A DNA stretch of 64,000 nt from Bacteroidales bacterium (GTDB lineage: Bacteria; Bacteroidota; Bacteroidia; Bacteroidales; UBA932). Made by a program: the position numbers and the translations under genes. The DNA is taken from NCBI GenBank assembly GCA_017465225.1, contig JAFTWQ010000034.1, positions 1 through 64,000 of the forward strand. Reading direction: 5' to 3'. Below the pieces are notes generated by a model. It was not told the DNA's origin. It ran no database searches and worked only from the letters and a program-made list of their open reading frames with translations. This document shows, one piece after another, positions 1 to 64,000 of this stretch; the stretch's first letter is position 1; every line of letters begins with the position of its first letter.

Positions 1-42
1 TGTAGGAGGGTTAAGATAACGGATTTCATTGTTCTGTGCCAT
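1..42 (-). CDS. rpsR: 30S ribosomal protein S18, N-terminal fragment (runs off window start)
   Basis: Only the first 14 codons are inside the window, reading MAQNNEIRYLNPPT, which matches the usual Bacteroidota S18 N-terminus. S18 binds 16S rRNA in the small-subunit platform as a heterodimer with S6. It starts 17 bases after the rpsF stop on the same strand, the usual rpsF-rpsR order. The start codon is preceded by an AGGAGGA Shine-Dalgarno sequence (plus-strand 51-57). That is notable because most genes here lack a clear one, and it fits the need for balanced S6 and S18 synthesis. Confidence 0.9.
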   Translation of the reverse strand, partial: MAQNNEIRYLNPPT

Positions 43-59
43 AATTCTATTCCTCCTGA

Positions 60-401
60 TTATTTGTTAGCCTGCTTGTTAGCTCTTCTTCTCTCAGCAT
101 ATGCAATTGCATGCTTGTCCATTGCGAAAGTGAGGAATCGCATGATTCTCTCATCGCGACGATACTGAGTCTCGAGTCTGGCGATAACCTGAGTATCTGC
201 CTTGAACTCAATCATGTAATAGAATCCTGTAGTCTTCTTCTGGATAGGGTAAGCAAGCTGACGCAGACCCCAGTCCTCTTCGTACACGATCTCGCCACCC
301 TTGGCAACGATGTAATCGACGTACTTCTTTACCGCTTCCTTCATCTGAGCTTCAGACAAAACGGGAGTTGCAATGAAAACGGTTTCGTACTGTTTGATCA
401 T
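60..401 (-). CDS. rpsF: 30S ribosomal protein S6
   Basis: A 113-residue S6 protein. It opens with [17 protein letters not shown] and contains the conserved [19 protein letters not shown] segment (residues about 35-53) and the [11 protein letters not shown] segment (about 81-91). S6 pairs with S18 on the 30S platform. The length is normal for the family. It is the first gene of the rpsF-rpsR unit. Upstream is a well-formed Bacteroidota promoter, and the leader RNA contains a hairpin resembling the S6:S18 autoregulatory motif. Autogenous repression by the S6:S18 dimer is therefore likely, inferred from known leaders of this gene in other phyla. Confidence 0.97.
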
Positions 402-436
402 TTTTGTTTGTAATTAATTGTTTAATAATAATTTGC

Positions 437-471
437 GCCCATTCCGGAGGACTCAATCCACCAAAATGGGC
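437..471 (-). promoter_or_regulatory. rpsF leader hairpin, probable S6:S18-binding motif
   Basis: In the minus-strand RNA, GCCCAUU (471-465) pairs with AAUGGGC (443-437). An upper helix (GGUGGA with UCCUCC, one U-U mismatch) closes a short loop, and an unpaired CCGG-containing stretch sits on the 3' side between the helices. The known rpsF leader motif in several phyla is a hairpin with a CCG-containing bulge that mimics the 16S rRNA site for S6:S18. The stem ends 36 nt before the rpsF start. The fold is seen in the sequence; ligand binding is inferred. Confidence 0.6.
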
Positions 472-473
472 TG

Positions 474-504
474 CAAATATATGAATAATTATTTAATTAT
501 CAAA
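474..504 (-). promoter_or_regulatory. rpsF promoter (Bacteroidota type)
   Basis: On the minus strand, TTTG (504-501) is followed after 19 nt by TATATTTG (481-474), matching the Bacteroidota -33/-7 consensus TTTG-N19-TAnnTTTG. The predicted transcript would begin within a few nucleotides of the leader hairpin at 471. Confidence 0.7.
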
Positions 505-540
505 ATGTTTTATATCATTCGATTACACGAATGCAAGCTG

Positions 541-1740
541 TCAGTTTCCGATACGCCAGCCAAGACCCAGCATAAGGTTGTTCGAGCACTCCCTTGAGCT
601 CATCTTGAGTCCGACATTAAGGAAGCATTTCTTTGAGACAAAGGTCTTGAGGGTAAGTACGCTGTATATTCCGCCGAGTTCTTCCCCTTTATATATGACA
701 TTGTGTCCGACACCGAAATTCAAGGCAAATACCGGCATCTGCAGTTCCGCCCTGACAGACAGTCCGACAGCGAACTGTTCCAGAAAAGAAGGCCTGTAAA
801 AACGGATTTCGTCTGTAGCATTGTTCACACCTGCGATGTGATTCTGAATGTTCATGCCTTCATTATACTGAATATCAAGAGAGGGCCCGACGCTCAGCCA
901 TGGGAAAAGCACGCTGCATAAAGGATTGACATGAAGTCCTGCGACAGCGAATTTGCCGTCTACATGATACTCCTTGTCTTCATAGGAGACGAATTCCTCG
1001 TTCCATGCACCGTACGGGATTATATCCAATGTAAGCCTTTCTACAAACCATATCGCAGGCCTCCTGCGTCCATAATGGCTGTTTCCGGAGACAAACGGTC
1101 TGCCGGCAAAGGATCTGGTCACACCGAAACGGGCTCCGATCGAATTGACTCCCGTATTCGGGAAAGTAGTGTCCCCATTAGAAAAATGTGTGAGATCCAG
1201 TCCGGCCGAGACAGTCCATGATTCCGAAGGATGCCATGAAAGGAACAGACCGGCATTCATATATGCATTGACCTTGGTCCCGACGACGGAATTAAACGTA
1301 TTCGTTCCGTTCTTGCTCGGTGGGTCATACGGACGCCAGCCCATCGACACTCCGAAGTTCCATTCGTAGTCAAGGCTGAGATTATGTCCTAGATCAGCGA
1401 TCCTTGCTCCCTGGAAGACATACAAGGCAACAGGATTTCCGATTTCATCAGGATTTCCGAACGTATATGCGGCCAGTCCTACCCCTTGATACGCAGTCGG
1501 ATAGAGTCTCCCCAGCAGAGTGTTAGAGGGGAAACAGAAAGAATACTTGAGATGGAAAGAAGCATCTGCCTTTAGCGGCTTGCCGAGGGCATTCTCGCCC
1601 CTGAAGAAGTCGTGGTGCTTGGTCAGCGCTCCCGGACGGACGTCAACTCCTATCCTATGAAAGACAGAGGACGTATCCCTATCCGACGCGAAAGCAGAAA
1701 GGGAAATGAGAACCGATATGAGAACAAGCAGGCGCTTCAT
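541..1740 (-). CDS. PagL-family lipid A deacylase (acyloxyacyl hydrolase-like), outer membrane
   Basis: A 399-residue protein with a signal peptide (MKRLLVLISVLISLSAFAS) and beta-barrel-like alternation throughout. The segment LTHFSNGDT (residues 183-191) resembles the PagL active-site motif, with H185 and S187 as the likely catalytic His-Ser pair. PagL enzymes remove a 3-O-acyl chain from lipid A in the outer membrane. This protein is about twice the length of proteobacterial PagL, as is common for Bacteroidota homologues. It starts one base after the stop of the upstream lipoprotein gene, so the two are probably translationally coupled. An LpxL-type acyltransferase lies in the same run of genes. 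Function is inferred from the short motif and fold character. Confidence 0.65.
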   Translation of the reverse strand: MKRLLVLISVLISLSAFASDRDTSSVFHRIGVDVRPGALTKHHDFFRGENALGKPLKADASFHLKYSFCFPSNTLLGRLYPTAYQGVGLAAYTFGNPDEIGNPVALYVFQGARIADLGHNLSLDYEWNFGVSMGWRPYDPPSKNGTNTFNSVVGTKVNAYMNAGLFLSWHPSESWTVSAGLDLTHFSNGDTTFPNTGVNSIGARFGVTRSFAGRPFVSGNSHYGRRRPAIWFVERLTLDIIPYGAWNEEFVSYEDKEYHVDGKFAVAGLHVNPLCSVLFPWLSVGPSLDIQYNEGMNIQNHIAGVNNATDEIRFYRPSFLEQFAVGLSVRAELQMPVFALNFGVGHNVIYKGEELGGIYSVLTLKTFVSKKCFLNVGLKMSSRECSNNLMLGLGWRIGN

Positions 1741-1741
1741 A

Positions 1742-2725
1742 TCACTTATACCTTACGACTGACTTGACCCATGTCCCATTATACGTCTTACTGCTCATAG
1801 TTCCTCGTAATGAAATCGGCTGACCACCAGCATCATGAACAAGCCAGATTGTATAATCCACATAATATATCCAATACCCCCATTGCACTTTGATCTTGAC
1901 CTTTTCCCACGGTCCGAAAGTGTATGAGAAGGACTTACCTGAATAATCGAGAGGAAGATAGACGTCATCCTTGCCGTATATGGCAGACTCTCCGCCGAAA
2001 GTTATCTTGCTGTCATAGACATCAAGATAAGGATCCGGCACAGGGACTTCGAATGGTTCGACTACATATTGATCCAAATAATCGAACCACAAAGCAGCCG
2101 GGACATCATCGGATTTTATCGGGCCCGCCACAAAAGAAATAGTTCTGACGGAGTTTTCATTGAAAATCTTGATTTCCTTGGTTTCAACAGCCGGTGTCTC
2201 ATTATAAAACTCCTCCTCCCATCCTCCGTCATAAAGGTCATAAAAAGCTCCCTTGACCCGTCCATACTCTATCCTGTCAAAACGGTAACCGGAACATGGC
2301 TCCTGAACGAAAGATATCACGACATTCTCAAAGCCATTGGATATATGAAGGTCTATCATGACCTCGGTCGGTGTCAAGGATGGTCCGAAAGTCATGATAA
2401 CGGCATCATCCTTGGTCCTTGAGATACTGAAAGAGGTAAAACTGCCGTTGAAATCCGCATAGCCATAACCGTTCAATCGCAAAGGGCCATATACTTCTTC
2501 ACCGTTTTCTTCGTGTATCGCTCCGTCGACATCGACCCGATTGACTGCAATCCGCTCAACATTCCAGTCACCATGGCTGAACATGATTTCAAACTTTCCG
2601 CCAAGCGAAGGGACTTTAAATTCGGTCTGAGACGCTTCTAGCTTTTCGATGAACACATCATCATTACACCCTGCCGATAATATCAGCAGGGTGACAATGA
2701 ATGATATGACGCGTATCAGACGCAT
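1742..2725 (-). CDS. hypothetical lipoprotein with BACON-like N-terminus
   Basis: A 327-residue protein with a lipoprotein signal peptide and lipobox LSAGC, lipidated Cys at residue 20. The segment following the anchor (about residues 30-60, TEFKVPSLGGKFEIMFSHGDW) looks like the start of a BACON-type immunoglobulin-like domain, common in Bacteroidota surface proteins. The rest is beta-rich and not recognised. It ends one base before the PagL-like gene starts and begins 4 bases after pepD ends, so all three are likely co-transcribed. A role as periplasmic or surface partner of the PagL-like protein is possible but rests on position only. Confidence 0.6.
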   Translation of the reverse strand: MRLIRVISFIVTLLILSAGCNDDVFIEKLEASQTEFKVPSLGGKFEIMFSHGDWNVERIAVNRVDVDGAIHEENGEEVYGPLRLNGYGYADFNGSFTSFSISRTKDDAVIMTFGPSLTPTEVMIDLHISNGFENVVISFVQEPCSGYRFDRIEYGRVKGAFYDLYDGGWEEEFYNETPAVETKEIKIFNENSVRTISFVAGPIKSDDVPAALWFDYLDQYVVEPFEVPVPDPYLDVYDSKITFGGESAIYGKDDVYLPLDYSGKSFSYTFGPWEKVKIKVQWGYWIYYVDYTIWLVHDAGGQPISLRGTMSSKTYNGTWVKSVVRYK

Positions 2726-2729
2726 CAGA

Positions 2730-4214
2730 CTATTTTACAGGAATATTCTCCAGAACAGCCTTGAGGAAATCCCAGCACTTTGCCACTGAAGGAATATTCG
2801 CGCGCTCATCAGGAGAATGAGGGCTCATGAGTGTAGGACCGCACGATACCATATCCCAATGTGGATATGCTCCGCTGAGGATACCGCACTCAAGGCCGGC
2901 ATGGATCGCCATTACAGCAGGCTCCTTGCCATAGAGGTCATTGTAGACCTTCTTCATGGTCGCGAGAATTGCAGAGTCAGGGTTTGGAGCCCATCCTGAA
3001 TATCCGCCTGCAAATGAAGTCTCGATACCTGCAAGACCGAATACTGATTCGAACTTCTGGGCAAGCGCATCCTTTGCAGTATCAACTGAACTTCTCATGA
3101 GAGTCTTTACAGAGAACTGTCCGCCCTCGATCTTCACCATTGCAAGATTGTTTGAAGTCTCCACGAGACCTGGCATCTCACTGCTCATGCGCTCTACTCC
3201 GTCAGGACATGCGATGATTGCACGTACGAAACGTACAGCATCAGCCTCCGGAACATACTTGCACTCGTCACCGCCGCAGCAGCACTCGCCTTCAGCGCAC
3301 TCATATGGCTTGAAGATGAACTCTGAATCAGGATCTGTTCCTGCATATTCAGCCTTGATTGCAGCAGACACCTCGGCAAATACCTTTTCAGCCTCAGCGA
3401 GCTTGTCAGCAGGTACATATACTGTAGCGAAAGCCTCGCGAGGGATAGCGTTACGGAGTGTACCTCCCTCGAAATCAAGGAGTTTTACATCAGCCTTGGT
3501 CAAGAGTTCAAGAAGGATGCGTGCAGCAAGCTTGTTTGCGTTTCCTCTGCAGAGGATGATGTCCATACCTGAATGACCGCCCTTGAAGCCCTTTACAGCA
3601 AGTGAATAGCAGAGCCAGTTCTTGTCGTACTCCGCAGGTACATATGAAGCTGAAGCAGTAGCGTCAAGGCCACCGGCACAACCTACATAAAGCTCACCCT
3701 CAGTCTCGGAATCGAGGTTGATGAGGATGTCACCCTGAAGAAGACCTGGCTTGAGTGCGTTGGCACCTGTCATACCTGTTTCCTCATCAACTGTAACGAG
3801 AAGCTCGATAGGGCCATGCTTGAGGTCCGAAGACTCAAGGACTGCCATAGCCATAGCCACGCCAAGGCCGTTGTCAGCTCCGAGAGTAGTTCCCTTTGCC
3901 TTTACCCAATCTCCGTCAATCCATGTCTGGATAGGATCCTTCTCGAAATCATGGACTGTATCGTTGTTCTTCTGTGGAACCATATCGATATGTCCCTGAA
4001 GGATCACACCCTTGCGGTCTTCATAACCAGGAGTGGCCGGCTTGCGGATCACGATGTTGCCGATCTCGTCCTTGATGGTCTCAAGGCCATGAGACTTTCC
4101 CCAGTTGTACATATACTCGACAGCAAGCTCCTCATGCTTTGAAGGACGAGGAATCTGTGTCAGGTCATAAAAGTTTTTCCACACTATCTGTGGATCAAGA
4201 TTCTGAATGCTCAT
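2730..4214 (-). CDS. pepD: cytosol non-specific dipeptidase (aminoacyl-histidine dipeptidase)
   Basis: A 494-residue M20-family metallopeptidase that cleaves dipeptides in the cytoplasm. Di-zinc ligands and catalytic residues are visible: H75 in QGHIDMVP, D114 in GADNG, E144/E145 in VDEETG, D168 in NLDSETEG and H466 in SPHSPDERA. KGGHSGMDI (residues 211-219) is the usual lid/dimerisation segment. Length is normal for PepD. Odd feature: residues 306-318 form a cysteine cluster (C306, C311, C312, C313, C318) at the edge of the lid domain, which E. coli PepD is not known to have. No signal peptide. It sits 25 bases after the DUF4831 gene in the same direction. Confidence 0.95.
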   Translation of the reverse strand: MSIQNLDPQIVWKNFYDLTQIPRPSKHEELAVEYMYNWGKSHGLETIKDEIGNIVIRKPATPGYEDRKGVILQGHIDMVPQKNNDTVHDFEKDPIQTWIDGDWVKAKGTTLGADNGLGVAMAMAVLESSDLKHGPIELLVTVDEETGMTGANALKPGLLQGDILINLDSETEGELYVGCAGGLDATASASYVPAEYDKNWLCYSLAVKGFKGGHSGMDIILCRGNANKLAARILLELLTKADVKLLDFEGGTLRNAIPREAFATVYVPADKLAEAEKVFAEVSAAIKAEYAGTDPDSEFIFKPYECAEGECCCGGDECKYVPEADAVRFVRAIIACPDGVERMSSEMPGLVETSNNLAMVKIEGGQFSVKTLMRSSVDTAKDALAQKFESVFGLAGIETSFAGGYSGWAPNPDSAILATMKKVYNDLYGKEPAVMAIHAGLECGILSGAYPHWDMVSCGPTLMSPHSPDERANIPSVAKCWDFLKAVLENIPVK

Positions 4215-4239
4215 AATAAAATATCAATGTTTATGTGTT

Positions 4240-5307
4240 TTACTTAAGTACCATGTTTACAGGAAGAGAGCTCTCCTGACCGAGCTGATAGATCGGCATA
4301 CGTGTCTGGAAGATAAGGTCCATGCCATCGAGCAGCTTCACTGTGCAGGCTGCAGGAATACGGTAATACACCCCGACATCCTTGCCCTTCTTCTCATCCT
4401 TCACTTCCGGCTGCGCGAAAGCCTGAGGGACGATCTCCATCACCACCGGCTTTCCTGACAGATTGTCCGCAGGGACAAGGCCACCGGCCTCGGACATACG
4501 GAATGCCACATACATCTGGTTCTCCTTTGCAGGATCCGGAATCACCTCGAAAGTCATATGCTGCGGCTGCTTCTCGGAATAGCCGGTAAACAGCGTCATG
4601 TATTCGTTCTCAAGCCTTGTAAGCTCCTCAATGGCAGCGCCCATCGCCTCCCCGCTATATGTAGCGTCGGTATCACCGGTCACGATCTGAAGTCTCTGCT
4701 TGCGGAGCTTGAGGATCATGGCGGCAGTCTCGGCAGCCTTCTGCTCGAGAGTCTTCTCGATGACCATGTCCTGATGGACAGCGATACGGTTGTAAGCCGA
4801 TTCCCTGTCATCCTTCCTGTAAAGAGTCGTCGAGCCTGAGGTCAGGTTTGAAGACACACCCTTGCCTGAAAAATCGCCTTTCTCCTCGGTAGGGAAACGC
4901 CATACGGTCTGATCGCCATGCTTCGCATCAGCGAATGTCACGAAACCGCCGGAAGCCAGTTTCATGAGAGTAGCCTCCTCGACCCTCTTCTTCACATCCA
5001 CGCTGTATCTTCTTGTCTGATCCGGCTCCACAAGCGGAGTCATGCGCACCTGTGTGAGCTGCACGGTGTTTTCATCCTTCATGCGAGGCTTGATACCGAG
5101 ATACTTCTCGGCATATTTCGCGTATGGTCCCGCATAGAACTTTTCCTGAACAGCCTCGACATCGATCGAAATCACCGTCGAAGGAAGCGAATATGTAAGA
5201 TATCCCTCCGGATCAGCCTTCTTCTGTGCAGAAGCCGTCACAGGAAGCAGCATCAATGCCGCAACAATTCCAAATGTCCATTTCATAATATGTCTCATCT
5301 TTATCAT
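4240..5307 (-). CDS. DUF4831 family exported protein
   Basis: About 355 residues. A signal peptide (MKWTFGIVAALMLLPVTASAQ) is followed by GYLTYSLPSTVISIDVEAVQEKFYAGPYAKYAEKYLG-type sequence, the hallmark of the Bacteroidota DUF4831 family, whose function is unknown. Several in-frame ATGs exist. The start at 5307 is chosen because its ATGA overlaps the TGA stop of the upstream acyltransferase gene, a typical coupling arrangement; 5286 gives the shortest signal peptide and is also possible. It is probably periplasmic. Conserved neighbourhood with a lipid A acyltransferase suggests an envelope role, which is an inference from position. Confidence 0.75.
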   Translation of the reverse strand: MIKMRHIMKWTFGIVAALMLLPVTASAQKKADPEGYLTYSLPSTVISIDVEAVQEKFYAGPYAKYAEKYLGIKPRMKDENTVQLTQVRMTPLVEPDQTRRYSVDVKKRVEEATLMKLASGGFVTFADAKHGDQTVWRFPTEEKGDFSGKGVSSNLTSGSTTLYRKDDRESAYNRIAVHQDMVIEKTLEQKAAETAAMILKLRKQRLQIVTGDTDATYSGEAMGAAIEELTRLENEYMTLFTGYSEKQPQHMTFEVIPDPAKENQMYVAFRMSEAGGLVPADNLSGKPVVMEIVPQAFAQPEVKDEKKGKDVGVYYRIPAACTVKLLDGMDLIFQTRMPIYQLGQESSLPVNMVLK

Positions 5308-6212
5308 TTCCATCTCTTATGGGTCCACAGCCAGTTTGCCGGTGTCTCCCTTATCTCCTCCTCAAGGAGATCATAATACTTCCTCATGAGTTCCTCCGGC
5401 GTGAGCTGCGAAGCATCCCTGCATATCGAGATCAGAGTCATCTCATATCTGCCTCGCTCCACTCTCTTCATCTTCATGTACATCACAGAATGGGACAGCT
5501 TGCAGGCGACTCCCACACTGCCGAGCATAACATTTGTCGGCTGGCTCATGAACTCCCCTATCGGATGCTTGCCCGCCTTCCTGTACGGAGCCTGATCTGT
5601 AGGATAGATATACACCATCCTTTCATCCTTCTGCTTCAAGGTCTGACGCAGGATGTTTGAAGATTCGATTTCGCAAGATGTGCCTACCTCCTCGAGGGCA
5701 GCCACCCTGTTCCTCCTGAACACCTCATCGGAAACCGGACTGCTCAACTTCTTGTATACAACCTGTATCTGCTTCTCTTCAATAGCCACCTTGACGCCGG
5801 ACGAAGTCCTGTAACCGAGGAATCCGCCCATAAGCTCCCAGTTGCCGCAATGGGTGCTCAGCACGGTCATGCTTGGAGTGGAAAGGAACATCTCGTTAAT
5901 CTCCTCCGGATTTGTGACCGTAACGATCCCGCTCTTGAAGAGCCTCTTGTATGTAGCCGCGGCAAACCATATCGTCTCTGCGAAAATCTCGCCGAAGTGA
6001 CGGTAAAAGTCCCTGTACACCTGCTTCAGTTCCTTGTACTTCATCTCAGGGAAGGACCTTGATATATTGATCCATACCACATCCGTCCTGTATCGGAGCA
6101 GTTTCTCTGCAATCCAGGAAAGAATATCTCCCATGAAATAATGAAATTTCAAGGGAAGCTTTCCCAGGCAGATCATACAGCCTCTGATTATCTTTGCAAA
6201 TAATTCGCTCAT
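5304..6212 (-). CDS. LpxL/HtrB-type lipid A late acyltransferase
   Basis: About 302 residues from the start at 6212. The acyltransferase motif STHCGNWELMGG (H-x4-E) is near residue 110, and a second block YIYPTDQAPYRK is near residue 203. The C-terminus reads PANWLWTHKRWK, typical of the LpxL/LpxM family, which adds secondary acyl chains to lipid A at the inner membrane. The first 32 residues of the longest reading frame look non-coding, and translation more plausibly starts at MSELFAKIIRG. The gene heads the minus-strand run with DUF4831, pepD, a lipoprotein and a PagL-like deacylase. Substrate (lipid A versus another lipid) is inferred from the family. Confidence 0.85.
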   Translation of the reverse strand: MSELFAKIIRGCMICLGKLPLKFHYFMGDILSWIAEKLLRYRTDVVWINISRSFPEMKYKELKQVYRDFYRHFGEIFAETIWFAAATYKRLFKSGIVTVTNPEEINEMFLSTPSMTVLSTHCGNWELMGGFLGYRTSSGVKVAIEEKQIQVVYKKLSSPVSDEVFRRNRVAALEEVGTSCEIESSNILRQTLKQKDERMVYIYPTDQAPYRKAGKHPIGEFMSQPTNVMLGSVGVACKLSHSVMYMKMKRVERGRYEMTLISICRDASQLTPEELMRKYYDLLEEEIRETPANWLWTHKRWK

Positions 6213-6317
6213 ATTCAACCACATAGAGCCACAGACCATCGAACTTTCACCACGAAAGCCGTACGACACGGGCCACAAAAAAGCAAATATACCAATTTTT
6301 CTGCTCATTTACGATAT

Positions 6318-6347
6318 TTTGCCTGTAAATTAAAATTACTATCTTTG
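6318..6347 (+). promoter_or_regulatory. promoter of the tandem peptide-transporter genes
   Basis: TTTG (6318-6321) and TATCTTTG (6340-6347) are separated by 18 nt, close to the Bacteroidota consensus. The -7 element covers a possible TTG start at 6345, which rules that start out and supports the ATG at 6393. Confidence 0.6.
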
Positions 6348-6392
6348 TCGGGATATAGTTGGAAACAGCAAATAATTAAACCAATAAGTTTT

Positions 6393-8057
6393 ATGTCATT
6401 CATCACAAACCTCTGGACGAACAATCGTCCGATGGCGATTCTTATCGCGATCCTGATCGTAGTGATACCGTTCCTGGTATTCTACATCAACAAGGCACGT
6501 AAGGAACACCCTAAGGGGCTTATTGCAGCTGCACTGAGCAACATGGGAGAGCGTTTCGGATACTACATCATGAACGCCGTCCTTCTCCTCTTCATCTGTT
6601 CTAAATTCGGCATCAGCGACAGTGCTGCAGGATGGATTTATTCTGTATTCTACTTCCTGATCTACGTACTCAGCCTCCCGGGCGGTATCATCGCAGACCG
6701 TACACAGAACTACAAGGCGACCATCATTTCCGGCCTTCTTGTAATGGCTGCCGGATACGGCATCCTCTCTATTCCGGTATTTGCAGAGACTGCCGGAATG
6801 TCATGGGTTCTCGTGCTCACATGTTTCGCATTGTTCATCATAGCATTCGGAAACGGTCTCTTCAAGGGTAACCTCCAGGCTCTCGTAGGCCAGATGTATG
6901 ATAACTTCGAGGCTGAAGCCGCAAAGCAGGGTCCTGAAGCACTTGCAAAGGCCAAGGAGAAACGCGACTCAGGATTCCAGATATTCTATGTATTCATCAA
7001 CATCGGAGGCGTGATCGCACCGTTCATCGCTCCGCTCCTCAGAAGCTTCTGGCTCAAGATCCACAATCTTGCATACAATTCAGACCTCCCACGTCTGTGC
7101 CACATGTTCATCAAGGATCAGAACGCCATGGCAGCAACAGACGCAGAGAACCTCACGAAGCTCGCTGCTGAAGTAGGTCATTCCGGAGTTGTTGATGCAG
7201 CATTCTGCAACAGCTATCTCGAGATCTTCAACACAGGTGTGCATTTCTCATTCATCGCTTCAGTTGTAGCGATGCTCACATCCCTGATCATCTTCATCGC
7301 AATCAAGAAGAAGCTTCCTAATCCGGTAAAGAAGGAGAAGGCAGCAGTTGCGGACTATACACCTGAAGAAAGAGCAGCAAATGCAAAAGAGATCAAGCAG
7401 AGACTTTATGCACTCTTCGCTGTACTCGGAGTTGCTGTATTCTTCTGGTTCTCATTCCACCAGAACGGCCAGTCACTCTCGATCTTCGCACGTGACTTCG
7501 TGACCACAGCATCGATCCCGCCTGAAATCTGGCAGTGCATCAACCCTCTCTTCGTGATCATCCTCACCCCTGTCATCATGTGGGTGTTCGGTGCTCTCGC
7601 TGGCAAGGGCAAGGAGGTTTCGACTCCTAGAAAGATCGCCCTCGGTATGTTCATCGCAGCATGTTCATATATCCTCCTCATGGTCGTTGCAATGATCCAG
7701 GGATATCCTTCAGGCGATGAATTCAGAGGTCTCAGCGATGCCGTGAAGATGGGAATGAAGTCAAGCCCGATGGTACTTATCGCGACATACTTCTTCCTTA
7801 CTGTCGCAGAGCTCTTCATCTCTCCTCTCGGACTTTCATTCGTATCGAAGATCGCTCCGCGCCACCTTCAGGGTATCTGCCAGGGTCTCTGGCTCACAGC
7901 TACCGCTATCGGTAACCTGTTCATCGCCCTTGGTGTGACAATGCTCAATTCATTCCCTCAGCAGTGGATGTGCTGGGCAGTATTCGCAGGTTTCTGCCTC
8001 ATCTCGATGGGCGTGATGCTCGGCATGGTGAAGTGGCTCGAGAGAGTTGCCAAATAG
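6393..8057 (+). CDS. POT-family (PTR2) peptide:proton symporter, copy 1
   Basis: A 554-residue major-facilitator transporter of the proton-dependent oligopeptide family. The motif SNMGERFGYY (residues 49-58) corresponds to the POT ExxERFxYY signature, and FQIFYVFINIGGVIAPFIAP is the second POT signature. About 12-14 membrane segments are visible. In the signature the first Glu is replaced by Asn (N50), while E53 and R54 are kept. The first Glu normally contributes to proton coupling. An N-terminal extra membrane segment (residues 15-32) precedes the signature. The start at 6393 follows from the promoter position. It is followed after 29 bases by a paralogue, so the pair is likely one transcript. 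Substrate is probably di- or tripeptides. Confidence 0.9.
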   Translation: MSFITNLWTNNRPMAILIAILIVVIPFLVFYINKARKEHPKGLIAAALSNMGERFGYYIMNAVLLLFICSKFGISDSAAGWIYSVFYFLIYVLSLPGGIIADRTQNYKATIISGLLVMAAGYGILSIPVFAETAGMSWVLVLTCFALFIIAFGNGLFKGNLQALVGQMYDNFEAEAAKQGPEALAKAKEKRDSGFQIFYVFINIGGVIAPFIAPLLRSFWLKIHNLAYNSDLPRLCHMFIKDQNAMAATDAENLTKLAAEVGHSGVVDAAFCNSYLEIFNTGVHFSFIASVVAMLTSLIIFIAIKKKLPNPVKKEKAAVADYTPEERAANAKEIKQRLYALFAVLGVAVFFWFSFHQNGQSLSIFARDFVTTASIPPEIWQCINPLFVIILTPVIMWVFGALAGKGKEVSTPRKIALGMFIAACSYILLMVVAMIQGYPSGDEFRGLSDAVKMGMKSSPMVLIATYFFLTVAELFISPLGLSFVSKIAPRHLQGICQGLWLTATAIGNLFIALGVTMLNSFPQQWMCWAVFAGFCLISMGVMLGMVKWLERVAK

Positions 8058-8086
8058 CAGACAAACAATCAATTAAAAGATAAATT

Positions 8087-9754
8087 ATGTTCAAAGGTCA
8101 ACCAAAAGGACTCTTTGCCCTCGCGCTCGCCAATACAGGTGAGCGCTTCGGCTATTACACAATGCTGGCCATCTTCCTCCTGTTCATCCAGGCGAAGTTC
8201 GGTTTCAGCGCAGCTGCGGCAACGCAGATTTATGGTATCTTCCTTGCGGGAGTTTATTTCATGCCTTTCTTCGGCGGTATCCTCGCTGACAAGATCGGTT
8301 ACGGAAAGTGCGTCACCATCGGTATCGGCGTCATGTTCCTCGGCTATCTCTGCCTTGCGATCCCTACCCCAGCTGACATTACCGGCAAGATCATGATGTT
8401 CGGTGCGCTCACCCTCATCGCAATCGGTACCGGACTCTTCAAGGGTAACCTCCAGGTGATGGTAGGTAACCTCTACGATGATCCTAAGTACTCATCAAGA
8501 CGTGACGCCGCATTCAGCCTCTTCTACATGGCCATCAACGTAGGTTCGATGTTCGCGCCTTCTATGGCAAAGGCTATGACCAACTGGTCACTCAGCAAGT
8601 ACGACCTCGTCTACAACGCAAACGTTCCAGCTCTCGCCCATCAGATGATGGACGGCACGATCACTCCTGACAACCTCGCAAACCTCCAGAGCATCGCTGC
8701 GACAATGCCGGGAGCTGCTGGCATGGACATGGCCGCATTCGCACCATACTACATCGAAAGGCTTTCTACTGCATACAACGGCGGCTTCGCTGTAGCATGC
8801 GTATCACTCATCCTTTCCGTACTCATCTACTACGGATGCCGTTCATGGTTCAAGCACGCTGACGTAAACGCAAAGCAGGCGAAGGCTGCAAACCCTGCAG
8901 CAGAGGTAGAGCTCACACCGGCACAGACAAAGAGCCGCATCGGAGCCCTCATCTTCGTATTTGCAGTGGTAATCTTCTTCTGGATGGCATTCCACCAGAA
9001 CGGTGCGACAATGACACTCTTCGCGCGCGACTATACAGCAAGCAGCACCACAGGTATCCTCAGGATAGGATTCAACATCTGGTGCCTCGCTATCATCGCG
9101 CTTTCTGTCTATACCCTCTTCAATGTATTCCAGGCTGAAACAAAGAAGGCAAAAATCACTTCAGGAGCCATCACAGCAGGCCTCTGGGCACTTGCGGCCG
9201 TCCTCTATATGAGAATGCCTGAGACAGTAGGTATCCAGCCATCTGACTTCCAGCAGTTCAATCCATTCTACGTGGTAGCACTCACACCGGTATCACTTGC
9301 CATCTTCGGCGCTCTTGCAAAGAAGGGCAAGGAGCCTTCTGCACCTCGTAAGATCGGTCTCGGAATGCTTGTGGCAGCTGCCGGCTTCCTTATCCTCACA
9401 CTCGGCTCGTTCGGTCTTGCATCCCCTAAGGAGCTCGGCGGAACAGTAAGCCCTGACCTCGTATCACCTACATGGCTCATCTCGACATACCTCGTGCTCA
9501 CATTCGCAGAGCTTCTCCTTTCACCTATGGGTATCTCATTCGTGTCAAAGGTTGCTCCTCCGAAGTACAAGGGTATGATGATGGGAGGATGGTTCGCAGC
9601 TACAGCCATCGGAAACTACCTTGTGACAGTTCCTGGCCTCCTCTGGATGAAGATTCCTCTCTGGTCTATCTGGGTTGTACTCATCACAATCTGCGTCCTT
9701 GCAGGTATCTTTATGTTCGCGAACATGAAGCGCATCGAGTCTGCAACCGAGTAA
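8087..9754 (+). CDS. POT-family (PTR2) peptide:proton symporter, copy 2
   Basis: A 555-residue paralogue of the preceding gene. ANTGERFGYYTM sits at residues 15-26, again with Asn in place of the first Glu of the POT signature, and LFYMAINVGSMFAPSMAK matches the second signature. FHQNG (in WMAFHQNGATMTLFARDY) is shared with copy 1. It lacks the extra N-terminal membrane segment of copy 1. The tandem arrangement suggests duplication followed by divergence in peptide specificity. A clear intrinsic terminator follows the stop codon. Confidence 0.9.
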   Translation: MFKGQPKGLFALALANTGERFGYYTMLAIFLLFIQAKFGFSAAAATQIYGIFLAGVYFMPFFGGILADKIGYGKCVTIGIGVMFLGYLCLAIPTPADITGKIMMFGALTLIAIGTGLFKGNLQVMVGNLYDDPKYSSRRDAAFSLFYMAINVGSMFAPSMAKAMTNWSLSKYDLVYNANVPALAHQMMDGTITPDNLANLQSIAATMPGAAGMDMAAFAPYYIERLSTAYNGGFAVACVSLILSVLIYYGCRSWFKHADVNAKQAKAANPAAEVELTPAQTKSRIGALIFVFAVVIFFWMAFHQNGATMTLFARDYTASSTTGILRIGFNIWCLAIIALSVYTLFNVFQAETKKAKITSGAITAGLWALAAVLYMRMPETVGIQPSDFQQFNPFYVVALTPVSLAIFGALAKKGKEPSAPRKIGLGMLVAAAGFLILTLGSFGLASPKELGGTVSPDLVSPTWLISTYLVLTFAELLLSPMGISFVSKVAPPKYKGMMMGGWFAATAIGNYLVTVPGLLWMKIPLWSIWVVLITICVLAGIFMFANMKRIESATE

Positions 9755-9778
9755 GGAACAGCAGATCATAGATATTTT

Positions 9779-9812
9779 GACCGGTTACACTGATGTGCAG
9801 CCGGTCTTTTTT
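9779..9812 (+). terminator. intrinsic terminator after the POT pair
   Basis: GACCGG (9779-9784) pairs with CCGGTC (9801-9806), with further pairing inside the arm, and is followed by TTTTTT. Confidence 0.8.
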
Positions 9813-9814
9813 AT

Positions 9815-9822
9815 TATATTTG
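9815..9822 (+). promoter_or_regulatory. -7 element of the TIGR02757 gene
   Basis: TATATTTG matches TAnnTTTG and lies only 8 bases before the ATG at 9831. It overlaps the tail of the preceding terminator. No good -33 TTTG is seen. If used, the mRNA would have almost no leader. Confidence 0.45.
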
Positions 9823-9830
9823 CATGATAT

Positions 9831-10532
9831 ATGGACACCGCACTCAAGGAGACCCTGATCGGGTGGGCTCAGGAATATAATGACCCGAAATACTTCCAGG
9901 AAGACCCTATAATCTTCCCGACGAGGCTTGCACGCAAGTATGAAGCCGGCGAGGCTTCGCTGGCCGATGTCGAGATTGCGGCCCTGCTGGCGGCACATCT
10001 TGCATGGGGACGCCGTGCGATGATCGTGCGTGACTGCGGCAGAATGTTCGACGAGATGTGCTGGAGGCCATATGACTATGTCATGAACGGAGAATACCGT
10101 GACGAAAACGCGAGTCTGCACAGGACCATCAAGTGGAGCGAGTTCGCTGCGATATGCGGAAGGCTCCGGAGCCTGTACGAAGTCCGTGGCTCATTGGAAG
10201 GCCTTTCGGACGCAGAAATCAGGGTCAACGTGTTCGGGCAGAAGGAAGACCGCAAGGCACCGAACAAGAAGATCAGCATGATGCGCAGATGGCTGGTCCG
10301 CGACGACGGAAAGGTCGACCTCGGAGTATGGAAGAATTCCGACAAGAAGGCTCTCATACTGCCTCTGGATGTACATGTATATGACCAGGCCACGGCCCTC
10401 GGGCTGACATCACGCAAGCAGAAGGACATCGTGACGGCCCGGGAGATTACCGACTCCTTCAAGGACATATGGCCTGACGACCCATGCCTCGGCGACTTCG
10501 CCCTTTTCGGCTACGGTGTCACCCACAAATAG
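9831..10532 (+). CDS. TIGR02757 family protein (function unknown)
   Basis: A 233-residue cytoplasmic protein. The N-terminus YNDPKYFQEDPIIFPTRL and the segment ALLAAHLAWGRRAMI are characteristic of the TIGR02757/DUF2400 family found widely in Bacteroidota. No biochemical role is established to my knowledge. The length is somewhat short of the 250-260 residues I would expect, but the C-terminus (DPCLGDFALFGYGVTHK) looks complete. It follows a terminator and has its own -7 element, so it is probably transcribed alone. Confidence 0.8.
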   Translation: MDTALKETLIGWAQEYNDPKYFQEDPIIFPTRLARKYEAGEASLADVEIAALLAAHLAWGRRAMIVRDCGRMFDEMCWRPYDYVMNGEYRDENASLHRTIKWSEFAAICGRLRSLYEVRGSLEGLSDAEIRVNVFGQKEDRKAPNKKISMMRRWLVRDDGKVDLGVWKNSDKKALILPLDVHVYDQATALGLTSRKQKDIVTAREITDSFKDIWPDDPCLGDFALFGYGVTHK

Positions 10533-10548
10533 TCCTGTCAACAACCTT

Positions 10549-10631
10549 AAAAGCACGAAAACGCCTGTTTTTGTTCTTTTGAAGCCTGAAAATGCTTTCA
10601 AAAGCACGAAAACGACCATTTTTGTTCTTTT
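10549..10631. repeat. two 32-bp imperfect palindromic direct repeats upstream of a zeta-like gene
   Basis: Copies at 10549-10580 and 10600-10631 share AAAAGCACGAAAACG at the left and TTTTTGTTCTTTT at the right and differ only in the central four bases. Each copy is itself a near-palindrome (11 of 13 arm positions pair). Between them is a weaker inverted repeat (GAAGC, GCTTTC). They fill the space between the TIGR02757 stop and the zeta-like start. They could be operator sites, terminators or a dispersed repeat. Confidence 0.75.
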
Positions 10632-10652
10632 AAATTTATACAATTGCAAATT

Positions 10653-11270
10653 ATGCCACGTTTATATATAATATCAGGATGCAACGGAGCAGGAAAGACC
10701 ACCGCTTCCTACTCGCTGCTGCCGGAGATGCTGGACTGCAGGGAGTTCGTGAATTCGGATGAGTTTGCAAAAGGCCTATCCCCTTTCGACCCGTCGAAGG
10801 CATCGATCCAGGCCAGCAGGTACATGCTAATGAAGATCAGGTACCTTCTCCGCAAGCAGATGGACTTCGCCGTCGAGACGACTCTGGCCACAAGGACGCT
10901 TCTCAAGACAGTCAGGATGGCACAGGATGCAGGATATACGGTCACCCTGCTGTATTTCTGGCTCAATTCTCCCGAACTTGCGGTCGAAAGAGTACGAGCA
11001 CGCGTAGAGGCAGGAGGCCACAATATCCCGGAAGAGACAATCAGAAGAAGATACAACGTCGGCATCTATTATTTCTTCAATTCATATGCTCCGATATGTG
11101 AAAGATGGATCCTGGCAGACAATTCGCAGATTCCGTTCCGTGTCATCGCCGAGGGTTCGAAGAACGAGACCATGAACATCAGGGACGAGGAAACATATGC
11201 AAAGATCAAGGCCATCGCTGATGACAGGAAAAAGATTGTAGAAGAGACGGGAGAGATATTATCCCTTTAA
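10653..11270 (+). CDS. zeta-toxin-like P-loop kinase
   Basis: About 205 residues. The Walker A motif SGCNGAGKTT is at residues 8-17, followed by DEFAKGLSPF (zeta-type D-E-x-x-x-x-L element) and FAVETTLATRTLL, the ET-T-L strand typical of the zeta toxin/AAA group. Zeta toxins phosphorylate UDP-N-acetylglucosamine, but many chromosomal members have no known target. No small antitoxin gene is adjacent, so toxin function is uncertain. A TTG nine bases upstream is in frame, but the ATG at 10653 gives the usual MPRLYIISG start. The gene ends 11 bases before tldD and is probably in its operon. Confidence 0.75.
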   Translation: MPRLYIISGCNGAGKTTASYSLLPEMLDCREFVNSDEFAKGLSPFDPSKASIQASRYMLMKIRYLLRKQMDFAVETTLATRTLLKTVRMAQDAGYTVTLLYFWLNSPELAVERVRARVEAGGHNIPEETIRRRYNVGIYYFFNSYAPICERWILADNSQIPFRVIAEGSKNETMNIRDEETYAKIKAIADDRKKIVEETGEILSL

Positions 11271-11281
11271 GAACAAGGACA

Positions 11282-12697
11282 GTGGAAAAGAATATTTATC
11301 TGAACATATTCAAGGTGACGGAGCCGCAGCTGCAGACTCTTGCAGCGACGGCTCTTGCTCATGGAGGAGACTATTGCGACCTGTATTTCGAGCATACGAC
11401 ATTCTTCAACCTTCTGCTGAAGGACGGAGTTGTATCATCAGGAGGATTCCATACCGATTTCGGAGCCGGAATCAGAGTCCTGAAAGGTGAGAAGACAGGC
11501 TATGCATATTCAGAAAACACCGAGATGGCGGACATGCTGAAGGCTGCCGAAGCTGCCGCAGCCATAGCCGCAGGCACATCTGGAGCAGGAAGAAGCTATG
11601 CCAGGGTTGCCGACCGCAAGGCAGACCTATACCCGATGAAGGAGAACTGGAGGGACAAGGGAGCAGACGCATTCCTTTCCTTCATGAAAGAGCTCGAGAC
11701 AGCGGTCTTCGCAAAAGACAGCAGGATCGTGAAGGTGATAGTCAGACTTTCCGACTCCGTAAGCGATGTGATGATGTACAATTCCCTCGGAGAGCTCACA
11801 TATGAGACACGTCCGATGGGAAGCGTGACTGTTACAGCCGTTTTCCAGCAGAATGGAAAGACAGAGAACAGAAGCGCATCAAGAAGCTTCAGGATGGGAG
11901 CGGAACTCATAGGTCCCGGGCTTCTCAACGAACTTGCAGAAGATGCAGTGAAAGGCATCGACGAAAGATTCGAGGCGATCAGGCCGAAGGGCGGACAGAT
12001 GAACGTGGTGATGGGAGCCGGCGCATCCGGAATCCTGCTCCACGAGGCTATGGGACATGCATTCGAGGCCGATTTCAACCGCAAGGGGCAGTCGATATTC
12101 TCTGACAGGATGGGACAGCAGGTATGTCCCAAAGGCATCAGCGTCGTCGACGACGGCACGGTGGCATTCAACCGTGGTGCCGGCAATTATGACGATGAAG
12201 GAGTTCCTGGAGAAAAGACATACATGATTCAGGACGGAGTCCTGTGTTCATACCTCCACGACAGGATCAGCGCAAGCTGGTATGGAACGAAACCGACCGG
12301 AAACGGACGCCGCGAGAACTTCCGGTACAACCCGATCCCGAGGATGCGCGCCACATACATGGAAAGCGGCAATGCAGATCCGGAAGGAATAATCTCATCC
12401 GTGAAGAACGGAATATATGTAGACGAATTCTCGAACGGCCAGGTCAAGATCGGGGAAGGTGACTTCACATTCTTCGTAAAGAGCGGATTCCTGATCGAAA
12501 ACGGCCGTCTGACGGCTCCAGTCAAGGATATAAACATCATCGGAAACGGCCCGCAGGCCCTCGCTGACATAGTAGCGGTCGGCAATGACCTGAAGATAGA
12601 CAACGGAACATGGACATGCGGAAAGGAACAGAGCGTACCGGTTTCATGCGGAATGCCTACAGTACTTATAAGCAGTCTTACAGTGGGAGGAGAATAA
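11282..12697 (+). CDS. tldD: TldD-family metalloprotease subunit
   Basis: A 471-residue protein with the zinc motif HEAMGH at residues 254-259, in the context GASGILLHEAMGHAFEADF. TldD and TldE form a heterodimeric protease; in E. coli it matures microcin B17 and degrades CcdA. TldD carries the metal site and TldE does not, as here. Translation appears to start with GTG, with AAGGAC a few bases upstream as possible ribosome-binding site. It is coupled to tldE, which starts one base after its stop. No RiPP precursor gene was recognised nearby. Confidence 0.9.
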   Translation: MEKNIYLNIFKVTEPQLQTLAATALAHGGDYCDLYFEHTTFFNLLLKDGVVSSGGFHTDFGAGIRVLKGEKTGYAYSENTEMADMLKAAEAAAAIAAGTSGAGRSYARVADRKADLYPMKENWRDKGADAFLSFMKELETAVFAKDSRIVKVIVRLSDSVSDVMMYNSLGELTYETRPMGSVTVTAVFQQNGKTENRSASRSFRMGAELIGPGLLNELAEDAVKGIDERFEAIRPKGGQMNVVMGAGASGILLHEAMGHAFEADFNRKGQSIFSDRMGQQVCPKGISVVDDGTVAFNRGAGNYDDEGVPGEKTYMIQDGVLCSYLHDRISASWYGTKPTGNGRRENFRYNPIPRMRATYMESGNADPEGIISSVKNGIYVDEFSNGQVKIGEGDFTFFVKSGFLIENGRLTAPVKDINIIGNGPQALADIVAVGNDLKIDNGTWTCGKEQSVPVSCGMPTVLISSLTVGGE

Positions 12698-12698
12698 G

Positions 12699-14066
12699 AT
12701 GATCACAGCTAACGAAATAAGCCTTGCGCAGCATTGCATAAGTCATGCGCTTTCATGCGGAGCATCTGCCGCAAGAGTATATCTGAACAAATGTGTGACG
12801 GACTCATACACTATCCTGAACGGCGAGCTGGACAAGGTCACCCATTCAGCCGACAGGTCGATATATCTGTATATATTTGCCGACAACCGATACGGAACAT
12901 TCTCCACCAACAGGCTGGAAAAGAATGAACTGGAAGATTTCATACAAAGAGCCATCGAGATGGTCAGAATGCTCGGAGAGGATGAATGCAGGAAACTTCC
13001 TTCACCGGAAAGGACCGCCAAGGACGCCGTGACCGGACTCGAGCTACAGCTTTACGATGCGGCATACGAGCAGATGGACGCGGGCACAAGGCTTGCCAAT
13101 GCGTTCAGACTCAGCAGATATGACGAAATAAAGGCTGCCGAAGACGGCTACAGACTCATTTCGGAGGAATGCGAATATTCATGCACATCTGACGACAGCT
13201 ATACAGCCGACTCACAGGGCTTCGAAGGCCGCCATCGGGAGACCACTTTCGGTACATTCTCCGAAATGACCATTGAGGACCGCGACGGCAACAAATACAG
13301 CGGATACTGGTGGCAGACATCCCCAAGAATGGCCGATACGGATTTCGATGAATGTGGAAGGAAAGCTCTGGAAAGAGCTGTAAGGCAGATAGGTCCGAAG
13401 AAAAGGCGTAGCGGAAGATACCGTATGGTAGTGGACACAGCCGTATCTTCAAGACTGGTATCACCTGTCATCACCGCTCTCAATGCAGCCTCGGTGCAGC
13501 AGAAGATGTCATTCCTGGACGGAGCCATCGGCAAGAGGATATTCCACGAAGGCATGACCCTGATGGACCTTGCGAGGACTCCGGGAAAGAACGGTTCAAG
13601 ACTGTTCGACACCGAAGGAGTGGCTACGAAAGACACATCGGTGATAGAGAACGGAACCGTCAGACAATACTTCGTGAACACATATCAATCAGGCAAGATG
13701 GGCATAGAACCGACCATCGAAGATGTCTCGCGCCCATGTCTGATGCCATTTATCAAGGGCAAAGACTTGGAGTCAGCGGAAAAAGCAGTATCTTTGAAAG
13801 ATATTTTGAAACTGACCGGCAACGGTATACTGGTGACGGGCTTCAACGGAGGAAACTGCAACCCTGTTACAGGAGATTTCTCATTCGGCATCGAGGGATT
13901 CGCTTTCAGCAGAGGCAGGATAACACATCCGGTAAGAGAGATGCTCATAACGGGCAACATAGTCGAGCTGTGGAACAATCTGACTGCAGCAGGTACAGAC
14001 GCCCGCCCTAGCTCACGCTGGCAGATTCCGTCATTAGCCTTTGAAGACGTTGTCTTCTCGGCATAG
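12699..14066 (+). CDS. tldE: TldE/PmbA-family protease subunit
   Basis: A 455-residue partner of TldD. It has the PmbA-type N-terminal domain and the C-terminal GNCNPVTGDFSFGIEGFAFSRG segment characteristic of TldE (about residues 385-407). It lacks HExxxH, consistent with the non-zinc subunit lining the cleavage chamber. It begins one base after the tldD stop, giving balanced expression of the heterodimer. Cytoplasmic. Confidence 0.9.
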   Translation: MITANEISLAQHCISHALSCGASAARVYLNKCVTDSYTILNGELDKVTHSADRSIYLYIFADNRYGTFSTNRLEKNELEDFIQRAIEMVRMLGEDECRKLPSPERTAKDAVTGLELQLYDAAYEQMDAGTRLANAFRLSRYDEIKAAEDGYRLISEECEYSCTSDDSYTADSQGFEGRHRETTFGTFSEMTIEDRDGNKYSGYWWQTSPRMADTDFDECGRKALERAVRQIGPKKRRSGRYRMVVDTAVSSRLVSPVITALNAASVQQKMSFLDGAIGKRIFHEGMTLMDLARTPGKNGSRLFDTEGVATKDTSVIENGTVRQYFVNTYQSGKMGIEPTIEDVSRPCLMPFIKGKDLESAEKAVSLKDILKLTGNGILVTGFNGGNCNPVTGDFSFGIEGFAFSRGRITHPVREMLITGNIVELWNNLTAAGTDARPSSRWQIPSLAFEDVVFSA

Positions 14067-14068
14067 CG

Positions 14069-14171
14069 CATGTCATGCTGAACCTACATGTCATGCTGAA
14101 CCTTACATGTCATGCTGAGCCTACATGTCATGCTGAACCTTACATGTCATGCTGAACGAAGTGAAGCATCT
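14069..14171. repeat. five tandem copies of an 18/19-bp dispersed-type repeat
   Basis: CATGTCATGCTGA recurs at 14069, 14087, 14106, 14124 and 14143, with spacing alternating between 18 and 19 bases. The last copy continues into GAACGAAGTGAAGCATCT. The full unit resembles GTCATGCTGAACGAAGTGAAGCATCT-type intergenic repeats common in Bacteroidales genomes. A related sequence (GTCATCCCGAGCTTGACGAG) is at 15721-15740. Confidence 0.85.
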
Positions 14172-14203
14172 ATAAACAAGATAACATATAAAAAAGACAC
14201 AAT

Positions 14204-14797
14204 ATGAAGATTTCACAGAACGCAGTAGTAGAATTCTGCTACGAACTTGAGGTTGACGGACAGGTAGTCGACCACACAACCAAGGAAAGACCTCTCGACT
14301 ATATCCACGGCACAGGAAGCCTTCTTCCTAAACTTGAGGCACATATCGAAGGCATGAAGCCAGGCGACAAGTTTGACGTGACGCTTGCCCCTGCCGACGG
14401 CTACGGCGAGATCGATCCAAGCAGGATCATCGACCTGCCTAAGGCGGCATTCGAGGTGAACGGCGAAGTTCGCGAAGACCTCCTCGTTCCAGGCAACACC
14501 ATTCCGATGATGAACAGCATGGGCGGTGTGATTCCTGGCGTTGTCCTCGAGGTAAGCGCTGATTCGGTCAAGATGGACCTCAACCATCAGATGGCAGGCA
14601 AGACCCTCCATTTCACAGGAGAAGTCCTCACAGTGCGTGAAGCGACCGAGAAGGAGCTCACCGAAGGCCTCCACGGCGAATTCGTCCACTCATGCGGATG
14701 TGGCGGATGCCATGGCCATGACGGAGAATGCGGCGGATGCGAGGGCGGCCATTGCGGCGACGGTCATGACGGCGATTGCGGCTGCGGCTGCCACTAA
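14204..14797 (+). CDS. slyD: SlyD-type FKBP peptidyl-prolyl isomerase with metal-binding tail
   Basis: A 197-residue FKBP-family isomerase/chaperone. The FKBP core (residues 1-70 and 130-150) contains VDGQVVDHTT, PLDYIHGTGSLLPKLEAHIEGM and DGYGEIDP; the IF chaperone domain is inserted at about 71-128. The tail from residue 162 carries nine Cys and six His, mostly as CGC and CGGC motifs. This resembles the Ni/Zn-binding tail of E. coli SlyD, which helps supply nickel for hydrogenase maturation and folds proteins. No nickel enzyme genes are in the window. It follows the tandem repeat region. Confidence 0.92.
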   Translation: MKISQNAVVEFCYELEVDGQVVDHTTKERPLDYIHGTGSLLPKLEAHIEGMKPGDKFDVTLAPADGYGEIDPSRIIDLPKAAFEVNGEVREDLLVPGNTIPMMNSMGGVIPGVVLEVSADSVKMDLNHQMAGKTLHFTGEVLTVREATEKELTEGLHGEFVHSCGCGGCHGHDGECGGCEGGHCGDGHDGDCGCGCH

Positions 14798-14812
14798 AAT
14801 GCCAAGACCATA

Positions 14813-15718
14813 ATGTGGCTTTTGCTGGCATTCGTGTCTGCGACGCTTCTAGGCTTCTATGACACATCGAAAAAAGCGGCACTGAAAGACAATGCAGTTC
14901 TTCCAGTGCTGTTTTTGAACACACTTTTCTCGACCCTGATTTTCGCTCCGTTCATCCTGGACGGCATCATCGGAAACGGTTGGTTCGACGGTACAGCCTT
15001 CGAGACAGGCCCGTATGCAGGTGACCTCAAGGCTCATCTGCTTGTAATCGTCAAGGCCATCATCGTCCTCACCTCCTGGATAGCAGGATATTACGGCATC
15101 AAGCACATACCTATCACCATCGTCGGGCCGATCAATGCGACAAGACCGGTCATGGTCCTTGTGGGAGCCATGCTCTTTTTCGGAGAAAGGCTCAATCTAT
15201 GCCAATGGATCGGTGTGCTTCTCTCCATACTTTCGATATTCCTGATGAGCCGCTCAAGCAAGAAGGAAAACATCGATTTCGTCAGGAACAGATGGATGTG
15301 GTGCGTAGCCATCGGAACCATCATGGGAGCAGTGAGCGGTCTGTATGACAAATTCATCATGAGCAGGTTGAGTCCCCTCTTCGTCCAGAGCTGGTTCAAC
15401 CTCTATCAGTTCATAATGATGTTCATCATACTTATGCTCGTATGGTATCCCACTCGCGAAAAGACCACGAGATTCCATTGGAGCTGGGCTATTCCGCTTA
15501 TCGCCCTGTTTGTCGCGGCTGCGGATTTCTCTTATTTCAATGCTCTCAGCATGCCGGAGTCTATGATTTCAGTGGTATCGCTGATCCGAAGAGGCTCAGT
15601 CCTGATTTCATTCGCCTGCGGTGTCCTGATCTTCAAGGAGAGGAATCTCAAGGCAAAGATCTTCGATCTCCTGCTTATCCTCATCGGTATGATCTTCGTC
15701 TATTTCGGCAGCCGATAA
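14813..15718 (+). CDS. EamA/DMT-family transporter
   Basis: A 301-residue inner-membrane protein with about ten hydrophobic segments arranged as two EamA halves. The segments IKHIPITIVGPINATRPVMVLVGAMLFFGERL (first half) and MPESMISVVSLIRRGSVLISFACGVLIFKERNL (second half) show the usual G-E-R/K-E-R ends of the fifth helix in each repeat. DMT exporters move amino acids, sugars or other metabolites; the substrate cannot be told from sequence. It begins 15 bases after slyD. Confidence 0.85.
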   Translation: MWLLLAFVSATLLGFYDTSKKAALKDNAVLPVLFLNTLFSTLIFAPFILDGIIGNGWFDGTAFETGPYAGDLKAHLLVIVKAIIVLTSWIAGYYGIKHIPITIVGPINATRPVMVLVGAMLFFGERLNLCQWIGVLLSILSIFLMSRSSKKENIDFVRNRWMWCVAIGTIMGAVSGLYDKFIMSRLSPLFVQSWFNLYQFIMMFIILMLVWYPTREKTTRFHWSWAIPLIALFVAAADFSYFNALSMPESMISVVSLIRRGSVLISFACGVLIFKERNLKAKIFDLLLILIGMIFVYFGSR

Positions 15719-15761
15719 ATGTCATCCCGAGCTTGACGAGGGATCTATTCAACAATTTTAC

Positions 15762-15769
15762 TATATTTG
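15762..15769 (+). promoter_or_regulatory. -7 element of the GT2 gene
   Basis: TATATTTG, 14 bases before the ATG at 15784. The region just upstream (15721-15747) is a copy of a GTCATCCCGAG-type dispersed repeat that ends at GGGATCT. Confidence 0.5.
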
Positions 15770-15783
15770 TAAGTTGAACCATC

Positions 15784-16887
15784 ATGAAGACAGCCGTCGT
15801 CATACTGAACTGGAATACGGAAGGTTTCCTCAGGGAATTCCTTCCTGGACTTCTGCGTTCCGTCGAGAGGGTTGAAGGAGCCGAGGTGATCGTTGCGGAC
15901 AATGCGTCCACCGACGGTTCTCTCAAGGTCATGAAGGAAGAGTTCCAGGGCGTAAGGACAATTGCCCTGGAGAAGAATTTCGGCTTCACAGGTGGCTACA
16001 ACAAGGCTTTCGAGCAGATTGAAGCAGACCTTTTCGTCCTGATCAATTCCGACATTGAGGTCACTGAAGGATGGCTGGAGCCGCTCGTGAAATGGATGGA
16101 GGAACATCCTGAATGCGGAGCATGCGCTCCAAAGCTCCACAGCTGGCAGGAAAAGGATAAATTCGAATATGCCGGAGCGGCAGGCGGATACATCGATATG
16201 TTCGGCTACCCTTTCTGCAGAGGGCGCGTGATGAAGAGGCTTGAGACCGATCATGGGCAATACGACTCACCGGCCGATGTATTCTGGGCCACAGGTGCAT
16301 GTCTCATGGTCAGAAGCAGCATCTACAGGGAGCTCGGCGGGCTCGACGACAGGTTCTTCGCTCATATGGAGGAGATCGACCTGTGCTGGAGAATGCAGCT
16401 TGCGGGATACAAGGTCACAGTGGTTCCGGAATCGATGGTATATCATGTAGGAGGCGGCACTCTTCCTGCCACATCCCCTTTCAAGCTGTACCTCAATTTC
16501 AGGAACAACCGGATGATGCTCGAGAACAATCTTGCAAAGACTTTCGCATTATCATACAAGAAGGATGGTCTTTCGGATGAGGCAGCTGCCGCAAAGGGAT
16601 GCAGGAAGGCGCGAAGACGCATTTTCACGAGGAAATGCTTGGATGCACTTTCTGCCATGGTTTATCTGCTGACATTCAAGACTGAATGCTTCAAGTCGGT
16701 CTGGAATGCCCACAGAGATGCCTCCGGCATGGTCAGAAGGCCTTCGGTAAACGAGACTGCCGATTATCTCAAGACGGGCAAAGGCAGTGTCCAGGGTATA
16801 TACAGTAAATGGATTGTCCTTTCATCAATGCTGAAGGGAGAGAGGATCTTCGAAAGCATTAAGGAAAAGGATTTCTACAATATCTGA
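15784..16887 (+). CDS. family 2 glycosyltransferase
   Basis: A 367-residue GT-A fold enzyme. VVILNWNTE opens the domain. ADNASTDGS (about residues 38-46) and LINSDIEV (about 87-94) provide the nucleotide-sugar and metal site. DDRFFAHMEEIDLCWRMQLAGYKV (about 191-214) is the acceptor-side signature seen in rhamnosyltransferase-like GT2 enzymes. A C-terminal region of about 120 residues has weak amphipathic helices. It probably adds a sugar to a cell-surface glycan or O-antigen precursor at the cytoplasmic face; donor and acceptor are unknown. trkA starts 4 bases after its stop. Confidence 0.88.
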   Translation: MKTAVVILNWNTEGFLREFLPGLLRSVERVEGAEVIVADNASTDGSLKVMKEEFQGVRTIALEKNFGFTGGYNKAFEQIEADLFVLINSDIEVTEGWLEPLVKWMEEHPECGACAPKLHSWQEKDKFEYAGAAGGYIDMFGYPFCRGRVMKRLETDHGQYDSPADVFWATGACLMVRSSIYRELGGLDDRFFAHMEEIDLCWRMQLAGYKVTVVPESMVYHVGGGTLPATSPFKLYLNFRNNRMMLENNLAKTFALSYKKDGLSDEAAAAKGCRKARRRIFTRKCLDALSAMVYLLTFKTECFKSVWNAHRDASGMVRRPSVNETADYLKTGKGSVQGIYSKWIVLSSMLKGERIFESIKEKDFYNI

Positions 16888-16891
16888 AGAT

Positions 16892-18250
16892 ATGAAGATC
16901 ATAATCGCAGGTGCAGGTGAGGTAGGTTCCCACCTTGCAAAGATGCTCAGCAATGAGGCAAATGACATTACTGTCATCGATGAGCGCCAGGAAAGGCTGG
17001 ATGCTCTTGCCGCAAACACGGATGTAGTGACCGTGGAAGGAAACCCTTCTGCGATCGAGACATTGCATGAAGCCGGCGTTGCCGATGCCGACCTCTTCAT
17101 TGCCGTGAACCCGTCAGAGTCGCAGGATGTGAATATCGTCAGCGCAATGCTTGCCAAGAAGATGGGAAGCAAGAAAGTGACAGCCAGGATCAACAACGAG
17201 GAATACCTTTCCTATGAGAACAAGTATCTGTTCACCGAGATGGGTATCGACCTGCTCTTCTATCCGGAAAAGATCGCGGCCGGAGAGATTGTGGACCTGC
17301 TCAGGAGAACCGCATCTACCGATTCGATGGATTTCGCCCGCGGAAAGCTCCAGATCGGAGTGTTCAAGCTTGAGGAGGATTCCCCTCTTATCGGAATGAA
17401 CATGGTGGAATTCAGCAAGGTGGCTGCCGAGGATGGTCAGAAGTTCAGGGTTGTGGCCATCGCGCGAGGCAATGACACAATCATCCCTAAATTCGACACC
17501 AAATTCAAATATCATGACCTCGTCTTCATCGTATCGAAGCGTGAGGGCATGGACATGCTGATGAAATATATCGGAAAACGCAATATCGAGGTCAACAGCG
17601 TGATGATTCTTGGCGGAAGTCCTATCGGCGAGATGGTCGCGAAGCAGCTGTCGAAGCAGATGGATTCGATAAAGATGATCGAGATGAACAAGGCTAAATG
17701 TCTTGCCATGTCAGAGAATCTGCCTGGCAATGTGATCGTTGTGAACGGTGACGGCCGTAATTCTGACATGCTTCTTGAAGAATCCATCAAGGAGTATGAT
17801 GCGTTCGTGGCTGTGACCAACAATTCGGAGACCAACATCCTTGCCTGCGTGGCCGCAAAGAGTCTCGGAGTGGCGAGAGTCATTGCAGAAGTGGAGAACA
17901 TCGAGTACATCCGCCTTGCGGAGAGCATGGGAGTCGATGCGGTGATCAACAAGAAGCTCATCACAGCGAGCCGTATCTTCAAGTTCACCCTCAGCAACAA
18001 GGTGCGTTTCATCAAGTATATGAGCGGAACCAATGCGGAGGTGCTGGAGTATATCGTGGCTCCTGATACGGCTATCACGAAGAAGCCTCTGAAGGACATG
18101 AATTTTCCTCGCAATGCCATTGTCGGCGGCGTGATCAGGGGCAATGAGTCTTATATCGCTGTGGGAGAGACTCATATTCAGGCTTATGACAGAGTGGCGG
18201 TGTTCGCCCTGCCTGATGCAGTAAAAGAAGTGGATAAATTCTTTAAATGA
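16892..18250 (+). CDS. trkA: Trk potassium uptake regulatory subunit TrkA
   Basis: A 452-residue protein with two Rossmann RCK-N domains: IIAGAGEVGSHLAKML at the N-terminus and MILGGSPIGEMVAKQL at about residue 232. Each is followed by an RCK-C domain. TrkA binds NAD(H) and gates the membrane subunit TrkH. Length is standard. No trkH is in the window; the next gene is an ABC-F ATPase. The stop codon is embedded in a long inverted repeat. Co-transcription with the upstream GT2 gene is likely from the 4-base spacing. Confidence 0.92.
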   Translation: MKIIIAGAGEVGSHLAKMLSNEANDITVIDERQERLDALAANTDVVTVEGNPSAIETLHEAGVADADLFIAVNPSESQDVNIVSAMLAKKMGSKKVTARINNEEYLSYENKYLFTEMGIDLLFYPEKIAAGEIVDLLRRTASTDSMDFARGKLQIGVFKLEEDSPLIGMNMVEFSKVAAEDGQKFRVVAIARGNDTIIPKFDTKFKYHDLVFIVSKREGMDMLMKYIGKRNIEVNSVMILGGSPIGEMVAKQLSKQMDSIKMIEMNKAKCLAMSENLPGNVIVVNGDGRNSDMLLEESIKEYDAFVAVTNNSETNILACVAAKSLGVARVIAEVENIEYIRLAESMGVDAVINKKLITASRIFKFTLSNKVRFIKYMSGTNAEVLEYIVAPDTAITKKPLKDMNFPRNAIVGGVIRGNESYIAVGETHIQAYDRVAVFALPDAVKEVDKFFK

Positions 18251-18348
18251 TCAGATGGCATAGTATTCCGAAGACCCCCGCCCTCCCTACAGTCGGGCAC
18301 CCCCTAGCCGGGGGTGGCATGTCTTCTCCATACTATGCCATCTGATCA
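18248..18348. repeat. 101-bp palindromic element overlapping the trkA stop
   Basis: Perfect 19-bp terminal inverted repeats (18248-18266 TGATCAGATGGCATAGTAT and its complement at 18330-18348) enclose inner complementary blocks: GAAGAC with GTCTTC, and CCCCC with GGGGG. The centre is very GC-rich. The left terminus supplies the TGA stop of trkA. It may act as a terminator or be a small dispersed (MITE- or REP-like) element. Confidence 0.85.
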
Positions 18349-18361
18349 GGAAACAATTTAT

Positions 18362-20170
18362 ATGGCAAGTTATCTACAGATTGAGAATATATCGAAGAGC
18401 TATGGACCGAAGGTCCTGTTCGAGAAGATCGGATTCAACATCAATGAGGGCGACAAGATCGCTCTCATTGCTCCTAACGGCACCGGCAAGACCTCGCTGA
18501 TGAGGATTCTTGCGGGGAAGGACAAGTCGGACTCGGGCGGAAAGATCATGTTCCTGAAGGACATCAAGATCGCCTTTCTGGAGCAGGAATACCCGTTTGA
18601 CCCGGAGAAAAGCATCTTCGGCCAGATCATGTCGTCAAGCGAGGAATTCACCAAGGGACTTGATCAGGAGCATGTTTGGGAATATGAGCGCAGGGTCGTT
18701 AAGTTCCTTACAAATTTCAATCTGAATGATCCCGACCAGAAGATGAAGGAGCTCTCCGGAGGAGAGGTGAAGCGCGTGGCGCTTACGCAGATGCTTGCAA
18801 CGGAGGCGGAATTCTTCATCATGGACGAGCCTACCAACCATCTTGACATCGATGCCATCGAATTCCTCGAAGGCTATCTGAGCCGTTCACGCTGTACCCT
18901 GCTCATGGTTACGCACGACCGTTATTTCCTTGACAGAGTCTGCAACATCGTCATGGAGATGGACCATGGTGCGGTATATACCTATAAAGGCAACTATCAG
19001 AACTATCTCGAAAAGCGCGAGGAAAGGATTGCCAATTACAATGCGGAGACAGACAAGGTCCGCAATATCCTGCGTCGCGAGCTGGAATGGATCCGCAGCA
19101 CTCCATGTGCCCGTACAGGCAAGGCGCGCTACCGTATAAACGCATTCTACGACCTCAAGGACAGGGCATCGCAGGTCTATACCCAGAAACAGGTCAGCAT
19201 GGAGGCCATGAAGGGTTCCACAAGGCTTGGCACCAAGATCGTGAACTGCAAGGACCTGAGCTTCTACTATGGCGACAAATGCTATCTTGACTGCTTCACA
19301 TACAATTTCCAGAGATATGAGAAGGTAGGCATTGTCGGCCGCAACGGAGCCGGAAAAAGCACCTTCCTCAACATCCTGACAGGAAGGATGTTCGAAGACG
19401 ATCCCGGCATTCTCACGGGAACGATAGAGCGTGGAGAGTCTCTCAAGATCGGATACTATCACCAGAGCGGCATGTCATTCAATCCTCAGGACACCGTCCT
19501 GGACATTGTCAATGACACATGGCTCCTTAACAGGTTCCTCTTTCCGCACGAGATGCTCAACAACAAGATAGAGAAGCTCAGCGGAGGAGAGAAACGCAGG
19601 CTCTACCTGCTCACCATCCTTATGCAGCAGCCAAATCTGCTGATCCTCGACGAGCCTACGAATGACCTCGACATCGTGACTCTGAACATCCTCGAGGAAT
19701 ACCTGAAGGAGTTCAGCGGATCGCTCATAATCGTGTCCCACGACCGCCATTTCCTTGACAAGCTGGTCGACCATCTGTTCATCTTCTGCGGAGACGGTCT
19801 GGTCAAGGACTTTGTCGGCAGCTACAGCGAGTATCGCGAGTATATAAAGGAGTTCGAGGCAGAGCAGCGTTCTCTGGCTCGTGCAGAGGAGAAGGCGGCA
19901 AAGGAAAAGGCGGCGAAAGCTGCCGCCACAGCCGCACCTGAAACACCGGCCAAGAAACGCAAGCTGACATACAAAGAGCAGAGAGAGATGGAACAGCTCG
20001 AGAAAGATCTCGAAGCTCTCGCTTTGGAGAAAACCGAGCTCGAAGAAAGTCTCAACAGCGGCATCCTCCCCTACGACCAGCTCCAGAAAGCATCAGAACG
20101 CATCGGCCAGATCCTCGAAGAGACAGACGAAAAAGAGCTCCGTCTCCTGGAGCTCTATGAATTGGCTTAA
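18362..20170 (+). CDS. ABC-F family ATPase, Uup-like
   Basis: About 602 residues, with two ABC domains and no membrane segments. Walker A motifs are APNGTGKTS and GRNGAGKST. Signature motifs are LSGGEVKRV and LSGGEKRRL. Walker B regions are FIMDEPTNHLD and LILDEPTNDLD. The C-terminal 90 residues (Ala/Lys-rich linker, then KRKLTYKEQREMEQLEKD and a coiled coil) resemble the DNA/ribosome-binding tail of Uup. ABC-F proteins act on the ribosome, relieving stalled translation or giving antibiotic resistance. The start at 18362 is chosen because the upstream in-frame codons derive from the palindromic repeat. Confidence 0.9.
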   Translation: MASYLQIENISKSYGPKVLFEKIGFNINEGDKIALIAPNGTGKTSLMRILAGKDKSDSGGKIMFLKDIKIAFLEQEYPFDPEKSIFGQIMSSSEEFTKGLDQEHVWEYERRVVKFLTNFNLNDPDQKMKELSGGEVKRVALTQMLATEAEFFIMDEPTNHLDIDAIEFLEGYLSRSRCTLLMVTHDRYFLDRVCNIVMEMDHGAVYTYKGNYQNYLEKREERIANYNAETDKVRNILRRELEWIRSTPCARTGKARYRINAFYDLKDRASQVYTQKQVSMEAMKGSTRLGTKIVNCKDLSFYYGDKCYLDCFTYNFQRYEKVGIVGRNGAGKSTFLNILTGRMFEDDPGILTGTIERGESLKIGYYHQSGMSFNPQDTVLDIVNDTWLLNRFLFPHEMLNNKIEKLSGGEKRRLYLLTILMQQPNLLILDEPTNDLDIVTLNILEEYLKEFSGSLIIVSHDRHFLDKLVDHLFIFCGDGLVKDFVGSYSEYREYIKEFEAEQRSLARAEEKAAKEKAAKAAATAAPETPAKKRKLTYKEQREMEQLEKDLEALALEKTELEESLNSGILPYDQLQKASERIGQILEETDEKELRLLELYELA

Positions 20171-20258
20171 TAGAGCGAGCCTTTCGAGGCGGCCTTTCTC
20201 TTCAGGTGCATCGTTGCACCCGACAGCCATCAGGGAGACCACGAGGTGACGAAGGGCC

Positions 20259-21344
20259 TTATTCTTTGCCTTTCATCAGTTGCTGTTCTAGTTCCTCGCA
20301 TGTCGGAATGGTTCCTTCAACTTTTTCAGGGTAAAGTTTTGAGAGTTCAAACTCTGATATTCCTATTGGTTGGCTGCTTGATTCAAGTGCGTATTGAGCC
20401 AGAAGAGAATCCTTGCTTTTGCAGATGAGTAAGCCAATGGTCGGGTTATCTATGCCGTCTTTGCAGAGAATGTGATTTACTGCTGTGACATATGTACCTA
20501 TCTGGCCGATGTCTCCGGAGTCGAATTCTCCCATTTTTACCTCAATTACGACATAACATCTGAGATTGAGGTTGTAGAAAAGAAGGTCAATGAACTTTTC
20601 CTTCTTGCCGATCTGCAGTCTGTATTCTTTGCCGACATATGCAAAGCCGGTACCTAGTTCAAGAAGGAACTTGGAGATGTTATTCAACAATGCCTCTTTG
20701 AACTGTGCTTCATTATGCTTCTTGGTCAGCTTGGCAAATCCAAAATTATATGGGTCTCTGGTCATTTCCTGTGCAAGATCACTGGTTACAGCAGGAAGAG
20801 TATATTTGAAATTGGTCAGAGCCTTGCCCTCTCTCTCAAACAGATTGGTGTCGTAGAAATTCTCCAGCATAGCACGGCTCCAGGCGTTTTCCACTGTTTG
20901 CCGTACATAATAATATGCCTTAATTGCATCATTACCGCACTTGTCAATTAAGAAAAGATGGTGGCCCCAAGGAACCGAGAACAAATTTTCAGCAACTTGC
21001 TGAAGATTTATGTCGTCAGAATTTTCAGCAAGTTGCTGAAAATTTCCAACCAGTTCATTATAAAGAAGATAGAATCGTTTTGTATATCTGAGATTGGAAG
21101 GAGACAGTCCATCTACTCCTGGCAGTTCCTCTTTAAGATCATTGCTGAGGCACTTGTAAAATCCACTGCTGTATTTGTTATCAGCATCCATACCCACAAT
21201 GTCTCTGCCAAGTTCCCAATAGAACTTCAGCACCTCGTTATTGACCTTAACGGCTGCTTTGATCTGACTTCTACGGTATCGCTGACTGAGTTCTTTTACC
21301 CAGTTCTTATAATCTGCGTCTATGATTGTTAAGGAGCGTCCCAT
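20259..21344 (-). CDS. DUF1016 (YhcG-like) PD-(D/E)XK nuclease family protein
   Basis: A 361-residue protein with an N-terminal DUF1016 helical domain (VKELSQRYRRSQIKAAVKVNNEVLKFYWELGRDIV) and a C-terminal PD-(D/E)XK-like nuclease domain. FIDLLFYNLNLRCYVVIEVKMGEF gives the D...E-x-K core. VPWGHHLFLIDKC and AQYALESSSQPIGISEFEL are conserved family blocks. Such genes often accompany type I restriction systems or mobile regions; here it is alone. It marks the left edge of the accessory island. Between the two domains are two copies of a 17-bp palindrome giving the repeated QQLAEN/QQVAEN peptide. Function is unproven. Confidence 0.85.
   Translation of the reverse strand: MGRSLTIIDADYKNWVKELSQRYRRSQIKAAVKVNNEVLKFYWELGRDIVGMDADNKYSSGFYKCLSNDLKEELPGVDGLSPSNLRYTKRFYLLYNELVGNFQQLAENSDDINLQQVAENLFSVPWGHHLFLIDKCGNDAIKAYYYVRQTVENAWSRAMLENFYDTNLFEREGKALTNFKYTLPAVTSDLAQEMTRDPYNFGFAKLTKKHNEAQFKEALLNNISKFLLELGTGFAYVGKEYRLQIGKKEKFIDLLFYNLNLRCYVVIEVKMGEFDSGDIGQIGTYVTAVNHILCKDGIDNPTIGLLICKSKDSLLAQYALESSSQPIGISEFELSKLYPEKVEGTIPTCEELEQQLMKGKE
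20988..21040. repeat. two 17-bp palindromes inside the DUF1016 gene
   Basis: TTCAGCAACTTGCTGAA (20988-21004) and TTCAGCAAGTTGCTGAA (21024-21040) are each perfectly palindromic around one central base and lie 36 bases apart, in frame. Confidence 0.85.
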
Positions 21345-21688
21345 AAATTAACCCTTATAATTTGCTAGTAAAGGTAAGAAAGATTTTACACCCTGCAATG
21401 ATTAAGTTTTCAGATGTCATCACCCAAGCCCTCAAAGGCGGTCTGGAGTAATGGTTAGGTCGCATTCTTTCGCTGACACCCAAGCGACTTCGTCGATGAC
21501 TATGGCTTTCATAGAAAGACATAGAGAGCGACACCGCTTTTCAATTAGAGTAAAACACAGAATCGCATCATATATATGCTTAATATCAATCACGAAAAAA
21601 ATCTCAGAGTTTGATGACTAACATTCGGATAATAATGTCTATATTTGACGAACATATTGAGAAACACGAAAGTGTAAGTTTATTCTTG

Positions 21689-21812
21689 CAGAACGAACCT
21701 AGGAAATTCAAATGCACAAAGGATAAGCTCGTCACTTCGTCGTATTCGCTTGCGAATTACGGCGTGGTATTGTAGCCTATTTATGTGCATGGTTTTCCTA
21801 GGACCGGTTCTG
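21689..21812. repeat. 124-bp long inverted repeat (cruciform-like)
   Basis: Complementary blocks in order from the ends: CAGAAC with GTTCTG, CCTAGGAAA with TTTCCTAGG, and ATGCACA with TGTGCAT. An inner hairpin is formed by GTATTCGC and GCGAATTAC. The ends do not match the integron attC consensus. It could be a small non-autonomous mobile element or a structured RNA. Confidence 0.75.
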
Positions 21813-21822
21813 ATAAGTAGAC

Positions 21823-21869
21823 TTCAGTGCCACGCTTTCTGTATTTGATTATATAGCTTAGGCACTGAG
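21823..21869. repeat. hairpin before the first island gene
   Basis: CAGTGCC (from 21824) and GGCACTG (to 21868) form a 7-bp stem with a loop of about 30 bases. It lies about 24 bases upstream of the WG-repeat lipoprotein start. Confidence 0.5.
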
Positions 21870-21892
21870 CGATATAACTTAATATCAATGTT

Positions 21893-23326
21893 ATGGGACA
21901 AATAAGAATTCAACTAGTGCTTTCTATTGTAGTGTTCATATTAATGGCATGCACACAAAATATGGAAAATTTATATCTAATAGAAGTAAATGAGAAAAAT
22001 GGCTTTATAAATGAAAATGGAGAAGTTGTTATTCCACCGGAATATATATATGCTACAGACTTTATTGACAACATAGCTCTTGTAGTTACCGACACCCTTT
22101 TCAGTAACGATGTCGATAAATTTAGTTATAAATATAACTATATAAACAATAAAAACAACAAAATTTTTAAAGACGATTTTACTCTCAAAGCAGGAGTATT
22201 ACTATATATGCTTCAAGATGATCGTAAGCAAGTGCAGGAACATATTTCTAAGTTTATTTTCAGCTGTGGATTAGCTCTAAACGTTCTGTATGATGTGGAA
22301 CCTTTATATGGGTATATCAATGTTAAGGGTGACACGATTGTACCACATAAATATGCTGATGGTTTACCTTTCAGGGAGAACAAAACATTTGTTCAACAAT
22401 CAAATTTCGATTTGTTTGAAAAACTACAAAAAGACCAATATACTATTGACTTACTTGAATATAATAAAAAATGGAAGATAATAAATAATCTAAATTCGGA
22501 CTTAACTGATTATATGTTTATTGAATCAGAGGAGTTTCCGATCATTCCATATTGTAATAATAGAAGTATTGGATACACTGCAATAGATGAAGATGGAGAA
22601 TTTAAATGTATAGCAAACTTACTTGATGAGAATGGAAGGATCATTAAGGTTATGCCAAGTCTAGGTGAGGAGCTCTCAAAATTAATGACCAATGTCGGAC
22701 AAGGAACACTTCCAGATGCGTGGAGTTATGGATTAAGTTTTACCATAAGTGACAGTCTTGTAGTTCAACACGCTGGTGTATTATCCTATTGGGGAATAGA
22801 TAGCCGTTTCTTTAATCCATATGATGGAACGGAAATACCATCCTTTGATCAATTGTCAATAAGGGATAAATCTATCATAAAATGTAATTCTTATTTCATC
22901 GCTCCGACTAACTATGCTAGTGGAGCAAACATACCTATTTCATATTCAAAGGAATTTTCAGAAGGTTTGATTCCTTGTAAGTATACCAAACATGATACAA
23001 AAACAGGAAATATTGGGCCTGGTAAATGGTTTTATGTAAATAAACACAAGTGCATTATAGGTAGGGAAGATAATGGTGTATTTTGTGAGGCATTGCCTTT
23101 CTCAAATGGATTAGCTGCAGTAAAACGTGATGGGAAATGGGGTTATATTAATAAACATTTTGAATTAGTAATTCCATATCAATATGATTCGGCAGATTCT
23201 TTTATTGGCTCTTTAGCTAAAGTGGAGACTCGTAAAGGTGGCATGTTAATATCTTCATATATAAATAAATTTGGTCAGGTTGTATGGCAAAATATAAGGT
23301 ATTCTGACCCTCAACTAGTTAAATAA
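21893..23326 (+). CDS. WG-repeat lipoprotein
   Basis: A 477-residue protein with a lipoprotein signal (IVVFILMAC, Cys at residue 20). WG-type repeats are visible at the start (EKNGFINENGEVVIPPEYIYA), middle (LYGYINVKGDTIVPHKYADG) and end (GKWGYINKHFELVIPYQYDSA). The repeat consensus is roughly G-x-W/Y-G-(Y/F)-I-(N/D)-x-x-G-x-x-V-I-P-x-x-Y-D. WG repeats are common in Bacteroidota and Firmicutes proteins, and their role is not established. The gene is strongly AT-rich compared with flanking core genes. It leads a set of three closely spaced plus-strand genes; the DUF2971 gene starts 8 bases after its stop. Confidence 0.8.
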   Translation: MGQIRIQLVLSIVVFILMACTQNMENLYLIEVNEKNGFINENGEVVIPPEYIYATDFIDNIALVVTDTLFSNDVDKFSYKYNYINNKNNKIFKDDFTLKAGVLLYMLQDDRKQVQEHISKFIFSCGLALNVLYDVEPLYGYINVKGDTIVPHKYADGLPFRENKTFVQQSNFDLFEKLQKDQYTIDLLEYNKKWKIINNLNSDLTDYMFIESEEFPIIPYCNNRSIGYTAIDEDGEFKCIANLLDENGRIIKVMPSLGEELSKLMTNVGQGTLPDAWSYGLSFTISDSLVVQHAGVLSYWGIDSRFFNPYDGTEIPSFDQLSIRDKSIIKCNSYFIAPTNYASGANIPISYSKEFSEGLIPCKYTKHDTKTGNIGPGKWFYVNKHKCIIGREDNGVFCEALPFSNGLAAVKRDGKWGYINKHFELVIPYQYDSADSFIGSLAKVETRKGGMLISSYINKFGQVVWQNIRYSDPQLVK

Positions 23327-23334
23327 GAAAGGAT

Positions 23335-24102
23335 ATGAACCAATTATTTAAGGTATATGACTATATGAAAGAATTAGATGATTCTTTTAGTGATTTTGGG
23401 GTGGATCTCCAAATTAAGATAAACCTTAAAGCTATTAAGGAAGATACAAAAATCTACAGATATACGTCATTTACTAATCTTCTCAGTATGTTGGAAGGCA
23501 GATTATATTTGTCTCCCAGATTGGCATTTTCAGATAGAAGAGAACAAGGAGAATACACGTCAGAATATATCAAAGTTTATTACAAAACAACCTTAGATAG
23601 GAATCGCCAAAAGTTTCGTGAGAACGTTCAAAAGAAATTCCTACAATCAACATATTTTAACGTCTCATGCTGGACAATGGAAGACAAAGAGAGTTTTCCC
23701 ATGTGGAAGGCATATAAAGGAGATGAGATATCTGTCCGTATTAAAACTGACATACATTCTCTATTAACCTCAATAAAGGATAGTAACGTTCGTCTATACT
23801 GTGGACCAATGAATTATGGAGAAGAGGAAGACAGGATCGAGATGCGAGATATTTTGTTCAGAAAGACTGAAGAATATGCAGATGAAAAAGAGTATAGAAT
23901 CTATGCCATAAAGGAGGAATATGACCTGAGCGCTAATCCTACTTCTATGTTATTGAGCATCGACCCTAAAGAATTGATTCATGAAATATATTTCTCACCT
24001 TTTGTTCATCGGAGCAAAATATTAGACCTATGTAATCTACTGGCACACAAATACCCCTTTATTGAAAGTAAGTTGAATTATTCTGACCTCATAGAATATT
24101 GA
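23335..24102 (+). CDS. DUF2971 domain protein
   Basis: A 255-residue cytoplasmic protein. IYRYTSFTNLLSMLEGRLYLSP, NVSCWTMEDKESFPMWKAY and EKEYRIYAIKEEY match the pattern of the DUF2971 family (an F/Y-R-Y start, an S-C-W/F...M-W core, a K-E-Y/W-R segment). DUF2971 genes are often found in defence islands and near mobile elements, but activity is unknown. It lies between the WG-repeat lipoprotein and another lipoprotein with gaps of 8 and 1 bases, so the three form an operon. AT-rich like its neighbours. Confidence 0.65.
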   Translation: MNQLFKVYDYMKELDDSFSDFGVDLQIKINLKAIKEDTKIYRYTSFTNLLSMLEGRLYLSPRLAFSDRREQGEYTSEYIKVYYKTTLDRNRQKFRENVQKKFLQSTYFNVSCWTMEDKESFPMWKAYKGDEISVRIKTDIHSLLTSIKDSNVRLYCGPMNYGEEEDRIEMRDILFRKTEEYADEKEYRIYAIKEEYDLSANPTSMLLSIDPKELIHEIYFSPFVHRSKILDLCNLLAHKYPFIESKLNYSDLIEY

Positions 24103-24103
24103 T

Positions 24104-24703
24104 ATGAAGAATATAGTAGCAATATCTATCATTTTTATGTTGCCCTGGATGCTCATCTCATGCAAAAACGATCCTGGCAGCAATAAAACAATGGTCCCAA
24201 GAAGCCCCGAACTAATTGATACCACAGCAGAGTGTCAACAAGCAAAGACACGCTATCAGAACGAAAAAGATGAAGAATTAAAGGTAATCGATTTCTTTGG
24301 TGTTAAGATGCAAGGAAGATACGATGATATCGTGAAAAACATATACTCGCTTCCGGTGTTATCTCTTATAGAGCGCAGGGATACCATTAAGCTTCAAGGA
24401 AATGGGGAAAAGTGGTTTTCACACACTGTCGAATTCTGTGGAGTACCATGTGGAATGAATGCCGACTTTACTTTGAATGGAGATAACATCATGTCAATAA
24501 ATGATTTATGTTTCATCACTTCACAGACTGATGACGAGATAATCCACACGTTCGTTTCTGAACTGACAAAGTATTACGGAGAGCCGGATATTTCCGATGA
24601 GCGAGAAGATAGTTATCATTGGTACTTATCGAGCGGCTTGGCCGTTCGTGCCAGACATCTGCATGCTCCGGACGGAGGATGGACGGTGTACTTCTATTTT
24701 TAA
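24104..24703 (+). CDS. hypothetical lipoprotein
   Basis: A 199-residue protein with signal peptide and lipobox MLISC (Cys about residue 20). The mature part contains VIDFFGVKMQGRYDDIVKNI and a C-terminal segment SYHWYLSSGLAVRARHLHAPDGGWTVYFYF. No family is recognised. It starts one base after the DUF2971 stop and is the third gene of that operon. Two cysteines (FCGVPCG) could form a disulfide in the periplasm. Confidence 0.65.
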   Translation: MKNIVAISIIFMLPWMLISCKNDPGSNKTMVPRSPELIDTTAECQQAKTRYQNEKDEELKVIDFFGVKMQGRYDDIVKNIYSLPVLSLIERRDTIKLQGNGEKWFSHTVEFCGVPCGMNADFTLNGDNIMSINDLCFITSQTDDEIIHTFVSELTKYYGEPDISDEREDSYHWYLSSGLAVRARHLHAPDGGWTVYFYF

Positions 24704-24763
24704 TAGTACATTATTGTGGTATGGCCGATAAATATTTGAAAGAACTCAGAAAAAACTAAATAT

Positions 24764-24865
24764 ATGTTCGCTATAGTTACAGCTATCACACGGGTGATTG
24801 TTTTCTTTATCCTTCTGATATCCTCTTTTGTGATATATTTGATTGCTGCTGGAATTTCAAAATGA
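24764..24865 (+). CDS. small single-pass membrane protein (33 aa), tentative
   Basis: ATG at 24764 opens 33 codons, MFAIVTAITRVIVFFILLISSFVIYLIAAGISK, almost all one hydrophobic helix. The TGA overlaps the ATG at 24862 as ATGA, the usual coupling overlap. That ATG is the likely ancestral start of the next gene. The overlap is the main argument that this small frame is real. Function unknown. Confidence 0.4.
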   Translation: MFAIVTAITRVIVFFILLISSFVIYLIAAGISK

Positions 24866-24898
24866 AAAAGAACAGGATGATCTGGGTCTATTCATCTT

Positions 24899-25462
24899 AT
24901 GTTATATATGCAAGTCTTTATATATGCAAGTCTTTTGATTTACATTGTCATATTTTGGCTAGATGACATTCATTATGTGGGCACAATTAAGGATGTAATC
25001 ATAATCATATCGTTATCAGCAATCGCATTGATTATCCCCATCTTTCTCCATGCCAATAAGATCAGGCAATGGAATATGTGGCTCTATTCATTTGTGCTAC
25101 CTCTTTTTATCTCAAGCATAGGATTCTATATTGAATGTAATACTTGTTTGGTTTATAGAGAAGCATTAGAAAGAATGATTGGCATGGAACTCCCACAGTA
25201 TAAGGTTTTAGAGTTTAAAGAATATTGTCCAGGGGGCAATGATTGGGAAGTCAAGTGCACGATTCGCCTCAAGAAGAATGGTAATCTGGACAATTTTTAT
25301 AAAACGATTGAGGAAAAATGTCTCAATAATGAGGGAGAATATACTGATTTTGATTGTTATTCTTCATGGTCAATAGTCAATGGAGAATACCAATTTTATA
25401 ATAGGTCAGATGTCGAGAGTTGGCTTACTATAACAATTAACAAGGAGACTAATACTATATAA
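24899..25462 (+). CDS. hypothetical membrane protein, N-terminus altered by a 16-bp duplication
   Basis: A 187-residue open frame with three hydrophobic segments in the first 90 residues and a soluble C-terminal half containing YCPGGNDWEVKCTIRLKKNGN. No family recognised. The natural start appears to be ATG 24862 (MKKNRMIWVYSSYVIYASL...), coupled by ATGA to the small upstream gene. A perfect 16-bp tandem duplication at 24904-24935 shifts that frame. Removing one copy would join the 24862 start in frame to this protein. At present only internal starts (24899 or 24908) can give the product, so it may be impaired or reversibly switched. Confidence 0.6.
   Translation: MLYMQVFIYASLLIYIVIFWLDDIHYVGTIKDVIIIISLSAIALIIPIFLHANKIRQWNMWLYSFVLPLFISSIGFYIECNTCLVYREALERMIGMELPQYKVLEFKEYCPGGNDWEVKCTIRLKKNGNLDNFYKTIEEKCLNNEGEYTDFDCYSSWSIVNGEYQFYNRSDVESWLTITINKETNTI
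24904..24935. repeat. perfect 16-bp tandem duplication
   Basis: ATATATGCAAGTCTTT occurs twice in immediate succession (24904-24919 and 24920-24935). Because 16 is not a multiple of three it breaks the reading frame beginning at 24862. Confidence 0.95.
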
Positions 25463-25536
25463 TATCATGATGTAAAGATCTAGAGCTGAGTAAGCATCTA
25501 TTAAGGATAATATATAAATTAAACACTTATCATACT

Positions 25537-26265
25537 ATGAATATCAGAGAGGATATTGAGAGTGCTATTGCAGAAAAATGCCATGTGTATGAAATCGAAT
25601 ATCTAAATAGTAGTGGGATTAATAGATGCTGGCATATATGCGACATTCAGTACTCTGAAGAATTTGGAGATTCTCATATAATCGCCCATGTAAACGAACT
25701 ACATAAAGATCTAACCTTCAGTATTGACCGGATTTTGAGATTCGAAAAATATTGGGTAGATATTTTAGATGAAAACGATACAGTTCCTGCAGATGGGTTA
25801 TATGTTTTCGCCTGCCGCGGTGACAATCATATATACGTTGAAATGTATATGATGAAGCAAGGCGAATTACTATACAAATACTTCAATGATGAATATGCTC
25901 ATAGTAATGGGTGGTTTCATGTCATTCCGTTGGCATACCACATTGTTGACATTTATCAAATAGAAGAAAACAAAAGATGGGATCGATCTGTCGAAAATTT
26001 AGAGATCCAGCATTTGTATGGGAGGAAAAGTATCGTGGTTGCAACTATAGATGATACTAACGATTACAAAAACGATCTGCATATGTTTAGAACAACGTCG
26101 AATAGTTACTGCTTCTACAGCACTGGGGATTTCGAAAGTGATTGGGCAAATGGCAGAATTGAAACATCAGGTTTTGTCGGATTTTACTCAATTACACGTT
26201 ATTCTGAAGTTAATCATCAAATTCATTGGACCTTAAAAAATAAAGCGATATCAAAAAGTCTCTAA
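25537..26265 (+). CDS. hypothetical protein, N-terminal region WYL-like
   Basis: A 242-residue soluble AT-rich gene product. Residues about 18-75 (YEIEYLNSSGINRCWHICDI ... LTFSIDRILRFEKYW) follow the pattern of a WYL-type SH3-like sensor: a hydrophobic strand with a polar turn, then a T-F-x-x-D-R-I element. There is no helix-turn-helix. The C-terminal part is not recognised. The WYL resemblance is by eye only and is weak. It stands alone on the plus strand, with 74 bases to the previous gene. Confidence 0.5.
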   Translation: MNIREDIESAIAEKCHVYEIEYLNSSGINRCWHICDIQYSEEFGDSHIIAHVNELHKDLTFSIDRILRFEKYWVDILDENDTVPADGLYVFACRGDNHIYVEMYMMKQGELLYKYFNDEYAHSNGWFHVIPLAYHIVDIYQIEENKRWDRSVENLEIQHLYGRKSIVVATIDDTNDYKNDLHMFRTTSNSYCFYSTGDFESDWANGRIETSGFVGFYSITRYSEVNHQIHWTLKNKAISKSL

Positions 26266-26302
26266 AGTTCAAACCTTGCAAAATTAGTCTTGACAAAGTG
26301 GA

Positions 26303-26437
26303 ATAACCCTCTACCTCGACATAGACGGCGTTATTCTGGACTACAACACAGATACCTACTCCAAAGGAGCAATCGAACTTATTGAGTATGTTACCAGTGA
26401 GTTTGATACATTAGTATCCACTAATGAATTGCAGTAA
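26303..26437 (+). pseudogene. HAD-like hydrolase N-terminal fragment
   Basis: The frame from 26303 reads ITLYLDIDGVILDYNTDT and continues to a stop at 26435-26437 with no start codon. LDIDGV is the nucleophile motif of HAD hydrolases (D-x-D-G-V). Only about 44 codons remain, so this is a broken remnant. It sits next to another truncated gene on the opposite strand. Confidence 0.6.
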
Positions 26438-26443
26438 CCGACT

Positions 26444-26794
26444 TTAGATTCCGCGTTCACGGCATATGGCCTCATATGCCTGAGACACTGCCTTGAACTT
26501 TTCTTCGGCAGCTTTCTGGACATCTTCACCAAGAGTCGCCACCTTATCAGGATGGTATTTGACAGCCATCTTTCGATATGCCTTTTTTACCTCGTCGTCA
26601 GTTGCAGTCGGCTCGATTTCCAGGATCTTGTAGTTGCTGTCATTGCTTGGACGGAACTGTGCAAGGATAGATTCTGCATCCCCCTTGGAAAGGCCTATGT
26701 AGGATGCTATGGTTTCAAGCACATCGATTTCCCTCTGATGCAGACCATCACAAGCAGCGAGTGATACAAGGAAATGATACAGCTGCAGGATCAA
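26444..26794 (-). pseudogene. 5'-truncated DjlA-like gene (TerB part plus J domain)
   Basis: 116 residues remain. The C-terminal part of a TerB-like helical domain ([28 protein letters not shown]) is followed by a DnaJ domain with the HPD motif (KYHPDKV) at residues about 80-86. In intact Bacteroidota homologues (TerB-J, DjlA-like) the protein is about twice as long, with an N-terminal TerB half. The reading frame has no ATG. It joins the end of the relE gene at a TTGA overlap (TTG 26794-26792, TGA 26793-26791). Insertion or recombination of the toxin-antitoxin module therefore removed the 5' half, and the remnant may be translated by coupling from relE. Confidence 0.7.
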
Positions 26795-27138
26795 TCTGAA
26801 TCGTCCACAAGGTGGTGGGCGATTACATGGTTGTTCCCCAGATACCTGACAAGAAACACAGTATCCCCATCCCGTTCATGAATACTGTAGAAAACATACC
26901 AGGTAGTATGTCGGCTTTTCGGAAATGATGAATAAAACAAATCATTACCATATCTCTTGAAATATGATGGGGCATCTTTCTTGACCTTGACAGGTAATGT
27001 GTTCTGTATATCCCGGAATAACTGTTCAGAATAATTGACAGCAACTTCTTTAAGTCCTAAATATCCTTTTTGATATAATACTTCTGCCAGTTCCAGAAAC
27101 TGATCCGCTACTTCAGGAAGAAATAAAACTTTTGTCAT
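26791..27138 (-). CDS. RelE/ParE-family toxin
   Basis: A 115-residue protein. [21 protein letters not shown] and the C-terminal [33 protein letters not shown] fit the RelE/ParE fold, with F-Y-x-I/V and V-R-Y-L-G-N-N-H strands. RelE toxins cleave mRNA on the ribosome; ParE members poison gyrase. Which applies is not clear. Its start overlaps the stop of the Phd/YefM gene by four bases (ATGA), the usual antitoxin-toxin order. Confidence 0.8.
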
Positions 27139-27371
27139 GCTATATCATGGCCCTCCTTGCGCTCGAACATCTCATTCAACCCCTCACGAACTCGAGCAAT
27201 AACCTCATCAACAGTTATCGCACGGTCCAATTCCTCCCCTGCCGCAGTGTTCTGAGCCACAAGAACGAAACTCTCATTTCGGCCCCTCTGGATAATCACC
27301 TTTTCAGTCTTGGCAATATCCAAATACTTTTTCATGTTGTTGCGTAATTCCGCAGAACTGATAATAACCAT
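27135..27371 (-). CDS. Phd/YefM-family antitoxin
   Basis: 78 residues, beginning MVIISSAELRNNMKKYLDIAKTEKVIIQRG, which is the Phd/YefM DNA-binding fold (a start strand, S-A-E-L-R-x-N-x-K-x-Y-L, then V-I-I-x-R). The C-terminal part is the toxin-neutralising helix. It is the first gene of a two-gene module with the RelE-type toxin. Upstream lies a perfect palindrome with two TGTACA cores overlapping the -7 element, so autorepression by the antitoxin-toxin complex is expected. Confidence 0.88.
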   Translation of the reverse strand: MVIISSAELRNNMKKYLDIAKTEKVIIQRGRNESFVLVAQNTAAGEELDRAITVDEVIARVREGLNEMFERKEGHDIA

Positions 27372-27386
27372 AAAAACTACGATATA

Positions 27387-27410
27387 TGTACATTATAATG
27401 TACAAATATA
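27387..27410 (-). promoter_or_regulatory. Phd/YefM operator and overlapping -7 element
   Basis: TGTACATTATAATGTACA (27387-27404) is a perfect 18-bp palindrome with two TGTACA cores 12 bp apart centre to centre. E. coli YefM recognises TGTACA motifs with this spacing. The minus-strand -7 element TATATTTG (27410-27403) overlaps the palindrome by two bases, about 32 bases before the antitoxin start. Confidence 0.75.
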
Positions 27411-27468
27411 GAGCTTTTAAGATAAAACGCAAATTTCTATTCTGACTTCTTAAACAGAAAAGTCAGCC

Positions 27469-27831
27469 TCAAATAATTGAGACTGACTTTGATTCATTAA
27501 TGCTTATGTTATTGCGAGGCCTTGGTCTTGGCCTTGGATACCTGCCATCAAACGCTTTGCCCCCTCTTTCTCTCATCTCAACGAGGAGGATCCTCTCCGC
27601 CTCCTTCCTTGAGAGTCTTACGCCGTACTTCATACGGTAGAAGCGCTGCACCTTCTCGATGTCACCCTGACAAATAGCTTTCTTATCCATAGGTCCGCCT
27701 GACCTGCGATCCATCTTCATCTCCATACCAGGTCTCTTGAAATCCGGTCCACCTTTACTCTGAGCATACATCTGTACCTGTGAACCAAGCAGGAGTATCA
27801 TTGCAGATACCATTACAATTCTTCTCTTCAT
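27469..27831 (-). CDS. small exported basic protein, unknown function
   Basis: 120 residues. The signal peptide MKRRIVMVSAMILLLGSQVQMYAQ is followed by a Gly/Met/Arg/Lys-rich stretch (FKRPGMEMKMDRRSGGPM), an amphipathic helix containing IEKVQRFYRMKYGVRLSRKEAERILLVEMRERGG, and a low-complexity RYPRPRPRPR segment. No family is recognised. It would be periplasmic. Promoter and partner are not evident; it is separated from the toxin-antitoxin module by 97 bases. Confidence 0.55.
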   Translation of the reverse strand: MKRRIVMVSAMILLLGSQVQMYAQSKGGPDFKRPGMEMKMDRRSGGPMDKKAICQGDIEKVQRFYRMKYGVRLSRKEAERILLVEMRERGGKAFDGRYPRPRPRPRNNISINESKSVSII

Positions 27832-28475
27832 AGCCTTGTCATTTTAATGGGGTTCAACAATCTGTCTTTCTTGAGTACTCACCATATTAGACAAGGAAAG
27901 CGCGTAAAGGTTTAATCAGGACGCCCAACTGACACCAGAGGCACTGAGACACCTTGGCCGGATTTAATGTTATTTCCGCCCAAGGTGATACCCAAACAGT
28001 TGTTTTTCAATGATTTCCGACACACCTTGACCAGAAAATCGCAAAAAGCCGCCCGAGGTATCATATATAGTCCCACGTTGGTTCTAATTCCGTAATGTTA
28101 AAGAGCCACAACAAACCATTAGGCATTTCTTTGCTAAAGCATGATAAAAAGCTGAAATAAAATGGTATCAAAATTGCCTGATAATCTATAGATATTCAAA
28201 CCTCGTCAGCAACAAGAGTCACATCGAAAAGTAAATAATATTTGGAGAAAACTAGAATTATAACTATATTAGCATCAGCACATTACACAAACAAGGAGAT
28301 AATACTACTATATTAATTACTAAAGCATGTGCTGACACAATACTTCATTTTGATACTACTGTAAGAGATCTCCAAACAGTTTTTCCAACTACCCATTCAT
28401 TTGATTTTGTAAGTCTTATTTATAGTAAGTCTTTACCCTGTTGCGTGTAAACATCAAACAATTAATAAATCAATT
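27832..28475. other. 644-bp intergenic region with two related inverted repeats
   Basis: No gene found. It contains two related palindromic units (27950-27987 and 28023-28059), then about 350 bases of AT-rich sequence. GTAAGTCTT occurs twice near 28409-28433. It may hold the promoter of the gene at 28476, but no clear TAnnTTTG is close to its start. Confidence 0.55.
27950..28059. repeat. two related palindromic repeat units
   Basis: Unit 1 (27950-27987) has CACCTTGG pairing with CCAAGGTG, plus an inner GG/CC pair. Unit 2 (28023-28059) has CACCTTGACC at its left and GCCGCCCGAGGT at its right, matching unit 1 at most arm positions. They are 73 bases apart start to start. Confidence 0.6.
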
Positions 28476-28769
28476 ATGAAACAACATATCATTATACAAT
28501 TTAGAAAAGAGTATGATAGAGTATTAGAAAGCTATCATGATTTATCGATATTCAGTCATACCGTGAATAACAATCTAGAAATATCTACATATGCATATTT
28601 TCATAAAAGAGATGAAATCTTTTCTGCAGTCAATCAATTTGTAAAAAGGATGTCTGCTCAATATGGATATGCAAGAATTATTATGATATCAAACATTCAT
28701 TGGTTTGACAGTAAATCTATTGATTCGATAGACTTTATAGTTGAATTTAAAGACATTAATATTAATTAA
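28476..28769 (+). CDS. hypothetical protein (97 aa)
   Basis: A small soluble acidic/aromatic protein (EYDRVLESYHDLSIFSHTVNNN near the start, SKSIDSIDFIVEFKDI at the end). No family is recognised. Strongly AT-rich. It precedes another unknown gene by 9 bases, so the two are probably co-transcribed. The pair could be a toxin-immunity or regulatory pair, but nothing in the sequence proves this. Confidence 0.55.
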   Translation: MKQHIIIQFRKEYDRVLESYHDLSIFSHTVNNNLEISTYAYFHKRDEIFSAVNQFVKRMSAQYGYARIIMISNIHWFDSKSIDSIDFIVEFKDININ

Positions 28770-28778
28770 TAAATCGTC

Positions 28779-29474
28779 ATGATTAGTGTATACCGTACCA
28801 ATAACCATTATATGGTGGAAGTCAAGGCCAAACCTTGCACATACATAATAGATGTGAGATATTATAAAAGTAATCCATGTAGTTATTTAAGTCCATATAC
28901 TAAATGGGGTGATGTTCCCATTAGATTTTCTGCTCCAGACACAGCTATAAGCATAGCTGCAATGATTGAAGGTTTAAGGGTTAATACATGTAATGAATCT
29001 AATCAGAATCTGTTTCATTCATCAAATTTCACAGATCTCGTCAAACCAGAAAGAATCGAGAACAGTATCGGCTTTCTTAGAGGAATAGGAGGTCATGTAA
29101 TTTTATCAGCAGAAGAGGCTCAAAAAGAACTTCTATATCCAACATATAAATGGGTACTGAATCACAAATTACAGAAGTATATTATTAATTTTAGGGAAGT
29201 AGCTAAATCTCATAATATTATCATTCTTGATTATCCTAAAAACAAACAAGGAATGGAAATATATACAGGTGACATCTCTATTGGGCAATTGCTTAAGGCA
29301 TATATTGAAGGAACAACTCCTTATGAAGAAGTTTTTGAAGAAAAGACTGAATCTACTTTTATAACCAATTACAAGAGAATATCTGGTTATAAAGCAACAG
29401 TAACTACAGTACCTAGAGAAATAATCACATTACCAGACTTCAAGAACAGACAATTAATAATTCCATTTGAATAG
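28779..29474 (+). CDS. hypothetical protein, possibly DUF6939-like
   Basis: 231 residues, soluble. The segment KWGDVPIRFSAPDTAISIAAMIEGLRV (residues about 42-68), followed by FTDLVKPERIENSIGFLRGIGGHVILSAEEAQKELLYPTYKWVL, resembles my recollection of a family with a G-D-I-P-x-P-F ... S-V-E-x-I-W-Q-G-L-K-V pattern (DUF6939). The assignment is tentative. Cytoplasmic, AT-rich, second of a two-gene unit. An IS-type transposase remnant lies downstream. Confidence 0.5.
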   Translation: MISVYRTNNHYMVEVKAKPCTYIIDVRYYKSNPCSYLSPYTKWGDVPIRFSAPDTAISIAAMIEGLRVNTCNESNQNLFHSSNFTDLVKPERIENSIGFLRGIGGHVILSAEEAQKELLYPTYKWVLNHKLQKYIINFREVAKSHNIIILDYPKNKQGMEIYTGDISIGQLLKAYIEGTTPYEEVFEEKTESTFITNYKRISGYKATVTTVPREIITLPDFKNRQLIIPFE

Positions 29475-29909
29475 ACATTATCAGCCACAGTAAGTTTTTA
29501 AAAAGGGGGTTGCTATTCTTCAAATAGTTGAAATAGCTGAAGATGAAGAACTCTGAGGAGTCTCTGAAATGCAGTCTGAATACAAATCGATACTGTTATC
29601 ATTTCATATTATTTGGTAGTTATTGTACATCATCAGATGAAACTTGACCACACAATCTATGAGACTCTTCAGATTCTTGGAATATCGCTCACAGATACGG
29701 CACCATTTCAAGGAACTCTTTACCAGTACCCCATCCGAATAGTAATTGAGATGCTACTGTCTTCCGCGAATTGCTGAAAATACAAATAGAGGATTATACC
29801 ATAGACCAGGCTCAAAAAGGACAGCGAATTCTCCACTCTATACAGATGTCCAAATCTTTTAAAGTAGAACTAACTTCTTAATAACAGGAGATTGAAGGTT
29901 CAAAGAGAG
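29475..29909. other. 435-bp region with transposase debris
   Basis: No intact gene. It contains a transposase C-terminal remnant (29601-29777) and, partly overlapping in another frame, about 37 codons (from about 29768 to a stop near 29880) containing DYTIDQAQKGQRILHSIQ, of unknown origin. It separates the plus-strand pair from the convergent WG-repeat gene. Confidence 0.5.
29601..29777 (+). pseudogene. IS4-type transposase C-terminal fragment
   Basis: The frame reads ISYYLVVIVHHQMKLDHTI and then YETLQILGISLTDTAPF before losing similarity and stopping at 29775-29777. The pattern (Y-x-L-V-x-I-x-x-x-x-K-L-D-x-x-I-Y-E-x-L-Q-I-L-x-x-S-L-x-D) matches the C-terminal end of IS4-family transposases common in Bacteroidales. 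No start codon and no rest of the gene, so it is a relic of an insertion sequence. Confidence 0.55.
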
Positions 29910-32057
29910 CTATACACAATATTTACATATTGTAAATTTTCCGCCCAAGTCTATCATAATCAAGCTATTAGAATATTGAAGTATAGAGTCATATACAATA
30001 GGCAGAGCTTCATTACCACATTTATCAACTAGTCCATATTTGTTATTCAATTTTACTCTGATCAATCCATCCTGTACCCTATAAACGCTATCATATATAA
30101 TAGGCAGAACTTCACTACCACATTTATCGAATAGTCCATATTTGTCATTCAATCTAACCTCGACCAATCCATCATCTACACTAATATAGTCATATATAAT
30201 AGGCAGAACTTCACTACCACATTTATCGAATAATCCATATTTGTCATTCAATCTAACCTCAACCAATCCATCCTGTAAACTGTAAATTTCATCGTAAACA
30301 CATGGTAAGATTTCTTTCCAAGTACTATCTACTATGCCCAAGTTCCCGCGCGAACAACGAACTAACCATAATATATTATTCAAAGGAGTAACAGAATCAT
30401 AGTCAATGTCTACATCTTGTGTTACATTATTTCCTTTCCCATCTATAAAACGCCATTTATATCTTTTTTGATACTTAATATTAAGTATAGAGTCTAATAT
30501 TTCCATTTGTTCACCATAGCTAAGACTCCAAAAGTCTTTTTTATTACTTGCTTTATCTTCAATTAATTCATTCCCTGAATCATCAACTTTGCAAGTATAA
30601 CTTGTTCTTACAGCTGCAATACCATTATTAAAAACTGAGCATCTATCATATTTGCATGATATTACTATTGTGCCTGTTTTATCTATATAACCCCATAGTC
30701 CTGATTCAATCCTTGCTAAATCTTCGTAGAAATCTGAAACATACTCACATTGAAGTTCTAATATCACATTAGCACATTTATCAATAAAAAGCCATTTATC
30801 ATCACTAATTACCCTTGCCAAGCCGTTATTAAAATTAAAAACAGCACTATACATGCATGGAATTACTTCATTTCCAGCTTCGTCAATAAATCCATATTCG
30901 CCATCTTTTGCAACTGGATACATACCTTCAACAAATATATCTAGATGATCTTCACAATCACATCTTGACCAATCGTCATAGTGGATTGCATAATAATCAA
31001 TGAAACAATAACCTGGAAATTCTGTAAATTTATCATATCTTTCTTCACATGCAGGATAATCATATATGCATTCTACTCTAAGTTTTCCGTTACTATCAAT
31101 TATTCCCCATTTTTTATTAAACCCATCAACTCTATCAAAATGATCTTTAATTCTCCCATTTTCTATACTACCGTATTCAAAAGGAAGTATTTCCGCCCCA
31201 TGATAATCAATACATCCCCATAGCCTGTCTTTCTGTACGGCGGCCCATCCAGAGTTGAATGAGACGAGATCTTCATAAATACACGGAATAAGCATCTTTC
31301 CATCTTGATCTATTAGTCCACATCTTCCGTCCAGCTCTATTTTTATACAATTAGAATAATTTGAATAAATCATATTATCATATATACATGGAACAATTGA
31401 AGCACCATTCAAATCAACGATGCCATATTTACCATCTTTTATAATAACTACGGATCTGCCAGTATAAGAAGATATAGTCTCAGACAGAAATGGAATAAGT
31501 ACCTTAAATTGCAGGTTTTTGTCAAGATATTGACAAGGTTTCATCTCATTACCATGGGAATCATAGAGCCCCCATAATCCGTTGAGCCTCGCATAAATAT
31601 TCTTATCACGCAAGAAAACATCATCATAAACACAACTGATAATTTCCCTGCCAAATTTATCTATACACCCATATCGTCCAGTTCGTCCAACTCTCGCTAA
31701 ACCATCAACAAAAGAAGCCCCAGAATCATATACAGCATCAGTAATTTCCTTACCAAGGATTAAATTATAATAAGAATTCCTTATAACACAGAATTCAACA
31801 TCTTGATCTCTAATCAGTTCAATATGTTTCTCCAAATATTGTTCGAAATCGACTTTAAGGACTCTATCATATTCAAGAGAAATCACTTGTTCAATAGCGA
31901 CATCATTATTGATTGGACTTACTAATTGTACGAAATATTCACCTCTCCGCAATGGGATCTTCGACACAACACCCTTCTCAGCTGTCTTAACAAATTCAAA
32001 ATCCACGTATACAAGACACTGTATATCTGATATAATTTTTAAATATATTTGTTCCAT
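29910..32057 (-). CDS. large WG-repeat protein
   Basis: 715 residues, no signal peptide. After an N-terminal domain of about 100 residues (strand-rich, DIQCLVYVDFEFVKTAEKGVV ...) come about 13 WG repeats of 30-35 residues, such as GRYGCIDKFGREIISCVYDDV, GLWGYIDKTGTIVISCKYDR and NKYGLVDKCGNEALPIVYDS. The last three are nearly identical owing to recent DNA duplication. WG-repeat arrays form solenoid- or propeller-like surfaces thought to bind ligands or partners; function unknown. The N-terminal domain resembles a PEGA-like beta domain by strand pattern only. It starts 7 bases after the stop of the gene at 32065-33108 and is probably in its operon. Confidence 0.8.
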   Translation of the reverse strand: MEQIYLKIISDIQCLVYVDFEFVKTAEKGVVSKIPLRRGEYFVQLVSPINNDVAIEQVISLEYDRVLKVDFEQYLEKHIELIRDQDVEFCVIRNSYYNLILGKEITDAVYDSGASFVDGLARVGRTGRYGCIDKFGREIISCVYDDVFLRDKNIYARLNGLWGLYDSHGNEMKPCQYLDKNLQFKVLIPFLSETISSYTGRSVVIIKDGKYGIVDLNGASIVPCIYDNMIYSNYSNCIKIELDGRCGLIDQDGKMLIPCIYEDLVSFNSGWAAVQKDRLWGCIDYHGAEILPFEYGSIENGRIKDHFDRVDGFNKKWGIIDSNGKLRVECIYDYPACEERYDKFTEFPGYCFIDYYAIHYDDWSRCDCEDHLDIFVEGMYPVAKDGEYGFIDEAGNEVIPCMYSAVFNFNNGLARVISDDKWLFIDKCANVILELQCEYVSDFYEDLARIESGLWGYIDKTGTIVISCKYDRCSVFNNGIAAVRTSYTCKVDDSGNELIEDKASNKKDFWSLSYGEQMEILDSILNIKYQKRYKWRFIDGKGNNVTQDVDIDYDSVTPLNNILWLVRCSRGNLGIVDSTWKEILPCVYDEIYSLQDGLVEVRLNDKYGLFDKCGSEVLPIIYDYISVDDGLVEVRLNDKYGLFDKCGSEVLPIIYDSVYRVQDGLIRVKLNNKYGLVDKCGNEALPIVYDSILQYSNSLIMIDLGGKFTICKYCV
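29989..30288. repeat. 99-bp in-frame tandem duplication inside the WG-repeat gene
   Basis: 30091-30189 and 30190-30288 are nearly identical over about 80 bases (33 codons per unit), with only a few substitutions. A more diverged third unit precedes them (29989-30090, 102 bases). This indicates recent expansion of the repeat array. Confidence 0.85.
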
Positions 32058-32064
32058 AATTATC

Positions 32065-33108
32065 TCAATTTGTTATTATTCCTAATAATTGTCTACTTAA
32101 CCGAACTCCTTTCTTCTCTCCTGCAAGGCCGGTAATATAATAATGGCTTGCCAGATTATCGTCAAATCGAGAGATGAAAGCTTCCTTGATTCGGGAGCAC
32201 TTTTCGTTTATTGAGTTCTTGGTCGGGTCAGTTACGCTCAATATGCTTTGATATGCAGCATAAAAGTCATTCCGGTTAGTCACATTCAAATATATTCGAG
32301 CAAGTTCATCTCTATAACATGGAAGGTCCTTGAAACGAATACCTTCCGGATGGTTCAGGAACAACATGTACACGGCCTTTGGGAGAGGTTCCATCTTGAT
32401 CTCCATGTTATGATAATCCGGCAGAATGATCTTATAATCTTCAGTAACTATCAATCTGCTTAATTTCTGTTCTCTTTCGAACAATTGTCTGATTACAACC
32501 TCACTAATACCAATAGCCCTCAAGCGGTTGAGATTTGCGACTATTTCTTCAGATAAACGGTTGACTTCATTTTCAAATTCATCATCAGCAAAATCTCTTT
32601 CATCTCTTGAAAATATATCATAAAATGAAGTCGTCGCTGAGTTTCGGACATAATTTTTACTATCATAATGCTGAAGAAAATGACAGAACTCTCCTACAAT
32701 ATAATCTATATCGTCAGGTAAAGCCGTATCAAGAGAACAAATAAATACATCTCCGATTTCAGTACATCCCAATATCAAAGCAGTCCTACACTCTGCCGGG
32801 ACGCATAACATATCCCAGATTGCCTCAACGTCAAGAGTTAATTGAGTTTTATCTACCGCAAGATCAGGAAAATAATATGTATGCTTGCCATTGTCAAAAA
32901 TTTCTTGAACTACTTGAGACAAGTGAATCAGTTTTCGACTTCGAGCCGTATTTGCATATTCATTCAACTGTCGAAGATGTGCCTCCACATATTCAGCAAG
33001 ATCATTACGTCCCTTATGAAGGAAAACCATTTCTGAAGGAGCCGGATTACACATCGCAGTTCCAGGACGTTTGACAGGATAAATTAAACTATTGATATCC
33101 ATAATCAT
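32065..33108 (-). CDS. conserved hypothetical protein
   Basis: About 347 residues, soluble. The C-terminal third has MEPLPKAVYMLFLNHPEGI (residues about 200-220) and DPTKNSINEKCSRIKEAFISRFDDNLASHYYITG, blocks that I recall from unnamed Bacteroidota proteins. No catalytic motif is visible. Start: the longest frame reaches 33162, but a -7 element (TACATTTG, 33136-33129) lies inside it, so translation must begin downstream, at MIMDINSL (33108) or MDINSL (33102). It is followed by the WG-repeat gene 7 bases later. Confidence 0.6.
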   Translation of the reverse strand: MIMDINSLIYPVKRPGTAMCNPAPSEMVFLHKGRNDLAEYVEAHLRQLNEYANTARSRKLIHLSQVVQEIFDNGKHTYYFPDLAVDKTQLTLDVEAIWDMLCVPAECRTALILGCTEIGDVFICSLDTALPDDIDYIVGEFCHFLQHYDSKNYVRNSATTSFYDIFSRDERDFADDEFENEVNRLSEEIVANLNRLRAIGISEVVIRQLFEREQKLSRLIVTEDYKIILPDYHNMEIKMEPLPKAVYMLFLNHPEGIRFKDLPCYRDELARIYLNVTNRNDFYAAYQSILSVTDPTKNSINEKCSRIKEAFISRFDDNLASHYYITGLAGEKKGVRLSRQLLGIITN

Positions 33109-33128
33109 AACACTATCTATAGTCAAAA

Positions 33129-33136
33129 CAAATGTA
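33129..33136 (-). promoter_or_regulatory. -7 element of the 32065-33108 gene
   Basis: Minus-strand TACATTTG matches TAnnTTTG and is 20 bases upstream of the chosen ATG. No clear -33 TTTG. Confidence 0.5.
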
Positions 33137-33162
33137 AGAATAAAAATCCTATTATTTCGCAC

Positions 33163-33179
33163 TTCGCAAGGCTTGCGAA
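33163..33179. promoter_or_regulatory. palindrome in the divergent promoter region
   Basis: TTCGCAAGGCTTGCGAA is a perfect inverted repeat around one central base, between two divergently transcribed island genes. Candidate operator. Confidence 0.5.
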
Positions 33180-33205
33180 AAAGTAAAAGGCATTTGAGAG
33201 TATTC

Positions 33206-33213
33206 TATTTTTG
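33206..33213 (+). promoter_or_regulatory. -7 element of the VWA gene
   Basis: TATTTTTG matches TAnnTTTG, 16 bases before the ATG at 33230. Confidence 0.5.
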
Positions 33214-33229
33214 TAAAAACGATTAAAAC

Positions 33230-34000
33230 ATGAAGATAAACTACAAACTTATCATCGGCATCATTGCCATTTACATTACTGGAATTACAGGATTAATTAT
33301 CATAAAAACGAATTACCGAAAAGACAAGATTCCCACAGAAACAAACTCGGATACTGTTGCAATCAAAAGAGTACATAACCTTATTATACTTGATGAGAGC
33401 GGCTCAATGTCCGGACTTGAAAAGGTTTCTATTGGAGGCGTGAACGAGACCATCCGGACAATCAAGGAAGCATACATTGCTAACTTTGATCAGGAACAAC
33501 TCTTGACGATAGTGACTTTTTCTAAGCAAAACGATGTTCGCGTAGTACATCACTATAATTCACACAATATCATTGATGTAGAGGAAATGCCATTGAACAA
33601 GTTTAATCCTAATGGAATGACTCCTCTATGGGATGTAATGGGCAACATGTGCACGCGCATAGAAAAAGAAATTGACGCTGAAACTCTTGTACTGGTGACT
33701 ATTATTACTGACGGTATGGAAAACGCCTCGACTGAATATAACCATGAAAGCATTAAGGCATTAGTGGACAGGCTTGATCAGGCAGGATGGGTGTTTACAT
33801 ATATCGGAGCTAATCAAGATGCGATTTATGTGGCCAATTCTATGGGAATCAGAAATGCTTTGCAGTACGACTCTGATGAAGAGGGAACAAAAGCAATGTG
33901 GGAAAAGGAGAGAAGTTCGCGAAAAGACTTTTACGAACGGACACGACACATACGGTCAAGGCATCAGTTGAAGAATAAGTACTTTGAAAACAAGCAATAG
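33230..34000 (+). CDS. membrane-anchored von Willebrand factor A domain protein
   Basis: 256 residues. An N-terminal transmembrane helix (residues about 6-26) anchors a VWA domain that starts at about 45. The MIDAS metal site is visible: LDESGSMSG (D-x-S-G-S), the Thr of NGMTPLWD and the Asp of IITDGMEN. Such domains bind proteins through a divalent metal. The C-terminus is short and basic (RTRHIRSRHQLKNKY). Many VWA genes lie beside MoxR ATPases; none is here. Composition is intermediate between the island and core. It converges on the GDPD fusion gene across a strong inverted repeat. Confidence 0.85.
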   Translation: MKINYKLIIGIIAIYITGITGLIIIKTNYRKDKIPTETNSDTVAIKRVHNLIILDESGSMSGLEKVSIGGVNETIRTIKEAYIANFDQEQLLTIVTFSKQNDVRVVHHYNSHNIIDVEEMPLNKFNPNGMTPLWDVMGNMCTRIEKEIDAETLVLVTIITDGMENASTEYNHESIKALVDRLDQAGWVFTYIGANQDAIYVANSMGIRNALQYDSDEEGTKAMWEKERSSRKDFYERTRHIRSRHQLKNKYFENKQ

Positions 34001-34036
34001 CGAATAGAAGCGTGGGTACAAGAATCATGGGATTTA

Positions 34037-34124
34037 TGTACCGACGGTCCGGAATATGGTTCAGAAACGGACAAAAAAATGACCGTCGGTACAAGATTCC
34101 GGGTTTTCTTGTACCGACGGTCAT
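34037..34124. terminator. 18-bp inverted repeat plus a third copy, probable bidirectional terminator
   Basis: ATGACCGTCGGTACAAGA (34079-34096) and its exact complement (34107-34124) form an 18-bp stem with a 10-nt loop between two convergent genes. A further partial copy, TGTACCGACGGTC, is at 34037-34049. The stem would stop transcription in both directions, but the extra copy suggests a repeat family. Confidence 0.65.
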
Positions 34125-34130
34125 AATGTT

Positions 34131-36365
34131 TTACATCGGGAAGACATATCCTCTGGTCTGCTCGAGGACTCGGTCAGGGTAGTTGGAGATGATGGCGTCG
34201 ACCTTGAGGTCGAGGATGCGCTTTATATCTTCCGGCTCATCTACGGTCCAAGGGACGATCTTCATTCCCCTTTCACGGCACTTCTGCACGAGGGCCTCGT
34301 CTGTGATCGAGTGGTGAGGGCTGAGCCACTGCGGGGTGAACTTCAGCTTCGCCATGAATGTCTCGAAATCAGGAGCTTTCGCATCTACAAGGTATGAAAG
34401 GATGAACTCCGGATATTTCTCATGCATGTAGTTCAATGCCCTTACATCGAAGCTCTGTACGACGAGCCTGTCGTCAAGCTGCTTCGAGTGGAGGAACTTG
34501 CAGCAGGTTGTAACGAAAGCATCATATGTAGGCCAATAGATGCCTTCTCCATCCGCTTCCTTCGACTTGATCTCGATATTGTATCTTACTGGAGAATATC
34601 CCATCTCCTTGGTGTAGTTCTCAACGAAATCGATAAGATCCTCTGCAAGAGGCTTGACGGTCTTGACACATGCCTTTTCCGGCCATACCTCGCTTGGGCG
34701 GCTTCCCACATCATATTTCGCTACCTCGCTGTAAGGCATGGTATAGATGTATTCCTTCGCATCTTCCTTCTGCACGTAGCTTCCGTCAGGACGGATAGCA
34801 TAGCGATGGTGGAAATACGGGTCATGAGAAACAACCACCAGTCCGTCCTTGCTGACCTGAAGGTCAAGTTCGAGAGTGTTTACTCCCATGTCAAGTGCAT
34901 GTTTCATCGCCTCGATGGTATTCTCCGGCATGAGACCGGCACCACCTCTATGAGCCTGTACATCAACATATTCAGACATGTTCACATTGTACACCCATGA
35001 CTGTCCGAAAGGATTTTCCACAGCGATTGTCACATTCTTCGCGTACTGGTTTGGAACAGCTGCGAAATAATGGTAATTGAGACGTGGCTTCTTGTATGAA
35101 GGAATTGTCTTGCCAGCAAACACCTCGTTTATCTCATGGACATAAACAGGAGAAAACTCCGACACCGGCTTCAATGATCCCATCGGCTTTCCATCCTCGA
35201 ACCATTCTACCTTCCATGAAGGATCCCAGTCCCAGACATTCACTACGATACCGTTTGGATGGTACGAAGTCTGACCTGGTCTGTAAAGCTCGACCTGATG
35301 GTTTTTGTCATGTCCGAGAGCCTTGTAATACCAGCTGAGCTTGCCGTCCTTCTTCGTGAACACCTTGTATCCGGAAGGAGTTCCATCCGTACAATGGTCT
35401 GTATCCCACCATGAGCCGCAGATGGCTGCGACGTTATGCTCGGTGATGTTGTTTGAATAATTCAGATTATTGTTGATATGGGTATGACCGGAGATGAAAG
35501 TCACCTTGCGGCCGCGCACGATATCAAGCATATCGGTAGAATTGACGATTCTAGCGTTGCCCTCATCCCATTTCATGAGTGGAGAATGCTGTGCGATATA
35601 AAGGTCTGCACCATAAGGTAGGAGTCTTTCAAGGCTCTTGACCCATGCAAGGACATGATCTGCATAGCCTTCGACATACTTCTTCTGTGTGTCGTAGATG
35701 ATATTGTCAACAACTATGACCACATCCTTTCCCATGAAGAACGCATAATTCTCCGGGCCCATTATCTGCCTGTATCTTGCAGTAGTATTAATGTCGCCGG
35801 AAGCCTCAAGTTCATGGTCATGATTTCCTACAACAGGATAGAAAGGAATGCCCGTACGGACGATTTCCTTCTTATACTTCTCAAGAAGGTCAAGAGAATC
35901 CCAGCAGATATCTCCAAGCGCCAGACCGGCAGCCGCACCGGTGAGGGTCTTTGCTGTCTGGCAGAGGTCTTCCATCGGCTTGCCTGCAAACTTTGCAAAC
36001 TGCTTCTCGTTCCTGGTCTGCGGATCAGCTATCGCCACGATGGAATAATCACCCGAACGGTCGGTCTTCTGAAGGTCAAACACGAACTTCTTGCATCCGG
36101 CTGCCTGCTGATAGAAGGCAGGCACTCCTGATGACCAGTCTGCCACATATCCGGAAGGAGTGACGATATATACGAACTCCGCATCATCCTTTATGTCAAA
36201 TGCGAATTTTCCATTCTTCTTTGTCTTTGTAAAGTTTGTTCCGTCAGTAACGATGACTCCTGACAGTTTCTCTTTGCCGGAAATGACTTTTCCGGTCACT
36301 TTCCTTGCCTGCGCAAAGCTGCAGAACATAAGCAATGCCGCTGCAAAAGCAATGATCTTCTTCAT
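34131..36365 (-). CDS. calcineurin-like phosphoesterase fused to glycerophosphodiester phosphodiesterase
   Basis: About 744 residues, exported (MKKIIAFAAALLMFCSFAQA). Residues about 25-100 form a carboxypeptidase-regulatory-like beta domain. Residues 108-300 are a calcineurin-type phosphoesterase with DPQ (114-116), GD (151-152), GNHDH (180-184), H260 and GHTH (293-296). The usual D-x-H first motif is D-x-Q here. Residues about 305-465 are the associated C-terminal beta domain. Residues 468-740 are a GDPD domain with HRGG (472-475), E481, ELD (499-501) and HD (514-515). GDPD releases sn-glycerol-3-phosphate from glycerophosphodiesters. Start: ATG 36365 is preferred to the in-frame TTG at 36374. 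It follows the MBL-fold gene by 12 bases. Both domains look active, so it may perform sequential cuts in the periplasm. Confidence 0.9.
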   Translation of the reverse strand: MKKIIAFAAALLMFCSFAQARKVTGKVISGKEKLSGVIVTDGTNFTKTKKNGKFAFDIKDDAEFVYIVTPSGYVADWSSGVPAFYQQAAGCKKFVFDLQKTDRSGDYSIVAIADPQTRNEKQFAKFAGKPMEDLCQTAKTLTGAAAGLALGDICWDSLDLLEKYKKEIVRTGIPFYPVVGNHDHELEASGDINTTARYRQIMGPENYAFFMGKDVVIVVDNIIYDTQKKYVEGYADHVLAWVKSLERLLPYGADLYIAQHSPLMKWDEGNARIVNSTDMLDIVRGRKVTFISGHTHINNNLNYSNNITEHNVAAICGSWWDTDHCTDGTPSGYKVFTKKDGKLSWYYKALGHDKNHQVELYRPGQTSYHPNGIVVNVWDWDPSWKVEWFEDGKPMGSLKPVSEFSPVYVHEINEVFAGKTIPSYKKPRLNYHYFAAVPNQYAKNVTIAVENPFGQSWVYNVNMSEYVDVQAHRGGAGLMPENTIEAMKHALDMGVNTLELDLQVSKDGLVVVSHDPYFHHRYAIRPDGSYVQKEDAKEYIYTMPYSEVAKYDVGSRPSEVWPEKACVKTVKPLAEDLIDFVENYTKEMGYSPVRYNIEIKSKEADGEGIYWPTYDAFVTTCCKFLHSKQLDDRLVVQSFDVRALNYMHEKYPEFILSYLVDAKAPDFETFMAKLKFTPQWLSPHHSITDEALVQKCRERGMKIVPWTVDEPEDIKRILDLKVDAIISNYPDRVLEQTRGYVFPM

Positions 36366-36377
36366 ATCAATCAATGT

Positions 36378-37592
36378 TTATTTTCCTGCCTTCTTGATCT
36401 CCGACTTGTATTTCACAGGATAAGAGATATCATCTGCATCAAGAACAAACACCTGATACTCCTCGCCTCCCTCATACACTCTCACAACGATATGTCCCCA
36501 TGGCTTGAAATGGCTCCAGAGGTCCTCACCAAGCTTCTTGCGGGCCTGGTCTACGGTGATGTAGAACTCACCCGGCTCTGTCCATACCAACGGATCGACC
36601 ATTCTGGACATGGTAGATGGAACAGGATGGTTGTCGCTTCTGGCATCGATGATCACGACGTCAGGAGACAGGGCGTTCATGAAGAAACCGTTGCATGTAT
36701 CGTAATATCCATGATGATTAGCCTTCATAACGTCTACAGTACCGCAGACCTTCGCAACCGGAGTCTCCATGTCCCTTTCATCGGACTTGTAGCTTGACCA
36801 GTTGCCACCGCTGAGGTCACCGCCGTTGTAATACCTGAAATCACCATATGTGATACGGAGAGCACAAGAGTTCACATTCTCATCGAAAAGCTTCGGATCA
36901 CCTTCGTACTGCTTTTCCGCCTTCTTTCCCTTTCCGGTCCAGACCTCACCGTTAGCCGCGAGATTGCGGATCTCGAAGTTTCTTCTGTACTTCTTTGGGT
37001 TGTTGAGCATCTTTATCTGGTTCAAGGCACCGACCTCGAACTTCTCCATCTCCATGCCCTGCGACATCTGATATTCCACAAACTTATGGTACTCGTCCAT
37101 GAACTTCTTGTTAGCATTGGCCACATTCTTCTTTGAAGGGAAATTGTACTTAGGATAACCCCTGTCTATCAGCTTGTTATAGCCGACGAGCTCACCCACG
37201 AGAGTGATGCCTGAAAGGCCGTAGCCGTTGCTGCCCGGAAGCATCTGACGGATGCTGCCCATATGATCATCATGGAAATGGGTGATCATGGCGTAGTCGA
37301 CCTTTCCGTTTCCTGGAAGACCGGCCATGAAATGCTTCATGTAGATAGCCTGCCACTCGCCCGCTCTCTTTGCGGTATCCGGATGCTGCTTGTCCTTTGT
37401 CTTGCCGTTGTCTCCGGCATCGATCATAAGGGTCGTACCGTCAGGCATAACGATGAATGTGGCATCGCCCCTTCCCGTAGCGATGGTGTGGATATCCATA
37501 TACCCCTCCTGCCACTTCGGAAGATAATCCTGAGCTGAAATGAGATTGAAGGCTGAAGCAAAGACAGCCAAGGTCATAAAGAAACGTTTCAT
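36378..37592 (-). CDS. exported MBL-fold metallo-hydrolase (ComEC beta-lactamase-like)
   Basis: About 404 residues with signal peptide MKRFFMTLAVFASAFNLISA. It has HFHDDH at residues 105-110 (H-x-H-x-D-H), an upstream MIDAGDNG loop, a late VMKANHHGYYD (His ligand) and VVIIDARSDNHPVP segment. The order resembles the hydrolase domain of ComEC, which acts on nucleic acids, and related phosphodiester or phosphatase-like enzymes. Start at 37592 is chosen because earlier codons do not encode a signal sequence. It is downstream of a terminator that closes the SusCD operon and is followed by the GDPD fusion. Periplasmic location suggests a second-step phosphoesterase; substrate unknown. Confidence 0.8.
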   Translation of the reverse strand: MKRFFMTLAVFASAFNLISAQDYLPKWQEGYMDIHTIATGRGDATFIVMPDGTTLMIDAGDNGKTKDKQHPDTAKRAGEWQAIYMKHFMAGLPGNGKVDYAMITHFHDDHMGSIRQMLPGSNGYGLSGITLVGELVGYNKLIDRGYPKYNFPSKKNVANANKKFMDEYHKFVEYQMSQGMEMEKFEVGALNQIKMLNNPKKYRRNFEIRNLAANGEVWTGKGKKAEKQYEGDPKLFDENVNSCALRITYGDFRYYNGGDLSGGNWSSYKSDERDMETPVAKVCGTVDVMKANHHGYYDTCNGFFMNALSPDVVIIDARSDNHPVPSTMSRMVDPLVWTEPGEFYITVDQARKKLGEDLWSHFKPWGHIVVRVYEGGEEYQVFVLDADDISYPVKYKSEIKKAGK

Positions 37593-37680
37593 AATATGTC
37601 TTGTTAGATTAATCTTATATAATCGTATAAAGATAGTGATTATTCCGTTTGATGCCACCGCATAGAGGGGATATATTTAC

Positions 37681-37712
37681 AAAAAAGTCGGCACACTTGA
37701 CGGTGCGCCGAC
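37681..37712 (-). terminator. terminator after the SusC/D surface lipoprotein gene
   Basis: In the minus direction GTCGGC (37712-37707) pairs with GCCGAC (37692-37687), followed by TTTTTT (37686-37681). It separates the SusCD transcript from the MBL/GDPD pair. Confidence 0.8.
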
Positions 37713-37737
37713 TGATTTTCAGTATGTATGAACCTGA

Positions 37738-40700
37738 TTACTCTGCGAAGGTAATTTCACAAGGTCCCCAGATACGATTGGTTCCGCCTGAAGCGAGAGG
37801 TTTGGTCGCACGGTATTCCATATCATCTGCCACCTTAGCCCTTATGTAAAGGGTATTGCTACCAGGAAGTGCCGGTGCACTATATGTAAGATCGACCTTA
37901 TAAGCCATATTGGCAATATTAGCACCTAACTTATTCAATGCGTAAGTGTAAGTCACTTCTCTTGGCTCTGAACCATCCTTGTAAGTTTCAGTAGAGGTCT
38001 TGCTATCTACTGCTGTCCAGTTCTGGCCATCCACAGAGACCTCGACAAGGAAATAATTCGCTCCTGTATTTGAAGACGATTGGGTGTATTTGATGTTGTA
38101 TTTACCTGCAGGCATATCCACCACAGGTACTTCAAACAACCAATATGCATCCTTGGCCAAACCGGTTGCAAGAACTCGTACGTGATCTTTGGTAACTCCT
38201 TCATCTGAACTTGCCTCATACTTATAAGTAACCTTCAAAGCAGAGCCATCCGGATTATGTGCAGAAAGTTTGGATTTACCATCCTCTGACAGGATCCATC
38301 CCTCAGCAAGATTCCAGTTGGTAGGGTTTTCCACCTTACTTGCATCAAACGTAGGATCGTATGGGAATGGGAAAACTGTATGAAGAGTTCCGCCAACAGG
38401 GGCATCACTCTTGGCCAGTTTCACATTATCAAGGAACCAACGGTAGTTTCCTGATGCATCAACAACACCGGTGAAAGCAGTAGGTCTGATGGATATTCTC
38501 GTATCATTGTCAACGCCAGAGATAACGATTGTCTCTGTCTGCCATTCCCAATCTCCAGCAGTATGCTTGATCGGAGCGGACTTCTGCTGTCCACCGATCG
38601 TACCGTTTCCTTCGATAACGACCTCAAGTTCAACCGGATCCGGGCCATTAGCACCAATATTGATTCCCCAGTCGAAAGAAAGAGCAACAGTTGACTCACC
38701 ATAGAAGTTGGTCTTAGGTAAGCGGATACCATTGGTATTCTTACCCTTGCTGAACTTCAGATAGTTACCCTTCATCACATAGATAGCCTTCGATTCTGGG
38801 AAGAGAGCCTCGTAACCGAGTTCTGCCAACTTCTGCTCAAATCCTTCAAGACCGTATGAAGAACTTACAGTATATTGAGCGTTATCAAGCATACTGTCAC
38901 CCTGAGTACGTCCCTGAGCGATATCTGCATCGACAAACGGAGCAACCCAAGCAAAGTCATCCTGGAAGAATACGCCTACCTCAAAAGCAGCCTGCTCAAG
39001 AGTATATACAGACTCAAGGTTCTTTTCGGCATTAAAAACACGGATATGCGCTGTTCTAGCCTCAGGCACTGTATTAGCCTCATACTTGACAACATATGTA
39101 GTTAATTCAACCTGAGCTCTGGTTGCAGGAACAGGCTCTACTGTTGCCCATGCAACATCAGATTCGACCTTAAAGTCAACATTAGACTGAACTGTAAGGT
39201 TCAATGTACCCTCATCAGATGAAACCTTTGTGCCATTTCCACCGACAATACTTACAAACGGTTCAACCTTCTGGCCTGGAGACATCTGCTTGACAGGGAT
39301 GGTCTCTACAGTAAGACCTGACTCGATTGTAATCTCTGTGGTACGTGGTTCGCTTTCAGTATGCTCCTTTGCGCCTACCTTGACAGTAGTTGGAGTTGAA
39401 GCAGCGATTGTAAGTGAAGACACCTCCTTATCATCAGCATCAATGAAGAATGCCCAATCAGCTCCTACTGTGAGGGTTGCCTCCTGGTCAGACTGGAATT
39501 CGAATGTAATCGGTTCAGTCTGAGCAGCTTCAAAGATGATGTTATTCTCCATTGAGATTGTAACCTCAGCCTCTGTAGGCTCAGCAACAGATACGGAACC
39601 GGTGTACTCGATGATCTTGATGTTATCAAGATACCAACGGTTCTGATGTCTTGCCTTGTTCTGCTTGTCCGGATCGGCATAAGTAGGACGGATAGTGAGA
39701 ACCGTCTCTGGTGTAGCTTCTGTCAGGACTATAGAAACGTGCTGCCATTCAATCTTGCTCTTTTCAGCTTCCTGTGACTGCGCTGACTCAAGGTTCTGCG
39801 AAACAGCCGTACCGGTCTGCTCGAACTTACCATTGCTTGACTCGACTGTAAGAGTCATAATGTCCGGATTGTAAGAGCCTGTCACCTGCCAGCACCAATC
39901 AAAGTCAATAACGATGTTCACCTGTCCCGGAATTGCGGACAATGCAGGAAGCCTGAGGGCTCCGTTGTAGCTTGTCTGACCGAACTTGAGATAATCCTTC
40001 TGGATATACATGGATCCATCCTTGCCGACGGAACCGTTAGGAGCCTGTTCAGGACCAAGTTTGAATTCGCTATCACCGACTGTACCCCAAAGATACTGGT
40101 AGCCGATTTCATTGAACTTATTGAAGAAGTCCTGACTTGAAGTCATCTTCCAGACGTTAGGTGCTGTAGTAGATGGATTGTTGGTTCCGACCGCATCACC
40201 TGCAGCATCTGCAGCAGACATCGGTGCGATCCAAGAGAAGTCATCAGAGAAATAGATAGTCTCAAGAGACTTCACTCCCTTGACTTCAACAGGAACGAAG
40301 TAGACCACATTGGTTCCCTGACCTACGGTATATCCCTTAGCCTCCACTAACCATCCGTCGTACTGTGAAATAGCGAGTGATTCATGCGGATTCATAACCT
40401 CTATTACCACAGAATCAGGCTGAGATGGCCTTTCAGCACCTTCCTCGTAGTAAAGCTCGATCTTCTTGGAAGCATATTTACCTGTTATTGAGACAAGTTC
40501 GATCTGCGAAGCCTTGTATGCCTGAAGTTCTGCTGTAATATCTTTAGCAGAAGAATAATCTACAGCAGAATTGGAAGCCTTGACGAACTTATCACCCTTA
40601 GCCAAAGATGGGAGATCGTTGAGTGAGGAAACATATGCATATACATTACCCTTGTCACCAAGTTCAACCTCCAGATCAGCAGCAACATAAGACAAAGCAG

Positions 40701-41193
40701 TCTGATCCTGCGCAATGAAACCATTAGAAGCGAGAGCCACAACCTGCACGTCCTTGACTCCGACGAAAGTATCAGTCTCAAGGGCAAGAGCCTCAGCCAT
40801 GGTAAGTTCTACTAGGTCACGGTATTTATCACCCGCCTGAAGGATATCTACAAAAGCATTTGCATATATATCCTGACCGACGAATTTAAGCACATCCTGA
40901 CGAGGTCTGTCTGGAAGATTCTCTCTTACGTTTGGTTCTACGACCACCGTAACTACAGTCTCACCAGCATCTCCGGTAGCGGGGTCAACAGTAACCCAGC
41001 TTGGAGTCTCAACGGTCCAAGGAGCATCAGCGTAAACTGTAAGTGCTAGAGCCAAAGTGTCCTCGATACCGAATTCCAACGAAGATTTATCTGTCATTAT
41101 AGCCGTAGCTACCAGCTTTTCCTCTTCATTCAGACATGAAGAAAGCATAGCAAGCGAGGCTAATATAAGTATGAATTGTCTAATTATTTTCAT
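37738..41193 (-). CDS. large multidomain surface lipoprotein (BACON-rich, probable substrate-binding protein)
   Basis: 1151 residues. Lipobox LSSC with Cys20 and an acidic +2 region (LNEEE) typical of surface export. Visible modules: BACON-like Ig domain (about 30-115), OB-fold-like/DUF5689-type domain (about 120-250), a beta-sandwich module beginning IYFSDDFSWIAPM (about 310), BACON-like domains (about 545 and 650), a second copy of the sandwich module beginning FFQDDFAWVAPF (about 745), and a final beta domain (about 945-1151). The two sandwich modules are paralogous (conserved Y-L-K-F-x, N-x-x-R-L-P and R-W-F/Y-L-D-N-x-K). Encoded 11 bases after SusD, it occupies the place of a SusE/F-like surface binding protein. 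Ligand unknown. Confidence 0.8.
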   Translation of the reverse strand: MKIIRQFILILASLAMLSSCLNEEEKLVATAIMTDKSSLEFGIEDTLALALTVYADAPWTVETPSWVTVDPATGDAGETVVTVVVEPNVRENLPDRPRQDVLKFVGQDIYANAFVDILQAGDKYRDLVELTMAEALALETDTFVGVKDVQVVALASNGFIAQDQTALSYVAADLEVELGDKGNVYAYVSSLNDLPSLAKGDKFVKASNSAVDYSSAKDITAELQAYKASQIELVSITGKYASKKIELYYEEGAERPSQPDSVVIEVMNPHESLAISQYDGWLVEAKGYTVGQGTNVVYFVPVEVKGVKSLETIYFSDDFSWIAPMSAADAAGDAVGTNNPSTTAPNVWKMTSSQDFFNKFNEIGYQYLWGTVGDSEFKLGPEQAPNGSVGKDGSMYIQKDYLKFGQTSYNGALRLPALSAIPGQVNIVIDFDWCWQVTGSYNPDIMTLTVESSNGKFEQTGTAVSQNLESAQSQEAEKSKIEWQHVSIVLTEATPETVLTIRPTYADPDKQNKARHQNRWYLDNIKIIEYTGSVSVAEPTEAEVTISMENNIIFEAAQTEPITFEFQSDQEATLTVGADWAFFIDADDKEVSSLTIAASTPTTVKVGAKEHTESEPRTTEITIESGLTVETIPVKQMSPGQKVEPFVSIVGGNGTKVSSDEGTLNLTVQSNVDFKVESDVAWATVEPVPATRAQVELTTYVVKYEANTVPEARTAHIRVFNAEKNLESVYTLEQAAFEVGVFFQDDFAWVAPFVDADIAQGRTQGDSMLDNAQYTVSSSYGLEGFEQKLAELGYEALFPESKAIYVMKGNYLKFSKGKNTNGIRLPKTNFYGESTVALSFDWGINIGANGPDPVELEVVIEGNGTIGGQQKSAPIKHTAGDWEWQTETIVISGVDNDTRISIRPTAFTGVVDASGNYRWFLDNVKLAKSDAPVGGTLHTVFPFPYDPTFDASKVENPTNWNLAEGWILSEDGKSKLSAHNPDGSALKVTYKYEASSDEGVTKDHVRVLATGLAKDAYWLFEVPVVDMPAGKYNIKYTQSSSNTGANYFLVEVSVDGQNWTAVDSKTSTETYKDGSEPREVTYTYALNKLGANIANMAYKVDLTYSAPALPGSNTLYIRAKVADDMEYRATKPLASGGTNRIWGPCEITFAE

Positions 41194-41204
41194 AGCAACA
41201 AAGA

Positions 41205-43043
41205 TTAAAAGTCAAGACCGTCATCCCATCCCGGATTTTGAGTCAAATTCTGATTTAGTGAACGTTCATCAATCGGAATAGGATAGAAGTAATCCCTTTC
41301 CTCATTGAAAGTATGGTCACTATTCTGCTGAGGGTCAACATGTCCGTCCTGGCTCAAGAATATGTCAGTGCCTATCTTAAGCACCGCACATGCAGCAAAC
41401 TTAGGATCAGTTGGGTTAATGGTAGGCTGCGCCTCATTTGAGCCATAGAGCCAAACGTCAATTGTGCCATTCTTGTCTAGGTCATACTGACCAGGACCAG
41501 AGAAGTAGATACCATGCATATCCTGCTCGACACACTTTCCTTCCTTCCATCTCAAAAGGCCTTCCCACCTGAAGTCACCTTCCTGGGCCAGCTCAACCCC
41601 TCTCTCACGTCTGATTTCAAGAATCTGTGCAAGATTAGGATCCTTGAGGAGAATAGGGTTAGAGTAACCTGTCTCTGGATCTATGAGATATGGATCAACT
41701 GTAAGAGAATTCACATTCATCCTAGCCATGCCGACGCGGTCACGAAGAAGGTTGATGGTCCTGTCAGCCACAGTCTGATCGAACTGACCGAGTTCAGCCT
41801 TAGCCTCAGCATAGTTAAGGAGAACCTCAGCATAACGATAAACTGGGGTATCATTAGACGAACGGTCTGCACGATCTGAGTCACCGCCGTTTGCATCCGC
41901 TGCCATAGTCCACTTTGCAATATGGTAACCAGTACATGTGCAGGTAAGATCCGGTGCAAGCACATCATCTCCATTTATACGCTTGTAACCAGGCGCTCTG
42001 AGTGTCTGAGCGAGGCGAGGGTCTCTGTTCTGGAACTCATCATAGTAAGAAGTTGTCTTGTGGTTCGGATTAGCAGTGGTATAGCTTGTTCCATCTGCCA
42101 TCAGATATGTATTGACAAACTTCCTAGTCGCAGAGAGACGTCCCTGTGCAGGGAGTATGGACATTGCAGTCGAGTTGTTGTAGATACCGGCAGGGTGATT
42201 GTAATATACTGCAAGAATGAACTCAACCTTACTAGCATCTTCCTGCGCGAAAAGCATACGATAGTCCTTATCCGGATTGCCGGTAGAATAAAGGCTGTAC
42301 GGGCCGTCATTCATAATCTCTTCAGCAGCTGCTGCAGCCTCTGTGAGATAGAACTTGTAATCATTCACAGTCTCGACGCCTGCTGTTGCCGGATCGATTG
42401 TAAGATTATGATACTTTCTGAAGGTACCTTCAAAAAGACAGAACTGCGACTTCAGAGCCAATGCAGCCCACCTGTTCACGCGGAAAGTAGAAACACCTGC
42501 AGGAAGATTTTCAATGGCGAAATTTACATCCTCAAGCATCTTCTGCATAATGAACTCCCTGGAATCTCTAGGAGCATAAAGTTTCTCGGAATCAGAACTG
42601 AGTTCCTCATCAAGCCAAGGAACATCACCGAAAAGTTTCACCTTTTCATAGTAGAAGAACGCCCTGAAGAAGCGGGCAAGAGCCTCATATTCTGCCCTCA
42701 CCTGTTCATCCTCACAAGAATCCATTCTGGAAAGAACGGTATTGATACGCCTGAGATCAGTCCAGGACCATCCTCCGCCTGAAGCAGGAACGGTTCTGTA
42801 AGACCCTCCATGAAGAAGGTTGGAGAGAGACAACTTGATGAAATGGTCGCTCTGATGGTTATATGGGTGCTTGTCCAGCAGGTTGTTGTACAGTGGATTG
42901 GTAAAAAGTTGGAAGTCTTCTGCCGTCCTGAAATAGATATCCTCAGTCATATCTGAAAGCGGGCCTCTGTCAAGAAAATCGCAAGCAGTGAATGAAGCGA
43001 TTGCAGCAAAAGCAATTATCAAATATTTTTTCATCTTGTTCAT
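41205..43043 (-). CDS. SusD/RagB-family outer-membrane nutrient-binding lipoprotein
   Basis: 612 residues with lipobox ASFTAC and the SusD start CDFLDRGPLSDMTEDIYFRTAEDF. TPR-like helices follow (LARFFRAFFYYEKVKLFGDVPWLDEEL), with the C-terminal DRTINLLRDRVGMARMNV and ERGVELAQEGDFRWEGLLRWK typical of the family. SusD proteins sit as lids over the partner SusC barrel and capture ligand. It lies between SusC (22 bases upstream) and the surface lipoprotein. The accompanying enzymes suggest a phosphodiester rather than a plain glycan. Confidence 0.93.
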   Translation of the reverse strand: MNKMKKYLIIAFAAIASFTACDFLDRGPLSDMTEDIYFRTAEDFQLFTNPLYNNLLDKHPYNHQSDHFIKLSLSNLLHGGSYRTVPASGGGWSWTDLRRINTVLSRMDSCEDEQVRAEYEALARFFRAFFYYEKVKLFGDVPWLDEELSSDSEKLYAPRDSREFIMQKMLEDVNFAIENLPAGVSTFRVNRWAALALKSQFCLFEGTFRKYHNLTIDPATAGVETVNDYKFYLTEAAAAAEEIMNDGPYSLYSTGNPDKDYRMLFAQEDASKVEFILAVYYNHPAGIYNNSTAMSILPAQGRLSATRKFVNTYLMADGTSYTTANPNHKTTSYYDEFQNRDPRLAQTLRAPGYKRINGDDVLAPDLTCTCTGYHIAKWTMAADANGGDSDRADRSSNDTPVYRYAEVLLNYAEAKAELGQFDQTVADRTINLLRDRVGMARMNVNSLTVDPYLIDPETGYSNPILLKDPNLAQILEIRRERGVELAQEGDFRWEGLLRWKEGKCVEQDMHGIYFSGPGQYDLDKNGTIDVWLYGSNEAQPTINPTDPKFAACAVLKIGTDIFLSQDGHVDPQQNSDHTFNEERDYFYPIPIDERSLNQNLTQNPGWDDGLDF

Positions 43044-43065
43044 CTTTAATATGTTTCAAACAGAC

Positions 43066-46000
43066 TTAGAATGTAAGATCGATACCGAACATGAACGTCT
43101 TCTGCCATGGGTAGAATGCGTTGTTGTAACGGGTTGGGCTGCCGTCGCTGAGTCTGTCAAATGCAGCCTCCGGATCGATATACCTGCTATGCTTCTTGAA
43201 TGGCGACCAATATGCAAGGTTTTCACCCGAGAAATAGATGCGGACCTTCTGAACGCCAATCTTCTTAGAGATATTTGCAGGAACGGTATAACCTACAGAA
43301 AGGTTCTTGAGTCTCAGATATCGGATATTCTGAAGGTATCTGCTATTGACATTAGCAAGAGGTGCTCCTGATGTAAAGGCTGAGTAAGCACGAGGACGTG
43401 GGAAATATGCATCCGGATTCTCCTCACTCCATACATTGCTCAGGAAATTCTGAGGAAGGAATGAGCAATACGGACGGGAGTATGGGCCCCAGAACGCCAT
43501 AGACTCAGCATTAGGATACCAATAATGGTTACCTGTTCCCTGGAAGAAGATAGAGAAGTCAAAGCCCATATAGTCAAAGCCAGCAGTCATGCCATACTGA
43601 AGAGATGCGATAGAATTACCGAGAATCTTGCGGTCGCCAGGATCGTCAACACTATTGGCACCTACCGAAATCTTACCGTCACCATTTAAATCGACATATC
43701 TTGGGTCACCGGCAAGCCAGCCGCCATACAATCTCTTATTGATGTAGTTGAGGTCAACCTGCTCTGCATAAGCCTTAGCCTCAGCGTCAGACTGGAAAAG
43801 GCCGTCGATCTCAAAGCCCCAAATCTCACCGAGTTCCATTCCGACATAATAGTCCTTTGCAAAGGTTTTCTTATCATTATCATACTTGGTAATGACAGTT
43901 CTGAAGTCAGACAATGTCGCACCTAAATTATATCCGAAAGGCTTTCCGAAAAGGCTGAACTGATCTCTCCAGCCGATAGCAAGTTCATAACCTGTAGTAC
44001 GGAGATCGGCAGCGTTCATATCAGGCTCTGAAGCGCCATATACGCCTGGAAGAGCCACACCGTCAGTGAGCATATCCTTGGTATCACGTATATATGCCTC
44101 CGCAGTGAATGTCAACCTGTCCTTGAAGAGACCGGCATCAACACCGAGGTTGTACTGCTGTGATGTCTCCCAGGTAAGGTCTCCTGCATTAGGAGCAGAC
44201 AGCGAAGTATAACTTGCTGTCGAACTGCCCTCGCCGAAACTGAAACCGGCAAAATCGTATGTCTGGATCTTACGGATGAACTTGTATGCCGCAACATTCT
44301 GGTTTCCTAGGCTACCGTAAGAAAGACGGAGTTTGAGATTGCTTACAACATCCTTTGCAGGAGCAAACCAATTCTCCTCAGAGATACGCCAGCCTGCCGA
44401 CGCTGAAGGGAACAGTCCCCAACGGCTTCCTTTGGCAAATTTTGATGTACCATCATAACGTCCGGACACCTCAAAAAGATACTTACCCTTGTAGTCATAG
44501 TTGATACGTCCGAAGAATCCAAGAAGAGCATACTCCGACTGACCGCCGGAAGCCATAAACTCCTTGACACCATCGCCATTAAGTCCGACGAGATCGAAGT
44601 CATTAAGGTCCTCTGTAAGAATATTATAACCTGTTGTTAAAAGATCTTTCCTATAAGAATACTCAAGGTTACCTCCAGCCATTACTGTAAGGTGATGGTC
44701 ATTTTTGAAGGTATCTTCGTATGTCGCAAAAAGGTTTGCGGCATTATATGACCAACTGTCAACCTCCTCATTAAGGGAATCCTCGCCCGCTGTTCCTTTA
44801 CCTGTATAAACCGCTGTACTTCCAGGATACTGGGAATATTCCAATGCGGTACCTCTGTTGGTATTGCGGTTCTGGTGGAATCTGTAAGTGTAGTTTGCAG
44901 TGATTGTCAACTGCTTGATCGGAGTGATCTTGAGTTCGGTAGTATTGGCGAAGTCCATCTTCCTGTCAAGGTTGATGTTCTTGTCATTGCCATAGATTGC
45001 GTGACGGCCGTTTGCAACCTTATATCCGAGGAAGTCTGTACCATATACCCAAGTACCATCAGGGTTCTTCGGGGTAAAGCAGGCAAGACCGTGGTTTGCT
45101 GCGTATGCGATGGCATTCTGGACATTTGAAACTCCAGGATAATCATATACGGAATTATAGAATGACGTATTGTTGCTCATTCTCATATACTTATTGATCT
45201 GGAAATCAATCTTCGAGCGGAGATTGTACTTCTCGAACAAGTCAGGACGAGCCTTGATGATACCGGTCTGCCTGTTGTAAGCACCGGAAAGATAATACTT
45301 CACCTTCTTGCTTCCACCACTTACCGAGATATTATGCTGCTGAACCGGATGCTGGTCGTTGAACATCTCGTGCCACCAGTCGGTATTGGCATAATAAACC
45401 CATTTGTCCTTACCGCCTCTGTTCTGGATTGTCACCCAAGGACGGTCAGGATGCTCTGTCTTGTCATTGATACGGAGAAGGAGCTGCTGCATATCATAAT
45501 CATTGTACTTGATGTATTGTGACACACCATCATCCGCTTTCCAGAACATATTGTGAATGTATGCAGACCAATAACCGGTAGTCTCGAAGTCAGTAGATGT
45601 TGTAGGTTCCTCCCAACCGAAACGTCCACTGTAACGTACTACAGCATTACCATCATCATCGTTACCCTTCTTGGTTGTGATGAGAATGACTCCGAACGCA
45701 GCACGGGCACCATATACAGCAGCTGCCGAAGCATCTTTGATGACTGAGATAGACTCAACGTCGTTAGGGTTCACACGGTCCATCTCACCCTCGACTCCAT
45801 CGATCAGGACGAGAGGATTACCACCATTGATGGAACCTGTACCACGGATCTGCAATGTTCCTGTACTGCCAGGGTTACCGCTTGAAGTAGAGATGGAAAG
45901 TCCCGGTACAGAACCCTGAAGCATAGAACTCAAGTTAGGGGAAACACGGTCCTGAAGTGCCTTTTCATCAACAACTCCCACAGCACCGGTCAGATTGACC

Positions 46001-46350
46001 TTCTTCTGTGTACCATAACCGACAACGACGGTCTCTTCGATCATCATATTGTCTTCGGCCAGATAAATTGTGACCTTATCCTGAGTTGCAGGCACTGTCA
46101 CAAGCTTGGTTTCATAACCGAGAGATGACACATTGAGGACTACCTCGGAAGCAGGCACAGTGAGTGCGAAACTTCCATCCTCAGCCGTCATGACTCCGTT
46201 TGTCGTTCCGTCAACGATGACTGCCACTCCGATCAGAGGGAAGTCAGTCGCGTCCAGCACGACACCGGACAATTCTCTGCTCTGCGCAAAGGCACTTACG
46301 CCTGCAAGCATCAAAGCAAGAGAAGCAGCGAAAGATTTGAATAATCTCAT
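43066..46350 (-). CDS. SusC/RagA-family TonB-dependent outer-membrane transporter
   Basis: 1094 residues with signal peptide (SLALMLAGVSAFAQ), CarboxypepD_reg-like domain (ELSGVVLDATDFPLIGVAVIVDGTTNGVMT), TonB box/plug (VVVGYGTQKKVNLTGAVGVVDEKAL, then LVLIDGVEGEMDRVNPNDVESISVIKDASAAAVYGARAAFGVILITTKKG) and a long beta barrel. It imports the ligand delivered by SusD using TonB energy. It forms one transcript with the upstream calcineurin lipoprotein (34 bases) and downstream SusD. There is no N-terminal anti-sigma STN domain, so regulation is not of the ECF sigma type through this protein. Confidence 0.95.
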   Translation of the reverse strand: MRLFKSFAASLALMLAGVSAFAQSRELSGVVLDATDFPLIGVAVIVDGTTNGVMTAEDGSFALTVPASEVVLNVSSLGYETKLVTVPATQDKVTIYLAEDNMMIEETVVVGYGTQKKVNLTGAVGVVDEKALQDRVSPNLSSMLQGSVPGLSISTSSGNPGSTGTLQIRGTGSINGGNPLVLIDGVEGEMDRVNPNDVESISVIKDASAAAVYGARAAFGVILITTKKGNDDDGNAVVRYSGRFGWEEPTTSTDFETTGYWSAYIHNMFWKADDGVSQYIKYNDYDMQQLLLRINDKTEHPDRPWVTIQNRGGKDKWVYYANTDWWHEMFNDQHPVQQHNISVSGGSKKVKYYLSGAYNRQTGIIKARPDLFEKYNLRSKIDFQINKYMRMSNNTSFYNSVYDYPGVSNVQNAIAYAANHGLACFTPKNPDGTWVYGTDFLGYKVANGRHAIYGNDKNINLDRKMDFANTTELKITPIKQLTITANYTYRFHQNRNTNRGTALEYSQYPGSTAVYTGKGTAGEDSLNEEVDSWSYNAANLFATYEDTFKNDHHLTVMAGGNLEYSYRKDLLTTGYNILTEDLNDFDLVGLNGDGVKEFMASGGQSEYALLGFFGRINYDYKGKYLFEVSGRYDGTSKFAKGSRWGLFPSASAGWRISEENWFAPAKDVVSNLKLRLSYGSLGNQNVAAYKFIRKIQTYDFAGFSFGEGSSTASYTSLSAPNAGDLTWETSQQYNLGVDAGLFKDRLTFTAEAYIRDTKDMLTDGVALPGVYGASEPDMNAADLRTTGYELAIGWRDQFSLFGKPFGYNLGATLSDFRTVITKYDNDKKTFAKDYYVGMELGEIWGFEIDGLFQSDAEAKAYAEQVDLNYINKRLYGGWLAGDPRYVDLNGDGKISVGANSVDDPGDRKILGNSIASLQYGMTAGFDYMGFDFSIFFQGTGNHYWYPNAESMAFWGPYSRPYCSFLPQNFLSNVWSEENPDAYFPRPRAYSAFTSGAPLANVNSRYLQNIRYLRLKNLSVGYTVPANISKKIGVQKVRIYFSGENLAYWSPFKKHSRYIDPEAAFDRLSDGSPTRYNNAFYPWQKTFMFGIDLTF

Positions 46351-46384
46351 AAAATCATTAGTTTAGTTAATATTTGGTTGTGTT

Positions 46385-48319
46385 TTATTTATATGCATTT
46401 ATAGAGAACGCCTTCGGACGTTTCATAGTCTCAGTAGCAGTGTTGCCGAATCTGTCTGTAACTTTGATTTCAAGAGTAGAGGAAGATGATGAAGCCCTGA
46501 CTCTGAACAAGTGAGAAGATACGGAATATGCATTGAAACTTGATGTAGGATTCGCATTTGCATTATATCTCTTAGCCTCGTATGATACAAGATGAAGAGG
46601 ATCCTTAGCCTTTACAAGTTCAGTAGTAAGAGCCTTGCCATTTTCCGTCACTTCGATCTCCCAAGATGGATCATAATCGAAAACATTGATATACACATAG
46701 TTATCAGTACTTCTCGAAACCCAATGCGAAGCAGACTTCTCGAAAGCAGCCGCCTTATCGGATTTTGCATCCGGTGTATAGCTGGCACCTGTAAGAGCGA
46801 TCTGATTCCTGTCATACGAACGAAACATATGACTGAAATCCTTCCCAGTAGGCTTAAATCTCCATTTGACATCATTGCCGTTCATTTCATACACATAGTA
46901 TCCAGAAGGAGAGCCATCCTTGCAAAGTCCCAAGCCTGCAGTGTAATATCCGGTCCACCACCAGGTTCCGCAGATAGCTCCGCTGTTATGATGGAAGATA
47001 CCGTTCGAAGCGGTCTTGTCGTTATTCCACACAACGTGAGTGTGGGCACTCATTACGTGAGTCTCATAACCTGAGCATATCTGTTCAAGATCTGATGCAT
47101 AATTCATAGCGGCACTACCGTTCTCATTATACATCTGTGCATGCATAGTGATTACCAGAGTCTTGGACTTATCAACGTATGAAAGGTCTTTTTTAAGCCA
47201 ATTGATCTGGTCAGTAGTCAGGCTCGAGTTATAATCTCTGCCGCTTCCATCAGCTTTCGGAACATTTGTACAGAGAATATTATCAAGAACAACATAATGC
47301 ACATTACCTATATTAAAAGAATAATAGGTAGGAGCCACTTTAGATTTGAATGCTGTAACGGTATTGAAGTCACCATCCGCCATCATATCGTGATCGTGGT
47401 TACCGATAGTATGGAAAATCTGAATACCACTCACCTTTGAATTCATTGTATCAAGGTATGAATACAAGTCATATGCATTACTATACCAGTATAGATCCCA
47501 GGTCATATCTCCCAACGTCAGAGCATACTGTTTCTTCGACTTATTGGCTGTAATCTGCTCATTGAGATCAGTCGTAAAATCTGCGAACTGCACCAGGTCT
47601 CTGGTTCTGTCAGCAAGATGCATATCGCCAAGGACATACATCACGTGGTCTGCATTATTGACCTTGGTCAGAGTCCAGTCTGCTCTTTCAGTGGTCTTCG
47701 GATTACCGTCCAAAGTCTTATGGAAATTAGGAAGAATACCCTCAGATGCAGCCTCATATCCAGAAGGGATAGACATAAACACCAGTTTATTGTATTCCTT
47801 TGATGCCATATAGTACAATCCGTTTTCATCTGTAACGCAGACCTCGACGCCATCTGAAACGACAACGCCTGGCACTCCGACACCATCACAAGAGATCAGG
47901 CCGTATACATTATAGCCTTCCTTCTCGGATATTTCAATCCTTTTTTCAATCTCAAATGAAATTTCACCTATCGCCTTGGTCTGTGAACCACGTCTGATAC
48001 TGAAAACATATTTTCCGGTTTCGACCTGAGCTGAGATCTTGAAGCTGAAACTCTCCGAAGAAACACTGACAATATTGCATAGGATCTCTTCGGCAGACTT
48101 CTTCAAAACAATGACATCTCCCATTTTCGGCCCTTTACCAGAATAGAATTTCACGGACACAATATCTCCGGCCGCCCCAGAAACCGATTCAGGAAGACTG
48201 ATAAGAAACTGCAGAGATTCCGGTACATCACCTTGATCAGGTTCCTTTTCACAAGAAACAAGCATTGATAGAATGACTGCCATTGCAAGATATTGAAAAA
48301 TAAAAGCAATTCTGTTCAT
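46385..48319 (-). CDS. surface calcineurin-like phosphoesterase lipoprotein
   Basis: About 644 residues. Lipobox LVSC with Cys23 and an acidic +2 region (EKEPDQGD). An Ig-like N-terminal domain (30-130) and a regulatory-like beta domain (GVVVSDGVEVCVTDENGLYY, about 150-171) precede the calcineurin domain: DMH (232-234), GD (270-271), GNHDH (306-310), H393 and HTH (426-428). All metal ligands are present. A C-terminal beta domain (about 480-640) matches that of the GDPD fusion. It hydrolyses phosphomono- or diesters, probably at the cell surface. It follows the GlpT gene and precedes SusC. Confidence 0.88.
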   Translation of the reverse strand: MNRIAFIFQYLAMAVILSMLVSCEKEPDQGDVPESLQFLISLPESVSGAAGDIVSVKFYSGKGPKMGDVIVLKKSAEEILCNIVSVSSESFSFKISAQVETGKYVFSIRRGSQTKAIGEISFEIEKRIEISEKEGYNVYGLISCDGVGVPGVVVSDGVEVCVTDENGLYYMASKEYNKLVFMSIPSGYEAASEGILPNFHKTLDGNPKTTERADWTLTKVNNADHVMYVLGDMHLADRTRDLVQFADFTTDLNEQITANKSKKQYALTLGDMTWDLYWYSNAYDLYSYLDTMNSKVSGIQIFHTIGNHDHDMMADGDFNTVTAFKSKVAPTYYSFNIGNVHYVVLDNILCTNVPKADGSGRDYNSSLTTDQINWLKKDLSYVDKSKTLVITMHAQMYNENGSAAMNYASDLEQICSGYETHVMSAHTHVVWNNDKTASNGIFHHNSGAICGTWWWTGYYTAGLGLCKDGSPSGYYVYEMNGNDVKWRFKPTGKDFSHMFRSYDRNQIALTGASYTPDAKSDKAAAFEKSASHWVSRSTDNYVYINVFDYDPSWEIEVTENGKALTTELVKAKDPLHLVSYEAKRYNANANPTSSFNAYSVSSHLFRVRASSSSSTLEIKVTDRFGNTATETMKRPKAFSINAYK

Positions 48320-48346
48320 AGAAGTACATTTCTTATTGATAAGCAA

Positions 48347-49729
48347 TTACGCCTGCTTTTCTGATTTAAGTGTCATCACGCAGATCAGGATGCCGAGGGC
48401 GGCTCCGATCACCATTGTGAAGTTTGCCATGTCCCAGCTCTTGTCAGCGATACCACCGACGATGATCTTCGAGAGAAGCGAGTCACCGATAAGGTATCCT
48501 GAAAGGCCTACAAAGCCCGCAGCTGTACCGGCAGCATTCTTCGGCACGAGATTGAGGGCCTGGATGCTGACAAGGGCTACAGGGCCGTAGATGCAGAATC
48601 CGATGAGGATGAGGGCAACATAGACCCATACCTTAGCAGAAATACCGGTTGCAACCGCGAGAGCAGGCACCTGCCAGTAGATAAGGCAGCCGATGAACAC
48701 GAGAGACATGAAGATGATGTTAGGAGGAGCGCATCTTCCCTTGAAGAATTTAGCGGAGATCCAGCCGCATACGATGGTACCGAGGGCACCTACATAGTTG
48801 TGGATAGAGAATGCGAGCTTGCTTTCCGCTCCGGTCATGATGCCTGTTTCCTGAAGATATGTAGGAGACCAGTCACCCACACCGTATCTTACCATGTAAA
48901 CGAATGCATTTGCAAGGGCGATCATCCAGATCCACTTGTTCTTCAGCACATAGTCCACAAGCTGTGTCTTGAACGGAACCTTCTCACCCACCTTCTCCTT
49001 GGTCTTGACGCCTGAATGGTCATTCCTCCAGTCAGCTACAGACGGGAGTCCGCAAGACTCAGGAGTGTCACGGAGCGACCACCAGCAGAATGCCGCAAGC
49101 GCGAGAGCGAAGACTGAAGGAGCGATGAAGTTTGCCCTCCACGGCTGTGCTATGCCCATGTCGGCAAAGAGTCCCACGCCGAAAATAGCGATGATGCCGA
49201 GAGTACCCGCACCGATGGTGTGTGATGTATTCCAGAGGGACATCTTGAAGCTTCGTTCATTGTTTGAGAACCAGTATGCCATCATTCGTCCGCATGGAGG
49301 CCATCCCATTCCGGAAAGTACGCCGACGAAAAGCATGATGACGAAGAGCATCGCCACATTGAGAGCAGGATTGGCTGCCGAGAAAGGGAGGAAACCGACC
49401 GACATCATCACGAGAGACGCGACGATGAGACCGATCGTAAGGAATTTTCTTGCATCGGAACGGTCTGAAAGCATTCCCATTCCGAATTTGCTGAATGCAT
49501 AAGCGATAGATACTGCCGATGCTGCGATACCGACTCCCTGCTTGTCAAGCAAGCCCTCTGCAATCATGTCTGCAGAAGCCAGGGAAAGATTCTTACGTAC
49601 CAGATAATACGCGGCATAGCCGAGGAATGAACCCATGAAGACCTTGAATCTCATGGACTTGTACACGCTGTCGATCTTCTCTTTAGGAAGAAGCGGTTTC
49701 GCCTGAGGCGGATCGAAGAATTTTGCCAT
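48347..49729 (-). CDS. glpT: organophosphate:phosphate antiporter, GlpT/UhpT type
   Basis: A 460-residue MFS protein with 12 membrane segments. The phosphate-coordinating arginines are visible as R45 (YYLVRKNLSLA) and R281 (YMVRYGVGDWSP), with H170 (NTSHTIGAG); these align with E. coli GlpT R45, R269 and H165. MGWPPCGRMMAYWFSNNERS is the OPA-family signature. OPA antiporters import glycerol-3-phosphate or sugar phosphates in exchange for phosphate. It precedes the phosphoesterase lipoprotein gene by 27 bases (stop 48347, next start 48319). Glycerol-3-phosphate is favoured by the co-located GDPD, but hexose phosphate is not excluded. Confidence 0.88.
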   Translation of the reverse strand: MAKFFDPPQAKPLLPKEKIDSVYKSMRFKVFMGSFLGYAAYYLVRKNLSLASADMIAEGLLDKQGVGIAASAVSIAYAFSKFGMGMLSDRSDARKFLTIGLIVASLVMMSVGFLPFSAANPALNVAMLFVIMLFVGVLSGMGWPPCGRMMAYWFSNNERSFKMSLWNTSHTIGAGTLGIIAIFGVGLFADMGIAQPWRANFIAPSVFALALAAFCWWSLRDTPESCGLPSVADWRNDHSGVKTKEKVGEKVPFKTQLVDYVLKNKWIWMIALANAFVYMVRYGVGDWSPTYLQETGIMTGAESKLAFSIHNYVGALGTIVCGWISAKFFKGRCAPPNIIFMSLVFIGCLIYWQVPALAVATGISAKVWVYVALILIGFCIYGPVALVSIQALNLVPKNAAGTAAGFVGLSGYLIGDSLLSKIIVGGIADKSWDMANFTMVIGAALGILICVMTLKSEKQA

Positions 49730-49735
49730 ATTTAG

Positions 49736-49771
49736 GGTTATAATCTAATTCGGTTATAACCTGCAAATTTA
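49736..49771 (-). promoter_or_regulatory. promoter and direct repeats upstream of glpT
   Basis: Minus-strand TAAATTTG (49771-49764) is a -7 element 34 bases before the ATG. Downstream of it, GGTTATAA occurs twice (49736-49743 and 49752-49759) 16 bp apart, the second within the palindrome GGTTATAACC. The repeat could bind a repressor or the LacI-family protein encoded next door. Confidence 0.45.
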
Positions 49772-49862
49772 ACTAAAATATTGAAAAAGACACGCCCCAA
49801 CTCACATTTAACAACAATTTAACGCATTATTGTTCATTTATCAAGGTATTACCCAAAATAGA

Positions 49863-50924
49863 TTACAGATAATAATCACAATTATACATGTTAAGAATAT
49901 CCATCTGGATGAAGTTGTCTCTTTTCGCCACTGACTTGCCCATAAGAAGATAATCCGCCATAGAATTCACAGCCTCCACTGCCTGCCTGTCCGTATGCTG
50001 TGCGACCAGAGCCTGGACCGTACCGCTGCGCAAAGCTTCGATATTCTTTTCGAGGCAATCGAAGCCGACTACCCTGCAGTCATGTATTCCCCTGTCTGTC
50101 AGATAGTCAGCCACCAGATGGATTCTCGAATTGAACATGACGACGAACCTTTTCCCTTTTTCAGCGCCGACCGTCTGATCCAGCTTCGTATAGATTGCAG
50201 CCTTGTCCTTCGGATCGATGAACACATTATCTATCTGAACATCAGGGTAATGTCCCTTCATGAAATCCATGAAACCCGCCCTTCTGGCAGCAGTAGGATC
50301 GGAGAGGCCCATCTTGTCACGGGCGATCCTGACCACATAGACCTTTTCAGGCACATCACGCCCTCCTGTCAGAATATCGGCGCACAGATATCCGCTCTGG
50401 TACATAGGCATTCCGAAATATGCAAGATAGCCGTCATCATCTATCTTGGAATCCAGGAACATATACGGGACACCGGCTTCGGACAGCCGGCCTACGAACT
50501 TCAATGTCTCCTCACCATACATCGGAGCCACCAGGACCCCGGAAGGAGGATTGTCCATGACCTTGCTGCAGGCATTGCGGAAAGACTCCACGCTGTACTG
50601 GTCATACTTTACGGTTTCAATGCGGATGCCATATCTTGAAACAAGCTGGGCCGCGTCCTGCAGACCCTTTTCAGTCAGCGACCAGAACTCCCCCGGCTGG
50701 AACTCGGGTATCACGCATTGGATCAGGCGTTCCTTCTGGGAAGCGAGAAGCGATGCATAGAGATTCGGCCTGAAACCGAGCTCCTCTATCACCTTCAGGA
50801 CCTTCTCCTTGCTTTTACGGGACACTTCCCCCCTGTTATGAAGGACACGGTCGACAGTTCCCTTCGATACGCCGGCAGCCTTTGCCACATCATTGATAGT
50901 CACTTTATTACCTTCATTGTTCAT
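49863..50924 (-). CDS. LacI-family transcriptional regulator
   Basis: About 353 residues. The N-terminal HTH VTINDVAKAAGVSKGTVDRVLHNRGEVS (residues 8-35) is followed by the hinge helix RPNLYASLLAS and a periplasmic-binding-protein-like effector domain. The region LDSKIDDDGYLAYFGMPMYQSGYLCADIL is typical of sugar-binding members. The frame continues to a GTG at 50948, but a -7-like CATATTTG overlaps that GTG, so ATG 50924 is preferred. It is divergent from an ExuT-type transporter with a palindrome between them, and its stop is 133 bases before glpT. Effector unknown; a sugar acid is plausible from the neighbour. Confidence 0.9.
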   Translation of the reverse strand: MNNEGNKVTINDVAKAAGVSKGTVDRVLHNRGEVSRKSKEKVLKVIEELGFRPNLYASLLASQKERLIQCVIPEFQPGEFWSLTEKGLQDAAQLVSRYGIRIETVKYDQYSVESFRNACSKVMDNPPSGVLVAPMYGEETLKFVGRLSEAGVPYMFLDSKIDDDGYLAYFGMPMYQSGYLCADILTGGRDVPEKVYVVRIARDKMGLSDPTAARRAGFMDFMKGHYPDVQIDNVFIDPKDKAAIYTKLDQTVGAEKGKRFVVMFNSRIHLVADYLTDRGIHDCRVVGFDCLEKNIEALRSGTVQALVAQHTDRQAVEAVNSMADYLLMGKSVAKRDNFIQMDILNMYNCDYYL

Positions 50925-50986
50925 GATCGCCGCTGTTTTTGGACACACAAATATGAGAAAAAATATCCTTTATTCAAACCCGATTT

Positions 50987-51004
50987 CCCGTGCCCGTTCA
51001 CGGG
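50987..51004. promoter_or_regulatory. probable LacI-family operator
   Basis: CCCGTG (50987-50992) and CACGGG (50999-51004) form an 18-bp interrupted palindrome between the divergent LacI and MFS genes, ending 17 bases before the -7 element of the MFS gene and so covering its -33 region. Confidence 0.6.
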
Positions 51005-51021
51005 TATTTGGAAAATATTTT

Positions 51022-51029
51022 TATTTTTG
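51022..51029 (+). promoter_or_regulatory. -7 element of the ExuT-type transporter gene
   Basis: TATTTTTG matches TAnnTTTG, 42 bases before the ATG at 51072. Confidence 0.55.
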
Positions 51030-51071
51030 CAGATTGAAACCACGTAAACACAAACAACAAAAATAACCGAA

Positions 51072-52541
51072 ATGAAAAAAGACACAGGCAAAGAACTGAT
51101 GACCAACTGGCGCTGGTGGATGGTCGTGCTGCTTTTCGTGGCGACTACTGTCAACTACATGGACCGCCAGGTCCTTTCCCTCACATGGAAAGACTTCATC
51201 GCACCGGAATTCCATTGGACCGACAATGACTACGGTACAATCACCGCATTCTTCTCCATCATCTACGCGATCTGCATGCTCTTCGCAGGCAAGTTCGTAG
51301 ACTGGATGGGAACAAAGAAAGGATATCTCTGGGCCATCGGAGTATGGTCATTCGGAGCAGTGATCCACGCGGCATGCGGATGGGCCACCATGCACATCGA
51401 AGGCTATGAATCAGTTGAAGCAATGGCCGCTGTCGAAGCCGGTTCTGCAGCCGCTCTCGGAATCGCATCCGTCAGCGTATGGCTCTTCCTTGCGGCACGT
51501 GCGATCCTCGCTCTCGGAGAAGCAGGAAACTTCCCGGCAGCGATCAAGACGACAGCCGAGTACTTCCCGAAGAAGGACCGTGCATTCGCGACCTCGATAT
51601 TCAACGCAGGAGCTTCAGTCGGAGCCCTCATCGCCCCTGCCACCATTCCGCTTCTCGCCCAGTTCTTCAAGGACAGAGGCATCGGAGGAGGATGGGAGAT
51701 GGCATTCATCATCATCGGAGCCCTCGGATTCATATGGATGGGATTCTGGGTATTCATGTATGAGAAGCCTCATAAGTCAAAGCACGTCAACGCTGCGGAA
51801 CTCGCTTATATCCAGCAGGATGAGGACGAGCCGGCTGCAGCTGAAGGCGCTGAGGAGAAGAGCAGCATTCCTTTCCTCAAATGCTTCACATACCGTCAGA
51901 CATGGTCATTCATCGCCGGAAAGTTCTTTACCGACGGAGTATGGTGGTTCTACCTTTTCTGGGCACCGGCGTACTTTTCCGACCAGTTCGGATACAAGTC
52001 GTCTTCTGGTATGGGAATGGCCCTCATCGTAACCCTTTATGCGATCGTGACAGTCATCTCCATCTTCGGAGGATACCTGCCTAAATATTTCGTAGAGAAA
52101 AAGAACATGCATCCATATTCAGGACGAATGCTCGCGATGCTCATCTTCGCATTCTTCCCTCTCTTCGCCCTTTTCGCACAGCCAATGGGACAGTTCTCCG
52201 CATGGTGGCCGGCAATCATCATCGGTCTTGCAGGAGCTGGCCATCAGGCATGGTCTGCAAACCTCTTCTCGACCGTAGGCGACATGTTCCCTAAATCGGC
52301 GATCGCCACAATCACCGGTATCGGAGGTATGGCAGGAGGCGTAAGCTCGTTCCTTATCAACAAGGGAGCGGGTATGCTCTTCACATATTCCGAAAACGCA
52401 GGTGCGGCATTCTCATTCCTCGGCTTCGAGGGCAAGGAAGCCGGCTACATGATCGTGTTCTGTATCTGCGCGGTCGCATACCTTATCGCATGGGCAGTGA
52501 TGAAGGCTCTTGTACCGAGGTACAAGAAGATCGAAGAATAA
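51072..52541 (+). CDS. MFS transporter, anion:cation symporter (hexuronate/ExuT-like)
   Basis: 489 residues with about 12 membrane segments. VATTVNYMDRQVLSLTWKDF near the N-terminus and RAILALGEAGNFPAAIKTTAEYFPKKDRAFATSIFNAGASVG are characteristic of the ACS family that includes ExuT and other sugar-acid carriers. It is single and is followed by a terminator. The divergent LacI-family gene and the palindrome near its promoter suggest repression by that protein in the absence of substrate. Substrate is probably an acidic sugar, by family only. Confidence 0.88.
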   Translation: MKKDTGKELMTNWRWWMVVLLFVATTVNYMDRQVLSLTWKDFIAPEFHWTDNDYGTITAFFSIIYAICMLFAGKFVDWMGTKKGYLWAIGVWSFGAVIHAACGWATMHIEGYESVEAMAAVEAGSAAALGIASVSVWLFLAARAILALGEAGNFPAAIKTTAEYFPKKDRAFATSIFNAGASVGALIAPATIPLLAQFFKDRGIGGGWEMAFIIIGALGFIWMGFWVFMYEKPHKSKHVNAAELAYIQQDEDEPAAAEGAEEKSSIPFLKCFTYRQTWSFIAGKFFTDGVWWFYLFWAPAYFSDQFGYKSSSGMGMALIVTLYAIVTVISIFGGYLPKYFVEKKNMHPYSGRMLAMLIFAFFPLFALFAQPMGQFSAWWPAIIIGLAGAGHQAWSANLFSTVGDMFPKSAIATITGIGGMAGGVSSFLINKGAGMLFTYSENAGAAFSFLGFEGKEAGYMIVFCICAVAYLIAWAVMKALVPRYKKIEE

Positions 52542-52561
52542 TAACACCTGCATATTCAGGG

Positions 52562-52594
52562 AAAGCCATCTTTATTTTGAAAGATGGCTTTTTC
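52562..52594. terminator. bidirectional terminator between MFS and HTCS genes
   Basis: AAAGCCATCTTT (52562-52573) and AAAGATGGCTTT (52580-52591) form a 12-bp stem with a 6-nt loop and a T run on the plus side. The HTCS gene ends inside it (stop at 52572-52574), so it also encodes the last residues of that protein. Confidence 0.85.
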
Positions 52595-55500
52595 TATATT
52601 CTGACGGAGATACACCGTATTCTTCCTTGAAGCATTGACGGAAGTATATCATGCTGCTGATTCCTACATTCCATGATGTTTCCGATACATTGTACGACCC
52701 GGATGCCAGCATTTCCGCAGCCTTGCGCATCTTTATCTTTCGTATATACTCATTAGCCGATATACCGACCAGTCCTTTCAGTTTCCTGTAAAGGGTTGAC
52801 GGACTCATATTCATCTTGTCCGCAAGCCATGAAACATCGAGATTTTCAGATGAAATATTCTCTTCAATGAGTTCTGTAATCCTCTTGAGATATTCATTAT
52901 CTATTACTGCATAATTATTCTGAGCCACTTCCATTTCCTTATCCTCAGGAATTGCAGCTGCAAACTGGTCCATGATCTTCCTTCTCGCATCAAGAAGATT
53001 GCTGACTCTCGCTCTGAGCATTCCGCTTGTAAATGGTTTAGGAATATATGAATCCGCACCGACTTCATATCCTTCGCTCCTGTCTTCAATGGTATTCTTT
53101 GCTGTAAGAAGTATGACAGGGATATGGCTGAGATTCAGATCTTTCTTGATGTTTGCACAAAGCTGGATACCATCCATTACTGGCATCATTATATCACTTA
53201 TCACCAGATCAGGGATATGCTTGACAACCAGCTTAAGTCCATCCGCGCCATTGCTGGCCGTATAAATGTCATACCTGTCTATCAAGGATCCCTTCACATA
53301 TTTACGTATCTCGTCGTTGTCATCAACAACAACGATCTGAGGCCTTTTCGCAGTGTTTTCATTCGGGATGATCTCATTTACTGCCGAATATGGTTCTTCC
53401 TCTTCCGGAGGAAGCATAGGGATACGTACTGTAAATACACTGCCCTTTCCCACTTCACTTTCTACGGATACCCTTCCTCCATGGAGTTTGACATATTTCT
53501 TTACCAATGCTAATCCGATTCCTGTTCCTTGTGCCTGTCCGGCAACCTGATAATATCTGTCAAATATCTTTTCCAGATTTTCCTTCGATATTCCTGAACC
53601 GCTGTCCTCAACACTGAGACAGGCATAGTTCACGCCATCTGTTTCAACTGTATTGAGACTGATCTTCACATAACCTGAGCTTGTGTACTTCATGGCGTTC
53701 GAAAGAAGATTCCTGAGAATCGTCGCGAAAACCTCCGGATCAAATCTCGTCATCACTCCCCTCTCAACCTCAAATACTATTTCAACATTCCTGTTGGTAT
53801 TAGCTTCGGAAAAAATATGTCCCACATCCTCGACAGTCTTGCTGAGATCCGCATAAATCGGCTTAAGCTGCACATTATGAGTCTCAGCCTTTCTGAAATC
53901 CAGCAGCTTGTTTATAAGTTCCATCAATATATTGGAATTGCGCAAGATTACAGACAGTTTCTGTCTGACATGCCCGGACAATGAAAAATCATTCTTAAGA
54001 TCTTCCAAAGGTCCGATTATCAATGTCAGAGGAGTCCTCAGTTCATGGGTGATATTAGTATAGAAACGCAACCTTTCCTCATTGACCTCTTTAATTCTCG
54101 CAAGCGTTTCCTTTTCAAGTTTCAGTTCGTTGTCATGCGAAAGTTTCTGTTTGTATAAATACAGGAACATAGCCAGAATGAACAGGAGGAAAAGGAGATA
54201 TATGGTCCACGCAACCTTTGAAGCATAAACTGGAGGAGTAACACTGATTCTCAAAGATATGATTCTTCCATCCCACTCCTCATTGATCATACGGGCTCGA
54301 ACCATAAGAGTATATGATCCCGGATCAAGCTGCCTGAACACCACTTCATTGTGCCTGTCAACAGGATACCAGTTCACATCCCTGCCTTCAACTTTATACG
54401 AATACTCCACATAATCTGATATACCATGGTCATCAACAGCAAAGGAAACCGTAAAGTTGTTCTGTCCATGCTTCAATTTCATTTCTTCACGTCCAGCCAG
54501 AATAATAGTTTCATTCCTGTTTCCCAACGGGTCATCAGCATCAAATATATTCATCTCAGAAAAATGCAATGATGGCGAATGTCTGCCAGAATACACTTCT
54601 TCCGGATGGATGATGGAGATTCCTTTTGTCGAACCGAAATACAATTTTCCTTCATTGTCTATAGTGACTGCAGCCGGAGCATAATTGCCGTCAGCCAGTC
54701 CGTTTCTATGATCATATCTCTTGACTTTCAGTTCATCCGGATCAAACCAGCAGACAGATACACTGGTACTGAACCATATCATCCCGTTTTTATCTTCAAT
54801 TACAGCTTTGACATTCTCAGATCCCTCTTCGTTAAATTCAACTTTGAAATAATCTATTTCATCGCCATCATTAAAACACACCAATCCCTCAGCTGTAGCA
54901 GCCCAGATATTTCCTTTTCTGTCAAGCATGAGGTGGTTTACCGTATTTGAAGGGAAACCGCTATCCGTATTATATGATGCGATCCGATTCATCTCACTAT
55001 CATATACGAATAATCCGCTTCTCAACGTTCCAAGCCAGATGTTTCCTTTTTTATCAATAGAAATATTTCTAAGATAATTATCCGGAAAATAATCCGGAGC
55101 AGAATACCTGTGAAGTTCCTTGAAAGTTCTAAGGTCTAAAAGATACAGGCCGCGGTATCCGGACACCACCCACATAAAGCCGTCCTGCTCGTAAAAGTCC
55201 CTGACTTCAGGAATCTGCAGTTCTGCCTTGTGGTTCAATAAAGGGTCGGTTACGATTGTCGGACCGTTGAATGATCCGACCCATATATTTCCTGAACTGT
55301 CATGACATATCGAAAAAATGCTTCTGTCGAAGTTCTTGCCATGAGAAATGTCCACTACATTGAAATCTGCATCAATAACATTGATTCCTCCTCCATCAGT
55401 TCCGGCAAGAAGCTTCCCATTGGGAGAGAAATCCAGGCTCGTGACACTATTTTCAGGCATATCCGAATAAACCATGAATCCAGGACTGTTCTTTCCATAA

Positions 55501-56537
55501 AAAAGAATTCCGTGACCATACGAGCCGATCCACAGATTACCGAAATCATCTTCAAACATCGATCTTACACTGGAATTCTCCAGTTCTTCAACATCCTGAA
55601 ATCTTTTGAAATTCTGTCCGGACACTCCAGCAGATATATCCATCACCCACAGACCGTTATAGCCAGGCGAAACAAGAAGTTTCTTATCGGAAGTCACCAA
55701 TACAGACATGATAAAACCGTCAGGCAGACCAGTATTTCCATAATTGAATACCTGAAAATCCATACTGACGGAACGATACAGGGCCAATCCATGCCTTGTA
55801 CCCACCCATATATTGCCATCACCATCCTTATACATACATCCAATTTCATTCGAAGGAAGTGAACATGGATCATCAGGCTCATGTCTGTATCTTACTGCTG
55901 TACGGGTGATCGGATCCATTACGGCAATTCCACCACCATATGAAGCAAGGTAGACCTTGCCATCGATGCCAAGCTCAATAGCTCTGAATGAGCTTCCCGC
56001 CAGTCCCTCGACATTTTCATGGTCATATAGAGTTATATCTTCTGTATCTGGATCATAACATCCCACTCCTTTTGTATAGGTAGTAAACCATATCCTTCCA
56101 CGGTCATCCTGTTCGATATCAGTGACTTCGTCTGACGGTAGCGATACCGGAGCATCACATGAATGCCTTAAGAATCCTGCTGAGCCATCCGAATAATCAT
56201 ACACCGAGATACCGGCACGCTGAGTAGCCACCCACACCTTGTCGGAAAAACGGTCTGGCAAGACCTTGTTGATTTCATTTCCTGAAAGGATACCGGAGCT
56301 TTTCATATAATTTCTGATGCTCACTCCGTCAAACCTGTTCATTCCCTCTTCCGTACCGATCCACATGCCACCGTACCGGTCCTGCGACAAGGACATGATA
56401 TAATTATTTGTCAGCCCTTCATTGAGCTGCAACCATTTCTTTAAACCGGATTCATTCTCAGCACCGGCAGCAGAATGAGCGGCCAGCAGTACCAAAACAA
56501 CAGCCCTGAAAAGGGCGATCATGCGATTCTTTACCAT
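52572..56537 (-). CDS. hybrid two-component system sensor/regulator (HTCS)
   Basis: 1321 residues. Signal peptide, then two seven-bladed-type Reg_prop propellers (GMWIGTEEGMNRFDG, GNIWVGTRHGLALY, GNLWIGSYGHGILFY, GNIWLGTLRSGLFVY, GNIWAATAEGLVCFN), a Y_Y_Y Ig-like domain (about 670-760), one membrane helix (about 768-790), HisKA with H831 (NITHELRTPLTL), HATPase (about 950-1040), a receiver domain with D1115 (ISDIMMPVMDG) and an AraC-type HTH (about 1230-1321). HTCS proteins sense a periplasmic glycan product and activate the adjacent locus. It is divergent from the DUF5107 gene and SusCD at 56.7-64 kb, the expected target. A -7 element ends 4 bases before the ATG. Confidence 0.95.
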   Translation of the reverse strand: MVKNRMIALFRAVVLVLLAAHSAAGAENESGLKKWLQLNEGLTNNYIMSLSQDRYGGMWIGTEEGMNRFDGVSIRNYMKSSGILSGNEINKVLPDRFSDKVWVATQRAGISVYDYSDGSAGFLRHSCDAPVSLPSDEVTDIEQDDRGRIWFTTYTKGVGCYDPDTEDITLYDHENVEGLAGSSFRAIELGIDGKVYLASYGGGIAVMDPITRTAVRYRHEPDDPCSLPSNEIGCMYKDGDGNIWVGTRHGLALYRSVSMDFQVFNYGNTGLPDGFIMSVLVTSDKKLLVSPGYNGLWVMDISAGVSGQNFKRFQDVEELENSSVRSMFEDDFGNLWIGSYGHGILFYGKNSPGFMVYSDMPENSVTSLDFSPNGKLLAGTDGGGINVIDADFNVVDISHGKNFDRSIFSICHDSSGNIWVGSFNGPTIVTDPLLNHKAELQIPEVRDFYEQDGFMWVVSGYRGLYLLDLRTFKELHRYSAPDYFPDNYLRNISIDKKGNIWLGTLRSGLFVYDSEMNRIASYNTDSGFPSNTVNHLMLDRKGNIWAATAEGLVCFNDGDEIDYFKVEFNEEGSENVKAVIEDKNGMIWFSTSVSVCWFDPDELKVKRYDHRNGLADGNYAPAAVTIDNEGKLYFGSTKGISIIHPEEVYSGRHSPSLHFSEMNIFDADDPLGNRNETIILAGREEMKLKHGQNNFTVSFAVDDHGISDYVEYSYKVEGRDVNWYPVDRHNEVVFRQLDPGSYTLMVRARMINEEWDGRIISLRISVTPPVYASKVAWTIYLLFLLFILAMFLYLYKQKLSHDNELKLEKETLARIKEVNEERLRFYTNITHELRTPLTLIIGPLEDLKNDFSLSGHVRQKLSVILRNSNILMELINKLLDFRKAETHNVQLKPIYADLSKTVEDVGHIFSEANTNRNVEIVFEVERGVMTRFDPEVFATILRNLLSNAMKYTSSGYVKISLNTVETDGVNYACLSVEDSGSGISKENLEKIFDRYYQVAGQAQGTGIGLALVKKYVKLHGGRVSVESEVGKGSVFTVRIPMLPPEEEEPYSAVNEIIPNENTAKRPQIVVVDDNDEIRKYVKGSLIDRYDIYTASNGADGLKLVVKHIPDLVISDIMMPVMDGIQLCANIKKDLNLSHIPVILLTAKNTIEDRSEGYEVGADSYIPKPFTSGMLRARVSNLLDARRKIMDQFAAAIPEDKEMEVAQNNYAVIDNEYLKRITELIEENISSENLDVSWLADKMNMSPSTLYRKLKGLVGISANEYIRKIKMRKAAEMLASGSYNVSETSWNVGISSMIYFRQCFKEEYGVSPSEYRKSHLSK

Positions 56538-56541
56538 ATCA

Positions 56542-56549
56542 CAAATATA
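56542..56549 (-). promoter_or_regulatory. -7 element of the HTCS gene, immediately before the start
   Basis: Minus-strand TATATTTG (56549-56542) ends 4 bases before the ATG at 56537, implying a leaderless or near-leaderless mRNA if it is the real promoter. Confidence 0.45.
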
Positions 56550-56616
56550 TGCATAAATCGGTCATATTGAGCTTTCATTTTCATCACTGCACGATTTGAG
56601 ACCATTTTTGAATGAT

Positions 56617-56654
56617 TTGTACTTGGAGTACAACAAGCTTACTGATTAACTTTA
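56617..56654 (+). promoter_or_regulatory. inverted repeat and -7-like element upstream of the DUF5107 gene
   Basis: TTGTAC-N5-GTACAA (56617-56633) lies 13 bases upstream of TAACTTTA (56647-56654), a one-mismatch -7 element. Candidate HTCS binding site in the divergent intergenic region. Confidence 0.45.
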
Positions 56655-56729
56655 GAAAAAAATTATGGCAGAGGCCTGACAAACCACTATAAAATTAATA
56701 AAAAAACATTAACCAAAAAACAATCAGTC

Positions 56730-59700
56730 ATGAAGAACAAGGCAACCATCATCACGGCTATCCTGGCTCTGCTGCTGATCTCACTACCGGCCATGTCGCA
56801 GGTAAAAGTCAGCGAGACCAAGACTACCATACCGACGTACCTTGTCGGTGATCCTGGACTGGATCCTTATTTCTTTACAGGCAGAACCTATCAGGGAGCT
56901 GCCGGACATGTATACCCTTATCCTATGTATGACATTCTCACTGATGACAGGGTGGAAAGGGAATACAATTATCTGAAACTTGAAAATGAGTATACGGAGA
57001 TCGGTGTCCTTCCGGAAATCGGAGGCCGCATATTCTCCGCGAACGACAAACAGACCGGATATAATTTCTTCTATCGTCAGCATGTGATCCGCCCTGCATT
57101 GATCGGTATGATCGGCTCATGGATTTCAGGAGGAGTAGAATGGAATATCCCTCACCATCACCGTGCTTCTTCAACACTCAATGCTGGTTATGAAATAGTT
57201 GAGAATGAGGACGGAAGCAAGACAATATGGATCGGAGAGACTGAACTCCGTCAGAGACTGAAATGGAACATCGGCCTCACAATCTTCCCTGGCAAATCTT
57301 ATGTTGAGGCTACTTTCCATATCCAGAACCGTACTCCAATCATGCAGTCATTCCTTTATTGGGCAAACGTTTCCGTTCATGCAAACAATGACTATCAGGT
57401 ACAGTTCCCACCTCAGACCCTTTATGGCACAAGCCACAGCAAGACACAGTACACAGACTGGCCTTACAACCCTATAAGGAACAGCGGTGAGCCTGTTGAC
57501 AACAGCTATTGGGCTAACTGGGCAGGCAGCAACTCTACATTTGCTGTCGACTACGCTCAGGATTTCCTCGTAGGTTACGACTATGGTCAGAATGCCGGTA
57601 CAGCACATTGGGCTAACCACCATGTGGTTCCAGGTAAGAAATTCTTCCTGTGGGGAACAGAAAGCGTATGGAACGAGATGCTTACTGAAGAGGATGGAGC
57701 ATATCTCGAGCTCATGGTAGGTACATATTCCGACAATCAGCCGGACTACAGCTGGCTTGGCCCTAATGAAGTACGCGTTACAAAGCAGTACTGGTTCCCT
57801 ATAAAAGGTATCGGCGGTGCAAAGAACGTGACACTTGAAGGAGCTGTGAATCTCGAGCGCACAAGCAAGACATCCATGATGGTAGGATTCAACGCTACAG
57901 CACTTTATGAGAATGCGAAGATCGTTGTAAAGGCTGGAGACAATGTCCTTCTTGAAAAGACTCTCACAATCGACCCTGACACTCCTTTCAGACAGGATTT
58001 CAACATCTCTGCAGATGTAGAGGACAAAGACCTCTTTGCTGGTCTCTATGACAAGGATGGAAAGGAACTCGTAAGCTATTCTCCATATATTAAGGAAGAC
58101 ATCGAGCGTCCTCATCCGGCTGACCGTCCAGGAAAGCCTGAGGAATATGAGTCTGTTGAGGAGCTACTCCTTGCAGGTCAGAGACTTGAAGAGTTCCATA
58201 ATGCACGCGTTGACCCAATGCCTTATTATGAAGAGGCTCTCCGCAGAGACTCACTCGATTCACGTGTCAATGTGAACATGGGTATCCTGTATGCAAAGAG
58301 AGCTGAATGGGATAAGGCTGAAAAGCATCTTCAGAGAGCATACAAGCGCCTTACAGGCCTCCATTACATGCCTCAGATCGACAAGACAGGCGCTATCTAC
58401 CATACAAATCCTAAGGATGGCGAAATGCTTTATTATCTCGGAGTGACCTCACAGGCTCTCGGTAAAGAGAAGGAAGCTGAAAGCTATTATTGGAAATCTA
58501 CATGGTATCCTGGATTCCAGTCGGCAGCATACCTTTACCTTGCAGAAATCTACTGGAAGCAGGGCAAGAAGCAGATGGCTCTCGAGGCTATCGACAACTC
58601 TATCGATCTCAGCGGAAAGAGCACTCACAGCAAATTCGTGAAGTCATATTTCCTCAGCAGCATGGGCAAGACAGAAAAAGCCAAGGCCCTTCTTGAGGCA
58701 AACATCGACTTTGATCCGCTTGATTTCCTCAGCCGCGCAGAGCTTGCACGTCTTGAAAATAATGACGATGCATTGGCATACACAATCAGACACATGGGTA
58801 TTCCACTTCAGGAAAGCATCGAAATCGCTACATTCTACGGCGGAGTAGGAGCATATGCTGAAGCTGCATCATTCCTTGACAAGGTAATGGCACTCGGAAC
58901 TCCATATGCATCAACTCCAATGCAGAAGAATGCTGTAGAGCCGTTCACAGCGTCTCCGCTTCTCAATTACATGGCAGGTTACTACACTCACCTCGCCGGT
59001 GATGCAGACAAGGCTCTTGACTATTATAAGAAGGCTGCTGTCATGTCACCTGACTACTGCTTCCCTTCACGCACAGAAGAAAAGCTCATGCTTGAGGACG
59101 TAATGGCATTGAATCCATCAGATGCAATGGCACCTTACTACCTTGGAAACCTCCTTTATTATTACAATCAGAAGGATGCCGGCATAGCAGCATGGAATAA
59201 GGCTGCTGAACTCAATCCTGCATACGGACGTACATTCAGAAACCTCGGATTCGCGGCTGACAAATATCAGAACGACAAGGCTGCTGCCGCAGATCTTTAC
59301 CGCAAGGCTATTGCAGCTGATCCGACTGACCCTAAGTTCTTTACAGAACTTGACATTCTCGAAGAGGCACTCAAGGTTCCTTCAGCACAGCGTCTTGCAC
59401 GCATGGAGAAGAACAAGAAGACAATCTTCAATTCTGACGACGCTACTTCAAGATACGTATACCTCCTTGTTGACAACGGAAAATACGATCAGGCACTTTC
59501 ACTGCTCAGGACACGTCACTTCCGCGTATGGGAAGGCGGTCAGACCGTATACACACAGTTTGTTGACGCAAATCTCCTCAAGGGTCTCACTCACATGAAC
59601 AAGAGACAGTACAAGAAGGCTCTGGAGCGTTTCCTTGAGGCAGGTACATTCCCTAGAAACCTTGAGACCAATGAGCTTTCAACAGGCCCTATAGTTGCAA

Positions 59701-60143
59701 AAGTAGCTTACCATCAAGCGCTTGCATACAAGGCTCTCGGACAGAACGATAAGGCTGAAGAGGCATTCAAGAGATGCATCGAAACTGCTGGAGGCGGAAA
59801 TGCATGGTCTAGAAGAAGAGGCGGTGCAGACGAAAGCAAATATTTCGTTGCAATGTCTCAGAAGGCACTCGGACAGAATGAAGAGTGCAAGAGGACACTT
59901 GAAGAGATGCAGGCATATGTTGACGAACAGTTCGCACAGTCTGGCGTCACTGTCGTGGACATCTACTCGAAGTTCGGAGAGGACGGATCAAGCGACACAG
60001 TCAATGCACGCAACATCTACATTCAGGGACTTGTTTATCTGGCAAACGGAAACAAGGCCAAAGCTAAGGAATATTTTACAAGGTCTCTCGAAATCAATCC
60101 ATCAAGCGTATGGACCAAATATTTTCTTGGAACTTGCAAATAA
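56730..60143 (+). CDS. DUF5107 domain protein with TPR repeats
   Basis: 1137 residues with signal peptide (IITAILALLLISLPAMSQ). Residues about 35-345 are the DUF5107 domain, with ENEYTEIGVLPEIGGRIFSAND, GGVEWNIPHHHRASS and GLTIFPGKSYVEATFHIQNRT, resembling the galactose-mutarotase-like beta-sandwich fold. After a linker come about ten TPR motifs (NMGILYAKRAEWDKAEKHLQRAY, YYLGVTSQALGKEKEAESYYWK, YLGNLLYYYNQKDAGIAAWNKAAELNP, IQGLVYLANGNKAKAKEYFTRSLEINP). Such proteins occur in Bacteroidota sugar-utilisation loci and may act on or bind a glycan; enzymatic activity is not proven here. It is the first gene after the HTCS promoter region and 42 bases before SusC. Confidence 0.85.
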   Translation: MKNKATIITAILALLLISLPAMSQVKVSETKTTIPTYLVGDPGLDPYFFTGRTYQGAAGHVYPYPMYDILTDDRVEREYNYLKLENEYTEIGVLPEIGGRIFSANDKQTGYNFFYRQHVIRPALIGMIGSWISGGVEWNIPHHHRASSTLNAGYEIVENEDGSKTIWIGETELRQRLKWNIGLTIFPGKSYVEATFHIQNRTPIMQSFLYWANVSVHANNDYQVQFPPQTLYGTSHSKTQYTDWPYNPIRNSGEPVDNSYWANWAGSNSTFAVDYAQDFLVGYDYGQNAGTAHWANHHVVPGKKFFLWGTESVWNEMLTEEDGAYLELMVGTYSDNQPDYSWLGPNEVRVTKQYWFPIKGIGGAKNVTLEGAVNLERTSKTSMMVGFNATALYENAKIVVKAGDNVLLEKTLTIDPDTPFRQDFNISADVEDKDLFAGLYDKDGKELVSYSPYIKEDIERPHPADRPGKPEEYESVEELLLAGQRLEEFHNARVDPMPYYEEALRRDSLDSRVNVNMGILYAKRAEWDKAEKHLQRAYKRLTGLHYMPQIDKTGAIYHTNPKDGEMLYYLGVTSQALGKEKEAESYYWKSTWYPGFQSAAYLYLAEIYWKQGKKQMALEAIDNSIDLSGKSTHSKFVKSYFLSSMGKTEKAKALLEANIDFDPLDFLSRAELARLENNDDALAYTIRHMGIPLQESIEIATFYGGVGAYAEAASFLDKVMALGTPYASTPMQKNAVEPFTASPLLNYMAGYYTHLAGDADKALDYYKKAAVMSPDYCFPSRTEEKLMLEDVMALNPSDAMAPYYLGNLLYYYNQKDAGIAAWNKAAELNPAYGRTFRNLGFAADKYQNDKAAAADLYRKAIAADPTDPKFFTELDILEEALKVPSAQRLARMEKNKKTIFNSDDATSRYVYLLVDNGKYDQALSLLRTRHFRVWEGGQTVYTQFVDANLLKGLTHMNKRQYKKALERFLEAGTFPRNLETNELSTGPIVAKVAYHQALAYKALGQNDKAEEAFKRCIETAGGGNAWSRRRGGADESKYFVAMSQKALGQNEECKRTLEEMQAYVDEQFAQSGVTVVDIYSKFGEDGSSDTVNARNIYIQGLVYLANGNKAKAKEYFTRSLEINPSSVWTKYFLGTCK

Positions 60144-60185
60144 CACCCATAAAACCACAACACTAACTACTAAAAATCAAGAGGC

Positions 60186-63100
60186 ATGAAAAAACTTATC
60201 ATTTCGCTGCAACTAGCGGCATTCTTGATGATCCCGACAGGAATGTTCACTGCCTTCGCTGCTGACGATATGTCAGGAGTGCAAAAGATTCAGGCTCAGA
60301 CACATGCAGTCAGAGGTGTCATCACTGACGCCAATGGCCCTGTAGCCGGAGTCAACATCATCGTAAAAGGCACTACAAACGGTGCCATCTCAAACGGAAC
60401 CGGAGCATATCTCCTTCAGAATGTTCCCGTAGGTTCAGTACTTCAGTTCACTTTCATCGGTTACAAGACTCAGGAGGTCACAGTCGGAGCTCAGGAAGTG
60501 ATCAACGTATTCATGGAAGAAGACACCAATCTTCTTGAAGAACTTGTCGTTATCGGTTATGGTGCTGTCAAGAAGAGCGACCTTACCGGATCAGTATCAT
60601 CAGTAAGCGAAGAGCAGATGACAAAATCTGCTACAAGCGACCCTCTTCAGGCAATCCAGGGACGTGCAGCCGGTGTTCAGATCATTTCTGCAACTGGTTC
60701 ACCTTCTGCAACTGCCGAGATCAAGATCCGTGGTACAGGTTCACCTAACGGTACGACTCCTCTCTTCGTTGTAGACGGATTCCCAATGAATGACATCGAC
60801 CATCTGTCACCAAACGACATCTCATCACTCGAGATCCTGAAAGATGCTTCTGCCTGCGCGATCTACGGTTCTCGTGGAGCGAACGGTGTGGTTCTCATCA
60901 CTACAAAGAAGGCTGTTGCCGGCAAGATCAGAGTAAAGGTTACAGCAGAGTACGGTATCGAGAATCTTCCTACAAGACCTGACATGCTCAATGCACAGCA
61001 GTATGCAGAGATGACCAACAAGGCTCTTGCAAACTCAGGAAAGGATCCTAGATATTCAAATCCATCAAGCCTTCAGAACACAGATTGGTTCGACGAAGTA
61101 ATGAGAGTAGGACGCTACCAGAACTACAGTGCATCGCTTTCAGGCGGATCAGACAAGATCAGCACAATGTTCTCTACCAACTACTTCCGTAGAGACGGTA
61201 CTGTCCAGAAGACAAACTTCGACAGACTCAACTTCACTCAGAACACTACTTTCAATGTTGCCAAGTTCCTCAAGCTTACTGCTTCATTCCAGGGTTCGTT
61301 CTCAAGATCAAACACTCTCGGCGCAAACGGAACAAACAACAACACCATCTTCCTTTCATCACTGATCGCACCTCCTGATGTACCAGTATGGAACGATGCT
61401 ACAAACTACTATTCAGGTATCGAGGCATTCCGTCTCGCAAACCCTGCAGGTGTAATCGCGCGTAACAACAGTTCTTCTACTAGAACAAACCTCGTAGCGA
61501 ACTTCAGCGCTGACTTTAAGATCCTTCCTTCACTCACATTCACATCAAGATACGGTTATCGTTGGAATGTAGGTCTTGGACGCAACTACGATCCTAAGTA
61601 CTATGAGACTCAGAGTATCTCTAGCCCAAGAGACGGCATCTCACGCAGCACAAACAGAACTACAGACTGGACATGGGAGAACATGCTCACATTCCACAAG
61701 GAGTGGGGCGTACACGACCTTACAGTACTCGGAGCTGTTTCAGCTCGTGAATTCGCTTCTGAAAACTGGAGCGCAAGCAAGAACAGTCTTCCTAACTCAT
61801 CGGAGATCTATCACTACTTCAATGCTGCATCAGAGAACCCTCAGGCAAGCGGCAGCGCATCAGAGCTCGCAATGCTGTCTTACCTCGGACGTATCAACTA
61901 CAATCTCTATGACAGATATCTCCTTACTGTTTCAATGCGTGCTGACGGTTCGTCAAGATTCCTCAAGCATAACCGCTGGGGTTACTTCCCTTCAGGTGCA
62001 TTTGCATGGAAGCTTTCAGAGGAGCCATTCTTCAGAAACTGGGACCAGGACGTTGTCAACAACGTAAAGGTCAGACTCGGTTGGGGTCAGATCGGTAACG
62101 AGCGCATCAGCAGCTACTATCCATACCTTACAGGTGTAAGTCAGCAGCAGTACTATACAATCGGAACAGGTCAGGTACGTACAAACGGTTCAAGACCTAG
62201 CGGTATCGGTAACCCAGACGTAATGTGGGAGACCTCAGAGCAGTTCAACGTCGGACTCGACCTCGCATTCTTCACTGACAGACTTTCTGTTACTGCAGAC
62301 TACTTCATCAGAAAGACTGACAACATTCTCCTCAGCCAGTCTATTCCTCGTACATCTGGTTTCGGAAGCATGACAAGAAATGTCGGCGGTATGTCAAACA
62401 AGGGTCTTGAGCTCACAATAGGCTGGAAAGACGATGTAGGAGAATTCTCATACAGCATCGACGGTAATGTTTCATTCATCAAGAATGAGGTAACCAACCT
62501 CGGTACATCTACCAACCTCAGCGGCTCGTTCGCATATGACTATGCCCTCATCGACTTCCAGGGTAAGTTCCCAGGCGTTATCCGCTCTGAAGTAGGTATG
62601 CCATACAACTGTTTCTATGGATATATCTTTGACGGTATCTTCCAGGATCAGGCTCAGATAGACAATTATGTCAAGGACGGCAAGCCGATCATGCCTAACG
62701 CAAAGCCAGGTGACTCTATCTTCAAGGATCTCAACGATAACGGAAAGATCGACACCGGAGATATGACTTTCATCGGTAACCCTCATCCAAAGGCTATCTA
62801 TGGTCTTTCATTCAATGCAGAATACAAGGGCTTCGACCTCAACCTCCTTTTCCAGGGTGTTGCAGGAAACGATGTATTCAATGCTTCAAAGTTCTACTTC
62901 GAAAAGTTCGATGGTTCTCAGAACGTATTCGCATCTTCTTACATGACAGGATGGGACGGAAAGGGTTCTACAAACTCAGTTCCTATCATGCTTGACGGCG
63001 TATCAGAGAAATCACGTAACGAAAACAACTGGAGACAGTCTACAATGTACATCGAGGACGGTTCATACTTCCGTCTCAAGAACATCCAGCTCGGTTATAC

Positions 63101-63278
63101 ATTCAAGCCAAGGATCCAGTCATTCACCCCATCAATCAGAGTGTATCTCGCTGCTCAGAACCTGCTTACTATCACCAAGTACAGCGGAGTTGACCCTGAG
63201 ATTCCTGACAATGGAGTTGACCGCGGACAGTATCCGCAGCCTAGAACATTCATGGTTGGTGCAAACATTAACTTCTAA
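60186..63278 (+). CDS. SusC/RagA-family TonB-dependent transporter, second locus
   Basis: 1030 residues. Signal peptide, CarboxypepD_reg-like domain (AVRGVITDANGPVAGVNIIVKGTTNGAISNGTGAYLL), TonB box/plug (ELVVIGYGAVKKSDLTGSVSSVSEEQM; FVVDGFPMNDIDHLSPNDISSLEILKDASACAIYGSRGANGVVLITTKK) and barrel ending in YPQPRTFMVGANINF. It imports the ligand captured by the SusD encoded 15 bases downstream. It is not closely similar to the SusC of the 43-46 kb locus. Likely activated by the adjacent HTCS. Confidence 0.95.
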   Translation: MKKLIISLQLAAFLMIPTGMFTAFAADDMSGVQKIQAQTHAVRGVITDANGPVAGVNIIVKGTTNGAISNGTGAYLLQNVPVGSVLQFTFIGYKTQEVTVGAQEVINVFMEEDTNLLEELVVIGYGAVKKSDLTGSVSSVSEEQMTKSATSDPLQAIQGRAAGVQIISATGSPSATAEIKIRGTGSPNGTTPLFVVDGFPMNDIDHLSPNDISSLEILKDASACAIYGSRGANGVVLITTKKAVAGKIRVKVTAEYGIENLPTRPDMLNAQQYAEMTNKALANSGKDPRYSNPSSLQNTDWFDEVMRVGRYQNYSASLSGGSDKISTMFSTNYFRRDGTVQKTNFDRLNFTQNTTFNVAKFLKLTASFQGSFSRSNTLGANGTNNNTIFLSSLIAPPDVPVWNDATNYYSGIEAFRLANPAGVIARNNSSSTRTNLVANFSADFKILPSLTFTSRYGYRWNVGLGRNYDPKYYETQSISSPRDGISRSTNRTTDWTWENMLTFHKEWGVHDLTVLGAVSAREFASENWSASKNSLPNSSEIYHYFNAASENPQASGSASELAMLSYLGRINYNLYDRYLLTVSMRADGSSRFLKHNRWGYFPSGAFAWKLSEEPFFRNWDQDVVNNVKVRLGWGQIGNERISSYYPYLTGVSQQQYYTIGTGQVRTNGSRPSGIGNPDVMWETSEQFNVGLDLAFFTDRLSVTADYFIRKTDNILLSQSIPRTSGFGSMTRNVGGMSNKGLELTIGWKDDVGEFSYSIDGNVSFIKNEVTNLGTSTNLSGSFAYDYALIDFQGKFPGVIRSEVGMPYNCFYGYIFDGIFQDQAQIDNYVKDGKPIMPNAKPGDSIFKDLNDNGKIDTGDMTFIGNPHPKAIYGLSFNAEYKGFDLNLLFQGVAGNDVFNASKFYFEKFDGSQNVFASSYMTGWDGKGSTNSVPIMLDGVSEKSRNENNWRQSTMYIEDGSYFRLKNIQLGYTFKPRIQSFTPSIRVYLAAQNLLTITKYSGVDPEIPDNGVDRGQYPQPRTFMVGANINF

Positions 63279-63293
63279 TTCTGGACTTTGTTA

Positions 63294-64000
63294 TGAAACT
63301 CAATAGATTATTCATTCTCAGCGCATCAGTCCTGATGCTGAGCGCATGTGAAGGCTTCCTTGACAAGACACCTCTTGTCCAGATGGGAGCAGAGACATAC
63401 TACTCAAACGAAGACGAACTCAATGCTGCAGCCCTCGGCACATACGCCGTAATGCAGAATGAGACATACCAGCTCGGACGCTTCATGGTCTGGGGTGACG
63501 TATGTTCGGACGACGCTGACCTTGGAAACAACAAGTCAGACGCATACAACTGGTTCGGAGGCAACTGTCTTGCAATGCAGGATTTCTCAATGCTTCCTAC
63601 AAACGGTCAGGCAACCGGTCACTGGAACCAGGGCTGGACGATGATCAATGCAGCTACTCAGCTTATCGAAAACGGCAAGGACAAGAACGACATCCCTAAC
63701 AAGGATCGCTATGTAGGTGAGGGATATTTCCTTCGCGCTTACGCATACTTCAACCTCCTTACTCAGTATGCTGATGCAGGCGGACAGTGGGGGCTTCCTA
63801 TCGTAGACCATATCCTTACTTATGATGAGTACTATATGCCTAGAGCAACCTTGGCTGACACTTGGACTCATATCGAGAACGACCTCAAGAAGGCTGCCGA
63901 GCTTCTTCCTGAAAAGTGGGATGGCGCCAACATCGGTCGCGCAACAAAGGGTGCTGCAATGTCACTCCTCGGAAAGTCTTATATCTACCAGAGCAAGTGG
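63294..64000 (+). CDS. SusD/RagB-family lipoprotein, partial (runs off window end)
   Basis: The first 235 codons are in the window. The sequence MKLNRLFILSASVLMLSAC gives a lipobox ending at Cys19, followed by EGFLDKTPLVQMGAETYY and, further on, GEGYFLRAYAYFNLLTQYADAGGQWGLPIVDH, the helical repeat core of SusD. The 3' end is beyond 64000. It pairs with the upstream SusC in the HTCS-linked locus. Confidence 0.92.

Follow-up and report, generated by a model that had tools for sequence, protein, structure and literature searches.

A SusC/SusD locus with phosphoesterases and a GlpT-like antiporter in a Bacteroidales genome, a candidate system for the acquisition of glycerol-3-phosphate

What does a Sus-type locus acquire when the enzymes encoded beside SusC and SusD are phosphoesterases? 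The question is raised by a locus in the window, the whole stretch of 64,000 nucleotides analyzed here (positions 1 to 64,000 of contig JAFTWQ010000034.1 from a Bacteroidales bacterium). Seven genes had been placed on one strand in an earlier sequence-only reading, and all seven ORFs are indeed intact on the minus strand, in the order glpT, calcineurin lipoprotein, SusC, SusD, BACON lipoprotein, terminator, MBL-fold hydrolase, and calcineurin-GDPD fusion, from 49729 down to 34131. We consider it probable that this locus is a Sus-type system acquiring glycerol-3-phosphate (G3P) from an oligomer that bears glycerophosphodiesters. The basis of this model is the gene content, the intact active-site motifs, the conserved gene order, and the linkage to G3P genes elsewhere. 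SusD and the BACON lipoprotein would capture an oligomer containing glycerophosphodiester units, the surface calcineurin lipoprotein would trim it, and SusC would import the trimmed product. In the periplasm, the phosphodiesters would then be cut by two enzymes, the MBL hydrolase and the fusion of calcineurin with GDPD, and GlpT would carry the released G3P into the cytoplasm with phosphate exchanged. The terms “surface” and “exported” reflect a by-eye reading of lipobox-like or signal-peptide-like N-termini, and we infer the cellular locations, the catalytic specificity, and the direction of flow from the sequence.

The first gene (48347..49729, minus strand) has an MFS domain and encodes a GlpT-like organophosphate:phosphate antiporter. 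Its best match is TIGR00712 at 442.8 bits, under the equivalog cut-off of 632.55, and it aligns with E. coli GlpT (1pw4) with an E value of 5e-110. The Arg, His, and Arg at R45, H165, and R269, which we take to be the key GlpT residues, are all identical in the alignment, as had been claimed. The next gene (46385..48346, minus strand) encodes the putative surface lipoprotein with MetallophosN, Metallophos, and MetallophosC domains, and probably starts at an ATG a few codons inside the called ORF. It is followed by the SusC/RagA TonB-dependent transporter (43066..46350, minus strand; TIGR04056, 897 bits) and the SusD-family lipoprotein (41205..43043, minus strand; SusD_RagB PF07980, with PF14322). 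The last gene of this block (37738..41193, minus strand) encodes a 1151-residue lipoprotein with a presumed binding role. The description of this protein as BACON-rich was overstated, since a single BACON domain (residues 675–734) exceeds the Pfam cut-off, and its profile (A5) gives weak matches only to segments of two entries, one for GH16 and one for a sulfatase.

An intrinsic terminator (37686..37713, minus strand) was expected between the BACON and MBL genes, and a hairpin of 11 pairs, 7 of them G-C, with a T-tail is found there, running from 37713 to 37686. The terminator scan overall gave 11 sites against 12.4 in shuffles, i.e., no excess. This terminator is a probable boundary between two transcription units. 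Upstream of the MBL gene, similar hairpins were recognized by eye in four other loci (L075, L076, L078, and L083), and none was seen in the stretches viewed for L034, L036, and L121. The last gene (34131..36374, minus strand) encodes the putatively exported fusion of a MetallophosN/Metallophos/MetallophosC calcineurin with GDPD, and its start is probably also an ATG a few codons inside the called ORF. The GDPD part scores 136.2 bits against PF03009 (cut-off 23.6). Residues H475, R476, E502, D504, H517, and E601 are present in 52 of 52 distinct fusions and cover the HR, E-x-D, and H motifs that we take to be catalytic in GDPD. The motif residues of both fusion domains are invariant in these fusions, with Gln at the position of the motif-I His.

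The putatively exported MBL-fold hydrolase (36378..37592, minus strand; Lactamase_B, PF00753) probably starts at ATG 37592 and not at GTG 37658, because the signal peptide and the relatives begin there. Residues H105, D109, H110, D259, H293, and H294 are invariant across 52 sequences. The best solved match of its profile is 1wra, a structure of the pneumococcal Pce/CbpE enzyme (PDB 1wra, 12qj). The hydrolase would have the MBL fold in common with that enzyme, and the metal-binding motifs align, but the match is remote (E value of 1.7e-8) and, unlike in Pce/CbpE, no choline-binding repeats are reported by Pfam. The profile also matches a ComEC-type domain (E value of 4e-4). Membership in the Pce family is not claimed; homologues also occur beside nucleoside and glycan enzymes and outside Bacteroidota, and the MBL alone is therefore not diagnostic of teichoic acid. 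In three other SusCD loci (L174, L175, and L177), MBL and calcineurin homologues are accompanied by a nucleoside hydrolase, a PfkB kinase, and a permease, as would be expected if the window locus served nucleic-acid or nucleotide scavenging, with the GDPD acting on another phosphodiester. We regard this as very improbable: the nucleoside hydrolase, the kinase, and the permease are all absent from the window locus, and neither GDPD nor GlpT was detected in the viewed part of those three loci.

The linkage of the enzymes with SusCD, whose absence had been named as refuting the earlier reading, is kept in relatives. The seven-gene order is contiguous in nine further genomes of the genus (G024, G039, G183, G216, G304, G313, G234, G346, and G251), of which G313 and G234 are near-identical; some of these loci have an extra ORF or calcineurin copy, and the last gene lacks GDPD in G251. 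With the order repeated in nine genomes besides that of the window, chance linkage is rejected as the sole explanation. The full fusion has been found in 49 of 300 genomes of the genus, and in a 190-genome set GlpT is present in 32 of the 33 genomes with a fusion. SusC lies within 12 kb of the fusion in 21 of 24 loci with at least 9 kb of upstream sequence, and is missing within 12 kb in 11 of the 34 fusion loci that have 9 kb or more on one side. Proximity of SusC is weaker evidence than gene order, as SusCD pairs are numerous in these genomes (up to 66 SusD candidates in one). As a small control, five loci whose GDPD lacks the calcineurin half (G008, G015, G036, G058, and G069) were compared by BLAST with the window genes, and no SusC was found near them. 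The GDPD part also varies among relatives, with 10 label changes in 99 rows. At 41 orthologous SusCD loci, a calcineurin homologue is upstream of SusCD in 38, with GDPD nearby in only 14, GlpT in 18, and MBL in 9, indicating that this SusCD family is tied to calcineurin and not to G3P as such.

In its architecture of SusC, SusD, and surface lipoprotein, the locus resembles the glycan Sus PULs. It differs from them in that the expected carbohydrate-active enzyme, at least one per locus, is not found: the Pfam search of the seven genes reported no CAZyme or sulfatase domain, in agreement with the claim that glycoside hydrolases, lyases, and sulfatases are absent. The stronger statement that the locus is equipped for phosphodiesters “instead of glycans” went too far, as relatives with the same locus carry GH89 and GH31 (G052), GH31 (G157), or two sulfatases (G320) in the interval from the BACON gene to the fusion. 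These genes would fit an ordinary glycan locus whose glycan bears a phosphoglycerol or other phosphodiester substituent, the phosphoesterases only removing side groups. Such a locus seems unlikely here. Besides the lack of CAZyme domains in the window locus, the genes of the nine conserved loci, a few extra ORFs aside, are homologues of those in the window, and the conserved transporter is GlpT-like and not a sugar porter.

Further support for a G3P product comes from the neighbors of related genes. GDPD genes without the calcineurin half adjoin glpT in 26 of 46 compared cases, and of the 16 such glpT-adjoining GDPD loci in the 190-genome set, 13 have glpK at a distance of no more than 6 kb. 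G015 has the order glpA(end)-glpB-glpC-GDPD-glpT-MIP channel-glpK. In another genus of the same family (G522), a DeoR regulator, glpD, and glpT are followed by calcineurin, SusC, SusD, calcineurin, and a BACON protein. In a different family (G588), GDPD-glpT-glpC-glpB-glpA is followed by an alkaline phosphatase, two calcineurins, SusD, and SusC over ~21 kb. The order SusC-SusD-MBL-lipoprotein-GlpT-like-GDPD, with a GH2 gene after GDPD, is found in another family (G358). Of 295 genomes of the order searched for the MBL, six gave a match, including that of the window, and among the other five GDPD and a GlpT-like gene adjoin the MBL only in G358. The MBL is present in one of five genomes of that family, and the G358-type locus is thus a single case. 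These relatives point to G3P as the product of the locus. The earlier reading is supported in part. For its core, i.e., Sus-type capture, phosphodiester cutting outside the cytoplasm, and organophosphate import, the support comes from the gene order kept within the genus and from this linkage.

The claim that no Sus-type system of this composition had been described overlooks the PUS loci of Flavobacterium, in which SusCD is joined with phosphodi- and monoesterases and inner-membrane organophosphate transporters, induced by Pi depletion (PMC8115612). As in the PUS of Flavobacterium johnsoniae, the window has a SusCD-type pair beside putatively exported phosphodi- and phosphomonoesterases and a co-located inner-membrane organophosphate transporter, the GlpT-like protein; transporters are present across PUS strains, and PUS have likewise been proposed for phosphodiester scavenging (PMC8115612). 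The PUSII phosphatase PhoA1 carries pf13653 (GDPD_2, by Pfam domain name), and this phosphatase-GDPD-type fusion resembles that of the window (PMC8115612). On the other hand, Pi-induced expression is the defining feature of the PUS, which come from plant-associated strains, and the exact gene set of the window locus was not seen among the PUS loci as far as that paper presents them (PMC8115612). Calcineurin, GlpT, GlpQ, pf03009, and glycerol-3-phosphate are absent as words from its main text, which thus describes no G3P end-module or calcineurin-GDPD fusion (PMC8115612). By analogy, the phosphodiesters may be cut mainly for Pi under Pi limitation, with G3P import secondary, and the alkaline phosphatase in G588 and a 5'-nucleotidase near the G522 locus would agree with such phosphorus scavenging. 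We find this quite unlikely, as the recurrent partners are the G3P-catabolic genes glpD, glpABC, and glpK, and glpT is preceded, in the window as in four further genomes, by a regulator of the LacI type, suggesting substrate-specific control.

The regulator (LacI HTH and Peripla_BP_4; 49863..50948, minus strand) is directly upstream of glpT, and its homologues (59–74% identity) occupy the same place in L078, L079, L083, L089, and L157, five loci from those four genomes. In G024 and G039, a different gene is found there. A putative promoter (49752..49771, minus strand) consists of a -7 box TAAATTTG (49771–49764) and a palindrome GGTTATAACC (49761–49752), and TAAATTTGCAGGTTAT is conserved upstream of glpT in L078, L079, and L083. 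The box follows TAnnTTTG, which we take to be the -7 consensus; this motif occurs 44 times in the window on both strands, making the box alone weak evidence.

Among natural substrates, a wall polymer of glycerol phosphate is the likeliest, held at clearly less than even confidence, the alternatives being deacylated phospholipids and phosphoglycerol-decorated glycans. Teichoic acid is a plausible substrate because the nearest solved relative of the MBL is a teichoic-acid phosphorylcholine esterase and GH31 or GH89 genes are present in the loci of two relatives. In Bacillus subtilis, PhoD and GlpT act with GlpQ in wall-teichoic-acid degradation. GlpQ acts on unsubstituted WTA, from which it takes away sn-glycerol-3-phosphate units (PMC7086022). 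A calcineurin-type enzyme, a GDPD, and GlpT are likewise combined in the window, but the B. subtilis system is Gram-positive, recycles its own wall, and lacks SusCD. In addition, for the window calcineurins Pfam gave only PF16371, PF00149, and PF16370, so that these are MetallophosN/C proteins with no match to the PhoD family. In the searched part of the open-licence literature, no paper was found joining SusD, GlpT, glycerol-3-phosphate, and polysaccharide utilization, or teichoic acid, SusD, phosphodiesterase, and polysaccharide utilization loci.

The supply of G3P in the lineage adds a further aspect. No match for GpsA or the GlpD C-terminal family was found in the window MAG, and its GlpK match is weak and paralogue-like (E value of 2e-32). 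G3P auxotrophy of the species is not claimed, the MAG being 78% complete and the gene searches there covering GpsA, GlpK, and the GlpD C-terminal family. Six of 76 near-complete genomes of the genus have no GpsA, GlpT, or GlpK match at all, so either a G3P source exists that is not recognized or the searches miss some genes. A joint reading, which we offer as tentative and rather doubtful, is that of a teichoic-acid-eating Sus system in herbivore-gut Bacteroidota, which would strip the glycerol-phosphate wall polymers of Gram-positive neighbors and import G3P. Many species of the lineage, without the usual G3P synthase GpsA, would rely on the import of G3P or glycerol for the backbone of their phospholipids, and the outer-membrane recognition block (calcineurin, SusC, SusD, BACON) would be exchanged between species over a conserved periplasmic and inner-membrane processing block. 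If true, the Sus paradigm of gut Bacteroidota would widen from glycans to phosphodiester polymers, with G3P as a named end product, and gut Bacteroidota would have a concrete route for feeding on neighboring bacteria, through their walls or lipids. The pairing of a phosphoesterase kit with a G3P or nucleoside end-module may help to predict which substrates are used by SusCD loci without CAZymes, and the link to missing GpsA would tie nutrient capture to membrane-lipid synthesis.

The seven genes of the locus all lie on the minus strand with intact ORFs. By domain search they encode a GlpT-like transporter (48347-49729), a calcineurin lipoprotein (46385-48346), SusC (43066-46350), SusD (41205-43043), a BACON lipoprotein (37738-41193), an MBL-fold hydrolase (MBL; 36378-37592, with a longer ORF to 37658) and a calcineurin-GDPD fusion (34131-36374). 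A terminator of 11 pairs plus a T-tail lies between the BACON and MBL genes, and the locus is therefore probably two transcription units. Reading by eye, similar hairpins are seen 5′ of the MBL gene in loci L075, L076, L078 and L083, and none in the stretches inspected in L034, L036 and L121. The sequence-only reading was right except in calling the lipoprotein "BACON-rich"; its statement that glycoside hydrolases, lyases and sulfatases are absent agrees with the domain search, which reported no glycosidase, lyase or sulfatase domain among the seven genes. The adjoining stretch (28779-34000) holds genes for a DUF6939 protein (28779-29474), a WG-repeat protein (29910-32057) and a vWA protein, weakly TerF-like (33230-34000). 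A second, separate SusC-bearing locus (52572-63278 and locus L068) contains a hybrid two-component regulator (52572-56537), a DUF5107-TPR protein (56730-60143) and a SusC-like protein (60186-63278), and L068 opens with a SusD-like ORF.

At the level of sequence, the active-site motifs of the fusion and the MBL are intact. Across 52 distinct fusion proteins, the motif residues of both domains are invariant: H475, R476, E502, D504, H517 and E601 in the GDPD, and D117, D155, N184, H185, H263, H297 and H299 in the calcineurin half. The first calcineurin motif is usually D-x-H; in the fusion, Gln (Q119) replaces His in 52/52, unlike the lipoprotein calcineurin of the window, which keeps D-x-H. MBL residues H105, D109, H110, D259, H293 and H294 are kept in 52 sequences, and GlpT retains the key Arg/His/Arg residues, as first read. 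The calcineurin profile is only remotely like purple acid phosphatases and an acid-sphingomyelinase-like phosphodiesterase (E 6e-8 to 3e-4), so the enzyme may be either a mono- or a diesterase. The SusD, BACON and calcineurin lipoproteins would sit at the cell surface, where the substrate would be trimmed before uptake via SusC. The MBL and the fusion would act in the periplasm, where glycerol-3-phosphate (G3P) would be set free for GlpT to carry inward.

The full-length fusion is found in 49/300 genus genomes, counting that of the window (a 2.35 Mb MAG, 78% complete). Conservation of gene order, proposed earlier as a check, is borne out: all seven genes follow one another in this order, on one contiguous stretch, in nine other genus genomes (G024, G039, G183, G216, G304, G313, G234, G346 and G251), some with an extra ORF or an added calcineurin copy 5′ of the fusion. 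The G313 and G234 loci are near-identical copies, and in G251 the last gene lacks GDPD. In G334 and G230, pieces of the locus are split over two contigs. A calcineurin half without GDPD stands in tandem directly 5′ of the fusion in G039, G216 and G346 (L036, L075, L083). SusC lies within 12 kb in 23 of the 34 further fusion loci that are flanked by ≥9 kb of sequence on one side, and in 21 of the 24 that have ≥9 kb upstream. Among 41 SusD-orthologue loci, taken at ≥40% identity and with ≥6.5 kb of upstream sequence, a calcineurin lipoprotein is upstream in 38, and GDPD, GlpT and MBL are within 12 kb in 14, 18 and 9, respectively; many of the fusion and SusD loci were chosen through SusD or fusion matches, so neither sample is random. 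Outside the genus, no match across both fusion halves was found in 295 genomes of the order when up to three candidates were scored in each; there the two halves are encoded separately. As far as 10-kb flanks show, the same gene set is present in gut MAGs from water buffalo, water deer, sheep, goat, cow and yak.

The locus probably yields G3P. GDPD genes that lack a calcineurin half (53-63% identity to the fused GDPD domain) directly adjoin glpT in 26/46 compared cases (55-63% identity), and glycerol kinase lies within 6 kb in 13/16 glpT-adjoining cases within the 190-genome set. The order in G015 is glpA (end)-glpB-glpC-GDPD-glpT-MIP channel-glpK; in G180, glpA (confirmed) and glpB, glpC and glpK (by eye) surround a GlpT of 66% identity. 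In G522, from another genus of the family, the genes run glpD (DAO+DAO_C, with a divergent DeoR-type regulator), glpT (TIGR00712, 511 bits, under the cut-off), MetallophosN/C lipoprotein, SusC, SusD (SusD-like_2 type profile), another MetallophosN/C protein and, last, a BACON protein. In G588, from another family, GDPD (66 bits) and glpT (584 bits) come first, next glpC, glpB and glpA (above their cut-offs), and after them alkaline phosphatase, a pair of calcineurins, SusD and SusC, the whole spanning ~21 kb. G358, from a third family, has SusC-SusD-MBL-TIG/NHL lipoprotein-GlpT-like-GDPD on one strand, then a GH2 gene. The G358 SusD is 25% identical to that of the window, and those of G522 and G588 match a different SusD profile. 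With SusCD pairs only distantly related to that of the window, the linkage to G3P genes argues for function over shared history.

Wall teichoic acid (WTA) is a plausible candidate substrate. Alpha-glucose and alpha-GlcNAc are WTA substituents, and GH89 is an alpha-N-acetylglucosaminidase family; GH31 lies between BACON and fusion in two genus relatives, with GH89 too in one. The best solved-structure match of the MBL profile is the pneumococcal teichoic-acid phosphorylcholine esterase (E 1.7e-8; ComEC-type domain, E 4e-4). Also in favour of WTA, GlpQ, a GDPD, fully breaks down the unsubstituted polymer to glycerol phosphate (PMC7086022). But MBL homologues also occur in other phyla, beside glycan-type genes (WbsX in L183; others by eye), fused to a nucleoside hydrolase (L178), and in SusCD loci that hold a nucleoside version of the kit (L174, L175, L177), and the G320 locus has sulfatases; all of this speaks against WTA. 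The latter three nucleoside loci read SusC-SusD-calcineurin-lipoprotein-MBL-PfkB kinase-permease-nucleoside hydrolase; in L180, kinase and permease are confirmed beside the MBL homologue, with no SusCD within the stretch inspected. A SusC-SusD-MBL homologue-DUF5689 lipoprotein locus in the complete genome of Bacteroides xylanisolvens XB1A (L197; NC_021017.1, ~4397320-4398471) is a convenient place for testing the MBL family.

Pairwise identities among ten complete loci (45 non-independent pairs) covary within the outer-membrane block of calcineurin, SusC, SusD and BACON (r 0.74-0.95) and between GlpT and fusion (r 0.81), versus r 0.32-0.57 between the two blocks; MBL correlates with the fusion at 0.66, GlpT at 0.38 and the outer-membrane block at 0.16-0.20. 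G234 and G313 have the closest GlpT and fusion (96%, 83%) yet a SusD of only 59%, and G183 the closest SusD (93%) yet a fusion of 66%. The outer-membrane block thus seems to have been exchanged separately. A quick-method calcineurin-half tree (99 rows, 51 labelled fused, the L261 label marking a long tail only) shows 10 changes of label, of which starred branches force 9, and fits one fusion event at the genus base followed by repeated GDPD loss.

By analogy, the locus would work like a Flavobacterium phosphate-starvation SusCD (PUS) locus merged with the Bacillus teichoic-acid-to-G3P route. PMC8115612 describes SusCD with phosphoesterases, as here, and in PUSII places PusCD2 beside an alkaline phosphatase carrying pf13653 (GDPD_2 by domain search), so a phosphatase-GDPD protein beside SusCD already has a precedent there. 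The window locus lacks the PUL-defining feature and so is not a glycan PUL, and its calcineurins, unlike the Bacillus enzyme, are not PhoD. The SusCD-phosphoesterase pairing is already known; what would be new is the G3P end-module, the fusion of calcineurin with GDPD and the exchange of modules, none of which turned up in the literature searches made.

A LacI-type gene lies 5′ of glpT in the window and in L078, L079, L083, L089 and L157 (four other genomes). Upstream of glpT, a putative TAAATTTG promoter box is followed directly 3′ by a perfect palindrome, GGTTATAACC (49752-49761), a possible operator for the adjacent LacI regulator. Together these favour substrate-specific control rather than a pure phosphate response.

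Canonical GpsA is patchy across the genus and anticorrelated with GlpT/GlpK (e.g. G039, G013, G024). Among 190 genus genomes, 26 have a strong GpsA match (E <5e-39), 61 a weaker one and 103 none; GlpT or GlpK is present in 8/26 strong-GpsA genomes versus 139/164 others (Fisher p 4e-8, kinship ignored). The 33 fusion genomes in this set include 32 with GlpT and three with strong GpsA. Because 6/76 near-complete genus genomes have no match to GpsA, GlpT or GlpK, and because proteins with a weak GpsA match could still function, what follows is a lead and not a result: the pattern suggests that in many species of the genus imported G3P or glycerol substitutes for G3P synthesis.
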